A DNA stretch of 64,000 nucleotides from positions 31,871,211-31,935,210 of the forward strand of contig NC_052350.1 of assembly GCF_009727055.1 (NCBI RefSeq), read 5' to 3'. The notes beneath the pieces were generated by a model. It made no database searches. It saw nothing but the letters and a program-made list of their open reading frames with translations, and had not been told where the DNA came from. The position numbers and the translations under genes were made by a program. How positions within the stretch are numbered: position 1 is the stretch's first letter; each line of letters starts with the position of its first letter. Origin of the DNA: Benincasa hispida. Lineage: Eukaryota; Streptophyta; Magnoliopsida; Cucurbitales; Cucurbitaceae. This document shows, one piece after another, positions 1 through 64,000 of the stretch.

Positions 1-2617
1 CCGCTTTCTCGGAGAAGGCTTGGACAGTAATAATGTTAAACCTTCTGAAGATGATAAATCAGAACCTCTTGATTCTTTGGATGATGTTGACACTGTTGAA
101 GACGTTGCAAAGGAGATTGAAGAAGAAGAAGCTGAGGAGGAAGAGGAGGTAGAACAAACTGAGAATCAAGATGGTGAAAGAGTTATTAAGAAGGAAGTTG
201 AAGCTAAGAAGCCTCTTCAAATGATAGGTGTCCAATTGTTAAAAGATGTTGACCAACCCACAACATCCAAAAAGTCAAGGAGGAGAAGTTCTCGAGCATC
301 ACTCGAGGTCGAACTCCTAACTTCTGTTTTTTTTCCTTGTCTATTCTCAATGCTAAAATATCCTCAAACTAGTTAACTGAGCTAATTATCTAAGCATTCA
401 TATTCAAAGGGTTATTTAGAACGGTTGGGGAAGATATTATGGAAATGAAATTTTAGGAAGGGATGATGTGCCAGCTGCATTAGATTTCATAGACTGAAAA
501 ATGAAATCGAGACTGGAAAGGAGGAAAAATCAAGATAAGCTGTTAGAGTGTGTGTTAACAATAATTTTGGGAACTAAATGTTCAAAATTAGCTTCTCAGT
601 GATGAAAACATATGTCCACTTTACATTTTTTTCCCATTAAATAAAAACATTTCCACGTGTGCTTATATTTTCCTACTTTAATGTGTGGATGCAGGATGAT
701 CGTGATGAAGATTGGTTTCCTGAAGATATATTTGAGGCATTTAAAGAGTTGCGAAAGAGGAAAGTCTTTGATGTATCTGACATGTACACAATAGCTGATG
801 TTTGGGGTTGGACTTGGGAGAGAGAACTTAAGAACAGACCTCCGAGGAGGTGGTCACAGGAATGGGAAGTGGAGCTGGCTATTAAAATTATGCACAAGGC
901 AATTTCTCTCTACCCTTATCTTTTTTACCTTACATTAGGATTGTCCTTTTATTATCTTATTCTCTCTCTATCTTAACTTACCGTCGACATTTGAGTGAAT
1001 TATGAACAAACCTTCATAGACTTGGGAATAATTTTTAAGATTAGTTGGTGCTTTGCATCTTCTTATCTCTTTTTTTCTTCCTACACTTGTTATTTATTTA
1101 TTTATATAAATATAAAAGAAACAATTTTATCAATGCATGAAATTTATAGGGGGAAGTAGTTCAAAATAATTACAACAAACATTTCCACTTGGACAAAACG
1201 AGGGGATATCCTATAAGAACTAAAATGAGAATCTCCCATTTACATTATTTACATCAAGATAAAATAAGGAAAATGATACGATAGAAAAAGTCTGGATAAG
1301 TTTTTCCTTTGGGAAGACCATCTCCCACCTAAAGGTAGCCATCATGTCATTCCAAAAGAGTTGAGCAAAAGGACAGGAACAAAAATGTGCAACTGTGTTT
1401 ACTCATCATGCATTTCTTGTATAAGAGATACTAGATACATAAATGTCTAGCACCAAAAACTGTGATAAAGCCCATCATAAGAGAGAGCTTCGTTATCCTT
1501 CTGCATGATTGACCATCAAATCCATGGTATAGGAGGATAATTGGTTGCTGAATGTAGGAGAATTTTCCGCTTCCAAAATTTCATTTGGGAAATCATTTTC
1601 ATTAAAATTGTTTGTCTTGACCTCTTAACTTCGACGGTTTTCAAATTTTCTTTGTTTAATCTTCATTCAATGTTCCATTTACTATTACAGGTGATAGAAT
1701 TGGGTGGAACACCAACAATTGGCGACTGTGCCATGATCTTGCGAGCTGCCATCAAGGCTCCTTTACCTTCTTCCTTCTTGAAAATCTTGCAGACAACTCA
1801 TGGTCTTGGCTATGCATTTGGGAGGTATGTTTATTTTTCTTGAGATAAAAGATTCTAAGTTTATCTTCTATTGTCAAGGCCTAACTGTCTGTAAATATGA
1901 CATGAAAAAGTTATACTTCGTATTTTTAACTTCATATATACTCCATCTCTTTTAGTGAGGTTTATTTATTTTGAATTCTTATAATTGTGGAGGTGGAAGA
2001 TTTGAACCAACGACTTTTTGGTCGATGATATTCCTAAACTAGTTGAATTGTACTCAGGTGGACAACTTTTAGTGAGTTGTAAGGTTACTAAAATCTCTTA
2101 TTGGATTCATATTCTATTGCAACAACCCATGTTGGATATAATGTTTATGTATAGGTGTATGTGTCCAAGTCATTAAATTAAATCACAGGTCATAAATTTA
2201 TAGACATAAATTTATAGATACATGTAAATTCATCCACCAATAAATACACTGTCGTTAATTATACGTAATGACGGCCAGGATTTTTTAAACCCTGAAACTT
2301 CTGACCACCGTAATAATTTTGAATTGTCTCTGACAATTTTGGCCACACAAGTATGTATCTATGTTTGAACTCTTGGGATGTCTCTGTATTGCAGCCCTTT
2401 ATATGATGAGGTTATCACCCTGTGCCTTGATCTTGGGGAACTAGATGCAGCCATTGCAATTGTAGCAGACCTGGAAACAACAGGAATCTTGGTTCCTGAT
2501 GAAACGCTCGATCGGGTAATCTCCACTAGACAGACGAACGATTCTATGCCCAAGCCTGACTCAGCTATTGATACCACGCTAAATGATCACAGTTTAGCCG
2601 ATGATGAAGCATCATAA
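1..2617 (+). CDS. 3' part of a plastid pTAC3-like protein gene (four exons, left-truncated by the window)
   Basis: Four phase-consistent exons: 1-307 (open to the left edge), 695-898, 1691-1824 and 2395-2617 with stop TAA at 2615-2617. The splice joins are SLE|DDRDEDW, IMHK|VIELGG and YAFG-S-PLYDE; the last is a phase-2 join that restores a Ser codon. Exon 1 encodes an acidic Glu-rich stretch (about 121-165) and then a basic Lys/Arg/Ser patch. Exons 2-4 encode a conserved helical region (DWFPEDIFEAFKELRKRKVF, then GDCAMILRAAIKAP, then ITLCLDLGELDAAIAIVADL). From memory this matches the C-terminus of PLASTID TRANSCRIPTIONALLY ACTIVE 3, a SAP-domain, PPR-like component of the plastid-encoded RNA polymerase complex. 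The SAP and PPR parts would lie to the left, outside the window. Intron 2 (899-1690) begins with GC, introns 1 and 3 with GT, and all end in AG. All exons are open, so the gene looks functional. The exon structure is solid; the name is an inference. Confidence 0.8.
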
Positions 2618-2984
2618 TGGTTTAGTCTTCTTATTTTTCTTTTGTAAAGTCCAGTCGTAGGGTTGCCAGCAGAATGGTTCTTGTAAATTTTATTTGTAGT
2701 TGCTTTTTTTGTATTTTGAATTTTTGAGTCGAAATATTTAATTTTTGAAACAAGATTTTGAGCAAAATTGTTTATCAAGTCAATCATTATGGTTGGCACA
2801 CAGATCTTGGCAAGTCACACCTTCCTTTTTGCATCTTTGCCTAAGCTAACTCTGTACTAGTGTAGTGCTGTGTTACATCAATTCTGATGCCTGAGTACAC
2901 AACATAATATTATATTCAGCTAAGCATTGAAATATCGCTTACCTTGTGAGGTGGTAGAACATTATTTACAGGACACTCATTATC

Positions 2985-3314
2985 TGTCATTTGTTTGGGG
3001 TGTGTGGAATGCTGGCGGTGTTAGCATGGGTGGAATTGTTGAGGTTGTCGAGTTCGACCAGTGATCTCAGCCACATTCTCTCTTTTGTGAAATGGGCTCA
3101 TGCCCGGCTGAACTGACCTAGGGACTGAGGGTTTGTCTTCCCATTCTGGGACATGCGATCCCTAGAGTTCCCTTTAGGTCTGGGCCTATGCTGTGGGCTT
3201 GGGCATTGGTTGTTATCATGATTTCTATAAGCAGCTGATTCGTATGCTTTTCTTGATGGGAAGGTTGAAGATCCATGTGTCCTTTGGGAGTTTTGATAGC
3301 TCCTCGTAGCTTCA
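2985..3314 (-). pseudogene. Coding-like remnant of unknown origin
   Basis: This stretch is clearly more GC-rich than its surroundings. One minus-strand frame reads about 107 codons with a single internal stop, rich in Ser, Asn, Arg and Gln, including KERMWLRSLVELDNLNNST near its end. It has no start codon in context, no splice context and no domain I recognise. It could be a scrap of a retrotransposon gag region or of a host gene. Only its composition and its almost open frame support it. Confidence 0.25.
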
Positions 3315-4149
3315 ACTGTTTGTGAAAATATTGAAAAACTTCATCCTTCTCTCAATGCTTTTACTCGATTTGGCCATACTTACTATTTGTGCCTTTTTTT
3401 TCCTTTCTTTTTCATTCCAGTGGGAGGAGTTTGTAGTATTGAACATTTATTATTTATTCTTTTTCATTAGGAATAATCAGGTATATAGTAGTAAATACAC
3501 TATCATTTGAAAAAATAGCAAAAGGTGGAGTATTTTTTAATTATAGCAAAATGCATGGATATCACGTGAGTCAACTTTTTGAAATCCTAAAATGCCCTTA
3601 TCCTCTCTTTTAATTGTGAGACTTTAATTAATTGCTCAACTATATACAGATTTTCAATGCCAACTAACATGGATAATTTTTTCATAAATCTCATTATTGT
3701 GGATAATTTTTCATAGATCTTGTGATTTAATAGTTTTGAATTTTTGTATCAAATTTAATAGTTAGTTTGAATATTCAATCTTCTACCACAACTAATTTTC
3801 AAATCTTGGTTTGAAATTTAAAATATCATATTGTCTTATTTTTAAATTGTTTCTATGATTATCTTATTTTGGATTTTTAAATCTTATATTATATTAGTTT
3901 TCCTATCTAACTTTTTATATTTATAATAGATTTTCTCTTAATCATAATTAAATCATACGTTTTATAAATTGTTTTTATGATTATCTTTATTATAAATTTG
4001 TTATAAACATGGAATATAAAAAAAAAATCTCATTTTTATTAATTAATCATTTTTATTTTGAATCATATTATTTTTTTGTTTTAAAGATTCCACGGAGAAG
4101 AATAGCAAATCAGAAATTTCATCAAATTCATATCACACGTGTTCCCATC

Positions 4150-5440
4150 CTTCTATTGGCAGATTTTTTCCTACATTATCTCCCTACACTTTTTGAATTT
4201 TAAAAATCGAAAGTAACTTTTTTTTTTCAATTGTCATATTTGATATTATCTTCAATTTCAAATTTTATTTTATCTAATTTTTCAATTTTCATCTTTTTTT
4301 TTATTGATTTTATTTTTTGTTCTCAATCGACGAAAAGTCATTTTGGAGGTTTGACTTAACTGATCAACACTTGTGCAAAATGAAAGACTCACTTAATTGA
4401 CCACAACTAATAGTTCAAGTCATAGAGTCTCTTATTTCCAAAGTGATTCCTATCGAGTCATTGTGAAAAGATAGGTCAAGCATATAGACGGTGTTGGTAT
4501 TAACCTTACGCCGTGGGGGTCTTATACCCACCTTGATCGATCTGATCAAGGAAAGGATGTACCATCATCGAAGACTGGTTGTTTCTCTTTTATTCATGAG
4601 ATCTCCACGATTGACATCAACGCCACATCATGATTGGTTGGTAATTTCAATTGATGATTTTTAATTGGAATTTTCATACTCCAATCTAAGTCGGTTTCTT
4701 TATGCAATTGTCTAGATAAAGTTTTTATCAATCCAACCTTCACTTTCTAAACTAATATTTTAGTCTAGAACCAAGAAAAAGTATTGTTACAGAATTTTGG
4801 ATAAGTTCAAAAGCAATGTAGATGATTTGGTTAAATGACTTTCAATTATAGTGTATTTGTTTTTAAGTTTATTGAATTTATTGAGCGTAGTTTGGAAAGT
4901 AATTACACTGTATCTATATGTCACATAAAGTATCGCCAAAAAGATGACTACAAAATCCACATAAAAATTACTGTGTAATTAATTTTTCTTTAACTCTAAA
5001 ATGCCCCATCTGGACTTTCAGTTATGTTGCAACTAATTCTGTCATTTGCAATTTTTTTAGCATAAATCCTGATTTTCTCCTAAATTATCTCTCTACATTT
5101 TCGAATTCTAAAAATTGGATGTAATCTTTTTTCAAAATCGAATATAATTATTTTTTCCTGTTTGATCTTATCTTTCTTTTCAAGTTTTTTATCTTACCTA
5201 ATTTTTCAGTTTTCATTTATTTCTTACTGATTCTATTTTTTTGTTCTCAATTGACGACAAGTCTAATTTGGAGGTTTGACTTAACCAATCAAATCCATTG
5301 GTGCATAGATGAAAAGCTCGATTAATGGACCATCGACCAAGAGTTCAAGTCCCAAAATCTCTTCTTTTTAGAGTGATTCCTATCGAGCCATTGTGAAAAG
5401 GTATGTCAAGCATATGGAAGGTGTTGACATTAACGCCTTG
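4150..5440. repeat. Diverged direct duplication (about 4150-4500 and 5060-5440)
   Basis: The two blocks share ordered landmarks in the same orientation: a TTTTC-rich lead, TTGTTCTCAAT-GACGA, TTTGGAGGTTTGACTTAAC, AGTTCAAGTC, GTGATTCCTATCGAG-CATT and GTCAAGCATAT-GA-GGTGTTG. They are separated by about 0.9 kb and differ at many bases, so the duplication is old. Neither block is coding. They may be two copies of one dispersed repeat or a segmental duplication. Confidence 0.55.
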
Positions 5441-6559
5441 AAATTCTATTTATGACCGCACCATTGTTGGCAGTGGAGCCGATTTCAAAGAGGAAAATGG
5501 TGGCAATTTAATTAGAAAAGAGGTCGGTGTAGTGCTAGAATTAGGCTAATCAATAGTCTGTAAATGTTTGTTTTAATTACAATGTAATTACAAATATTTT
5601 TTAATAAGTCATTTGCAATTTCATTTGTATAGCTGAGGATGGTTTAGACTTTTATAAATCCGTTTATATTTTATTTTTAATTTGTTTTTCTATTTTTATG
5701 AATGAAATGTTGATTTGTTATTTTTACAAATGAAAAGTTAAAATCTGCTTTCTCGTTAGTCTTTTTCATTATACTGATTAGATTTTTTTTTCCCTATAAG
5801 AGAGCATATACTATACTTCTCGTGGGCCTTTGTTTGGCAGGCCGCGTGTTGTTTGGTGAGTATATATATAAAAAAATAAACTTAATCATCACTTGGTTTA
5901 TTGTTAATTAATTTTTCAATTCAATGATTTATTTGAATACATGATCTATTTGCAATGATATTTTTTGTGTTAATATTTTTTCTGCACTTAAAAATATTAT
6001 TTTAAGCATTTGAAAAAATATTTCAAACAGATCTTTAGGGACCGTTTGACTTAAGGCTTTCAACGAATGCATATGGAATAACATATGTCTTATTGTTGAG
6101 AGAATTTAAAATATCTTTGTTTGATTTTGCATGAGATATCAAAATTAGCTTCATTCTAAATGAATCATGATGATAATTAATTAACCAAATATACTATTAA
6201 TTAATAAATTGATACTTTTAAGGAAAATTATTTTAAATGATAAAATTGTTGAATTTTTTTAAATATAGGAAAATGTCACATTCATTAGTGATAGTCATTG
6301 AAATGGTAAATATATATTTAAATATAAAAGAAAGTGTCTATTTAAATAAATTAATTTGTTGAATTGAGATGGTTAAATTCATTGTTTAGTTAGATTCATT
6401 GTTATTAAAATTTAATGTAATTTATTGATAATAAATTTAATTTTCATACATTAATAAATTTTAATGGTATACAATAAAAGAGCGTATAAAAGATTTCTTA
6501 AAAAAAGAGCACATTAATCAATTTTTGCGTTTTGTGTGGGTGGTCGTTGTGGGCAGTTA

Positions 6560-7526
6560 GGAGTGATGTTGGGAGGTCTTGGTGCTTGAGGGCTATCTTG
6601 CGAAGTAGAGATAGATTCAAGCATCTGGTTCGTTTGATGATTGGCGATGGACAGTCTTGTTTTGTTTGGTGGGACCCTTGGCTGCCGGGGGCGCGATTTT
6701 GGATTCATACGAGTCTACGGTGGTTCAGGATGCAAAGAGTAGTTTGGAAGCGCAGTTGTCAAAGTTCTTGGATGGTGAGAGAGGTTGGAGGTGGCCTATA
6801 GTGTCTTGGGAGCTGCTTGAGATCTGGGGTTTTATCTAGGCAGTGGGGCCTAGGGTGAGGGGAGAGGATTATTGGGTTTGGGTGCCGGATGCTAGTGGTC
6901 GGTTCTCTATCGCTAGTGCTTGGGAGAGTATATGTCCTCGTCGTCATAGGGTGTCTTGGGCTGGTATTTTGTGGGCGGGGGTGGTATTCTGTCTCTTATA
7001 CACATCTAGATGTGTATAAGAGACAGGTATACGTCCTCGTCGTCATAGGGTGTCTTGGGCTGGTATTTTGTGGGCGGGGGTGGTATTCCGTGTCTCTCCT
7101 TCTGTGCATGGTTAGCAGTGAGGGACAGGTTGGGTACGCGGAATTGGTTGAGGAGTTGGGGTGTGTTGTCAGAGGGGGGTGTCTTTTGTGTGGGGAAGGT
7201 GTGGAGTCGCGAGATCATTTATTTTTTGAGTGTGGGTTTGGGAGAGAGGTGTGGTCTAGTGTGTTGCGTCATTGGGTTCGACACATCGGGTGGCTGGTTG
7301 GGATGTAGAGTTAAGTTGGTTGTGCCGAGTGGGGTTGGGTAAGAGGGTGCGTAGTAAGTTGTTCTGTGTTTTCTGGTGTGCGTCCATATACTACATCTGG
7401 CAAGAGCGTAATCGACGGCTGCATGGAGGTCGACCGAGGTCGATGTCTGCTCTGGTTCACCTTATGGTCTCTACGGTTCGTGCTCGTGCTACTTCCTGGC
7501 GGGTTGACCTTCTTGGTCTTATCTAG
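6560..7526 (+). pseudogene. LINE ORF2 C-terminal remnant (RT-type zinc-binding region and tail)
   Basis: Fragments in several plus frames resemble the C-terminal part of plant LINE ORF2 proteins. They include the W-D-P-W-L motif (FVWWDPWLPGARFW), a Cys/His stretch (CLLCGEGVESRDHLFFECG) like the zf-RVT zinc-binding region, and a tail with FWCASIYYIWQERNRRLHGG. The upstream endonuclease and reverse transcriptase parts are absent because of 5' truncation. Reading shifts frame several times, partly from decay and partly from the adapter insertion at 6989-7026. It is non-functional. The family call rests on motif recognition. Confidence 0.7.
6989..7026. other. Nextera mate-pair junction adapter (assembly artefact)
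   Basis: An exact 38-bp palindrome made of CTGTCTCTTATACACATCT joined to its reverse complement. This is the Tn5 mosaic-end pair left by circularised mate-pair libraries. The 61 bp before it (6928-6988) are repeated after it (7027-7087) with one mismatch. It is not biological sequence. Confidence 0.97.
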
Positions 7527-7824
7527 TGTGTGTACGAATGTTTTTTTTTCTTTTTGAACTTCACATTGTTCTTTGTTTTGTTGTAGCCCGTAGTTTATGG
7601 GGTTTTGGGTTTTTCTCTCTGCCTATCCTTCTGGTGGTTTGCGAGTTTGCGTATATGTGTTGGTTTTGTTCTGTTTCATCCTATTGGCTTTGTTTTGGTT
7701 TTGATTCCCTATCTTTACTTCTGCTTTGTTGCTTTGTTGCCTTGATCCCGAACTGTGGGATCCTCCTTGTCATTGTATAATAATATCACATATTCTTAAA
7801 AAAAAAAAAAAAAAAGAGCACATA

Positions 7825-8370
7825 AAACAATAAAGAAGGAAAACTGCCGTGGGTGGCAAAATAAATTGGGCAAATTGCAAGGGTGACTTTGAGCTTTTTG
7901 ACTTTGCAAATATAGCGAAATATTAGTTTTTTTTTTAATGTATTAAAATTTTACCCATGTATGTATTTTGCCTAATTTCTACCAATTTCAACCCCTTTAT
8001 CCTTTTTTTTTAATGTATTACAATTTTACCCATTCATGTATTTTGCCTAATTTCTACCAATTTCAATCCCTTTCTCCCTTATTTTCTATGTTCCATTCGA
8101 TTATTGTTGTCTTTGTATAAACAACAATCAAAATGATGTGTTGAGCCAAAAGTCATAGGCAATCGCAAGATTTTCCCCCTCATATAGAAGAAGAAGAAGA
8201 AGAAGAAGAAGGTGTTCAAGTCTGCCAAATCGGGTATAAGAGCACTGGCAATTACTGCACCAGTTTGAAATATGAGCTCGATTATGTAAGATGATTCTGA
8301 TTGGGTCTACGTTTGGAATGGGAACTATCTCCCATGAACCCTACTTTACGAATAAATAGTTAGGTGGGTT
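7825..8370. other. Non-coding stretch between LINE and MULE-like element
   Basis: It contains a 2-copy tandem repeat (about 7930-8088, unit about 80 bp, carrying TTTTGCCTAATTTCTACCAA) and a GAA microsatellite of about 8 units (8186-8212). The phrase GGGCAAATTGCAAGGGTGAC near 7868 resembles the outer ends of some plant MULEs. I could not pair it with certainty. No gene is seen. Confidence 0.6.
8186..8212. repeat. (GAA)n microsatellite
   Basis: An uninterrupted run of about eight AGA/GAA triplets in non-coding DNA. Confidence 0.9.
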
Positions 8371-8790
8371 TTGCACTAGAGGTCATTCTAAACGGGAAAA
8401 TTAAAAGGATATTGTACTTTTAGAAACTATTTAGGAAAATATTGTTGTTTTCAAACTATTTGTAAAAATATTATTGTTTTAAATAAATCGAGGGTTCAAA
8501 ATTCGACAATTCGACCTAGATAGGTCGAATTTTGAACCCTCGACCTTCCTTTTTTTTTTAGGAAAATATTGTTGTTTTCAAACGGATTCTGTCATCTCAG
8601 CAAATCTGACTAAATAACGAGCTAATGAATCTCCTTCTTTTTGCCATTGAACTTCCCAATCAAATTTGAGAGCGAGATTATGAGAGACAGCGAGAGTTTG
8701 AGAGAGTGAGATTTTGAGCGAGAGCGAGAACGAGAGCATGAGCGTGAGTGAGATTTTGATAGAGAGCGAGAATACGGTACAAATTTTCCT
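8371..8790 (+). repeat. Left terminal inverted region of the MULE-like element, with hairpin
   Basis: It contains two diverged units around AAAATATTGTTGTTTTCAAA, a near-perfect hairpin (20-bp arms 8488-8507 and 8524-8543, matching TCGAGGGTTCAAAATTCGAC and its complement), and a GAGCGAGA-rich purine tract at 8690-8770. The block is mirrored at 16990-17540. Confidence 0.55.
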
Positions 8791-9011
8791 TTTTTTTTTT
8801 CCTTTTTAATTATTACACATTCCACCTTCTTCTTTCTAATCCTTTCTTTTTTTTCTTTTTTTTTTTAATTTTTCTTTTTATAAAAAAAAATTCTAAAAAT
8901 ATTTATTATTTTATTTAAACTCTAAAAAGAACAAATTAAAAAAAATAATAACTCATAAAAATAAAAAGTCGTAAATTAAATATCTCATTTATATAAAAAT
9001 ATTTACAAAAA

Positions 9012-9735
9012 TCAATGTGTCTCACAAGGCGAACATCGTCGATTTCGAGTTGGTTGTCGTCGTCGACTTCGAACTTGAGGTTGCTCGGGTTCTTCTTGAT
9101 ATTGCTCTGGTACCTCTGCAGACGCTTCATAATATAAATATTCATTATGATCTCCATGACCCTGACCATGTCCATGCACGTATGAAGACGAAGGACCAGC
9201 CTCTGAGTCATAATGTCCTAAACCAAATGCTGGCATCATCATCATCGGACTAACATAATCAGTTTGACTCTGCATCTGCATCATAGGGGGCAACTCTTCA
9301 CATTATGTGCAACCTCATCAAACTCATCCTCTTCCCGAATAGGTCCTCTATGTCTAGGAGCTGGTGGAGGAACAATAGGTATATCGTACATATAATGAAT
9401 TTTCTCCATATAGCTTTGGTTGTCACTACATACAGCAAGAACCTGGTTCGGATCATTCGCAACCTCACGGAGTCTACTGTTGTTCGATCTCTGTGAATTA
9501 TAAAATAATTAGACAATATTTAAAATAATTTTAAATTAAAAAAATTAGATAATATTCATTCATTTACTAGATGACCCACAGCTGCTCCCGGACAAGTGAC
9601 GTAGCGCCTTGTAATATTATTATACCAATGAATATATTCTGGAGTGACATCTATGTCAAACTGTTCAAGAGAAACCCCCACTGCAATAAACCTTGCACGA
9701 TAGTGCCATCGCACTACCAAATGTGCAACTTTTTC
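9012..9735 (-). pseudogene. Plant mobile domain (MAIL/PMD-like) protein, C-terminal part, frameshifted
   Basis: Read on the minus strand from the gap edge: LVVRWHYRARFIAVGV, FDIDVTPEYIHWYNNITRRY and TCPGAAVGHL, then an intron-like stretch, then an exon with RLREVANDPNQVLAV and IPIVPPPAPRHRGPIREEDE. A one-base shift follows before a Met/Gln/Pro-rich tail (MPPMMQMQSQTDYVSP to the stop at 9012). The Y-x-x-W-Y-x-x-I-T-R-R motif followed by P-G-A-A is the signature I know from the C-terminal part of PMD proteins (MAIN-like, also annotated as long-form PP7 homologues), which plant transposons often carry. The frameshift near 9295 and the cut at the gap make it a pseudogene as assembled. Confidence 0.6.
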
Positions 9736-10465
9736 NNNNNNNNNNNNNNNNNNNNNNNNNNNNNNNNNNNNNNNNNNNNNNNNNNNNNNNNNNNNNNNNN
9801 NNNNNNNNNNNNNNNNNNNNNNNNNNNNNNNNNNNNNNNNNNNNNNNNNNNNNNNNNNNNNNNNNNNNNNNNNNNNNNNNNNNNNNNNNNNNNNNNNNNN
9901 NNNNNNNNNNNNNNNNNNNNNNNNNNNNNNNNNNNNNNNNNNNNNNNNNNNNNNNNNNNNNNNNNNNNNNNNNNNNNNNNNNNNNNNNNNNNNNNNNNNN
10001 NNNNNNNNNNNNNNNNNNNNNNNNNNNNNNNNNNNNNNNNNNNNNNNNNNNNNNNNNNNNNNNNNNNNNNNNNNNNNNNNNNNNNNNNNNNNNNNNNNNN
10101 NNNNNNNNNNNNNNNNNNNNNNNNNNNNNNNNNNNNNNNNNNNNNNNNNNNNNNNNNNNNNNNNNNNNNNNNNNNNNNNNNNNNNNNNNNNNNNNNNNNN
10201 NNNNNNNNNNNNNNNNNNNNNNNNNNNNNNNNNNNNNNNNNNNNNNNNNNNNNNNNNNNNNNNNNNNNNNNNNNNNNNNNNNNNNNNNNNNNNNNNNNNN
10301 NNNNNNNNNNNNNNNNNNNNNNNNNNNNNNNNNNNNNNNNNNNNNNNNNNNNNNNNNNNNNNNNNNNNNNNNNNNNNNNNNNNNNNNNNNNNNNNNNNNN
10401 NNNNNNNNNNNNNNNNNNNNNNNNNNNNNNNNNNNNNNNNNNNNNNNNNNNNNNNNNNNNNNNNN
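9736..10465. other. Assembly gap (730 N)
   Basis: An unbroken run of N. Long open frames that cross it are artefacts of the undetermined bases. Confidence 0.99.
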
Positions 10466-10499
10466 AAGAAGAGAGATAAATGATGGGTGGAAGTTTTTC

Positions 10500-11232
10500 A
10501 GATAAATCAAGTCTTTTGTTCACTTGATGTTCCTGCCACTGTTAGCTAACATCCATGATGCGGGGCGGTATTTCATGGGGTGGAGCATGTTTGGCATGTT
10601 GTATAGTAGACAACTATGCAAAGCAACAAGACCTGAGGTTCGAGAGATAGTTGGGCTCTGCATACTTTTGCAAACTATGGGTTTGGGAGCAAATTTTTCC
10701 AACAACAATGGGGCTTTCCTAAGCTAACATCATGTTAATGACGGCTTCAGTTAGTTGGAACGAGACCCTATCAGTTCTTTGTATGTTGTTTTTAATTCAA
10801 TTTAATTTTAATATCACTTATCTAAGTTAATTTAAATTCTAAATTATCAATTTAAAAATTTAGGTGGAGAGACAAATTTTGTGTGACTAGGAACAGCCAA
10901 CACATGGTAGTCAACCAGTATAGATTATTACTGTTTTGATCTGCTTCAAACCTGAACAGTAGTACATTAACTAATTTGATTATTTTATTCAATTTTATTG
11001 TATTTGTCTTTAATATTCTCTAATATAAATATGTTTGTGTTTCGGTTATTTGGGGCCGTACAAAATTATTGTGCATACTTTGCCTAATTTTTGTAACGAA
11101 TGGTCCAAAACATATGGCGGACGATGAGTCCTCTCATATTGTTTTCACAATTGGTGAGTGGCATCTTTCTTGACAGGGTGATGAGACAATTTCGGTTTTT
11201 TAGCAGGATATCCCATCGCCTTGGTAATACTA
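10500..11232 (+). pseudogene. Plant mobile domain protein, central part, opposite strand to the C-terminal piece
   Basis: The plus strand reads FLPLLANIHDAGRYFMGWSM, LYSRQLCKATRPEVREIVG and LCILLQTMGLG, matching the core PMD pattern D-A-G-x-Y-x-W-G, L-Y-R-x-L-C, I-x-G-P-L-x-L-L-Q. Further on, decayed frames give RWRDKFCVTRNSQHM-V--YR (about 10863-10930), WGPYKIIVHTLPNF (about 11050-11095) and GEWHLSRQ with QDIPSP-like traces (about 11152-11220). These follow the order of one PMD protein but change frame and contain stops. They belong just N-terminal of the piece found at 9012-9735, which is on the opposite strand. Confidence 0.6.
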
Positions 11233-11649
11233 AACCGTTACTGCATTATTGGACCTAAGGACTGGAGATTGGTCCAAATTGAGGAGAGTAACATTCAGCA
11301 TATGTTGACAATTTGTAGTAGTCCTCAATAAAATCTTCATAGTTCATGTTAAAATGTGAGCAAACGGCCATAAAATGCGAGCATGGAATGCCGAATGCTT
11401 GCCACTTATTACATGAACAGTACCGCTCGGACCTGTTTAGCCTCAATATTTGAACATTTCCTCCTTTGGCATTGAGACTATGACGTCCGGTCTTCACATG
11501 AAACACACCTTCATACCGATCGTATGATTGTACTTCATGTTTACCAGATCGTGCAGCCCATTTATTTATTTTGTCGTGTGCATACCTGGATTTTTACTCC
11601 ACTTAGTATTATAGAATATGTTTGAAATAAATTATTAATAAAATATATA

Positions 11650-14304
11650 TGTGAAACTCAGATCTCCATTTTCCTACTTAAGTAAGTGATTAAGGGGTTA
11701 ATTAGGAGAAAGTTAAATCCTATGTTATGTAAATAATCTAATAATTTTACAATTGTCATAATAACTGTAATAATTATCACCTTATGTGGATCAACAATTA
11801 GTAAGAGTGAATGTAAACTATAATGGTTAGGTATTATAATTACGATAACCATATTGGATCCTGAAGTACGAGTAGAGAGGACCCTAAAAGGATAAAAAGA
11901 ACAGGAAACCTTGAAGACTTAAATCCTGAATAGTGAAGAAAGGATTGAAGAACTGAGGAAAATATAGAGAATTATTTGGGAAAATTCGTGTGGAAGTTGC
12001 ACGGAGATAAACCATATTCACAGTAGCTAACGAAATTGGAAAGAACAAGAGTGGAGAGAGCGACAACAGCGAGAGTGGAGGTAGCGAGAGAATGGGAGAG
12101 AGCGAGATTGGATGAGCGAGAGACTGGAGAGAGAGAAGTTGGAGAGAAAGGGTGGAGAGAAAGAAGGAGAGAGCGACGCTGGCGAGATTGGAAAGGGCGA
12201 CACTGGCGAGATTGGAGAGAGCGAGATCCTTAGTGAGAAACCTGGAGAGAGCGACACTGCCGAGATCCAAGTTAGCGAGAAAGCTGGAGAGAGCGAGATC
12301 CTTAGCGAGAAACATGGAGAGAGCGACACTACCGAGAGCCAAATGAGCGAGAGTGGAGAAAGCGAGAGTTTGAGCGAGAAAGTTGGAGAAGCGAGAGTGG
12401 AGAGAGCGAGATTGTGAGCGAGAAAGTGGGAGAGAGCTAGAGCAGCCTGAACGCCTCATTCGAACGTCACGCCCACGCGATTGAAGAAAACCGCCTGTGC
12501 ATCGAATAGCCGGGCATTTATGTGTTGAATTTGGCCACGATCTTATAGATTATGCATTGAAAACCCTAAATTGAATACAAACAAAGCGTGAAGATGTAAG
12601 GGCAAACGTCAATTAAAATCTAGGTGTCCGATTAAGAGAAATTCTTAAACCCTATGAAATTGTGTTGGATGCGTTTGGGAAGAACACATTGAACCAAGGT
12701 GAAGTCGGCTTACGTTGATGAAGGGAGGATTAAACATTTGGTCATGCAGCCAAGTAGGTGCTGCCAATCCCACGAGCAATTTGAATGCCTATAAATAGGG
12801 AGTTGGGATTTCATTTTCAAATGACACAAAAATCATAAATTTCGTAGAGAAAGTAGAGGGCAGTGAGGGTGGAGGAGAATGCATCAACTTGAGACGAGAA
12901 GATTTCCTAATCTACTCGAGCGTTTGATGTAATTCCAAAGCCATCTGAAAGATAAGAGAGTTTAGTGTTCATGGTGAGGCTGCCAGAGAAGAAGTTCTAA
13001 GGAATTGGGCTGGAGAATGAGAAAAAAACATAGGGGTCGAGCTATCGGGTAAGTTGGGCCAGTCTTGATTTTTGGATGATTCCGGCTAAACCATGAAGAG
13101 TTATGAGCTAACATTTTATGATAAGCTTTTTGATACATTTTAGAATAGTTTTGTAGAAGGAAGTATCTCAAAATAAGGTTTAGAATTATGAGTAATCTAA
13201 GCTGTAATTTGGATCTGGATTCTAGGGGAGCCCGAGGTAGAAAAGGGAACTATTAGAAAGGCTCCTAAGCAATTAAGATGAGTGTTATAGTTTTGATCAT
13301 TAACACATAGTGTGAGTGTTATAGCATTATAGTTCTAATATATCGTGAGTGTTATGCTGCTTTGATAAATAAAGAATATTGTGTGTTTATATAGTGTTGA
13401 TAGTAAATGCATATTATGAGTATTCACTCAGCTTTATACTTTGATATTGGAATATATGCATCTGTGGATACAAAATAGATGCTTTTGGTGATAGGATGAT
13501 TGCCATGATATTGTTTGTGTGTGACTGTGGAAACTGAGATTATGCCTGGAATATAGTTAGCATGCTTAACAAAAGGTGCTTGGCGGGAAAAATATGGTCG
13601 GCTTCGGTCTGCGGGAAATAATAGTCGGTGACGTCCGACGGAAAATATGGTCAAGTACCTAAGCATGACTAGCGGGGTAAATAAAATGGTCGATATGCAC
13701 ATTGGCAGGAATTGGGGTAGGAAGGTTTCCATAGATGATTGTATTGATTGATGATATGATATGCATGCCACGTGTAGCATTTTGGAATAAAGGTTAATCA
13801 TTGCATTAATAAATCCATGATCATGCATGGGTACACTGTGATTATTATTATGTGATTGATTTCCCAAAATGATGATTTTCAAAGCTAATTTCATCTTAAA
13901 AGAACCACTCACTAGGCTTAGTAGCTCACACTCTTCAAAATGTTTTCTTAATAATCCCCCTCAGGTAGCGGAAGATGAGGAGTTCCAGGGTGCTGCTAAG
14001 GTCAAGGTCTGCCACGTGCCCCAATTACACTTCTGGAGAGTTTTACGGTTGTCGTTGTACACTTCATTGTTAAGTCCTTAAGTTGTATAAACGTTATTTC
14101 ACTGTCGTAATAAAAGATGGGCCTATTTAATCCGTTATAGTTTATCTCTTTGACTTAATCATTCCGCTGTGTATAAGTTATAGTATGGTATCAGAGGTAT
14201 TCCGCAAGAATCATTAGGCAGTAAGTGTCAGCTCAAGGGTTGATAACTGCGCAGTCGCATCCCTCCCTCAGGCTGAGAAGGTGGTCTGGGGGCGGGGTGT
14301 GACA
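11650..14304 (+). mobile_element. Gypsy-like solo LTR (copy 1) inserted in the MULE transposase
   Basis: It starts TGTGAAACTCAG and ends GGGCGGGGTGTGACA, so it has TG...CA ends. It is collinear with the minus-strand copy at 58448-61200 and, more distantly, with the copy at 55724-58354. It holds a GA-rich array (12045-12432), a TATA box (TATAAATA, 12790-12797) and, about 110 bp before its right end, the motif TGGTATCAGAG (14186-14196), which matches a tRNA-iMet primer-binding site. The flanking 5-mers (ATATA left, TACTA right) do not match well. The Tekay-like lineage label is an inference from its end sequences and length. No coding capacity is seen. Confidence 0.65.
12045..12432 (+). repeat. 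GAGAGCGAGA-type purine-rich minisatellite inside the LTR
   Basis: An imperfect array of GAGAGCGAGA, GCGACACT and GGCGAGATTGGA units. It gives open frames full of Glu/Arg or Ser/Leu that are not genes. The same position holds a GA-rich array in the copy at 58448-61200 and a different, GC-rich array in the copy at 55724-58354. Confidence 0.85.
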
Positions 14305-15299
14305 TACTATTGTATATTATATATATTTATATATATATTATAATAATATTACCGGGTGTATTTATCTTGACGCTCCATGCATCCCTTATTTCTTTCTTCT
14401 TTCTTTTCTCGAAATGTTCACGCATTTGAAGAATGTTATCTGGCAAGGAGCCATTTCATAAGGCAACATTCGAGCTCCTTTGAGGACTCCTTTTATGCAC
14501 TCTGTAGATTTTGTCAATCATCCAACCCCATATCTGAATCTTCCATCATGTGTTAACGTCATGTCTAAACTAACGTTGTCAAAAAAACTAGATAACTCCT
14601 TTATTCCTTTGATATCTTCAATTGCTTTTGTTGAACTTTCAATTTGAACTGACACTTGACATGATAAACATAATTTTTCAATGAATTAAATTATATACTT
14701 TTTATTGAAGTTGTTACGTATGCCGTAAGTAGAAACAATGGTGACATTTCGTGGTCCCGTCCAACCATTTGCTGGGTTGTTCACTGCTGTAATTATACCA
14801 ACATGTCGATCTAAATTAAACACACCTCTTCGTTGTGTTACATTTCTTTCTCAGGTGTTTCAGGAACATCCCATGAGTCTACGGATTTCTTCAGCAACGA
14901 AAAACGCAAGTGGAAGTAGATGGCCGTTCGAGTCAACTGATGTAGCAATCAACAGTTTTCCTCTATTATTGCCATACAAGTGGTTATACCATCTATCTGA
15001 ATGATTCGGACAACATTTATTAAAACTTTATACAAGGAACCAAATGCCCAAAATACAGAAGTTAAGAAATAACATGGCCTTCAGTAAGCGTTTCTTTACT
15101 CTCCACTCTACTCGTGTTCGGGATTGGTCTGCTTAACCATATTAACACACCTAGGCAACAATTTGTAAGATCTTCCATCAAAGAAATATAGCAGATTTTT
15201 TATTTATATACCCTATATGGTAAGGAACATGATATAAATAATTGATTTGATGTCGGACTGCAGTTGTGCCACACTGATAGATGGTTTTTCTTCATAGAG

Positions 15300-16990
15300 C
15301 GTCACGACTCAGTGCAATCTATTGATGAATCGATATTGCACGTGACTTTGACTTAGTTCTAATAAAACATGTATGCTACTAATCATCTTATGATCTCGAA
15401 CAAGCATGCATTTTTTCTAGATCTCAAGTTCATAGCTTGTGCAATTCGAAATAGGGAATGACATATATCTTATTATCCTGATGGTTCTAGATTGAGATGC
15501 TCATATATATTATTTCTATCTTGATTTGCTCCCATATCTATACTAAGTAACATCACCAATCATTTGAATGAATTGTTTAAATACAATTCCACTACTTCAC
15601 ATTATGGTAAAACTCTCACTTGGTGGTTGGTCATACTCAAACTCACATAATACCATCACATCATATTAATTTTGTCAAAACACAAAAAATCAGCATTGCC
15701 TGCCATTTTCTAATAAAAAAAAAAAAAAAAAGACAAACATCAATTTTTGTATTTATACTTTTTTAGAAGTATATTAAAAATATTAAATTTTTTAGTTTAT
15801 AAACATAAACTTTTAAGTTTTATGAACATCAACTTTTTAAACATAACATAAATTAAACTTTTATATAACTATTTTTAAACATAGCAATAAATTAAACTTT
15901 TTATAACTATTTTAAAAATAATAACAAAAATTAAACTTTTCAAATTAAAATGAGGTAAACTTTTTAAACTATTTTTTCAAATTTAATACAAAATAAAAAT
16001 TAAATTAAATTAAACTTTTTCAAACTTTTTTTTAACTTATTTTCAAAGTTAATACTAGAAAATATCAACTTATCATAATAAACATAACAACAATAATTTT
16101 CATATGAATAAACTAAAATTTTCAAACTATATTAAATTTGAAACTATACTAACTTGTTAGCTTCCAATAATTTCGTATTAAACTATAAATATCAATTCTT
16201 AAACATAACAATAAACTAAACATTTTACACTATAAACATCAAAGTTTAATACTAATAAAATCAAATGTCATAAGAATAAACCAAAACTTTTCAATATCAT
16301 AAGTTCAACTCACAGATTCGACGGTAATTCTCTTTTTCCTTCAAAGTTGACAACGTTCGCCCTTTTTTCCTGTTATTTGTTATCTGACAACAATTACAAA
16401 AAATAGAAAAAAAACTAGAATCTATAAAAATAATATATATAGAACAAAAATAAAATTTATAATTATTCTTAAAAATAAAAATTTAGTAGAGTAACGAACC
16501 AGTATAGTTGTGTAGAATAATTTGTATTAAACGAAATACAAGAAAGAAATGGAAATGGAATGGAGGAGAGGAAGATGATTTCGAAGGCTTTTTTCGAAGA
16601 CAGTGAGGGGGCAGTGAGCTATGAAGGGGCAATGGGCAAATCAAGGGGAGAGGAGTGAGCAAAATCAAGGGCAAGTGGTCTTCAAAATTATCGAGGGAGT
16701 GATTGAGGAAAAATGAAGAGGATGGTGGTTTAAAAGGATGTAGGTCGAGTGTTGAACACTGACCACGGGTTTAGGGTGGTTGAATAGGCATTGAGGCTAT
16801 GGCAGAGGGCATGAATGCGTCAATGAATGCATGGATCGGAGCAGGGGAATCAGATAACGTCAATGCATGCAGGGAATCGTGCAGGGGAATTGGAGTAGGG
16901 CAGCTTGGTGTATATATGACTTTTTCAGACTTATGGAAAGTAAATAAAGTGAAGACGATTTTATGTGGCAAACCACGTTAGCTGACTGGT
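15300..16990. other. Non-coding part of the MULE-like element
   Basis: This includes a poly(A) run (about 15714-15731) and a long A-rich zone (15720-16320) built from irregular AAACTTTTTAA-type phrases. A mixed-composition part follows (16480-16980) with GAGGGGCAATG-like purine phrases. No frame stands out as coding. It may include the 5' leader of the transposase gene. Confidence 0.45.
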
Positions 16991-17540
16991 TGGCGTTTAA
17001 TCCATGTGACGACTCAATCTCGCTCTCGCTCACAATCTCGCTCTCTCTCACAATCTCGCTTTCAATCTCGCTCTTTCCTACAATCTCGCTCTCTCTTACA
17101 ATCTGCCTTCACCCACTTATCTTCCTTGTCAAGGGTTGAAGTTTCGACTTATGTATGTCAGAACTTCAACCTTGACAACCTAATATACAAAATTAGCGAT
17201 GTCCCTTCTAGAGCGAGATCCTCATCACAAAATTAGCGAGATTTCCTTTCCTTGTCGGGGTTGAAGTTTCGACTTATGTATATCGAAACTTCAAATCTCG
17301 ATCAAGCCCCTTATTTATCGTCTTGCTCTCTCCATGCTTTTTTCTCTGTTTGTCGAGTTCTCAACGTTCGACCTCTACATTAGTTGAATCCTCAACCCTC
17401 GACTTCTAGCCTCGAAATCCCAAAACAACAATATTTCTCTAATAAGTTTCAAAACAACAATATTTCTCTAATAAGTTTTGAAAACAACAATATTAATATT
17501 AAAGGTCCCATTCTAAACACCTCTACGTTAATGGAGGAGA
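16990..17540 (-). repeat. Right terminal inverted region of the MULE-like element
   Basis: It carries CTCGCTCTC/CAATCTCG units (17015-17110), a local repeat of GGTTGAAGTTTCGACTTATGTA (twice, near 17143 and 17260, partly mirrored by CGAAACTTCAA), and three AACAACAATATT units (17420-17500). The order mirrors the block at 8371-8790. Confidence 0.5.
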
Positions 17541-17659
17541 GGATCAAAAGAAGAAAAAGAAGCCCCCATTAAATAAAGATCCATTTAATTACAAAATTGT
17601 CACAAGTCTTTATTTACTAAAATACCCTTAAATTTAAAACACTAAAATAACCCCCTTTT

Positions 17660-17862
17660 TTTCAACCGTGTATCAATAATATATCAAGTGACCATCAATA
17701 GTGTATCAAGTATATCAGATGTATATTGGTAGTGTATCAAATGTATCAATGATATCAAGTGTATCAAGTGTACGTTAGTAGTGTATCAAGTATATATCAT
17801 TAGTGTATTAAGTGTATTAAGTGTATCAAGATATCAAGGTATCAAGTGTATCACATGAGTTG
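17660..17862. repeat. GTGTATCAAGT minisatellite
   Basis: Imperfect tandem repetition of GTATCAAGT, AGTGTATCAA and TATCAAGTGTATCAAG units, with occasional TATATC interruptions, in non-coding AT-rich DNA. Confidence 0.8.
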
Positions 17863-19083
17863 GACTTGTTTTTTGCCATTTTTGTAAAAATAATAAGTTT
17901 GAGTTATAGGCCTAATTTTCAAAACTTATTTTGCCAAATCTACGAGAAACCCTAATAATAATAACTTAACTACTTTAAGGGTTATTTAGATTGAAGAGCG
18001 CATTCGGGAATATTTTATTATTTTTCCCCCCATACGCCGCATTAAAAAAAATTAAACCAGTCAGAATGCGTCTGTTGAACAGACGCATCTGACACAGCAC
18101 GTGCATTAGAGTGAGCTGACAACTCACTCACGCGCGTGGTCAGAATGCATATGTTGACCAAATTTGGCGTTTTTCCCGTGTTTTAGCATAAAAAATCCCA
18201 TTTTCCCCCCTTCATTCCACTGTTTTCATCTTCTCCTTTCACAAATTTCATCTTCCTTCACCGATTTCATCTTCTCCTTCACAGATTTCATGATCCTTCA
18301 CCGATTTCATCTCCTTCTTCACTGAAACCTTCATTTCATATTCTTCTTCATCACCGAAGCCCTCATTTCATCTTCACCCAAACAAAATTTCCTTCATTTC
18401 TTCCACATTCTTCATTTATTTTCAAATATCATTTTCTACCTTCATTTGTTTCAGTGTAGTATTTTATTTAGTAAGTTGATCTATTTTTGTTATTTAACTT
18501 TGAATTAAGTTTTTGATAACTTTTACTGATTTTTTAATGTTTATTTTGTTTACTGTGGATATTATTCAAAGTTGTTTTGGTAAATTGGAATATTTGGTAA
18601 GGTGCAAAGTTTTTTTTTGGTAGTGTGCAATATTTTTCTTTTAATAAGTTGATATATTTTTTTATAGTTAGTTATCCTAAGAGAGAATTACATGTGGAGA
18701 AAAGAATAGTGATATTACTTTATTTTGTGGAGAAAAGAAAAAAAACTAAAACAAATTAAATAAAGAATTTAAAGTTAATAGCGGTATTGATTTAAACTAA
18801 AACGTTCAATTATTTATGTTTAAACATATAAAAAAGTCATTAATAAAAAAAATATTACATAGTAAAAGTAATGTTTTTTCATACTTTTAGTTAAAATTAT
18901 CTAATACAAATTTTTAAAAACAAAAAATTATCCTTAATTTACATTGAAAGAAAATTTTAATGGAATCTAAAATTTTTAATGGAATTTAAAGTTAATAGCT
19001 GTATTCTTTATTAACTGACATTATATTTGTTGATTGTAATCATATTGATTTTTACTAAATTTAATATTGTTTTTATGGGATCA

Positions 19084-19392
19084 GATGGACGGGGATGTTA
19101 CCACAGGACCATACAACAACTCGGTTTTGTACTTACAGTGCAACCATAGATCCAAAGTTGTTTGGGAAGATGAGCATATCAATGCAATGCATTGTCGTTG
19201 AAGAGAGGCTGTTATTCACAGGCACGAGAACCCAGACCCTCATATATTGAACTATCTACGAGCTGTCAGATTCTATAGAGTCTCTTGTATAAAATTTATA
19301 CAACTAGACTGACATCTGATAACGACATTAGTGGAACGATGGCGCCAGGAGACACACACTTTCTACATGTTGCATGGAGAGTGTACAGTACA
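19084..19392 (+). pseudogene. Plant mobile domain protein, N-terminal fragment
   Basis: It starts ATGGACGGGGATGTTACC at 19084 (MDGDVTTGPYNNSVLYLQCN). After a stop and frame change it reads HENPDPHILNYLRAVRFYRV, LITTLVERWRQETHTFYM and HGECTVQL. The L-V-E-R-W-R-x-E-T-x-T-F and H-G-E-x-T-x-x-L motifs are the N-terminal hallmark of PMD proteins. It ends abruptly where a minus-strand transposase N-terminus begins, so only the first exon remains. Confidence 0.6.
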
Positions 19393-19593
19393 ATTGATGT
19401 GTATATCAAACATATCTGGATCAATATTCAGTTGTTGGTACATCATACTCACTAATTCACTAACTGTTATATCATTTCTGACTTTCAGACCTTTCATATG
19501 ACTACCAACATAATTTCTTTGGGACTCATCCCAATCGCCACCAAATTGTACAAAGATTCGAACTAGCGCCATTGATCTACAATTGGATAACAA
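19363..19593 (-). pseudogene. MULE transposase, N-terminal fragment
   Basis: The minus frame opens with MLSNCRSMALVRIFVQFGGD, then DWDESQRNYVGSHMKGLKVR and NDITVSELVSMMYQQLNID. The pattern VRIFVQFGGxWDE plus G-x-x-V-x-x-x-x-T-x-x-x-L-x-x-x-L-Y is the N-terminus I know from plant MuDR-type transposases. The gene is cut after about 76 codons, at the junction with the PMD fragment. Confidence 0.65.
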
Positions 19594-19609
19594 ATCATTG
19601 ATAAGTGAA

Positions 19610-19790
19610 CGGTTGTGTATAAATTACTAAACGATCGTGTATAAATTACTACATTATCGTTTATAATTTACTAAACGATCGCATAGTAAATTATAAACGA
19701 TCGCTTAGTAATATATGCAATGAGTATAATTTACTAACGACCGCATAATAATTTACTAAACGATCACATAGTAAATTACTAAACTATCAT
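19610..19790. repeat. AAATTACTAAACGATCG palindromic array
   Basis: About eight imperfect units of ATAATTTACTAAACGATCG and its near-complement, alternating in orientation. CGATCG cores recur on both sides of the solo LTR at 58448-61200 (58370-58447 and 61215-61290). Confidence 0.7.
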
Positions 19791-20019
19791 TCTAATTTAA
19801 TGCGGTGTACGGAGAAAAAATAATAAAATATTCCCAAATACGTTCAACAGACGCATTCTGACCGGTTTAATTTTTTTTCCTAATGCGGCGTACGGAGGAA
19901 AAAAATAATAAAATATTTCCGCAGAGACACATTCGGATGGGGACAAAAAAACTACCCACTCCCCCCTTTTTCCAATTAACTTTCAAAACAACCCCAATCT
20001 AGATAACCCCTACTTTAGG

Positions 20020-20560
20020 GACAATGTACTTGCTATAACTTTAGGCATGGGTATGAATGCTGCTTATATAGAATCAAAACAAGAACTTGGTCACGTAAAT
20101 GAGCCATCACTAATGTCAAGAGAGATTGGACATCCAGATTAGCCAATTAATTGGTTTTCCAATTTGAGTATCAATCCAATTACGTTCTTATATTTCAAAT
20201 AATCAGTTTGAGGTGCGCAATTTCTATTCACCGAGCCTGGAAGCCTAAAGCAAGATGCCCTAATACATTAACATATTGTTTTAATTAACCTACATGCTCA
20301 ATCAATTGGATTCAAAAGCGTTTATTGATAGGATCAAATTCCGTAGTAGAAACATTTTATCGTTTTTGTTTTGATTTTGGAAAGATGAAATACATAATAT
20401 CTAAATAATAGATAACATCACATGTTGTAAATAATTAGGTAGAAAATTTTCCTTTTATCATATAGTTTAATTTTGAAACTTATTCAAAATTACCTCTATA
20501 TTATAATGTAGCTATATGCATTACATTAATTGTATCATATATAATTAATATTATTTCCTT
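20020..20560. other. Non-coding flank with one short open stretch
   Basis: From 20011 to the stop at 20140-20142 one plus frame reads 43 codons (YFRDNVLAITLGMGMNAAYI onward) with ordinary amino-acid content but no recognisable domain. The rest, to about 20560, is AT-rich with no gene. Confidence 0.35.
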
Positions 20561-20977
20561 AATTAATTTAAAAATTCAAATTCTTTCAAAACTATTGGTC
20601 CTTGTTTTACCCGTTGTGAGCTAGCATTAGGATCTAATAGACCTACAAACTATTAGTTCCAATGATCCGAGGTTAATTAATTGTACTATTTAATTATATT
20701 AGCCAACATTCATTAACTATGAGTCACTCCACAAAAGACCAATAGTTGTACTCTTAGTATGGATTTAACCATTAATTACTTTTTACTCCTTGAGTACCAT
20801 TGACCTACCGTTTAATACAAATTATTCTCACACAACTATACTGGTTATTCGTTGTACTCTTAGCATGGTTATTCGTAATTACAGCTGGGTCAAACTATCG
20901 TTTTACACCTGTAATTACTTTTTACTCCTTGAGTACCATTGACCTCTCTAATGGACAATCGGTTTATGGCGCTCTAA
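20560..20977 (-). mobile_element. Fragment of an older copia-type LTR
   Basis: Phrases here align, diverged, with the interior of the LTR at 20978-22823. Examples are GAGCTAGCATTAGGA-CTAAT, CCAACATTCATTAACTA, GTCACTCCACA, TTGTACTCTTAG, TAATTACAGCTGGGTCAAA and ATTGACCTCTCTAATGGACA. It stops at 20977, where the copia element begins. The complementary remainder appears after the copia element at 37271-37553, so this older LTR was probably its landing site. Confidence 0.6.
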
Positions 20978-22823
20978 TGATAGAATTAGCAACTCAAATC
21001 TTAAGTACTCTAATTTCATTAATTTAAGGATTAAGCATGCTAGACCAAAACTGTAAAAACAGAGTTTTGTGAATAAACCTTACTGTAGCTTGTAATTGAA
21101 GTTGTTCTTTCATTGTTTTTATCACGAACACTTCGTGGACCACCGTTAGAGTCTTCCTCGCTATTCTCCAGCCTTAGAACGGATTGTGGGATCCAATATT
21201 GTGATAATTTTTGTAGAAAAATTGGTGTTGGAGTTAATTTGGAGGTAAGTAGTTTGAGAGAAAAATCACAGCTTCAAAAGCTAAATTTTCCAAAACCACT
21301 TTTCTTAGCAATTCATTCTTCTATATATAAAAGAAATCATGCACTTCAATTTCATCATAACTTGACAGCAAATTGAACAAAATTGAGTGGGATTTTAGGT
21401 GTTAATCAAGTGAAAAAACTTGGACAATTCCACTGAGCATTGTTTCTTAATTTTTAAATTGAATTTAAAAAATTCAAAATTTAAATAATTTTTTACAAAA
21501 TTAATTCAAATAACTAATTTTAAATAAAATTAATTTTGAATAATTAATAAAACAATTTAATTAATATTAATTTAATATCAAATATTAAATTAATAAGTCC
21601 CGATCATGAATCCCTATTCATATGTGCAATATTTAAATCATATTTAAATACTTCCAATTCTCCACATTGTTTAATTCATAATTAAACAATAAGCCATTAA
21701 GTGTATCAAATATAAATAACGTTTATTTTCTAAATTGAATTTGAACAATTCAAACTTTCTCATCACACTGGTTTAGTCTGATATGAGCTAGCAGGGGACC
21801 TAATGGACCTATAGACCATGAGCTCCAACGATCCGAGATTAACCAACTAAACTCTTTAACCTAGTTAACCAACATTCGTTAACTACTGAGACATTTCACC
21901 ATAGTCCAACAATTGCACTTTCCTCACTATAGATATATTTCTATCTACTCAATATAACCATGATTAGTAAGTCGATACTTCACAGGTTTTTCATGATTAC
22001 ATCTGGGTAAAAATTACCGGTTTACCCATGAAATTACATCTTGTTCCTTAAGTCCCACTGATCCTCTAATGAACAATTGGTTTGTGGTCTAACCACCAAA
22101 TCGAGTCCCTCTTAGGCCAATGAGAGGGTGGAACCCCTTGTTTAAGACCCGGAGTTAGCACTTAAAAGAACAACCTATCTACTACCTCTAAAATCGAGTA
22201 GGAGTGAATTCCATCTTGCATGATTATGTCTCCAGCTATCTACTTGGTCTTATCCCTAAAATGGGGGATTTATTGAGTCGGCGAACTCGACTCACTCTCA
22301 CCCATGTAGATTAAAGGATAATCCCAAATACAGAGGAGTTTATAGTTACCTCAGGATTAAGATTGAGTTACCTAGGTTATCATATTGAAATAGCCAGTCT
22401 TAACAGTAAATGACATTATAAAGTAAAAGTGACTATTTCGCGATCCGATCTTATGCAAACTTATTGCATAGGACGCCTCCACTCACATGTCTCCACATGA
22501 ACGATTTAAAATCACATCGTTTATATCAAATACAAAGTGGGTCATGCCCATAGTGTCCCCAGGATAAGGTACCCAACCTTATCCTTATATTATAGACCGT
22601 TTTGGCTATTTACTCGAACTTGATCCACTTTTATGTGTCTAAGTATAATTCAAGTATTCATGTAATAGCCAAGGTTTCTTAGTTTATTGGATTTAGGGTT
22701 TTTAAGTGCAATTCATATATTCAATAACATCTTTACTGAATAAACCTCAATAATAACTTTATTACAAAATAGAATATGTTCATTGTTTACAAACCCCGAG
22801 TTTTAGAACATAAAATCTAACTA
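20978..22823 (-). repeat. 3' LTR of the copia element
   Basis: On the plus strand it begins TGATAGAATTAGCAAC and ends near TTTTAGAACATAAAATCTAAC. It aligns along its length with the LTR at 32824-37270, for example TTAAGCATGCTAGACCAAAA, AATTCATTCTTCTATATATA, TCGATCATGAATCCCTATTCAT in parts, and ATTGGTTTGTGG. It is followed by the complement of a polypurine tract (CTCCCACTTGGAC). Confidence 0.8.
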
Positions 22824-22944
22824 ACTCCCACTTGGACTAAAACTTCAGTGGGGTCATTTACATATTATGTGAGCATGAGAGAAAAACATAAATACAATAA
22901 ACTAAGGCATCACATACCCATTATGTCTCCCACTTGCCCTAGAT

Positions 22945-23283
22945 TTACATAACTTGTAGTCTTAGACTCACTAGATGACCCTCAAATACTTTATCTGTGA
23001 GGGCCTTTGTAAATGGATTAGAAATATTTTGCTCCGAGGCTATTTGTTTGACGACCATGTCTTCTCGTTGCACAATCTCCCTGATGAGATGATATTTACG
23101 CTCAATGTGCTTCTCACCCTTATGGCTTATGGGTTCTTTAGAATTTGCAACTGCGCCACTGTTATCACAATAGAGGGTGATAGACACATGCATATTTGGA
23201 ACCACTTCCAAATCCGTCGAGAACTTCTTAAGCCATACAACTTCTTTTTCCGTTTCACATGCAGCTACGTACTCAACTTCCAT
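22945..23283 (-). pseudogene. Copia RNase H domain (C-terminal end of pol)
   Basis: The minus frame reads MEVEYVAACETEKEVVWLKK, then LYCDNSGAVANSKEPISHKG and KHIERKYHLIREIVQREDMV, ending in NPFTKALTDKVFEGHL. This is the standard copia RNase H pattern: E-x-E-Y-x-A, then L-Y-C-D-N-x-x-A, then K-H-I-E-x-K-Y-H. The catalytic-type D in CDN and the E in EVEY are present. It is one open block of 112 codons, but the rest of pol around it is broken. Confidence 0.85.
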
Positions 23284-23499
23284 GGTGGAGTCAGCAATTC
23301 AACCTAACTTTATACTCCTCCAAACTACTACTCCTCCATTTAGAATGAACATTGATCTGGATGTAGATTTCCTTGAATCTTTATCGATTTGAAAATCAGA
23401 GTTAGTGTATCCTGTAAGGATTAGATCCTTAGACCCATACACGAGTATATAATCCCTTATTCTCCTAAGATACTTGAGGAAATTTTTAGAGGCAGTTCA

Positions 23500-24440
23500 A
23501 TGTTCATATCCTGGATTAGACAGATACCACACTGACTATTCCCATTGAGTAGCATATGTCAGGTCGTGTGCATAATATAACATACACTAGACTACCAACC
23601 GTTGATGCATAGAGAATACGTCTCATATCCTTAACTTCTTGAGGTGTCTTAGGACATTGTTCTTTCAGCAGTTGAATTCGACGCCTAAAAGGTAACATAC
23701 CCCTCTTGAAATTCTACATCTTATATCTAGACAATATCTTGTCTATATATGATGCTTGAGATAGGGTAACATTTTATTCTTGCGATTCTGAACAATTTGG
23801 ATTCCAAGAACATATTGAGCTTCTCCCAAATCTTTTATTTGGAATTGGGTTGCTAGTCATTGCTTAACATTAGTCAGGAATCCTACATCATTTCCAATGA
23901 GTAGGATGTCATCAATATACAACACTAGGAAAGCTACAGTAGTTTTGACAATTTTCTTGTAGACATAGAGTTCATCAACATTCTACTCAAAGTTATAAGA
24001 TGTGATTGTTGTGTCAAACCTTATATTCTAGGATCTAGATGCTTGTTTTAACTTATATATGGATAGTTTAAATTTACAAACCTTTTGTTCTTGATCCTGT
24101 TCAATGAACCCTTCTGGTTGAGCCATATAGATGCTCTCTTCAAGATTGCCATTAAAAAATGTAGTCTTAACATCCATTTTCCAAATTTCATAATCATAAA
24201 AACTGGTAATAGACAAGAGTATTCTAATCAAATTTAGCATGGCAACGGGGGAGAAGGTTTCTTCATAGTCCACCCGGTTTCTTCATAGTCCACCCCCTCT
24301 CTCTAGGTATAACCCTTCGCCACTAGTCGAGTCTTAGATCTGCATCTTACTGGCTTGGTCTTGTTTTCGCTTGTAGATCCATTTACAATCAATAAGTTTT
24401 ACCCCATCCGGTTGATCCAAAAATTCCTAGACTGAATTGA
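23500..24440 (-). pseudogene. Copia reverse transcriptase, main part
   Basis: Minus strand. 24028-24273 reads MDYEETFSPVAMLNLIRILL, IWKMDVKTTFFNGNLEESIY and MAQPEGFIEQ, the copia RT start with the first catalytic Asp (K-M-D-V-K). 23880-23960 reads FLVLYIDDILLIGND, the YxDD active site (YIDD here). 23516-23698 reads KTPQEVKDMRRILYASTVGS and VYVILCTRPDICY, the C-terminal part. Stops and frame changes separate the blocks. The N-terminal RT segment lies across the nested element at 24446-28616. Confidence 0.85.
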
Positions 24441-24445
24441 AGTAC

Positions 24446-27400
24446 TGATGATGGAAAATTTGATGTCAATTTACTCGATAACTAAAATCCCTTGGACGTA
24501 ATATGCGATGCATGTTCTTAAGGTATGTGTTGATAGTCATGCATCGATGATCATGTGTTGGAATGACTATGCGTTAATAAATGTATGCAATGACCATGCG
24601 TCCTGTCACAAGTTTTCTTGTGCTCACGCCAAGCATAACGCGAACCCAAGTTTCTCGGGTGATCCGAGGTCGAACACGTGGACTTGTAGCGAAATGAATG
24701 CGGTGATTGTGCATGCAGCGGTTGAATAAAAGAATGGATGGGAAGGTTTCTACGCTAACACTACTACTACTCCTAGCTAACAGACAACGCAATGAGAATA
24801 TGAATGAGAAGTAGAGACACGACAACTCTTGACATGAAACAAATGAATGGGAAAAAATAAATAAAATGCGGAGATGTTTTCATTGCAATACATAAGAGTG
24901 ACCGCAAGGGCAACCTTAGTCGACACAAGCCATGCGATCATGCAACACACATACAATAGTAAACCACCTCTGGTGCGAATGCTACGACTTCTAATGCTAG
25001 AACATATGTGATATATGCGATAAGTCTATAGGACCTACACATAAGCCTCTATTCTTATTTATGCGATGACAAAGTGACACACACACAAATACGACGACCA
25101 CATAATATCATACCTATTCCTAGGGTGCATGCGATGCAGGTTAGCAAACGGAGCTTATCTTTAAGTTCCTTGTTCTTGCCTATGCATTCCAATCCGCTCT
25201 CTTGAGTCTTAGATTTGGGTTTTAGACTACTCTCCCAAGTATGCCTAAATGATGAATGATGCGCTTATAGGACAAGGTAACCGCATGAACTTGGCTGACC
25301 TAAGATTATTCCTATCTCTAGTGAACAATGCATACATTGCTTAATGCGACCAACCACTTACCCTCCCCGGCAGTTGGTTGTTGCTGACTTCACTCGTAGA
25401 CAAGTGTTGCGTTAGCTTATAGACAGGCGTTGCCACAGCTTCACACTAAGCAAATAAGGTTACTCACACACTCACACAATGCACACCTCTCGGCGAGTTG
25501 CTACATGCTTCATATCCCTAATCCACATGACTAAGTATGCGATACCCAAGCAATCTCACTAAGTGTTACAATGAAAGTAAAGATGCTAAGCAAAGAAGAT
25601 GGAGATGGAGTCGAAGGAAATAGAGAAATGCATTGAAAACAAATTGTATTAATTCCTTAATCACAAAATGTCATACAATACAATATAAGAAAAGAAAGGA
25701 AAATGAAATGACTGGCTGGAAGCAAAGATTTGCTTCCAGCGGATATGCGTCAAGGCTGCCGATGGTGCCATGGATGGGCGGTAGAGCTGACTCTCCCGAG
25801 ATCTAGCTCTGGTCGAAGGCTTCGATCGTCACTCGGAATGGATGAAGAAGGTGGTGATAACTTGTAGAAATACAAGTTATTTATACTGCTTTATTTAGAT
25901 ATTGCAGGTAAAAGAGAGAAAATATGCATCGATTGTATGAAAATTGGCTAAGAAATACAAGAATTATGAATCATCGCCAATTCACCCACTAACACCATCG
26001 CAATGGTAGAAAAGGATGTTTCAAGTCTGTTTTGCAGGAAATCAAGTCATCGTTTGCGATCAAGGATCAAAGAGAAACTGAACAATGCATCTCCATCGCA
26101 TTGCGCCCGTTAAATCAATAATGAAGAGACGATCAACACAATGACGGCGCGTGCGACAGTAGATCCAGAGCTTAACTTCAACTGCATGTGGTAATAAAAA
26201 ACAACATCGCATGCGGGCACCCGATCAAAGATGCAAATAAGAAACGCAATTGCGGAGGATTCAGACACGTGTATAGCTAACCGTTGTGCATTTTTGACGG
26301 GATTGATTGCATAATAGAAGGAATATTTATTCCACCATTTTCGGAGCTTCCATAACCATAAAGTGGGGTCCACACTGTAGAAAGTCAAAGCCTTCATCTA
26401 TAAATACCTTCAGAGAATTCACTGAAGAATATACTTGATACAAGGCTATTTTGATATCTGTATATTGAGAGAGAGACTGATCTGAGTGCTGATCGGAGAA
26501 GATCTGGGAAGAAAAGAGACAAGGCCGAGAGGTGAGTCCAGAGTAAATCCTTCAATCCCGCCGTGAAGCTCTGTACCAAGATCAACTCTACCGGACGAGC
26601 AAAGCCTGGAGGGGAAGCTCTTCCTTCCATTCAATCCATATGCCGACAAGCAATTCTACCAACCAGATCTGTGTCAAGACGTTGGAACTCTTCTGTATTT
26701 TTTCTATCCTATATCAATTGTATTTCTTTTCTTAATCTCTATCATTCACGCAATGTATCAGACGCTAAATATAGTATTGAATGTCATGATCATTTTCATC
26801 TCCATCTTCCTGTCTATTTCCGTTCCTCCATGAATCGCTTTCTCCATGATGTTTTCTTAATCCCTTGGTGTTATTATGAATTAAGCAAGTAATTTAATCT
26901 GTGCTAAAAAAATTAAAGAAGTTTAGCTAAGCATGCTGACGACATCTTCACCTGTGAGAGCAGAAGTGAAGATGTCATTCTGATCTGTCGAGAGAAGGTT
27001 GGAAAGATGTGTTACTAAAGCGAGAAGTACTTCTAGAGATGGAAGCAACCTTGCGTTCATTATGTTCATCCCTGCTTCGCCACAGAGATGTGGGAACGCG
27101 CCGGATCAACGAAAGGTTTACGCTAAGGGAAAAGCGGAACCGTAGTTATATCTTTAACGCAATTAAGGAGCTTGCGATGTTTGTACTAATTATCCTTTCT
27201 CTTTTCTGCTACGCACATAAGACTTGCCATTGCATAACACGCTTCTTTGTATAATCTTCATAGTCAATCTCAACCTTAGTATCATGTATCATGTATCCAT
27301 ATATTGTATCATAATAGCTTAGGTTTACTTTTACTGCACTTTACTTTTATCGCACTTTACTTTGATCACAATTTACTTTACAGCACAATTTTACTTTATC

Positions 27401-28616
27401 ACATTTTACATACCTGTACACACACAATCTTTTATTAATTGAAAACCCCGGTCGCATATATCACAAATGTAACGCACTAGCCTAAAACAATCCCTGTGTT
27501 CGACCTCGGATCACACCGAAAAATTTGCGGTGGAATAATACTTGGTTCCAATGCAGGAAACTTGTGACAAACGCATAGCATACTACAAGCATTTCATTAA
27601 TAATGCATACATCTAGAAGTAGTTATCGTATAAAGAAAGTGTGTCTGAGATAAGCATAACACAACATTCACATTCCATTCCCTTCCCAAGTCATCAAGTT
27701 TATGGCAAACATGAGCTTGTATGATCCATCATTCATCATGATTCATCCACATGCTTATTTAGAAAACACAATTCAATTTTATGGCTTGTCAAATTTATTG
27801 CGCCGTTGCCGGGGACATGGACTTGTATCTTGCATTATATTCATCTATGCGCTGTGTGACATAAGAAGATAAATTTCATGCTTGTCAAAGAACTCTCAAG
27901 CGTCTTCTCATGGCATTTTGTCTGGATCATAAGGATCCGCCTAGGCGAACCTCAGGCGAACACCTTGGATCCTTTGAAATTCTGCTCATCGGCTTCTTTA
28001 TACAGAGCCTGGATTACCGAAAACAATTAATGGACTGCTTCTGATTCTAACATTCGACGCGTTTAGTCCTTTCTAAACCTCTGCTGCCAATGGCGTGGTA
28101 GGTGAAATGTCAACATCATCTTTTGATTTTTTTGAAGTAGATGCGTTGATGCGTTGATGCGTTCATTCCACCAACCTTGCATTGATCCCTTTATCATATG
28201 TTATCGAGTAGCTGCAATCATACAGTGACCACATTCACTTAATATCGCAACTCTACACGATGACCGCAATCGCTTGACGAGTGCACCTCCCATGCGATGG
28301 ACGCATACGAAAGATTACCGCAACATCCATGCGTTGATCGACGCGTTCACATTTGTGATGGAGAGTTTCTTCGTATGCGGTTGTTTATGCGGTGGTCCGG
28401 TTTTCGCGTTTGCGTCCACTTCCTGCATTAGCTACAAAAATAGAACATTGAATGCATAATATCACATAATAATGGGTTAGCCGAGATTCATCATGTTGAA
28501 TGACACAAGCTCACTTTTCTCATGGATTCCTAGCACAATTGCCGCACATTCTGCTTAACAACCTTCATAATTCTAAGTAAAAGGCCTAAGATGACATGCA
28601 TTTCTGCATGTCATCA
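24446..28616 (-). mobile_element. Athila-type LTR element inserted in copia RT, with an inverted internal copy
   Basis: A perfect 5-bp TSD AGTAC (24441-24445 and 28617-28621) brackets TG...CA ends. Read on the minus strand it opens TGATGACATGCAGAAATGCA, a relative of the TGATAACGGGCAGAAATGCA start of the Athila LTRs elsewhere here. 24700-25200 is the reverse complement of LTR sequence seen near 50700-50900. Inside, about 26100-27885, is a plus-orientation LTR tail: TATAAATA at 26400, GTGTTCGACCTCGGATCAC near 27485, and then a tRNA-Asp-type primer site (TTGCGCCGTTGCCGGGGA, 27798-27815). The minus copy has the mirror phrase GTGATCCGAGGTCGAACAC near 24660. It has no coding capacity. The outer ends are firm; the inner structure is inferred. 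Confidence 0.7.
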
Positions 28617-28619
28617 AGT

Positions 28620-29886
28620 ACATATACTCCATTTCCAGGTTCGATCCATGAATCTCAGTCTACATCATTCATTGCCTGTTCATAGGTCAATTGATCCTCA
28701 ATGCCATCATCGGGTATGACGACCTGAGTTTCTGTTAAACCCATGTAACGGTTAGGCAAATGGACAACCCTCCCACTACGTTGAGGCACTCTCAATTCTT
28801 GAGAAGGATGTGACTAACCAAAATTACTAGTTTTATCAATAACTCTTGTTGAAGGATCGATCTGATCATTAACTCTTGTTGATTTATCTATAGCTTCTTT
28901 GGAAATTTCACTCAATACTAGTTTACTGTGAGGTTGATAATCTTTCATGTAGTCTTTCTCTAAAAATGTAGCGTTTGTCGATACAAATACTTTGTTATCT
29001 TGAAAACCATAAAATAGACCATGTTTCGTTTCCTTGGGGTATCCTACGAATAGGCACAATTTTGAATGATGTTCTAACTTCTTTGGGCTTTTCACCAACA
29101 CATGGGCAGAGCATCTCCAAATTTTGAAGTGACGTAAACTACTTTACGTCCTTTTTGTAACTCATATGGTGTTTCAGAAACACTTTTAGAAGGAACCATG
29201 TTCAAAATGTATTCGACAATCTTTACTGATCCCCAGAATGAATCAGGCAATTGAGCATAGCTCATCATAGAACGAATTATTTCCAATAGGGTTCTATGTA
29301 TTCTTTTCGATATACCATTCTATTGAGGCGTATCGGGTGCTGGGAGCTGAGACTTAATTCCATGTTCTATCAAATAGTCCTGAAATCTCAAGTCCATATA
29401 TTATCCACCTCAATCTGGAAGTGTTTTAATTGTTTTATCCAACATTCTCAACCTCTGCCTTATATTCCTTAAACTTTTCAAAGGCTTCCGACTTGTGATG
29501 TGTTAGGTAAACATAGTCAAACCTTGAATAATCATTAATAAACTTATGAAATATTCATATCCTCCTTGCGCTTTGACATCCATTGGACCACAAAGATCTG
29601 AATGCTTGAGTTCTAAGGGCTCTTTGACTCTAAGATCTTTTCGTTTAAAAGATCTTTTGGTCATCTTACCTTTAAGACAAGACTCATATGGAGATAAAGA
29701 GTTGTCTTCTAACTGATTTAGGTGTCCATTCTTGACCAATCTCCCAATCCTATTGAGATTAATGTGGCCAAGTCTCAAGTGCCAAAGATAGGCATTAGGA
29801 TAAACTTTTTGTCTTTTATTTTGAGTTTCAACTATTTTAAACATCTCAGTTTTTAAAATAGCTTTTGCCTCGATCGATTTTAACAT
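28620..29886 (-). pseudogene. Copia pre-integrase, integrase and RT N-terminal segment
   Basis: 29503-29886: LWHLRLGHINLNRIGRLVKN then CLKGKMTKRSFK, the GAG-pre-integrase zinc region. The first Cys of the usual C-E-S-C is Tyr here (YESC). Then comes ELKHSDLCGPMDV, the start of the integrase core with its first Asp. 29092-29286: AQLPDSFWGSVKIVEYILNM and VPSKSVSETPYEL. 28814-29101: FVGYPKETKHGLFYGFQDNK and VFVSTNATFLEKDY, the integrase C-terminal region. Near 28650-28700 the RT N-terminus (TYEQAMNDVD) starts and is cut by the nested element. There are several frameshifts and no intact frame. Confidence 0.85.
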
Positions 29887-30284
29887 ATATAAGTGGTTTT
29901 CAAGTCTTGCAGAACAAATTTGAACATTTCTTGAGCTAACAAAAACTTCATTAACTTAAAAAGATATTTTGTACATTTGTTCTAATAAACAAGAGATGGA
30001 TATTAGATTCCTTCTCATATTAGGAACTAAAAGTACATTTTTCTAGTAAAATGAATCTATCTCCAAAAAAAAAACTTCAAGTCTCCCACTGTTTGAGCTG
30101 AGATAACCTCTACCGCTCCAACTTTGAGAGTTGTCTTGCCTTCTCTAAGCTGCCACTAGGAACTAGTTTCCTGAAAAGAAATACAAACATTGTTAGTGAC
30201 CTCTGAATCTAGTATCCAAGTGGAATTATCATTTTCCACTAAATACATTTAAAAAACGAGTAAATCATATTTATCTTGTTTTGT

Positions 30285-31002
30285 TTTCTCAGCTTTCTTC
30301 TCAGCATGGTATTTTAGGCAGTTCTATTTCCAGTTCCCATCTTTGTTGCAGTGGAAACATTTTCCTTTATCTGCAGCTTTTGCCTTGCTTTTGTGGGTTA
30401 CAGGAGCCTTACTTTTCCATTTACCTTATTTTTTCATTTGAATATTTTATTCTTTGAAGTAGAAGGTCCACACTTAGTTCCTGAAGATGAACCTTTTTAG
30501 AACTTCTTTAAGGTAGCAACATTTGCTTCCCCTTCTTGTTCCTTAGTCTTCATAAGAGACTGGTATATATGGAGTTCGTTTAAGAGAGTAATCAAATTAT
30601 ACTCTATCTTGTTCATCATTGTGTTAGTTCCTTCCTTCATGCGAGAGTTGTAAATGTACTTGAGAGCATCGTGTCTAATAAATGTTGACGGTTGTCCAAA
30701 CATTGCCTGCAATGAATCCATGATCGCTTTAGCGGTGACCATACTCTCGTGTTTCTTAGCCAAACCATCTGATATGCTTGCTAAGATATAAACTCGAGCT
30801 TTATCGTTTTCCCTAATCCATCTGTCATAAGATTCTCAAACATTTGGTTTGTTGACGAGCCAGGATTCAGAGGACATTCCTCTTTTAAAACAAACCTAAG
30901 ATCATCAATTACTAGTATCGTGTTTAAATTTGATTTCCATGTTGCATAGTTGTCGCCATTTAATTTTTCAGAAGCGAGTAGTTGAACTATTGAGCTAGTC
31001 AT
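30285..31002 (-). pseudogene. Copia gag with damaged zinc knuckle
   Basis: 30781-31002 starts MTSSIVQLLASEKLNGDNYA then TWKSNLNTILVIDDLRFVL, the usual copia gag N-terminus. 30497-30763 reads MAKKHESMVTAKAIMDSLQA and MFGQPSTFIRHDALKYIYN, the UBN2-type gag core. Near 30317-30359 a zinc knuckle reads CFHCNKDGNWK then a stop then NC, so its His is Asn and it is interrupted. Broken by at least two frame changes and one stop. Confidence 0.85.
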
Positions 31003-32823
31003 ACTAAAAAATATAAATAAGTTCTATTAGTGAATTGCTATTAAATCCAATCAAGTTTTAGCAAAAGTGGTAATGTACCCATACTACTCATTATTAATTT
31101 GTAACGATACTTCAGTGAGTCAAAATAACCGCTACCGAGGGGTAGTCAATTATTCTTTCACTGAACCAAGACATTTTTTTACTAAATACTAATACTAGAA
31201 TAACTCTTATTTCTATAGTATTTAGTTATCACTTATTTGGTCAAGAACTTACAAACACTTAGTAAATCTTTAAATGAAACCCTCCATTTTCAGATCCTAG
31301 AGATCGGTCCCAACAAGCTATTGAATGGAAGGCAATGTTGAGATTGGACCTAAAGACCTTATTCATTTCTAAAGTTTGCGATGTTCCAACCGCCATGTCA
31401 TGACCCTTCGAATGGGTGGTCGCTCTAGGATGACACGCAGGTAGAACAGGAGAATGTTACAGTGCAACCTAATGGAGGAGGCCATAGGATGTGTTGACAC
31501 ACGTCCTTCTCCCACTTACTAGGAATAACTTCCTTTATTCACCTTGTTATTGACCCATGCAAACACTTTCCGAATTGAGGCCGCACTAAGGGTGACACGA
31601 AGTTGAACACGGATCTCACGGTGTCAATTCTTAGGGACGTGAGAGCTAAAAAAAATGTATCATACATATAACTAAGTCTAGGTGTTTATCCGAGTATATC
31701 TCTTATACTGGATTTAACATGCAATGTCTATGTGATAAACTCCTTTTAACACCTCACATCACTCACACATACTCATAAAATCGAGTTTAACATAGCTCAG
31801 ATACCGACTCGTCCTTAGGTAAAAGGTGTTCTGTAAACTATCAATTTAAGTACCTCCAGCCTTAGACAAGATCTTGCCAGATGAGTTATCTTGTAACCTT
31901 AGTTTTACAAGTTATCGACCTATTTTAACTATTAAAACAGATTGTAGTTGTTAACTCTATGTGAGCATGCAATTTATCTTTATCATAGATTTTAAAAGTC
32001 TAATTCATTTTATCACTTATAACTTAGACAAAATCCATAATATATATCAGACATTTCATAAATTAATATAACAACTTAAATTAATTCTCATGAAATCCTA
32101 TACATGTACACTACATATTATAACACTTATAACATACTTTCAATACGTACAACATATTTATCCTATGGTGGGATTTTAAATCTATATGGCATACTTTATG
32201 CACAAAAAATTTAATTTAACTAAAACATACATTCACAAAGCATAATTAATTAAGCACACTAAATTGGATCGATTTTGGCATCCCATGTAAACAAACAACT
32301 AAATTATTACAATAATACTTCAAAAACAGGCTTGAACCGCTCCCGAACACTTCAAATCGGCCCGAACCAGTTGAAAATAGCTTGAATCAGACCTTTAAGG
32401 CTTCAATTAGGGCAGAATTGGCTAGAATGAAGGTGAACTAGATTGAACCGATCTAACTAGATTGCACATGCGTTTCTGGAAAAAAATATGAGCAACGTTG
32501 CAACATTGTGATGGAGCATTGCAATGCTGTGCCTCGGGTCCCAGCTTTCTGTTTCAGTTCTAGTTGTGTTCTTCTCTAATTTTCTTCAAATTATAGCCTA
32601 ATTTCAACTCTATTGACTCTAGCAAATTTACAAACTTTTCCTCACACATTAATGCCCATAAACAAGCGAGAAATTACAATAATTACAACAGATTAAAGCT
32701 CAATCTGATGCCAAAACCTAATATATCCAACTTTAGCAACCAACAACATTCATCTCATGAAAATTCATCCACCAAGGTTAAATTAATGCAAATTAAGTGA
32801 TTAAAATATGTTCTGATACCAAT
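31003..32823 (-). other. Copia untranslated leader and primer-binding site
   Basis: About 1.8 kb lies between the 5' LTR and the gag start. The PBS next to the LTR is the complement of TTCTGATACCAAT (32811-32823), pairing with the 3' end of initiator tRNA-Met with one mismatch. I see no open frame of note in the leader. Confidence 0.6.
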
Positions 32824-33449
32824 TGATGGAATTAGTAACATGCAGGCGGAAGTAATTCAGATATTAAGCACTTTAATTTCATTCATTTAAGAATTAAGCA
32901 TGCTAGACCAAAATTGTACAAATAGAGTTTTATGAACAAACCTTAGTGTAGCTCGAAATTGAAGTTATCCTTTGGTTGTTTTTTTTTTATCACAAACACT
33001 TTGTGGACCATCGCTAGAGTCTTCTCGCTATTCTTTAACCTTAGAATGGATTGTGGGATCTAAATTATGATGAATGTTGTGGGAAAATTAGAGTTTGAGT
33101 TAATTTGGGGCTAAGTAGTTTGGCAGGAAAATTCAGTAATCACAGCTTCAAAAGCTAAATTTTCCAAAACCCTTTTTCTCAGCAATTCATTCTTCTATAT
33201 ATATAAAAGAAATCATGCACTTCAATTTCATCATAAATTGATAGCAAATTGAACAAGATCAAGTGGGATTTTAGGTGTTAATCAAGTGGAAAAACTTGGA
33301 TAATTCTGCTAAGCATTGTTTCTTAATTTTTAAATTGAACTTAAAAAATTCAAAAATTAAATAAATTTTTATAAAATTAATTCAAATAATTAATTTCAAA
33401 TAAAATTAATTTTGAATAAGTAATTAAAAATCTTAATTAATATTAATTT

Positions 33450-35406
33450 TGTTGGGGTTGATGCCCTAAATTTCATAGGGTCCTGTAGTTTATAAACAAT
33501 TGTATGACAAGTATTTTGTGATTTATAATATGTGATATTTTATTCACTTCAGTCTATGAAATATGAGATATTTTAGTTGCATTAACCACAAAGCAAAAAA
33601 CTAAGATCCATGGGTATCGTTGTTATTTAGACATGTATGTAGAGACATACAAGTGGATCGTGTTTTAAGTGATAACCTAAATGGTCTGTAGTATATAGAT
33701 AAAGGAAGGATACCTTATCCTAGGGACACTACGAGTGTGGCCTGCTTTGTAGGTGTTACAAATATTGTAAAGTGTTACAAATGATCTGATCCTGATCATT
33801 CATGTATTAGACATGCGAGCGGGGATATTCTATACAAAGGAGTTTGTATAAGACCGGACCACGAAATGTTTAGTCTCGTTATATAACGTCGTTCATAATT
33901 GAGACTTTTATTTCACTAAGATGACCATATGTAACATCACCTTAATCCTGAGTGAATTGTGAACTCTTGCCTATGAGGGCAGTCCTTTGATTTGCATGGG
34001 TGAGAGTGGTCAGATCGCTGACTCAACAAGCCTACCATTTTAGGGATTCGTCTGATTGGAGAGCTAAGAACTCAGCAACACAAGATGAAATTCACTCATT
34101 CCCTGATGTAGGGGTAAGTAGATAAATTGCTCTCTTAAAGGCTCATTCTGGGGCTTGAACAATGTGGCACCACACCTTCTCTTGGCCCGAGAAGGGTTTA
34201 ATCATAGTAAAACTATGATCTATTGTTCATTAGAGGAATCAATGGTACTTAAAGAGTTAGATGTAACTACAGGGACAAAACGGTAATTTGGCACAGCTGT
34301 ACTTACGAGCGATTTGTGAAGGGTCATCGTATTGTTGATTGGTTATATCTAATGGACACAGAAATATATCTGTAGTGCGAAGAGTGCAGCTGTCGGTCTT
34401 TAGTGGAGTGCCCGATAGTTAACAGATGGTAGATAATGTGATTAAAGAGTTTAATCAATTATTCACGTACCGTTGGAACTTCAAGCTATAGGTCCATAAG
34501 GTTCCTTGGTAGCTCAATGGATTCAAGTTGAGAATCAGTTTTTGGGTTAGTTTGAAATGTTCAAATTAACAAGAGGGAATTTGATTATATATGATATAAT
34601 TGATATGATGTATTTGATTGGAGAAATTAATATAAATATGATTTATATTAAATTCCATAAAAAGAGAAAAAAAAAACTATGGTTTATATGTTACATATGA
34701 TGCAATATTAAAACTATAGGTTATAAATATGATATGATAAGTTAGTTATTATATTTATTTATAATTTATTAATTATATGATAATTGATATTTCTTTTTCT
34801 CAATAACCAACCTTAGTGGGTGGTTATACATCGTTTTATGGCAATTGTGAGATAAGAGGAAAAATAGTTTTTCAAACCATTCAACGAAAACGCTCTATCA
34901 TTTTTTCTATCGAGTGACTACATGATAGGATCGAGTTTTACTATACGATAGTACTCGTTTCTAAATGATTGAGTATTAAGTATATACGATAGACTTCTTC
35001 TTCTTCTATACGATAATTCATCGCTTACTCGATCGTCTACTCCAACCCTTCCCTCATTCCAAAATAAGTCAGAGCCCACAATTCCTGGATTCTCACACCG
35101 AGAATACCAAGACAATCTTGTGGTTGTGTCTGATTGTTCGAGGATTGAGTTGATACTCGTTGCTGGTGTTCGAGGAGTTCGAGCTCTTGTTCGTTACGTT
35201 CGAGTTTAATCGAGGGAAATACGTGTAGAAAGAGTTCTTCAAAAGTATTGTCTCTCTTATCCTTCGTATTTAATTCGAAGCATACTATAATTTATTGATT
35301 AATGCATTATATGTTTAGTATGATTGTAAATGTTTGAGTTCTTTCACAATGGAGTTTGGAACGATCCGCTTGCACTTAAAGGTCCTCTATAATAAGAAGT
35401 TCTTCA
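33450..35406 (+). mobile_element. Solo LTR, probably copia, TSD AATTT
   Basis: It begins TGTTGGGGTTGATGCCCTAA and ends AGAAGTTCTTCA. The perfect 5-bp TSD AATTT lies at 33445-33449 and 35407-35411. The interrupted host sequence rejoins cleanly (AATATTAATTT-AATATCAAA), as seen in the uninterrupted partner LTR near 21560. The same LTR family, with its own nested insertions, occurs at 54269-61716. No coding capacity. Confidence 0.9.
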
Positions 35407-36191
35407 AATTTAATATCAAATATTAAATTATTCAAAAATAATATTAAATAATTAATTGAATAATTTAATTTAATATCAAATATTAAATTAATAAATAACA
35501 CCAATCTCGATCATGAATCCCTATTCATGTGTGCATTATTTAAATCATATTTAAATATTTCCAACTCTCCACTTTGTTTAGTTCATAATTAAACAATAAG
35601 CCATTAAGTGTATCAAATATAAATAATGTTTATTTGAACAATTCAAATTCTCTCATCATACTATTCTAAGGTCTAGTCCAATATGAGCTAGCATGGTGAC
35701 CTAATAGACCTACAGATCATGAGCTCCAACGATCCAAGATTAATTGACTAAACTCTTTAACCTAGCTAACCAACATTCGTTAACTATCTGGACACTCCAC
35801 TATGGTCCAGTAGTTGTACTCTCCTCACTGTAGATATATTTTTGTCCCTTCAATATAACTATGATTAGTAAGTCGAACCTTCACAGGTTGCTCGTAATTA
35901 CAGTTTGGTTAAAATTACCATTTTATCCCTATAATTATATCTTATTCCTTAAGTCCCACTATCCTCTAATGAACAATTGGTTTGTGGCAACCACCAAACC
36001 AAGTCCCTCTCGGGCCAATGAGAGGATGGGCCCCTTGTTCAAGACCTGGAATCAACAGAACAACCTATCTACTATCCCTAGAATTAGGTAGGAGGGAATT
36101 CCATATCACAAGACCACGTCCCTAGCTATCTACTCGGTCTTATCCCTAAAATGGGGGACTTATTGAGTTGGCGAACTCGAACTACTCTCAG

Positions 36192-36763
36192 TAGGAGTGT
36201 TCGTGAGTTGGGTTGGGTTAGGTTAGGTTGAAGGAATTTTTAGATCCAACCCAATTATTCGGGTTGTTAATTTCTTCAACTCAAATAACCCTTATTAAAA
36301 GATGAACCTAACCCAACCCAACCATGAAACATTTGGGTTGGGTTGGTTCGGGTTGTTCAGGTTATTTTTGTTCTCAAAGAAAGTAACTTGTTAATATGTA
36401 AAAATTTGATTTAATTACTTTTATATATTGAATTAAGATTAACAACTCAATTTCAATTTATATAAAGAATATTTTCTTTCCAAAGTGCTAAAAAACTGTT
36501 TTAGGAGTTGCTGGAGAATAAATTATCCAAAAAAATGATAAAATTTAAATAAATATATGTAGATATGATTGTATTATATGTAAAAAAAATATACATTGTA
36601 AAGTTAATAATAAGTTCAGGTTGGTTTGAGTCATTTTAGGTGAACCCATGAACCAACCCAACCCACAAAAATTTCACTTATTTGAACCCAACTCAACCTA
36701 AACCGCATGGGTTGGGTTGGGTTGATCGGTTTTTTGGATCATCGGATTTTTTGAACACCCTTA
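36192..36763. mobile_element. hAT-type MITE with GGGTTGGGTT-rich ends
   Basis: An 8-bp TSD ACTCTCAG/ACTCTCAC (36184-36191 and 36764-36771) and short inverted ends (TAGGAGTGTTC and the complement of TAAGGGTGTTC). Subterminal GGTTGGGTTGGG blocks face each other, so the element can fold into a long hairpin. It is 572 bp with no coding capacity, and sits inside the copia 5' LTR. Confidence 0.75.
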
Positions 36764-37270
36764 ACTCTCACCATGCAGATTAAAGAATAATCCCAAATAA
36801 ACAAAATTTCATAGTTAGCTCAATATTGAGTGCGAGTGACCTAGGCCATCGTATTGAAATAGTTAGTCTTAACAGTAAACGACATTATAAAGTAAAAGTG
36901 ACTATTTCACGGTCCGGTCTTATGCAAGCTCATTGCATAGGATGCCTCCACTTGCATGTCTGCATATGAACAGGTTCACATCGTTTGTATCAAATACAAA
37001 GTGGGTCACATTCATTGTATTTCCAGGACAAGGTACCTAACCTTATTCTTATACTATTTACTCGAACTTGGTCCATTTTTATGTCTCCACATATAGTTCA
37101 AGTATTCATGTAGCTGCCAAGGGTTCTTAGTTTATTGGATTTAAGGTTTGTAAGTGCAATTCATATATTCAATAACATCTTTACTAATTAAATCTCAATA
37201 ACAACTTTATTACAAAATAGAATATGTTCATTGTTTACAAACTACGAATTTTAGGACATAAAACTCAACA

Positions 37271-37553
37271 CCTACCATAAACCAAGTCATTCTCAGGTCA
37301 ATGAGAGAGTAGGTTTCCTTTGTTCAAGACCCATAATTAGCACTTAAGGGAACTACGCATCTATTTACCCTAAAGGTGGTAAGGAGTGATTTCATCTTGT
37401 GTAGTTATGTTCCTAGCTCCTCACTCGATCTCGTCCCCAAAATAGTAGGCTTATTGAGTCAGCGACTCAGGCCACTCTCACCTATATAAATCAAAGAAAA
37501 AGCTCTCATAGGCAGGAATTCATAACTCATTCGGGATTGAGATCGAGTTAGAC
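37271..37553 (-). mobile_element. Older copia-type LTR fragment, right of the copia element
   Basis: Matches, diverged, the LTR stretch 22085-22370: AATGAGAGAGTAGGTTTCC against AATGAGAGGGTGG, TTCAAGACCC, TTAGCACTTAAGGGAAC, TTATTGAGTCAGCGACTC and GGCCACTCTCACC. It is the expected continuation of the fragment at 20560-20977, so the copia element landed in it. It is cut at 37553 by a gypsy-like LTR. Confidence 0.6.
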
Positions 37554-39799
37554 TATCACACCCCGTCCCAAATTACCTTTTCACACCTAAGACATGGCAT
37601 GATGATAATAGATTCTAATTAAAATATGAAATTTATTGTCAAACTCTAAAAATGCTATTAAAAAATAGGTGACTAGCAAATACTTCCTATATAAGATTTA
37701 TTAAAAATTCAGTAGAGTTTCCCTTAAAAATTGAATAAGCAACACCTGAAAAGAAAACACACTCCTAAATATTCTGTTTCAAACTCAAACCCCACAATTG
37801 TGTGCCTATTTGCGCACAACTCAATAATCAGTTCAAAAATCAACGGTCACAACATACCCATAAAACAACAATGTAAAACATTAAAGTTACAGTCTAAAAC
37901 CCATCATAAAAATTTATATAATGGTACAAAGTCGTCAAAAGTGATGCTAGCCACTCTAGTGTCAGAAGCAACTACTAAATTTTACAATATAAAATGAAAT
38001 GCAATGGCTATTCTCAATCTTTGTAGGCCCATTGGATACTTTCATGCTACCTGAGGAAAAATTTTTAAGGAAAGAATTTTTAAGGAAAGAATGAGTTAAA
38101 AAGTCTAATGAATGGTGCGAGTTCATAATAAAATAAGAAGAAATAAATATTTTCACATTATTAATAGAAATTCAAAACTTTGTAAAACATGTGAGTTGTG
38201 AACAATCTCAAGCTCTAGATAACTAAAATCATTCAGAACATTCCATAAAAGTAGCTCTTGAGACTATGATATGAGTTGGTAAAAACTATCATAATCTATA
38301 CCCAAATCTCTATCATATTGGTGTAGAGTAATCTCAATACGTATAGTAGAGCAATCTCTGTCATGTTGGTGTAGAGTAATCTCAATACGTACTCTGTCAT
38401 ACTATGCATTGAGTATTCTCCAGACACATAGTAGAGCAATCTCTATCATGCTTTACACTGAGTACTCTCAAAATGCATAGCAAAGCAATCTCTGTCATAC
38501 TATGCATCGAGTAATCTCCAATCTATGTCATACTATATACTGAGTACTCTCAAGATGCATAGCAGAGTAAATCTTTGTCATACATGCATGCAGAGCGGTC
38601 CCTAAAGGGCAAAACACCTTGACACATACCCCAAAGCCTATGTGTATGTCGAAGTGGGTCCAAAGACCTATCTCTCTCTAGTATACTATGGAAACAAATT
38701 ACCTCCAACATATTTTCTAGTGATTTGAAAATTACCTCCAACATATAAGATCCTACTCTTCTCTTGAAACAACAATTAACATGGGTACAATGATCTAGTG
38801 ATTTGAAAATTACCTCCAACATATAAGATCCTACTCTTCTCTTGAAACAACAATTCTCAAATCTCAAACTTTTACCATATTTTCTTCAAAACATTCTACA
38901 ATCTTCAAATTCTCTTAAAGAACTTAAAACATGTCAAAATTTTCAAACAATCATATAGTATCTGAAATAGTTCTAAAACTACAATTTTCACCAATATATT
39001 ACAACTTTTCTAAAGCCTCACTTGAAAATCTCATAGCTCTTCTAAAATCTTACATAATTATGCACTTCTTGAAATATCGTAATACTAGTTAGATAATAAA
39101 AACATTAGTAAAACAAATCACTCACAATACTATTGAAAACGTGATTTTCGAGTCACAAGTCATCTTCAATCTCTAATTGACCTGAAATAATAATTTAGTC
39201 AAAATGTAAATAACCAATTTAATAATAGCAACATTTATTAATAACCAAATTAGTTTCCATCTAATATGAATACATAACCATGGTTTCCTACGAAGTCGAG
39301 CTTAAGAGCAACCATTCAAGCATTCTTTCTCACAATTTTGAGTACCCAATTTGCACTTCACAAACTACCATCTAGAATCTGGCCATTCCACATTACTTAT
39401 CTTTGTTCACACCCATCTAAACAATCACAACTTGCTGCTAAAACAAAGCTAAAAAGACCAAAATTTCCACAAAATTCATAGTTGTTGCAACCAGATTCTT
39501 CAAACATGTAGGATGTGTGCCATTTTTAGTCCCTTTCGCTCCACACATAATGTTCAAGGGATACTCTTGAATCCAACTCAAATTTAAGCCTCTTTTGATT
39601 TCTTTACTTATGTTTTACTCTACTTCTTTTAACTTCTTTATCTTGAGCAAGTTGAAACCAATAAAATTTCTTGAACCATAGGAAGAAACCATAACAAATT
39701 TGGGAACCAATTTAAAGCTTTTCATTTTTCCAACTTCTCAAAAGAAAATTTGCTTACCAAGTTGAAACAATTGCCCCTGTAGGTTTCTCAAAATCGTGA
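37554..39799 (-). mobile_element. Gypsy-like LTR, minus orientation, diverged
   Basis: The left end TATCACACCCCGTCCCAAATT is the complement of the GGACGGGGTGTGA-type 3' terminus seen at 14290-14304. ATGCTACCTGAGG (about 38044) corresponds to CCTCAGGTAGC near 13962 and 58070. A tandem zone (38280-38600) sits where the copy at 58448-61200 also carries a minisatellite. The right end near 39799 is uncertain, and no clean TSD is visible. Non-coding. Confidence 0.5.
38280..38600. repeat. Minisatellite of AGAGCAATCTCTGTCAT units
   Basis: About six imperfect copies of roughly 60 bp built from GTAGAGCAATCTCTGTCATACTATG-like and GAGTACTCTCAA-ATGCATAG-like halves. A second tandem pair follows at 38716-38777 and 38794-38855 (62 bp, identical). 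Confidence 0.75.
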
Positions 39800-40042
39800 T
39801 TAGTCATCCCGTCTTCCACTCAATTTGGAGTAATTTTCTTACTCAATTAAATAACTATATTAAATCATATTTAATATGGAGTTAATTACCATATACATAT
39901 GATATAAATATCACATATTTATATGTGTACATCTCTTTATGAATCCAATTCATATAAATTTAATATTTAAATCTTATTCAAATATATCCCTCTTACATAA
40001 TTTGGATTATAGATCACATCTATAACTACCATTATATATTAG

Positions 40043-41562
40043 TGATGCGTTATTTTACATGATGAAATTATGGAATGAGATGCGGTGATGGAAATGTGTT
40101 GAGCAACAAGCTTTCTAAGCGAAATCCAAGTATAAACCCTATTGAGTTTCCTGGTAAGTCCAGGGTCGAACTCAGGGACTAGGGAAAATAGTATGCGGTG
40201 ATAATTTATAAGAAGATCTTACGATAACAAAATAAATCAAATAGTTGTTTGTGTTGCTGTTTGCGGTATAAAAATAAATGTATGCGACGGATTTGAGAAA
40301 AGTTCGATTATGCAGTAGATACACTGAGTATGCGGAGGAACGAGTTGAGAAGGTCTTTTGCTAGCATTTCTCGGGAATGCGTCAAACTATGCGATCATGT
40401 AACACTCATGCGACAGCAGATCATTTTCCAATGCAAATGCTGTGTTCTTAGTTCTAGGATGCATGTGTTGAATGCAACAATGTCTATAGAGCTTATTCCT
40501 AAGTCTCTACTTTTTTCCTATGCGATGATGCAAGATGCACACAAAGACAAAGTGACTGCACACAATCATATCCTATCTCTAGGATGCATGCGATGTGTTA
40601 ATAACAAACAATGCTTATTCCTAAGCTTCTATCTCTTGATTATGCGTTCTAACCTGACTCTCCCGAGCCTAGATTCTACCTGAATTTCCCAAGCCTAGAT
40701 ATATTCTTAGACTACCCTCCCTATCTCTAATGGACGAATGAAGCATACATAATACAAGATAATCGCATAGAATAAAGATCCCCAGTTATGCTAGCTAAGT
40801 GCTTCTCAACCCATTCAACAGATTTAGCTACTCATGCGCAATAAACAGGGAGTGAATAGATATAAAGAAGTAAATTCCATTTCTATAGACAAGTTTGAGT
40901 ACAAAATGACAATGGAAGATAAGGATAGAAAGCCTGATAACAATCCTTTGCTTCCCAAGGCCTTTATACTGTCAACTCTATTCTGTTCAAAAGATATTCC
41001 TGCTTCCATAGCAGTTGGCCCTCTCTCCAATTTCGACACTTCCGGCACTCTCCCAAGTTCACTGGAATGATCTATCAGCACAATCTCGCTCCTCTCGCTT
41101 CTGCCTTAAAATAAAAGAAAATCTAAGAACAAGGTTATTATAATTGTGGAGAAAATTATCTATGTATCCGAACTATCCGAACTCGCTTAACTGTCTGAAC
41201 TGTCTGAACTGTCCAAACTGTCCGAACTCCTTTTCTGAAGGTTTTCTTCGGTATTTATAGAGCTTCGGGGTGAAAGGCGGCTTCTTTCTTATGATTTCAT
41301 AGATGGGATGGCTTTAATTCTCTGACTAATGCGCGAATATTTGTCACTGAAAAGCTGAGTGTACTTGTTATCATTAGCGGCTTGTCAACTTAATTCAGAC
41401 TCGATCGTCATCAACTTTCTGTCCCATCGTGATTAATTATGCTTTTTACCTAGATGCGCCCACCAAGTTGCACCGGCTCTATGCGGCAATCCTTCTTGAG
41501 CATATGTTTGCGAGCACAAATCACCGCAAAGCCTTGCGGTAATGTTGCGCTCGTGTGTTGAT
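40043..41562 (-). repeat. 3' LTR of the Athila element, right end lost at an adapter
   Basis: It begins TGATGCGTTATTTTACATGA and runs parallel to 45030-46325, with TATTTATAGAGCTTCGGGG at 41252-41270. It stops at 41562 where the adapter begins. The last 200 or so bases, expected to end in CCTGTTATCA, are missing. Confidence 0.75.
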
Positions 41563-41600
41563 CTGTCTCTTATACACATCTAGATGTGTATAAGAGACAG
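41563..41600. other. Nextera mate-pair junction adapter (assembly artefact)
   Basis: Exact CTGTCTCTTATACACATCT plus its reverse complement. It is followed by a misplaced LTR piece (41601-41721). Confidence 0.97.
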
Positions 41601-41721
41601 GTGTCAGACTATGCGATCATGTTACACTCATGCGACAGCAAATCATTTTCCAATGCAAATGCGGTGCTCCTAGTTCTAGGACGCATGTGTTGAATGCAAC
41701 AATGTCCATAGAGATTATTCC
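41601..41721. other. Displaced piece of Athila LTR between two adapters
   Basis: 121 bp almost identical to the LTR interior at about 45366-45486 (CTATGCGATCATG, ATCATTTTCCAATGCAAATG, GTTCTAGGACGCATGTGTTG). Adapters bound it on both sides and it is out of order, as expected from a chimeric gap fill. Confidence 0.85.
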
Positions 41722-41759
41722 CTGTCTCTTATACACATCTAGATGTGTATAAGAGACAG
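41722..41759. other. Nextera mate-pair junction adapter (assembly artefact)
   Basis: Second exact copy in this region of the 38-bp mosaic-end palindrome. Confidence 0.97.
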
Positions 41760-41971
41760 TATTTATGCGTTGATCACGATTCCTACCTTCGTTTTGGCTT
41801 GCCCCCACGTGTGTCATGCGGACATCCAACTACGAGCAAGGCGCTCTTTCTCAGACTAAACTCATACCTACTTGGCAGCGGAGTTGCGGTCATTTATTTA
41901 TGTGTTGATCCTGGCGACTTACTTTCGTTTTGGCTTGCCCCCACGTGTGTCATGCGGACATCCAACTACGG
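41760..41971. repeat. Direct repeat of about 75 bp next to the adapter
   Basis: CTTCGTTTTGGCTTGCCCCC and ACGTGTGTCATGCGGACATC with CAACTACG occur at about 41760-41832 and again at 41896-41971. It may be a true tandem repeat of the element or another gap-filling effect, given the adapter at its left edge. Confidence 0.6.
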
Positions 41972-42892
41972 GTAAGTGCCCTTCACAACTTAACTCTTAT
42001 CAACATGGGTTTCCCCATTGCGTTGACAATGGAGTTGTTATTCTCAATTTTTTCGTTTTTTTTTTTTTTATATAAGGCTAGAAATAGCAAGGTTGAAAAT
42101 GAATACCTCACCCCCAAATTTAAAATACGACAATGTCCTCATTGCCAATAGAGTGAAAGAAGTCATGCGATGTTCTTAGGAAGCTACATAAAGAGTCAGT
42201 TTGAAAGAAAGCTAGCTGACCACTAACTTCTAGAAATATTTCATGAGGTGACTGTCCTAAAATTAAGTTGACTCTAGTATATACAAAAAAATAGAAGCAT
42301 GTATTTCATCATTGAAATCATAATTGGCAAAGAGAAAGCATGCAATGACTTACTAAATTTATCAATGTTAAATGATTGCGTTAATCAAAGAGGATGTGGT
42401 GATAAAACTTTCAAAATTAAAATACGATGCGATAGTGCAAAATTTGGAATAAAGTCAAGGAAGAATACAACCCCCAAATTTGTGTTGTCACTCGCATTGT
42501 TTGTTGATGCATCCTGCTTTGTGGCGATCTTCTTCTTTTGGATTGCGGTGACGGAATAAAGTAGTGTCGTCTTCGTGCAGCACCCCCGCAATCGTGTACC
42601 TTGATCGTTTGCAAAGAAAACATTGAGAGGGTCAAATGATAAAAAAAAGTTAACAAAATTTTTCTCCTTCTTTTTTATAAATAAAGAAGTAAATGTGCGA
42701 TAACAGATAACGACATTGTGATGAAAGTTCACGAAGTTTTGATGTAGGAAAAGGATATTCAAAAGGATTGCGTCCCTGATGAGGTACTCAGAGACTGCTT
42801 TTTTTGTGGTGCAAGCTGGACTTTTTACGTCCACGGCGGCTTTTTCTTCTTTTCTTTTCCTCTAGAATCTTGACTTCCTTGATCCGGAGCTT

Positions 42893-43336
42893 TTACCCAT
42901 TGATGTTCATTAAGATTTCCCCCTTGTGCACATCAATTTGTACGCGACCGGTCGAGAGGAATGGTCGTCTCAATATGATGAGCGCATCTTCATCCGCTTT
43001 ATAATCCAAAATGATGAAGTCTGCCGGCAAGATGAATTTATCAATTAAGATTGCGGCGTCTTTCAACTCTCCTTCAGGGTGTATTCGAGATTTGTCTACG
43101 AGCAGGAGAGTTTCCTTCGTGGGCGTGAGTGTGCCAATATCCAATCGTTTGAAGATTGATAACGACATTATGTTTATACTCGCCCCAAGATCACATAGTG
43201 CTTGGCCATTGTAGACCCCTCCAATGGAGCATGGTATCGTGAAGATTCCTGGGTCACACATTTTTGGTGGGATCATAACATTTTGCATTACTGCTATTGT
43301 TATGATATTGTCTTCATCATTTTGTTTCTCTTTCAA
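42893..43336 (-). pseudogene. Athila-type aspartic protease
   Basis: An open minus-strand block. Key parts are VMIPPKMCDPGIFTIPCSIG, GVYNGQALCDLGASINIMSL and then PEGELKDAAILIDKFILPAD, LIILRRPFLSTGRVQIDVHK and GEILMNING. The D-L-G-A-S-I-N-x-M motif in place of D-S/T-G is what I know of the Athila lineage, and R-P-F-L-x-T-G is the matching flap and C-terminal motif. It would process gag-pol. It follows gag in order, but the frame is cut off by stops on both sides. Confidence 0.8.
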
Positions 43337-43596
43337 TCTTTGGGGGCATAGTGGTAGTTAGACTTCTTCTGTCTCATGTTTTAGAGGCTCGAGAGTGGAC
43401 GCAACTTCAGGGTTCATCTTCTCGGGTTTATCCGAATTATAAGTCAACGGGTCTTCGGTTGTTACCGCATTCAAGTTGGTCGTGATGGGTTCCTCCCCTA
43501 CTTCTGCAATCATTTTGTCGCTTAGCAAGGAGACTGCTAAGCATTGTTTCTTCCCTGTATCCCCAGTGTTGTGCGGAAGCTCAGTTAAGCTCGGCA

Positions 43597-44863
43597 AAGC
43601 TCCTTGTGGTCTATTTTTGAGCTCGCCTGCAATTTGTCCCAGCTGAATTTCGAGATTTCGGATGGACGTTGCTTAATTCTGAAGCACTGATTCATTTTTC
43701 TCAATGTACTGCTTCAATAAGCTCTGTAAGGACGAAGATTGCGGTGTTTACGAGCTGCTGGTTTGGTTATGTGTTGGATCGTTGTTTCGTGGGAAAAATC
43801 CGGGTGGCCCTTCTTTTTGCGCCACTGGTTGGAAGCTTTGTTATTGATTTTTCCATGCGAAATTTGGGTGGTTTCTCCACCCGGAGTTGTATGTATCAGA
43901 ATAGGGATTATTCTTTATGAAACATACTGACTGCGGATTATCTGAGCATTCTTCCATCGGATGGCCGTCTCCACAGATGACACAATTTGCGGTCGTTTGA
44001 GCAATTGCGTTGACGTGCCCTTTCTTTGATCCCGTGTTGTTAATTGTGATGCCTTGTATCAAACTCATCATCGTAGTCATCTAGTTCTGAAGGGATGCGA
44101 TGGCCCCATTGTTTGCATCATTGTCTTTAATCCTTAATCTTTGATCGCTTTCTTGTCAATCCTCGTGATTTTTGGAAATGCGATCAAGTATATTTTTGGC
44201 CTCCTCATGTGTTTTGTCAAGCAAACCACTAGATGCTGCTATATTGGCAGCGGTCTGCGAAGCAGGGTTCGGTCCTTGATAAAAGATCTCCATTTGCAAG
44301 TAGTCTGGTAATCCGTTGTATGGACAGTCTCTTACCAGCCTCTTAAACCTTGCCCAGGCATCGCTGAGCGATTCGTCCGTTTCTTATTCAAAATTTGTTA
44401 TTAATTTCCTTCTCCTAGCATTCTCGGTTGGTGGGAAATACTTCTTCATAAACTTTTCCACCACTTGTTCCCATGACGTTATCTCCCCCGGTTCGAGAGA
44501 ATACGCCCATTTTCTCGCTTGATCGCAAAAGGAAAATGGGAACAAAGTGAGTTGAACTTCCTCGGTGGAGATATTCGGGAACATAAAAGTGTTGCAGATT
44601 TCTATGAAGCTCCGGAGGTGGCCGTGTGGGTCTTCACCATGCCTCCCTCCAAACTGTCCAGCAGTCTGGATCATCTGCAGCATTACCAGTTTCATTTCAA
44701 ACCTCGATTCGTCTAACGCCAGCCTCATGATTCCTGGAGAGAAATTGTAGAGGTTGGGCGACGCATAGTCCCGAATGGGTCTATTGCGATCATTCGCCAG
44801 AAGGATGGAGTTGGCCATTATATTGTTCGCGTTTTCGGCCCTTTCTTCCGGTTGTTCCGCCAT
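43597..44863 (-). pseudogene. Athila-type gag with zinc knuckle, interrupted by point stops
   Basis: It starts at 44863 with MAEQPEERAENANNIMANSI then LLANDRNRPIRDYA, the same start as the gag at 63904. The Retrotrans_gag core follows: GRHGEDPHGHLRSFIEICNT, FPFSFCDQARKWAYSLEPGE and VVEKFMKKYFPPTENARRRK. It continues past a TAA with ETDESLSDAWARFKRLVRDC and GPNPASQTAANIAASSGLLD. A knuckle CVICGDGHPMEEC sits near 43985, followed by NPYSDTYNSGWRNHPNFAW. Nearly all of gag reads in one frame, broken mainly by TAA, TAG or TGA in place of Gln or Trp codons. Inactive. Confidence 0.85.
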
Positions 44864-45029
44864 TCTTGGGGTTCTATCTGATTGTTGGCGGTTATCTTTT
44901 AATCGTCGTCGGAACGTCCTTTTAGTCTCTGGGTCGTAATTCGCCAGAGATTGAGAGCTGCAAAGAAATCAGAAAAATTACCGTTAGCACATTGATTTGT
45001 CGAAGTCCCCGGCAATGGCGCCAAAAACT

Positions 45030-46535
45030 TGATGCGTTATTTTACATGATGAAATTATGGAATGAGATGTGTTGATAGAAATGCACTGATCAACAAGTTT
45101 TCTTAGTGGAAACCAAGTACAAACCCCACTGAGTTTTCTGGTAAGTCCAGGGTCGAACTCAAGGACTAGGGAAAACAGTATTCGGTGATAATTTCTAAGA
45201 AGACCTTGTGGTAACCAAATAAATCAAATAGTTGTTTGTGTTGTTGTTTGCGGTATAAAAATAAATGTATGCGACAGATTTGAGAAAAGTTTGATTATGC
45301 GGTAGATACACTGAGTATGCGGAGGAATGGGTTGAGAAGGTCTTTCGCTAGCGTTTCCCAGGAATGTGTCAAACTATGCGATCATGCAACACTCATGCGA
45401 CAACAGATCATTTTCCAATGCAAATGTGGTGCTCCTAGTTCTAGGACGCATGTGTTGAATGCAACAATGTCCATAGAGCTTATTCCTAAGTCTCTACTAT
45501 TTTCCTATGCGATGACACAATATGCACACAAAGACAAGGTGACTGCACACAATCATATCTTATCTCTAGGATGCATGCGATGCGTTAATAGCAAACAGTG
45601 CTTATTCCTAAGCTTCTATCTCTTGATTATGCGTTCTAACCTGACTCTCCCGAGCCTAGATTCTAACCTGACTTTCCCAAGCCTAGATCTATTCTAAGAC
45701 TACCCTCCCGAGTATCTCTAATGGACGAATGAAGCATACATAATACAAGATAATCGCATAGAATGAAGATCCCCAATTATGCTAGCTAAGTGTTTCTCAA
45801 CCCATTCAACAGATTTAGCTACTCATGCGTAATAAACAGAGAGTGAACAGATATAAAAAAGTAAATTCCATTTCTATAGATAAGTTTGAGTACAAAATGA
45901 CAATGGAAGATAAGGATAGAGAGCCTGGTAGCAATCCCTTACTTCCCAAGGCTTTTACACTGTCAACTCTATTTGGAACTGTCCAAACTGTCCGAACTCC
46001 TTTTCTAAAGGTTTCCTTCGGTATTTATAGAGCTTCGGGGTGAAAGGTGGCTTCTCTCTTATGATTGCACGGATGAGATGGCTTTAATTCTCTGACTGAT
46101 GCCAAATATTTGTCACCGAAAAGCTGAGTGTATTTGTTATCGTTAGCGGCTTGTCAACTTAATTTGGACTTGACCGTCATCAACTTTCTGTCCCATCGTG
46201 ATTTATTACGCTTTTCACCCAGATGCGCCCACCAAGTTGCGCCAACTCTATGCGGTAATCCTTCTTGAGCATAGGTTGCAAGCACAAATCACCGCAAAGC
46301 CTTGTGGTAACGTTGTGCTCGACCATTGATTTTTTGTGATCGTGCTTTCCGCCTTGCGTCAACGCATATTCTGCATAAAAATACAAAAATTAACTATTTT
46401 TATGCGATGGACGCATGCAACCGCAATGTTATGAACTTAATGCTTTTTGGACGCAATCTAACATATTTTATCAACGAAAACCTTCATTGTTTAATAACTT
46501 AGCACTATAATAACGTGCATTTCTGCCTGTTATCA
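45030..46535 (-). repeat. 5' LTR of the Athila element
   Basis: On the plus strand TGATGCGTTATTTTACATGA to TTTCTGCCTGTTATCA, 1506 bp. It has the TATA context TATTTATAGAGCTTCGGGG near 46021-46040, which on the minus strand reads CTCTATAAATA. Its U3 start (plus 46508-46535) is the complement of the hairpin TGATAACAGGCA-GAAA-TGCACGTTATTA. Confidence 0.85.
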
Positions 46536-47814
46536 ATTAGCCTCATTAATATAAAATTCTCTCATTTGATTTGAACAATTTAAATCATTCCTCATTACTA
46601 TCCTTTAGTGAGCTAACAAGGAGACCTTATGGACCTACAAATTAGAAGCTCTAATTATATGAGATTAATTTATTAAACTCCTTTAATTCAATTAATCAAT
46701 ATTCATTAACTACCAATGACTCTACTAAAGACGATAGTTGCACTCTTCGCACTGTAGATATATTTCTTTGTCCATGGATACAACCAATCAATAGAGCGAT
46801 GACCCTTCACAAATGTTCATAACTATAACTGGGTCAAAATATCGTTTTATCCCTACAGTTACATCTAACTCCTTAAGTACCACTGATTCCTCTAATGAAC
46901 AAACAGTTTGTTGGACTATAAACTAACACCTCTCGGGCCAATGAGAGGTTGAGGCCTCATTGTTCAAGACCCGAAACCAGCTATTAAAGGAGCAATTTAT
47001 CTACTTTCCCAAGGAATGGAAAGAAGCGAATTCCATCTTGTATAGTTGTGTTCCCAACTTCCTAATCAAACAAATCCCCAAAATGATAGTCTTATTGAGT
47101 CGACCATCATGGCCACTCTCACCCATATAGATCAAAGGACTACCGTCATGAACAAGAGTTCACAAGTCACTCAAGATTAAGGTCAAGTCTCCTATAGTCA
47201 TCCTAGTGAAACATTAGTTTCTACAAGTAACAGTGTTATAAAGTGAAATTAATTATTTTGTGGCCTGGTCTATGTATAAACTCCTTTATACATGATACTC
47301 CTATTCACATGCATGAACAATATGGTTCATATTGTTTGTAATGCTTACATCTTATGTAACAATTACAAAGTGGGTCGTATCCGTAGTGTTACTAGAATAA
47401 GGCACCCAACCTTCATCCATTTACTACAGACCTTTTAGGTTATTACTTAAACATGAACCACCTGTATGTTAACCACATGTTGTTCAAGTGACATATAACC
47501 TTGGACATTAGTTTATTAGATTGAATTAATGTTGTCTAAATGTCAAATAAAATACCATTGATTTTATTAGATAAATAATTTGTGTTAACAAAACTAGAAA
47601 CCATAAGATACACTAGATTTAGGACATTAGTCCCAACAATACCATGGGTAATGTTCCTGAAGTTAAATCTTAGAATTATATCAATTTTGTTGTTGTATTT
47701 ATGTTATTTCCAATCTTTTCTTAATTTTTATTATTCTTTGTTTTTTTATTTGTTGTTGTGCTAACAGATAGTTTTTGGTGTGAATATGTATGGATGTGAA
47801 CATTTCTCTGCCAC

Positions 47815-48215
47815 TAATAGACAGTGATAAACTCTATCACCGTCTATCAGGTATACAAAGTGATAGAGCTCTACATTGATAGATAGTGATAGAGCTTTAT
47901 CACTCTCTATAACAGTGATTTAGCTCTATCACTAGTGATAGACTGTGATTTAGCTCTATCGCTGTCTATATTCTATCAATATCTATCAATTATACAAAGT
48001 GATAGAGCTTCATCACTGTCTATCATTGATATAAAGTGATAGAGCTCTATCATTCTCTGTAATAGTGATTGAGCTCTATCATTAGGGATATACTGTGATT
48101 GAGCTCTATCATTGTCTATCACTAATAGACAATGATAAAGCGTTATCATTGTCTATCAGTGATAGACAATGATAGAGCTCTACACGGATAGACAGTGATA
48201 GAGCTCGATTTATCA
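47815..48215. repeat. Palindromic minisatellite, GATAGAGCTCTATCACTGTC-type units
   Basis: Roughly a dozen imperfect units that mix AGTGATAGACAGTGATAGAG with the complement CTCTATCACTGTCTATCACT. Each unit holds the palindrome AGAGCTCT and can fold on itself. Related units recur at 54180-54263 and 61725-61805. Confidence 0.85.
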
Positions 48216-48219
48216 ATAT

Positions 48220-48746
48220 TCTTGAATTTTGGTCAAACTAATATTCAATCTGTATTCCAAATAAAAAAAGATAAAGATGTTAGTTGGTATCTGTCTTTGG
48301 TTAAAGATTCAGGGACTAGGCATCCTTTAGTTGTTCATGTTAGTCATCATTCTGTAGAATGATCTTGTAGTGGTATTAGTGGTGGAGGTGGTGACCGATT
48401 GCTATGTTTAATTCTTCTTCTAGTTCTTCAAATGATCAAGTTATATGAGATGTTGGTTTTAATGGTGATTTGAAGGAAAAGATGTATTTAGAAGTAAAAA
48501 AATATTATCTAAGTGTTTTTAGGTAATAGTAGTGAATAAGAATGTTCAATTCAAAGCTACACGATGAAATTCAAAGTCACTTGAGTTGAAATATTTGTAA
48601 GAAGGTTGTCAATGGTATGATCGAGTATCTCATTACAAGAAGAGTGAGTTGTGGATGCTTAGAAAGTACATTTCAAACTCTAATTGTTCAATGAATACAA
48701 CTTAAAATTGTCGTAGGCAAGCTTCTTCATCTTTAATTGGGGATTG
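48220..48746 (+). pseudogene. MULE transposase N-terminal exons, part 1
   Basis: One plus frame reads WYLSLVKDSGTRHPLVVHVS (about 48280-48340). Later come DLKEKMYLEVKKYYLSVF, WYDRVSHYKKSELWMLRKYI and CRRQASSSLIGDC just before the Athila LTR at 48747. The last phrase corresponds to H-R-Q-A-S-S-x-x-I-G of MuDR-type transposases, after the Zn-ribbon-like N-terminal domain. Several stops and frame changes. The gene continues at 53919 after the LTR nest. Confidence 0.6.
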
Positions 48747-49451
48747 TGATAACGGGCAGAAATGCACGTTATTATAGTGCTATGTTCTTAAATAATGTTG
48801 GCTTACGTTGATAAAATATGTTAGATTGTGTCCAAAAAGCATTAAGTTCATAACATTGCAATCGCATGCGTTCATTGCATAGAAATAGTTAATTTTTGTA
48901 TTTTTATGCAGAATATGCGTTGACGCAAGGCGAAAAGTGCGATCACAAGAAATCAACGGTCGAGCGCAGCATTACCGCAAGGCTTTACGGTGATTTGTGC
49001 TCGCAATCATCTGCTCAAGAAGGTTCCGCATAGAGTCGGTGCAACTTGGTGGGCGCATCTGGGTGAAAGGCATAATTAATCATGATGGGACAGAAAGCCA
49101 ATGACGGTCAATCCCGAATTAAGTTGACAAACCACTAACGATAACAAGTACACTCAGCTTTTCAGTGACAAATATTCGGCGTATTAGTTAGAGAATTAAA
49201 GCCATCCCATCTGTTCAATCATAAGAGAGAAGCCGCCTTTCACCCCAAAGCTCTATAAATACCGAAGGCATCCTTCAGAAAAGAGGTTCAGCCGGTTCAG
49301 CATATTCAGCCAGTTCATAGTTTAGCCTTGTCCATAGTTTTCCTTTTTATTTTAAGGCAGAGCAAGAGAAGGGAAGAGACATCGGAAGATCGCTCAGGGC
49401 AACTCGAGAGAGAACCCGGAGGCATAGAAAGCAGAAAGCGGGCCGATTCTT

Positions 49452-51269
49452 TGATAACGGGCAGAAATGCACATTATCATAGTGCTAAGTTCTTAAACAA
49501 TGGTGGCTTGTGTTGATAAAATGTGTTAGATTGCGTCCAAATAGCATTAAGTTTATTATATTGCGGTCGCATGCGTTTATCGCATAGGAACAGTTGATTT
49601 TTGTATTTTTGTACAGAAGATGCGTTGACGCAAGGCGGAAATTGCGATCATAGGAAATCATTGGTCGAGCTTAGCATTACCGCAAGACTTTGCGGTGATT
49701 TTGTTCGAAAAAATTTTCTCAAGAAGGATTGCCGCAACTTGGTCGGCGCAACTTGGTGGACGCATCTGGGTGAAAGACATAATTAATCGCGATGGGATAG
49801 AAAGCTGATGACGGTCGAATCCGAATTAAGTTGACAGCCGCTAATAATAACAAGTACATTCAGCTTTTCGGTGACAAATATTCAGCGCATCAGTCAGGAA
49901 TTAAAGTCGTCCCATTTGTGCAATCATAAGAGAGAAGTCGCCTTTCATTCTCGAAGCTCTATAAATACTAAGGACAACCTTCAGAAAAAGGGTTCGAAAA
50001 ATTCATAAGTTCGGATCAGAGCTCTGCTCGTCTTTGTCCATAGTTTTCCTTTTTATTTTAAGGCAGAGCAAGAGAAGAGTAGAGACGCCAGAGATCGCTC
50101 AGGGCAACTCGAGAGAGAACTCTGAGGCGCAGAAGTAGAGAGCAGGCCGACCCTCGCGAGAGCGAGATTATCTTTTGAACACGAGTAGAAAAATAGTGTA
50201 AAAGCCTGAGAAGCAAGAGATTGCTACCAGGCTCTTTATTCTATTCTTGCATTGTTGTTTGTACTTCATCTTTATATTTATACAATGGAAGTTCTTATTC
50301 TACATCTGTTCACTCTCTTAGTACGCATGAGTAGCTAAACTAGTCGAATGGGTTGAGAAGAACTAAGCTAACATGACCTAGGAAGTTCATTGCTTGCGAT
50401 TGTCTTGTGTTATGCTGTGCCAAATATCCCTTTAGAGCTACTCGAGAGAGAGTCTAAAGAAAGAACCTAAGACTCGAGAGAGCTAGGTTAGAATCTAGAC
50501 TCGAGAGAGCAAGATCTGTCTCTTATACACATCTAGATGTGTATAAGAGACAGGTGTTATGCTGTGCCAAATATCCCTTTAGAGCTACTCGAGAGAGAGT
50601 CTAAAGAAAGAACCTAAGACTCGAGAGAGCTAGGTTAGAATCTAGACTCGAGAGAGCAAGATTAGAACTGCATAAACAAGAGATAGGGACTTAGCGATAA
50701 ACTCTGTTTGCCAACCTGCATCGCATGCATACTAGATATAGGAATGATATTATGTGATCGCCTTATTTGTGTGTGTGTCATTTTTTCATCGCATAAATAA
50801 GAATAGAGGCTTATATGTAGATTCTATAGACTTATCGCATATATCGCATGCGTTCTAGCATTAGAAGCCGTAGCATTCGCATCGAGAGATGGTTTACTAT
50901 TGTATGCATGTTGCATGATCGCAAAGCATGAATGCATTCTAGGGAGTGTTAGCCAAAACCCTTTCTCAACCCGTTCACCACATATTCATGTATCTTCCAT
51001 TTATCAACTCTTTTCAAACTCAGCCGCATTTGTTTATTTTTCATTACCACAAACAACAACCTCAACAACTATTGATTTATTTGGTTACCGCAAAGTTTTC
51101 CTAAAAATTACCACCGCATACTGTTTCCCTAAGTCCCTGAGTTCGACCTTGGACTTACCAGGAAACTCAGTAGGGTTTACACTTGGACTCTATTGAGAAA
51201 ACTTGAGTGCTCAATACATTTTCACCATCGCATTTCATCCACAATTCCACATCATAAAATAACGCATCA
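49452..51269 (+). mobile_element. Athila solo LTR B, nested in LTR A
   Basis: It starts TGATAACGGGCAGAAATGCA and ends AAAATAACGCATCA. LTR A resumes after it with TCTCGCGAGAGCGAGACTATC, matching B's own interior near 50152. It contains the adapter artefact at 50516-50553 with a 109-bp duplicated flank, so its true length is about 1.67 kb. Confidence 0.75.
50516..50553. other. Nextera mate-pair junction adapter (assembly artefact)
   Basis: Exact 38-bp mosaic-end palindrome. The 109 bp before it (50407-50515) are repeated exactly after it (50554-50662). Confidence 0.97.
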
Positions 51270-51915
51270 ATCTCGCGAGAGCGAGACTATCTTTTGAACA
51301 AGAGTAGAAAAGACAGTGTAAAAGCCTGGGAAGCAAGAGATTGCTACCAGGAGGCTCTTTATTCTCTTCTTACATTGTTATTTTGTATTTCAACTTTATA
51401 TTTATACAATAGAAGTTCTTATTCTACATCTGTTCACTCTCTTAGCACGTATGAGTAGCTAAACTTATCGAATGGGTTGAGAAGAACTAAGCTAACATGA
51501 CCTAGGATCTTCATCGCATGCGATTATCTTGTTTTATGTTGTGCTCACACCCCTTTAGAGCTACTCGAGAGAGAGTCTAAAGAAAGAACCTGAGACTTGA
51601 GAGAGCTATGTTAGAATCTAGACTCGAGAGAGCAAGATTAGATCTGCATAAATAAGAGATAGGGTCTTAGAGATAAGCTTTATTTGTCAACCTGCATCGC
51701 ATGCACTCTAGAGATAAGTATGATATTATGTGGTCGTCTTATTTGTGTGTGTATCATTTTGTCATCGCATAAATAAGAATAGAGGCTTATGTGTAGGTTC
51801 TATAGACTTATCGTATATATCACATGCGTTCTAGCATTAGAAGCTATAGCATTCGCATCAAGAGATGGTTTACTATTGTATATGTGTTGCATGAACGCAT
51901 CCTAGGAAGTGTTAG

Positions 51916-53596
51916 TGATAACGGGCAGAAATGCACGTTATCATAGTGCTAAGTTCTTAAACAATGTTGGATTGCGTTGATGAAATATGTTAACTTGCGT
52001 CCATTAAGCATAAATTCTATAATATTGCGGTCGCATGCGTTCAACACATTAGAACAGTTGATTTTTATATTTTTGTGTAGAATATACGTTGATGCAATGC
52101 AAAGATTACGATCATAGGAAATCATTGGTCGAGCACAACTTCATCGCAAGGCTTTGTGTTGATCGTGCTCGCAACATTCGCCCAAGAAGGGTCGCCGCAA
52201 CTTGGTCAGCGCAACATGATGGGTACATCTGGGCGAAAGGCCAATTAAGCATGATGGGACAGAAAGTTGATGACAGTCGAATCCAAATTAAGTTGACAGC
52301 CGATAACAGTCATAAAGTACATTTAGCTTTATCGGTGACAATTATTCGGCGCATTAGTTAGGAATTAAAGTTGTCTCATCTGTATAACTAGGAGAGAGAA
52401 GCCGTCTTTCACCATGGATGCTCTATAAATACCAAGGGCATTCTTCAGAGAAGGGGTTGATCAATTCACGAGTTTAGCAGTTAGATTTCATACTTCAATT
52501 CACACGCTTTTGTTCTTAGTTTTCTTTCATTTTAAGGCGGACGCGAGGAAGGAAGTTGTGTCAATAGATCGTTCCGGTATGCTTGGGAGAGCACTAAAAG
52601 CTTCCAGGACAGAGAAAGGGCCGACGTTTGCGGAAGCGGGAACATATTTAGAACAGAATAAAGATTTCAATGTTAAAAGCCTCGGTCAGCAAGGAATTGC
52701 TACCAGACTCTCTACCTTTAACTTCCATAGTCATTTTGTACTCAACTCATTTATAAAAATGGGATTTTCTTCTCTATATTTGTTCACTCTCTATTATTCA
52801 CGCATAAGTAGCTAAATCAGTTGAATGGGTTGAGAAGCATTTAGCTAGCACATCTAAGGAATCTTCATTCTTTGCGATTATCTTGTTTATGTATGCTTCA
52901 TTCATCCATTAGAGATACTCGAGAGGGTAGTCTAAGGACAGGATCTAGACTTGAGAAGGTCAGGTTAGAATCTAGACTCGGGAGAGCCAGATTAGAACAC
53001 ATAATCAAGATATAGGAGCTTAGGAATGAGCACTATTTGTTATCAATGCATCACATGCATCCTAGAGATAGGATATGATTGTATGCGGTCACCTTGCTTT
53101 CATGCATTTTGCAACATCGCATAGGACAAGAGTAGAGACTTAGGGATAAGCTTTATGGACACTTTTGCATCCAACATATGCGTCCTAGACTTAGGAGCAT
53201 CGCATTTACATTGGAAAATGACTTGCTGTGCATGGTTGTAACATGATCGCATAGTCTGACGTATTCCCGAGTAATGCTAGCTAAAGATCTTCTCAACCTG
53301 TTCATTGCATGCTCATTGCATCTATCAACGCAATTGTCTTTTCTCAATTCCGCCGCATTTGTTTATTTATATTTCATCAACACAAACAACAACCCACAAC
53401 TTATTTAATCGGTTACCGCAAAGCTTTCATAAAAATTACCAACGCAATCTGTTTTCACAAGTCCCTGTGTTCGACCCTGGACTTACTAGGAAACTCAGAG
53501 GAATTTACACTTGGATTTCGCTGGGAAACTTGAGTACACAATGCAATTCTATCAACGCATAGCATCCAAATTTCCACTTCATAAAACCAAGCATCA
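51916..53596 (+). mobile_element. Athila solo LTR C, nested in LTR A
   Basis: It starts TGATAACGGGCAGAAATGCA and ends AAAACCAAGCATCA. The flanking 5-mers GTTAG (51911-51915) and GTTAC (53597-53601) differ at one base. LTR A resumes with CCGAAACCCTTCTCAACCCG, as predicted from LTR B (AAAACCCTTTCTCAACCCG near 50958). 1681 bp. Confidence 0.85.
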
Positions 53597-53918
53597 GTTA
53601 CCGAAACCCTTCTCAACCCGTTTACCGCATACTCATCGCATCTTCTGTTTTATCAACTCTTTTCGAAACTCCGCCGCATTTGTTTATTTTTATTACCGTA
53701 AACAACAAACCAAACAACTATTTGAGTTACCAGTTACCGCAAAGTTTCTTGAAAATTACCACTGCCAAACAGTTTCCCAAGTCCCTGAGTTCGACCTTGG
53801 ATTTACCAGGAAACTCAGTGGAGTTTATACTTGGATTCCGCTGAGAAAGCTTGATTGTTCAATGCATTTCCATCACCGCATTTCATTCCATATTTTCATC
53901 GCATAAAATAACGCATAA

Positions 53919-54263
53919 AATTGCTTGAATGAGGATTTTAGGTTTATCTCTATTGATCACTCCCTTCCTTGAGATATTGTTTATAAGGCTCGTATTAAGC
54001 TTGGTGTTAATATTAGTTATCAAAAATCTTGGAGGGCAAAAGAAAATATATTAAGATCATTAAATGGTGATACAACTAATCATATAACTTGATTCCACAG
54101 TTTTTTGAAAGGTTGAAAGAAATGAATCCAGGTATTGTTACAAATGAAGTATTCTTCTTATAAAATTTACACCATTGTCTATTATAGATGGACTATGATA
54201 GACATCTATCACTGTCTATCAGTTATAGTTGTGCATCACTGTCGATCACTATCTATCAATAAT
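53919..54263 (+). pseudogene. MULE transposase, part 2
   Basis: It resumes after the LTR nest with KARIKLGVNISYQKSWRAKE and NILRSLNGDTTNHI, then F-L-K-G and N-P-G traces (about 53985-54140). The Y-x-K-A-W-R-A-K/R-E pattern is typical of the transposase segment before the catalytic core. A minisatellite scrap follows (54180-54263), then the copia-type LTR. Broken by stops. Confidence 0.6.
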
Positions 54264-55999
54264 AGTTGTGTTGGGATTGATGCCCTAAAGTCTCGTGTCC
54301 TGTAGTTTGTAAACAGTTTGTACGAACGCTTGTGATGTATAATAGATGATATTTACTTCATTTCTTGACTTTGCACATTTGGTGTTTTATTTGCTTTACA
54401 ACAAATAGATAAACTTAAAATCCCCAATTGTCTTTATGTAACTTAAGCATGTATGTGATGACATACAAGTGGATCATGTCTTAATGATAACCAAAATGGT
54501 CTGTAGTATATGGATATAGGAGGGAAACCTTATCCTGGTAATGCTATAGATGCGACCCGCTTTGTGAAATAGTTACAAGTGTTGTGACTTGTCACAGATG
54601 GTCTGATCCTGATCATTTGTGTAGGGGACATGCGAGCGAGGGCGTCCTATATAAAGAGTTTGTATAAGACCTGACCACGAAGTGTTACGTCTTGTCATAT
54701 AACCCCGTTCATGATAGAGATTTCACTTCACTAGGATGACCATAGGTAACATGACCTCAATCCTAAGTGAGTTGGGAACTCCTGCCATTGAGGGTGGTCC
54801 TTTGATTTGCTTGGGTGCGGTGGCCAGAACGCCGACTCAAACCTACCACTTTGGGGATTTGTCTGATTTAGGAGTTGGGAACTTAGCTACACAAGATGGA
54901 GTTCACTCCTGCCCCAAAGCAGGAGTAAGTAAATAGATTGCTCCCTTAAGGGTTGATCCCGAGGCTTGAACGATGTGGCGCCACACACCTTCTCATGGCC
55001 TGAGAGGTGTTCACACATAGTAGGACTATGTTATATTGTTCATTAGAGGGATCAGTGGTATTTAAGAAGTAAGATGTAACTATAGAGACAAAACGGTAAA
55101 TTGACCCAGCTGTACTTACAAGCATCTATGAAGGGTCATTGTACTGATGATTGGTTATATCCGATGGACATAGAAATATATCTGTGGTAAGAAGAGTTTA
55201 GTTGTCAGTCTTTAGTGGAATGACTGGCAACTAACGGATGGTGGATATTGTGGCTAAAGAGTTTAGTCAGTTATTCACGTACCGTTGAAGCTTCGAGCTA
55301 TAGGTTCATAAGGTCCCCTTGGTAGCTTGGATACAAGTTGAGAATCTGTTTTTGGCTCAGTTTGAAATGTTCAAATTGACAAGAGGGAATTTGATTATAT
55401 ATGATATAATTGAACTAGTTAATTATATATATAATTGACTTTATGTATGAGATACATTAATTTGGAGGAAATTGGATATAAATATGATTTATATCTAGTG
55501 GAGGAAAAATATTATGGTTAATATATGATATTAAACCATAGGTTATGAATATAATGTGATTATATTTATTATTTATTAATTGGACGGTTATGGGATAATT
55601 GGTCGGCATCTCTTCTGTTTCTGTAACTGATGAGTAAGATGAAGAATTGTTTTGAGACGCTTAAATAGCTTACGGTGTGTTTCAATTCTAGAGGGTCATC
55701 GCTTAGTAAATCAGAGCATATATGTAAGACCCTAACATTAAATCTAAAGTGGGAAGTTAAATAGAGAAGAAAAATCGAGAAGAAAAATCCTAAGTAAGGA
55801 TATTGGAACAAAGGGAGGAAAACATCAAAATCATCCAAAAAGGGTGACCAAAATCCAAACGCCTATGAAGGACTTAAAACATGTGGACGCAAGAAGGCAT
55901 GGAGGATGGAGGCAAGAAAACTTTTTAAAAAAAATGGCTTAAGGGTTGCATACAACCAACGCAAAGGCATACATGAGCCATGCGGACACGGACAGCAAG

Positions 56000-56470
56000 C
56001 ATGCGTTGAGTGAAGCATGCTAGGCGCGCCGGCTAGGCGTCAAGGCCAAACGCACAGGCCATACGCCAAGCGTGTAGGCCTTGCATCGAGGCTAAGTGCA
56101 CAAGCCATGCGCCAAGCGCGCAGGCCATGCATTGAGGCCAAGCACATAGGCCATGCGCCAAGCGCGCAAGCCATGCGTCAAGGACAAGCACGCAGGCCGT
56201 GCGTCGAGCGCACAGTTCATGCGTTGATGGTGTATGCCGTGTGCCTACCTATGCATCGAATGGACAAGCGAGCAAGCCATCCTATACGTCGAATCACTGC
56301 TGAGTCTGCCGAGCAACCATGTGTCGATGCGCCAGGCCAAGTGCACGCCCATGCGGCCGAGCAAGCGTGCAAGCGCCTAGGTCACACACCATGCATCGAT
56401 GGTCAGCACCATGCGTTCACGCTTAGTAGGCCGAGTAAGCACACCTAGAAAGCCATGCGTCGAGGGTGAG
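56000..56470 (+). repeat. GC-rich minisatellite with GCCATGCGCCAAGCGCGCAG units
   Basis: About ten imperfect units of roughly 30-40 bp built on GCCATGCG-CAAG-GCGCAGG and ATGCRTCGAGG phrases. It gives an open frame (56017-56448) rich in Arg, Gln and Ala that is a by-product of the repeat, not a gene. CpG-rich, in strong contrast to its AT-rich surroundings. Confidence 0.85.
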
Positions 56471-58044
56471 CGGCCACCCAATGCATTGGTGATGGCCAAC
56501 TTATGCGTTGGCTAAGTTGGACTTTGATGAAGGAAATGTGAATTGCTATGCATCAAGGACAAAAGGTGAGGCTAATTGATGGAAAACTTCAAGGGAGGAT
56601 GCCAAGGGTATACGAATATAAGACTTAAACAATTTAAGTAGAGAAATATGTGAGGTATTTAGGTGATTTAGGTGGCAAAAAAAGGATCACATAAAATTCT
56701 AGTAAGAGGTGGCTAAGAGAGATTTCATGCAATTGAAGTCTTATCACCCCAAGTAGGAGGTGGGTGAAGGAGATTTCATGCAGAAAAGGAGACTTTGGCT
56801 GGCAAGCTGAAATAAGAACAACTCAAGGCTAGGCTAAGGATAGGCTGGGTAGACTGAATGTTGGCAGTTCCAAAATGAGACAAATGGGAGTTGTGTTATC
56901 AACATGGGGTGAGTCTGAAATGGCTATAAATAGGGGAGTTGGGCAAGGGGAATTCATTCATACCAGCACCTAAATTGTATGTTGAGAGCATATTAAGAGA
57001 GTGACGTTTGAGTTATTAGGCTGCCAAGTTGATTGGAGATCAAAAGAAACAAGGTTGCGTTGGTGAGGCACCTAGTCAACCGGATGCACAACCAGCCCAC
57101 ACCCTGCGCACACGCAGTACTGTGTCCGTCCGTCCACGCGCGCATTGCTCGACGTATCCCGTGCACAGCCCAACGCAGCAGCCTCCCCCGTGCAGCGCAT
57201 CACGCACAGCACAACGCACGCCTAAATGCGCCAGCTCCCTGTGCGATGCAGCATGCCCACTCTGCCTACTGCCCAACGCCCAGCTGCCTATTTCGGACCA
57301 AATAACCTCTAAAGAGGCTAATTTTGGTATTTTGGCTAATTTTGAGTAGGGTAAACTGGTATTTTCAATCTATAATGGTATTTTGGTTAGTTTGACGTTA
57401 TTTATTGATATAACAAATATTAATTGAGGAATTTCCATTAATATGGAGGAATTCACAAGAAAGTAGTCTAAAGGTGATTTTAGTGGAAAAACTTGCTGAC
57501 GGTGAGTGTTTACTTAGTTTTATGCTTTGATATGTGAATAAATGCATATGTAAGTACAAAATACATGCTTATGATGTTATGTTGATTGCCATGATATTGT
57601 TTGTGATATTGCTATGGAAACTGAGATTATACCCAGATTACATAAGTTAGCATGCTTAATAAATGGTGCTTGGTGGGAAAATATAGTCGGCCTCGATCGG
57701 CGGGAAATAATAATCGATGACAACCGGCGGGAAATATAGTCAAGTACCTAAGCATGACTAACGGGATAAAGAATTGTCGGTGTGCACATTGGCGGGAAAA
57801 GTGGGTTATAGGAAAGTTTCCATAAAAATTTCTGATAATGTGTCCATGATATGAGCATGCCACGTATAGCATGGAACTGAAGGATGTTGATTGAATGAAT
57901 ATATACATGATCATGCATAAATTATACTGAGATTATGATTATATGATTGATTTCCCAAAAACATGATTTGCAAAGTGATTATTATTCTAAAAGAAAAACT
58001 CATTGGGCTTAGTAGCGCACACTCTTCCAAATGTTTTCTTATAT

Positions 58045-58070
58045 CCCCCCCCCCCCCCCCCCCCCCCCCC
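58045..58070. repeat. Homopolymer run of 26 C
   Basis: An unbroken C run where the related LTR copy 1 has only a short CCCC (ATAATCCCCCTCAGGTAGC near 13950). Its length is unreliable in any short-read assembly. Confidence 0.9.
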
Positions 58071-59119
58071 TCAGGTAGCAAAGCAAAGCAATTCAGGAAA
58101 GGAGTCTACTAACCACCATCACACCAGGACTTTGTAAATTCTCAGGGCACGGTTCGCGATCATGTAAAAAAAAATATAGGAAAAATTGAACTATGTATCT
58201 GAAAGTTAGATAAAGTGTTGTAAACAATGTTGAAATCTTTAATAGAGGGGGGAGGGGTGGGGGAATGTTAAATTTAAATGTTGTCTTGGAATAGTGGTGT
58301 ACCCTCATGCTCCCTTCCCCGGTCTTGAGGGTTAAGGCTAGGGAGGGTGTAACAATATACGATAGTGCTATTTACTGAACGATCGCTTACACCTGCGCAC
58401 ATTACTTACTAAATGATCACTTATCTTTTTACTAAACAATCGTTTAGTGTCACCACCCTGCCCCAGACCACCTTCTTTAGCCTAGAGGAAGCGTGACTGT
58501 AGCAGTTACCAAACTCTTGGGCTGACACTTACTACCTAATAACTCTTGTAGAATAAACTCTGATACCAATTATAATTCATATGCAACGGACGTCTTTAGG
58601 CCCACAATTTATTAACTTAGAACATAATATGTTTAGAGTCATTTACAACACTAGATTTACAAGTCCCAAAACCCACAAACCCTTATCCCTATATGAACAA
58701 TAGTAAACATATGTACAATATTAACCGTAACCACCTAGCAAACGGTTTACAAGTCTTTTAGTCCTTTAGTGGCGGAGTAGATACTGAGCTATCTTCAAAG
58801 ATTGACCGCTACCTGTGGGGGAGAAAAACAAAACATTTTGAAAACGGGGTGAGCTTACGCTCAGTGCAGTGACCGAGAAAACATAGTAAATTCTCATGCA
58901 TAATTTCAGAAGATAGTTTTATCTGAAATATAATTTAATGCAGCATAAACAATTTCCAAGCGTAATGTATATTAAATTGTTTTAAACATAAAACAGTAAA
59001 ATCATTTCTCAAATCAAAGTACTGTATAATGGGTAAAATAATCCCAACACTAATTGCTAGTCCAGAGAGAATCCTTTGTTCAATCTCTGACTTAGTTCAC
59101 CTGTGGCCACATTAGGTAC

Positions 59120-59303
59120 TACTGCTCAGATACCTTCTCCTTGTACTTCAGTATCGAGCTATTAGGATACCTTCTCCAACGTACTTCAGTATCCCATTGG
59201 TTTGGTACCTTCTCCAACATACTTCAGTACCAATAGATACCTTCTCCTTGTACTTCAGTATCTAGTTGGGTGGATGCCTTCTCCTTGTACTTCGGCATCG
59301 CAT
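59120..59303 (-). repeat. Minisatellite of GATACCTTCTCCTTGTACTT units
   Basis: Five imperfect units of 30-40 bp (GATACCTTCTCC-TGTACTTCAGTATC plus a spacer). Each unit begins and ends with a GATAC/GTATC pair, so it can form a small hairpin. Confidence 0.8.
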
Positions 59304-60423
59304 TTTACCAAAACTATTTATAAACAACCTTTCTCTTTAAAGCATGTCCAGTATAACACATATACAACGTGGCTTTAAAGAGGGTAACGCATGCTGGATA
59401 AAATCAATACATTTACATATGTAAATAATATTTCAACAGTATGCATGAGTTCAAACTTGCTTGGAAACCAGTTTGTAAAATTAGTAGGCATGAGAATTAT
59501 TTTTGCAAATATGCTTTCTGTAAATGTTGTAATCCAAAACAGCTTAAAAACATTTTAATTCGAAAACATTTTAGCCACTCACCTTGATTTCTTAGGAGCT
59601 TTTCACTCTAGTGGCTCATCGGGCTCCTTTTCACCCCTAGAATCTAGATTCAATTTACAACTTAGATTACTCATAGTTCTAAACCTTATTTAAAAATACT
59701 TCCTTCTACAAACTTATTCTAAAATGTCTTAAAAATATTATCCTAAACTTTCACCTCAGAATTCCTCGTGGTTTGGCTGGAATCTCAAAATATTCAAGAC
59801 TGGCCCAGACTAATCCGACAGTCTGACCCTTCTGCCTTCTTCTCAACCTCCAGCCCAGTTCCTTTGAGCTTTTTCCTCTGGCAGCCCTATTCTGCAAACT
59901 AGACTTCCAGATCTTTGGGATGGCTTATCCAAATGCACGAGTAAATTGGAAGATCTCCTCGTCCAAAGTTGACATATTCCTTTGAACTCTCACTATCCTC
60001 TACTTTCTCTACGAAAATTATGATTTTTGAAAATGAAATCCCAACTCCCTATATATAGGCATTCAAATTGCTCGTGGGATTGACAGCACCTACTTGGCTG
60101 GATGGCCAAATGTTTAATCCTCCCTTTATCAACATAAGCTGACTTTACCTTAGGTCAATGTGTTCTTCCAAAATGCATCCAACACAATTTCTTAGGGTTT
60201 AAGAATTTCTCTTAATCGGACACCTAAATTTTAATTGACGTTTGTCCTTACGTCTTCAAGATTTGTTTGTATTCAAATTAGGGTTTTTAAATGCATAATC
60301 CATAAGAACGCGGCCAAATTCAATGCATAAATACTTACCCGGCCGTTCGATGCATAGGCGAGGCCCTTTGATCGTGTGGGCGTGATGTTCGAATGCAGCA
60401 CCGGACAAGGCTTGGCTGATGCA

Positions 60424-60780
60424 TAGGTTGCTCTCGCTCTCTCCACTCTCGCTGGTGTCACTCTCTCCACTCTCGCTGGTGTCGCTCTTTCCCACTTCTT
60501 CGCTCATAATCTCGCTCTCTCCAACTTTCTTGCTCATAATCTCACTCTCTCTAATCTCGATCTCTCCCACTTTCTCGCTGGTCTTGCTCTCTCCAATTTC
60601 GCTCTCTCTCATTTTCTCTCCAATCTCGCTCTCTCTACTCTCGCTCTCTCTCACTTTCTCGCTGGTCTTGTTCTCTCCAATCTCACTTTCCCCCATTTTC
60701 TCGCTCAAAATCTTGCTCTTAATGATCTCGCTGGTCTCGATCTCAATGATCTCGCTGATCTCACTCTGAACAATCTCGCT
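60424..60780 (-). repeat. GAGAGCGAGA-type purine array of LTR copy 2
   Basis: CTCGCTCTCTC/CACTTTCTCGCTGGTC units on the plus strand, the counterpart of 12045-12432 in copy 1. The long open frames here (Glu/Ser/Ile-rich on the minus strand, Ser/Leu-rich on the plus strand) are by-products of the repeat. Confidence 0.85.
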
Positions 60781-61821
60781 TTTAGCTACTACGAACATTG
60801 TTCGTCTCCGTGAAACTTCTACACGTTTTTTCCAGATTTTCCCCAAAATAATTTCCCATATTTTTCTCAGTTCTTCAATCCTTTCTTCAGCTATAACGCA
60901 TTTCACATAACTTCTCTATACTTAGCCGAATTTTTCCGAAATTTCCCAAACTCAATTTCCATATTTTTCTTTTTCAAATCCCCATTCCTTCTTCACCATT
61001 CCACACTAACTTTCTCATCAACCTACTTATTATACAAATTTCATTACAATTTTACCAACTAAAGCTCAACTTAATTTATTCAAAGAAAATCTACTTAACA
61101 CTTAGAAATTTCCTTCCCCTTAACTGAGGATTTAACTTTCACTTAGTTAATTCCCTTTAACACTTGCTTAAGTAAGGGAAATAGAAATCCGGATTTCACA
61201 TTCAGTGCTCGAGCTTTACTAAACGATCGTATAGACGATCGCTTAGCTTTTCCTACACGATCGTATACTTCACCTAAACGATCAAGCATTTTGTATATAC
61301 GAAAGATGAGTCTTTCTCCCACTAGCTTGATCATTGTATACAATCTCTTTTCCTCCTCCCCTCTACCAAATTCGAACAGAGCCCACTCTTTGGATTCTCA
61401 CTCCAAGAATACTGAGGGTTCCAAGTGGTGGTGTCATCCGTTTTCTTCATCTGTTCGTGTGGAGACTGTTCTTTGTAGAAGATTGGGTGTTGTTGAATGA
61501 TAGCTTTCCGTTCCAGCGAAAACGAGACTTGCTGTGAAGAAAGTCTTCAACTGATATGTTCTCTCGGTCTCTTGTTTATTTATCCTTTAAGGATGCCAGT
61601 AATTTAACACTGTTAATGCATATCTATATGTGTGAATGTATGTGTGGAAATTCTGTCACAATGATTTGGAAAGATCCGCTTCCGCTTATAGGTACTTTTG
61701 TATAAGAGTTCCTTCAAGTTGTGTATCACACTCTCTATCACTGATAGTCTGTGATAGACATCTATCACTATCTATTTACCAGTGATAGACAATGATAGAT
61801 TTGTTACCATTCTCACTAATA

Positions 61822-62077
61822 TAATTGTTTTCATGTATTTTTTCAAGAATGTACACTGCTTTAAAGATTGATGAAAATGGACATTTTAAATTATGTTTCA
61901 TGGCTATTGGTGCATCTATTGAGGGGTGGAGGTACTTTAGACCTACGATATATGTTGATGACACGTTTTTTAAGTCTAAGTTTGGTGGTACTCTATTATC
62001 AGCTTCAGCACTAGATGGAAACAATAATATCTTTCCCCTTGCATTTGCTATCATAGATTCTAAAAATGATGTGTTAT
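61822..62077 (+). pseudogene. MULE transposase catalytic-core fragment, part 3
   Basis: The plus frame reads HFKLCFMAIGASIEGWRYFR, then PTIYVDDTFFKSKFGGTLLS and DGNNNIFPLAFAIIDSKND. This is the MULE core context F-M-x-x-G-A-S-I-x-G-W-x-x-C-R-P-x-I-x-V-D-G-T-F-L-K. The usual D-G-T is D-D-T here and the Cys before R-P is Phe. The frame is open for about 80 codons up to the Athila LTR at 62078, which cuts it in mid-domain. Confidence 0.8.
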
Positions 62078-63733
62078 TAATAACGGGCAAAAATGCACAT
62101 TATCATAGTGCTAAGTTCTTAAACAATGTTGGCTTGCGTTGATAAAATATGATAAATTGCATCCATTAAGCATTAAATTTATAATATTGTGGTCGCATGC
62201 GTTCATCACATAAGAATGGTTGATTTTTGTATTTTTATGCAGAATATGCGATGACGCAAGGCGGAAATTGTGATCATAGGAAATCACTGGTCGAGCGCAT
62301 CATTACTGCAGGGCTTTGTGATGATCGTGTTTGCAAACATTCGCTCGAGAAGGATTGCCGCAACTTGGTTGGTGCAACATGGTGGACACATCTGGGTGAA
62401 AGGTTTAATTAATCACGATGGGACAGAAAGCTGATGACAGTCGAATCCGAATTAAGTTGACAACCGCTAACGACAACAAGTACATTTAGCTTTTCGGTGA
62501 CAAATATTCAGCGCATGAGTCAATGAATTAAAGCCATTCCATCTGTGCAATCATGAGAGAAAAGCCACCGTTCACCCTAGAAGTTTTATAAATACTAAAG
62601 GCATCCTTCAGAAAAAGAGGTTCCACCAGTTCACAAGTCTGTTCTTAGATTTTTCTTTTATTTTAAGGCAGATGCAAGAAGGGAAGGTTGTGCTCATAGA
62701 TCGTTCCCGTAAGCTTGAGAGAGCGCCGGAAGCTTCAAGGACAGAGAGAGGGTTGACGCCTGCGAAAGCAGGAACTTCTTTGGAACCAAATAAAGATTCA
62801 CAGTGTAAAAACCTCGGTCAGCAAGGAATTGCTACCAGGCTCTTTACCTTTAACTTTCGTTGTTATTTTGTACTCAAACTCATTTATAAAAATGGAATTG
62901 AATTCTCTATATCTGTTCACTCTTTGTTATTCACGCATGAATAGCTAAATCTGTTGAATGGGTTGAGAAGTATTTAGCTAGCACAACTAGAGAATCTTCA
63001 TTCTATGCGATTATCTTGTATTATGTATGCTTCATTCGTTCATTAGAGTTACTCGGGAGGGTAGTCTAAGGATAAGATCTAGGCTTGGGAAGGTCAGGCC
63101 AAAATCTAAGCTCGGGAGAATCAGATTAGAATGCATAATCAAGAGATATGAGCTTAGGAATAAACATTATTTGCAATTAACGCATCGCATGCATCCTAGA
63201 GATAGGATATGATTGTATGCGGTCACCTTGCCTTTATGCATTTTGCATCATCGCATAGGGAAAGAGTAGAAACTTAGGAATAAGCTCTATGGATACTTTT
63301 GCATTCAACACATGCATCCTAGACTTAGGAGCATCGCATTTGCATTGGAAAATGACTTGTTGTGCATGGTTGTAGCATGATCGCATAGTCTGAAGCATTC
63401 CCAAGTAACACTAGCTAAAGACCTTCTCAACCCCTTCATCCGCATACTCAGTGCATCTATCACACAATTGAATTTTCTCAAATCTGCCGCATTTGTTTAT
63501 CTTTCATTAACGCAATCAATAACAAACCAACAATTAATTGAGTTACCGGTTACCGCAAAGTTTTCTAAAAATTACCACTGCAACCTGTTTTCACAAGTCC
63601 CTGAGTTCGACCCTGGACTTACTAGGAAACTCAGTAGAGTTTATACTTGTATTTCGTTGAGGAAACTTGAGTGCTCAATGCAATTTCATCATCGCATAAC
63701 ATCCATAATTTCACTTTGTAAAACCAAGCATCA
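62078..63733 (+). repeat. 5' LTR of the right-edge Athila element
   Basis: 1656 bp. Collinear with LTRs A, B and C, for example TTATAAATACTAAAGGC near 62586 (TATA context), GAATTGCTACCAGGCTCTTT near 62826, and GAGTTCGACCCTGGACTTAC near 63604. The right end is fixed by the adjacent primer-binding site. Confidence 0.85.
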
Positions 63734-63739
63734 AGTTTT

Positions 63740-63757
63740 TGGAGCCGTTGCCGGGGA
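63740..63757 (+). other. Primer-binding site, tRNA-Asp type
   Basis: TGGAGCCGTTGCCGGGGA differs by one base from the perfect complement of the tRNA-Asp 3' end (TGGCGCCGTTGCCGGGGA). It lies 6 bp after the LTR. The mismatch would weaken priming, which fits decay. Confidence 0.8.
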
Positions 63758-63903
63758 CTTCGGCAAAATAGTGTGCTAATGGTAATTTTTCTGATTTCTT
63801 TGCAGACTCTCAATCTCTAGTGAATTACGACCTGGAGATTGAAAGGACGTTTAGACGAAGATTAAGAGACCGCCAACAGCAACAACACTCAGATAAAGAA
63901 GAG

Positions 63904-64000
63904 ATGGCGAAGCAACCTTGAAACAGAGCACCAAACGAAAACAACGTCATGGCGAATCCAATCCTGCTAGCAAACGATCGCAATAGACCCATTAGGGATT
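63904..64000 (+). pseudogene. Athila gag N-terminus with early stop, cut by window edge
   Basis: ATG at 63904 reads MAKQP, then TGA at 63919-63921, then in the same frame NRAPNENNV, a second Met at 63949 and ANPILLANDRNRPIRD. It matches the gag start at 44863 (MAEQPEERAENANNIMANSI then LLANDRNRPIRD). The stop replaces an expected Glu or Arg codon. Translation could only restart at 63949. Incomplete at the edge. Confidence 0.75.

What the first reader, a model, noticed from the sequence alone, without database searches (positions are those of the whole stretch)
46508..62105. Every Athila-type LTR starts with a 28-bp hairpin with a GAAA loop
TGATAACGGGCA-GAAA-TGCACGTTATCA forms two 12-bp arms and a GAAA (GNRA-type) loop. 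It is present at 48747-48774, 49452-49479, 51916-51943, 62078-62105 and, on the minus strand, 46508-46535. The diverged minus-strand element at 24446-28616 starts TGATGACATGCA-GAAA-TGCATGTCATCT. There, two stem pairs have changed on both sides (A-T to G-C and G-C to A-T), and the G-A mismatch of the other copies is a proper pair. Paired changes suggest selection for the fold. It could serve integrase recognition of the U3 end, or act at the 3' end of the RNA, where U3 lies.
Basis: partly seen in the sequence, partly recalled or inferred. Interest (0 to 1): 0.75.

Follow-up and report, generated by a model that had tools for sequence, protein, structure and literature searches.

The report
Folded hairpin module at Athila primer
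Copies of one kind of plant jumping gene begin with a small hairpin that is part of a larger fold around the start site of their second DNA strand, and the fold, rather than the letters, looks conserved; a similar fold is known in other plant elements.

Summary
The hairpin is real and sits exactly at the LTR 5' end, with corrections: only one of five copies (51916) is letter-perfect, the stem is 11 pairs plus a G.A mismatch, and a further LTR family (25855, +) was missed. The 913-Mb host genome holds about 9,900 sites within 3 mismatches and about 11,700 of a looser pattern. Of 86 3'-LTR junctions picked without the hairpin, 79 begin with it. Between LTR clades the first 28 nt are 76% alike, the next 28 only 34%. 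Compensated pairs favour a conserved fold, but tree-aware tests are mixed: only about four clades are independent.

[quoted passage not shown] A third hairpin (P0) ends 17-18 nt before U3 in 50 of 63 rows. Integrase recognition is unlikely. I favour a fold of genomic RNA at the PPT/U3 junction; P0 stalling reverse transcriptase so that RNase H cuts at U3 is a testable guess. Closest known: the Sirevirus inverted repeat around the PPT.

The parts
51916..51943 (+). P2 hairpin, family A, exact copy (TGATAACGGGCA-GAAA-TGCACGTTATCA), first 28 nt of solo LTR
   Evidence: fold -12.5 kcal/mol
48747..48774 (+). P2 hairpin, family A, 1 substitution
49452..49479 (+). P2 hairpin, family A, 1 substitution
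62078..62105 (+). P2 hairpin, family A, decayed (3 substitutions, loop AAAA)
   Evidence: fold only -2.0 kcal/mol
46508..46535 (-). P2 hairpin, family A, 2 substitutions
28589..28616 (-). P2 hairpin, family C (TGATGACATGCA-GAAA-TGCATGTCATCT)
   Evidence: -17.8 kcal/mol
25855..25882 (+). P2 hairpin, family B (TGATAACTTGTA-GAAA-TACAAGTTATTT), not in the finding
   Evidence: -11.0 kcal/mol
51957..51966 (+). P1 right arm (TTAAACAATG), family A; its partner lies upstream of the PPT at 3' LTRs elsewhere in the genome
48788..48797 (+). P1 right arm, family A (1 change)
49493..49502 (+). P1 right arm, family A
62119..62128 (+). P1 right arm, family A
46485..46494 (-). P1 right arm, family A
25893..25902 (+). 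P1 right arm, family B (ATTTAGATAT)
   Evidence: sequence; register
28566..28578 (-). P1 right arm, family C
   Evidence: sequence; register
45030..46535 (-). 5' LTR of family-A element 40043-46535; TSD CTAAT at 46536-46540 and 40038-40042
40043..41553 (-). 3' LTR of that element; its start, and so its PPT junction, is lost at adapter sequence
45006..45023 (-). primer binding site TGGCGCCATTGCCGGGGA
44384..44968 (-). gag fragment, Athila-like
   Evidence: (PF03732, 2.2e-08)
42893..43357 (-). protease-like open frame of the element (name from recall; no Pfam hit)
51916..53596 (+). solo LTR, family A, TSD GTTAG/GTTAC, nested in another LTR
62078..63733 (+). 5' LTR, family A, followed by PBS 63740-63757
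24446..28616 (-). solo LTR, family C, TSD GTACT both sides, interrupted by the family-B LTR
25855..27791 (+). LTR, family B, followed by PBS 27798-27815; 3' end inferred from the PBS

Best explanation
The LTR-start hairpin (P2) is one helix of an RNA module around the polypurine tract at the 3' LTR of Athila-type Ty3/gypsy elements. SHOWN by sequence: in order, P0 (TGCTTG-AGGA-CAAGCA and family-specific extra pairs, 7-9 bp), the left arm of P1, the PPT (..TTTGGGGGTG), P2 (12 positions per arm, GNRA-type loop) beginning with the first base of U3, a linker, and the right arm of P1 about 39-52 nt inside the LTR. P1, if formed, therefore encloses the PPT and P2. INFERRED: selection acts on a molecule that still joins PPT and U3, most simply the genomic RNA before or during minus-strand synthesis, and the fold helps define the PPT/U3 cut that makes the U3 end. 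MORE SPECULATIVE: P0 stalls reverse transcriptase 17-18 nt past the junction, which puts the trailing RNase H on it.
For: P2: genome-wide abundance with reversed-pattern controls of 0-1; 79 of 86 junctions chosen by P0+PPT alone start with it; loop GAAA in 67 of 78; identity between clades 76% in nt 1-28 against 34% in 29-56 (63 rows); cells of P0+P2 paired 88.5% vs 83.2% shuffled and 20-42% slid; P2 paired fraction 0.885 vs tree-aware null 0.71 (0 of 400), pairs 8-21 (0/400) and 11-18 (1/400) by covariation score; seven hand-picked subfamily states, 72 of 84 Watson-Crick cells vs 24 with permuted columns. P1: left and right arms of the same clade pair best, rank 1 of 24 assignments; 89% of cells paired (G.U included) in 58 rows of clades A, B, C with letters differing by clade; in 18 of 27 rows no other window of the following LTR pairs as well. 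P0: outer pair 10-29 is CG, UA or AU in 38 of 71 rows; 3' edge to U3 is 17-18 nt in 50 of 63 rows. Other plants (LTR starts inferred from the PPT): L005 has a 12-bp inverted repeat at LTR nt 4-15 (chance about 3e-5, extrapolated), L018 a 6-bp one from nt 7 (chance about 0.02). HIV-1 RT work: the two active sites are 18-20 bp apart (PMC7831940, passages).
Against: Same-branch co-changes not in excess (3 vs mean 1.9, P = 0.29); pooled covariation score reached by 31 of 400 nulls, and the top column pair (9-28) is not a partner pair. Only four clades, and B and B' share one P2 sequence; the tree joins them by long branches, which the program flags as unreliable. P0 pair 10-29 is unpaired in 33 of 71 rows and 9-30 in 25; the P0 core is fixed by my search anchor. 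RNAalifold alone recovers only 4 pairs of P0 and 9 of P2. Thermodynamics: P2 forms (mean pair probability 0.85) but the PPT is unpaired at only 0.33 and P0 pairs at 0.47. P1 arms are AT-rich: B' left with A right scores better (-7.9) than B' with B' (-5.9), and the runner-up assignment is close (-36.5 vs -38.2); L095 hardly forms P1. SIV/HIV authors argue that RNA structure at PPTs is unlikely to affect priming, because PPTs act in an RNA/DNA hybrid (PMC3616985, passages).
Confidence: 0.5

Rival explanations
1. P2 is a DNA-level integrase recognition element: an inverted repeat extending the terminal attachment site.
For: P2 starts at the exact cDNA end; attachment sites are the conserved ends of LTRs (PMC3601003, passages).
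Against: The U5 ends are not palindromic (3-5 of 12 pairs in the four ends tested); read inwards they share only 3-6 terminal bases with the U3 ends (sequences). P1 and P0 lie partly outside the LTR and are absent from the cDNA end that integrase sees.
Confidence: 0.12
2. The palindrome is kept perfect by mutation, not selection: hairpin-templated correction during replication or reverse transcription copies one arm onto the other.
For: Such correction of quasi-palindromes is known in general (recall). It would give paired changes in few steps, and co-change on the tree is weak.
Against: The G.A mismatch persists across family A. The loop is conserved (67 of 78 GAAA). P1 arms lie about 60 nt apart and also match by clade.
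Confidence: 0.13
3. The module serves another step of the full-length RNA: packaging or dimerisation, nuclear export, stability or 3' end formation.
For: The fold lies in the 3' region of the genomic RNA, and retroviral RNAs use such stem-loops (general knowledge).
Against: It brackets the PPT and U3 start exactly, with a 17-18 nt spacing from P0 to U3 in 50 of 63 rows, which these roles do not require.
Confidence: 0.17
4. Shared ancestry only: the ends of these LTRs are conserved sequence and the pairing is incidental.
For: One genome, four clades, mixed tree tests; similar hairpins in different clades could also reflect recombination.
Against: Six extra Watson-Crick pair states in seven hand-picked subfamilies (P = 4e-5 by column permutation); nt 29-56 are unalike between clades while 1-28 stay paired; unrelated stems at the same place in two other plant contigs.
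Confidence: 0.08

Closest known systems
PPT-flanking inverted repeat of Sireviruses and almost half of the other plant Ty1/copia elements studied (Bousios et al. 2010, PMC2829016; abstract and passages)
   Same: Left arm borders the PPT, right arm lies inside the 3' LTR (28 bp in on average in Sireviruses, 18 in the others), PPT and U3 start in the loop, and arms match within each element.
   Different: There Ty1/copia, with arms averaging 28 bp (Sireviruses) or 19 bp. Here Ty3/gypsy Athila-type, arms about 8-13 bp, plus a separate GNRA hairpin inside the loop starting at U3 nt 1 and a third hairpin upstream.
PPT-containing hairpin noted for Sire and HIV in Benachenhou et al. 2013 (PMC3601003; passages)
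   Same: Same idea. They call for a systematic search in other LTR elements; this is such a case.
   Different: Plant Metaviridae were left out of their models.
Conserved PPT/cPPT RNA structure in SIV and HIV-1 (PMC3616985; passages)
   Same: Structured RNA at the plus-strand primer site.
   Different: There the G-rich PPT part is itself paired, and the authors doubt a role in priming.
Athila / Diaspora / Calypso lineage (PMC1142308 and PMC6317226; passages)
   Same: PBS just beyond the LTR, PPT next to the 3' LTR, gag.
   Different: The words hairpin, palindrom- and inverted repeat do not occur in the main text of either paper.

Membership tests
Athila-type Ty3/gypsy element | Athila-like gag | tested here: met
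   Retrotrans_gag PF03732 2.2e-08; homologues in Humulus and Cynara among 8 hits; the name Athila itself is from recall
Athila-type Ty3/gypsy element | PBS of the tRNA-Asp type (recalled motif) | tested here: met
   3 sites with 1 mismatch each, 6 nt after an LTR end (one of the three ends inferred)
Athila-type Ty3/gypsy element | 5-bp target site duplication, TG..CA ends | tested here: met
   CTAAT and GTACT exact, GTTAG/GTTAC 4 of 5
Athila-type Ty3/gypsy element | Reverse transcriptase falls in the Athila clade | not tested
   No RT frame was read
PPT-flanking inverted repeat (Sirevirus kind) | Left arm borders PPT, right arm inside the 3' LTR, complementary within each family | tested here: met
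PPT-flanking inverted repeat (Sirevirus kind) | Element is a Sirevirus / Ty1-copia | tested here: not met
   gag and PBS are of the Athila kind; works like it, is not a member
PPT-flanking inverted repeat (Sirevirus kind) | Several PPT copies upstream of the 3' LTR | not tested
   Not searched
GNRA tetraloop hairpin | GNRA loop closed by a stem | tested here: met
   GAAA in 67 and GAGA in 1 of 78
Known Rfam family | Match at gathering score | tested here: not met
   0 matches in the window; the 3' junctions themselves, which lie outside the window, were not scanned

The most novel reading that the evidence does not exclude
Athila-type elements carry a built-in ruler for making their U3 end. 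A hairpin (P0) 17-18 nt upstream of the PPT/U3 junction stalls reverse transcriptase so that the RNase H site, about 18 bp behind, lies exactly on the junction, while P1 and P2 hold the PPT and fix the first base of U3. The PPT cut would then be set by RNA architecture as well as by the purine sequence, and the arrangement would recur across plant Ty3/gypsy and Ty1/copia elements with unrelated letters.
Probability: 0.2. Interest if true: 0.85.

Novelty: new variant of a known kind. Interest (0 to 1): 0.6.

Why it matters
How reverse transcriptase picks the exact PPT/U3 cut, which makes the end that integrase later uses, is still argued mainly from the purine tract itself (my understanding of the field). 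A fold that brackets this cut in an abundant plant Ty3/gypsy lineage, with a 17-18 nt spacing shared by four clades, makes an RNA-architecture contribution directly testable on a template of about 120 nt. It would also extend the Sirevirus PPT inverted repeat to the other plant superfamily, and give a marker for LTR 5' ends when annotating Athila elements.

Tried and rejected
Cross-species DNA: hairpin patterns in viral contigs found 0; gag in viral contigs and genome contigs found no relatives; the PBS motif found 0 in viral contigs and 23 in genome contigs. Of those 23, four were followed up. L005, L011 and L018 look like plant sequence in bacterial assemblies; L022 was not used. No LTR start could be placed in L011. 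Print: sequence-word searches and topic searches listed no paper that I recognised as reporting this hairpin in Athila; only a library of open-licence PMC papers was searched, most hits were seen as listings, and Wright and Voytas 2002 was not read. Hammerhead-like resemblance (TGATGA...GAAA) was dropped: too few bases for stem II (recall) and no Rfam match in the window. Strand test: C>T (wobble-keeping) and G>A (pair-breaking) forms at two CpG pairs number 1627 and 1537 with the intact form counted in both; of the first 100 places listed, 24 and 19 are changed (counted by eye). LTR control TG 120, CA 136 at 33 CpG sites. The bias is too small to decide RNA against DNA. TGATA[AGT]G starts behind this P0 motif: 14 sites, so no further large family there; TGTTG starts: 0.

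Rows dropped: 7 of 86 junctions fail the hairpin filter (L088, L105, L126, L136, L150, L151, L156); by eye L126 and L150 look like indel versions of the hairpin and L136 like a hairpin with its middle deleted. L091 (2-nt longer loop) was left out of the ungapped counts. One search had counted L156 as a pass. In one search eight rows identical to others were dropped; A2 has 71 rows, the tree 63 (only loci with long enough flanks), A3 57 (clade B' and L127 left out) and A3 was not counted, because its gap placement breaks the P1 register. 86 of the 100 listed places were read; the other 14 were not fetched. Four further stretches (L170-L173), chosen by hairpin, were fetched and not used. The seven subfamily states were hand-picked. 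The count 50 of 63 for the 17-18 nt spacing is the sum over clades (17 of 26, 17 of 19, 12 of 13, 4 of 5).
Full report
WHAT IS THERE. The motif is at every coordinate given, but four of the five family-A copies carry 1-3 substitutions, all of the C>T/G>A kind expected of old methylated copies. The family-A stem is 11 Watson-Crick pairs with one G.A mismatch at positions 9-20. The LTR ends are fixed by target site duplications (CTAAT, GTACT, GTTAG/GTTAC with one mismatch) and by primer binding sites 6 nt after LTR ends, so the hairpin begins with base 1 of U3. It interrupts the family-C solo LTR 24446-28616 (-). The 40043-46535 (-) element carries a gag of the Athila kind. The 3' LTR start of this element is lost at sequencing-adapter sequence. 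I found no intact PPT/3' LTR junction in the window: the P0 motif, with up to 2 mismatches, occurs no more often than by chance (4 against 4.8 expected).

CHANCE. At a random place in sequence of this composition, >=10 of 12 pairs occurs at 7.4e-5 and >=11 at 5.5e-6 per position. Of 880 GAAA-centred 28-mers in the window, all five with >=10 pairs are LTR starts.

GENOME SCALE. The window lies in a 913-Mb genome. With up to 3 mismatches the family-A 28-mer occurs 4,896 + 4,963 times (reversed control 0). A looser pattern that bars G at position 8, and so intact family A, but leaves inner stem positions free occurs 5,940 + 5,807 times (control 0 and 1); the two sets overlap where family-A copies have mutated at position 8. 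To avoid choosing by hairpin, I anchored on the conserved pre-PPT motif and PPT (TTGAGGACAAGC-N6-20-TTTGGGGG; 1,498 + 1,442 sites, control 0) and read 86 of the first 100 listed junctions. 79 of 86 begin with the hairpin. In 78 ungapped ones the loop is GAAA in 67, AAAA in 8, GAAT, TAAA and GAGA in 1 each, and 76 have at least 8 of 12 Watson-Crick pairs.

CONSERVED BLOCK. A tree of flanking sequence (63 rows) gives four clades, A, B, B' and C, joined by long branches (0.36-1.29 changes per site; the program warns that such joins are often false). Between clades the first 28 nt are 76% identical and the next 28 nt 34% without gaps.

COVARIATION IN THE HAIRPIN (P2). Pair states seen: 5-24 A-T or G-C; 6-23 A-T or G-C (2 rows); 8-21 G-C, T-A or A-T; 9-20 T-A, G-C (2 rows) or unpaired, as in family A; 11-18 C-G or T-A. 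88.5% of cells of the two-helix structure (P0 and P2) pair, against 83.2% after shuffling and 20-42% after sliding; covariation score 0.207 against 0.123 and 0.019-0.063. The number of pairs with a change on both sides (7) is no more than in shuffles (mean 7.1); the number of cells with such changes is (114 against 46). With seven hand-picked subfamily states, 72 of 84 cells are Watson-Crick against 24 for permuted columns, and six extra Watson-Crick states have P = 4e-5. Against: parsimony on the tree shows only 3 same-branch co-changes (P = 0.29). In a null that re-places each column's changes on the tree, the paired fraction is exceptional (0.885 vs 0.71, 0 of 400), pairs 8-21 (0/400) and 11-18 (1/400) stand out in the covariation score and 5-24 in corrected G (8/400), but the pooled score is reached by 31 of 400 and the best column pair of all is a non-partner pair, 9-28. 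I read this as good but not decisive evidence from one genome.

THE LARGER FOLD. Reading 3' LTR junctions showed what the window alone could not. Just upstream of the PPT lies a stretch complementary to LTR positions about 39-52, in clade-specific letters: A TTGTTTAA with TTAAACAA, B ATATCTAAAT with ATTTAGATAT, C TGATTCTAA with TTAGAATTA (one G.U), B' TTGTTC with GAACAA plus a mismatch. This stem, P1, would enclose the PPT and P2. Same-clade arms are the best of 24 assignments of left to right arms (-38.2 against -36.5 for the next). 89% of cells pair, G.U included, in 58 rows. In 18 of 27 rows no other 40-nt window of the following 1.1 kb pairs as well with the left arm; in L095 the arm pairs hardly at all. 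P0, the hairpin TGCTTG-AGGA-CAAGCA, is conserved in the search anchor itself, so only its outer pairs are evidence. Pair 10-29 is C-G, U-A or A-U in 38 of 71 rows and unpaired in 33. The usual stem is 7 bp in A, 9 in B, and 8 in C and B'. In spite of this its 3' edge is 17-18 nt before U3 in 50 of 63 rows.

OTHER PLANTS. Bacterial assemblies with what looks like plant contamination gave two more junctions, with LTR starts inferred from the PPT. L005 (Streptomyces clavifer record) has TGA-TAAGTCCACAAA-31 nt-TTTGTGGACTTA right after its PPT, and by eye an 8-bp hairpin before it. L018 (Candidatus Burkholderia humilis record) has GGCATA-TT-TATGCC from LTR nt 7 and TTGCTTG-AGGA-CAAGCAA before the PPT (by eye). 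The stem letters of their LTR-start hairpins are unrelated to families A-C. The chance of the L005 repeat is about 3e-5 (extrapolated), of the L018 one about 0.02. Their lineages were not determined beyond the PBS.

MECHANISM. P1 joins internal sequence to the LTR across the PPT, so a molecule with both must be the one selected. That excludes the finished cDNA end and the 5' LTR, and makes integrase recognition and promoter roles unlikely as the whole reason; U5 ends also lack the hairpin (4 tested). The genomic RNA during minus-strand synthesis is the natural candidate. [quoted passage not shown] the wild type behaved differently (PMC7831940, passages). If the Athila RT is alike (not known), stalling at P0 would place RNase H at or near the junction. 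This is inference. Against it, the SIV/HIV authors consider RNA structure unlikely to affect PPT function in a hybrid (PMC3616985, passages), and predicted folds leave the PPT only about one third unpaired.

COMPARISON AND NOVELTY. The Sirevirus inverted repeat around the PPT (PMC2829016, abstract and passages) is the nearest relative in layout, and Benachenhou et al. asked for a search in other elements (PMC3601003, passages). Here the lineage is Ty3/gypsy, and two extra hairpins, one exactly at U3, are part of it. I found no description of this for Athila in searches, which cover only open-licence PMC papers and were mostly seen as listings. I rate it a new variant of a known kind.

Noticed in passing
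window 6989-7026, 41563-41600, 41722-41759, 50516-50553: Four exact inverted pairs of a 19-bp transposase mosaic end (CTGTCTCTTATACACATCT and its complement), recalled as the junction adapter of Nextera mate-pair libraries: assembly artefacts; two lie at the 3' LTR side of the 40043-46535 element and one in the LTR at 49452.
   Followed up: partly
window 47804-48205: Cluster of near-perfect palindromes (e.g. TCATTGTCTATCA..TGATAGACAATGA) repeated in both orientations; not part of the Athila LTRs, possibly subterminal repeats of a DNA transposon.
   Followed up: no
L005, L011, L018 (genome contigs records of Streptomyces clavifer, Blastococcus endophyticus, Candidatus Burkholderia humilis): Contigs with tRNA-Asp-type retroelement PBS and low G+C flanks: plant LTR retrotransposon sequence in bacterial assemblies. 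L011 has a 1205-aa gag-like open frame.
   Followed up: partly
protein P0004: An Athila-like gag is filed under Picosynechococcus sp. PCC 7002 in a protein database, probably contamination.
   Followed up: no
window 11930-13228 and 59634-60894; 13417-13960 and 57503-58049: Diverged copies of another repeat (75% identity, inverted; 79%, direct), not analysed.
   Followed up: no
G000 (913 Mb, window at C2:31871211-31935210): Assembly size fits my recollection of wax gourd (Benincasa hispida); not tested.
   Followed up: no
L026, L033, L043, L101 upstream of P0: A further small hairpin such as CTAAAG-GAAT-CTTTAG about 3-4 nt before P0 in clade-A junctions; by eye not in the B, B' and C loci printed.
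   Followed up: partly
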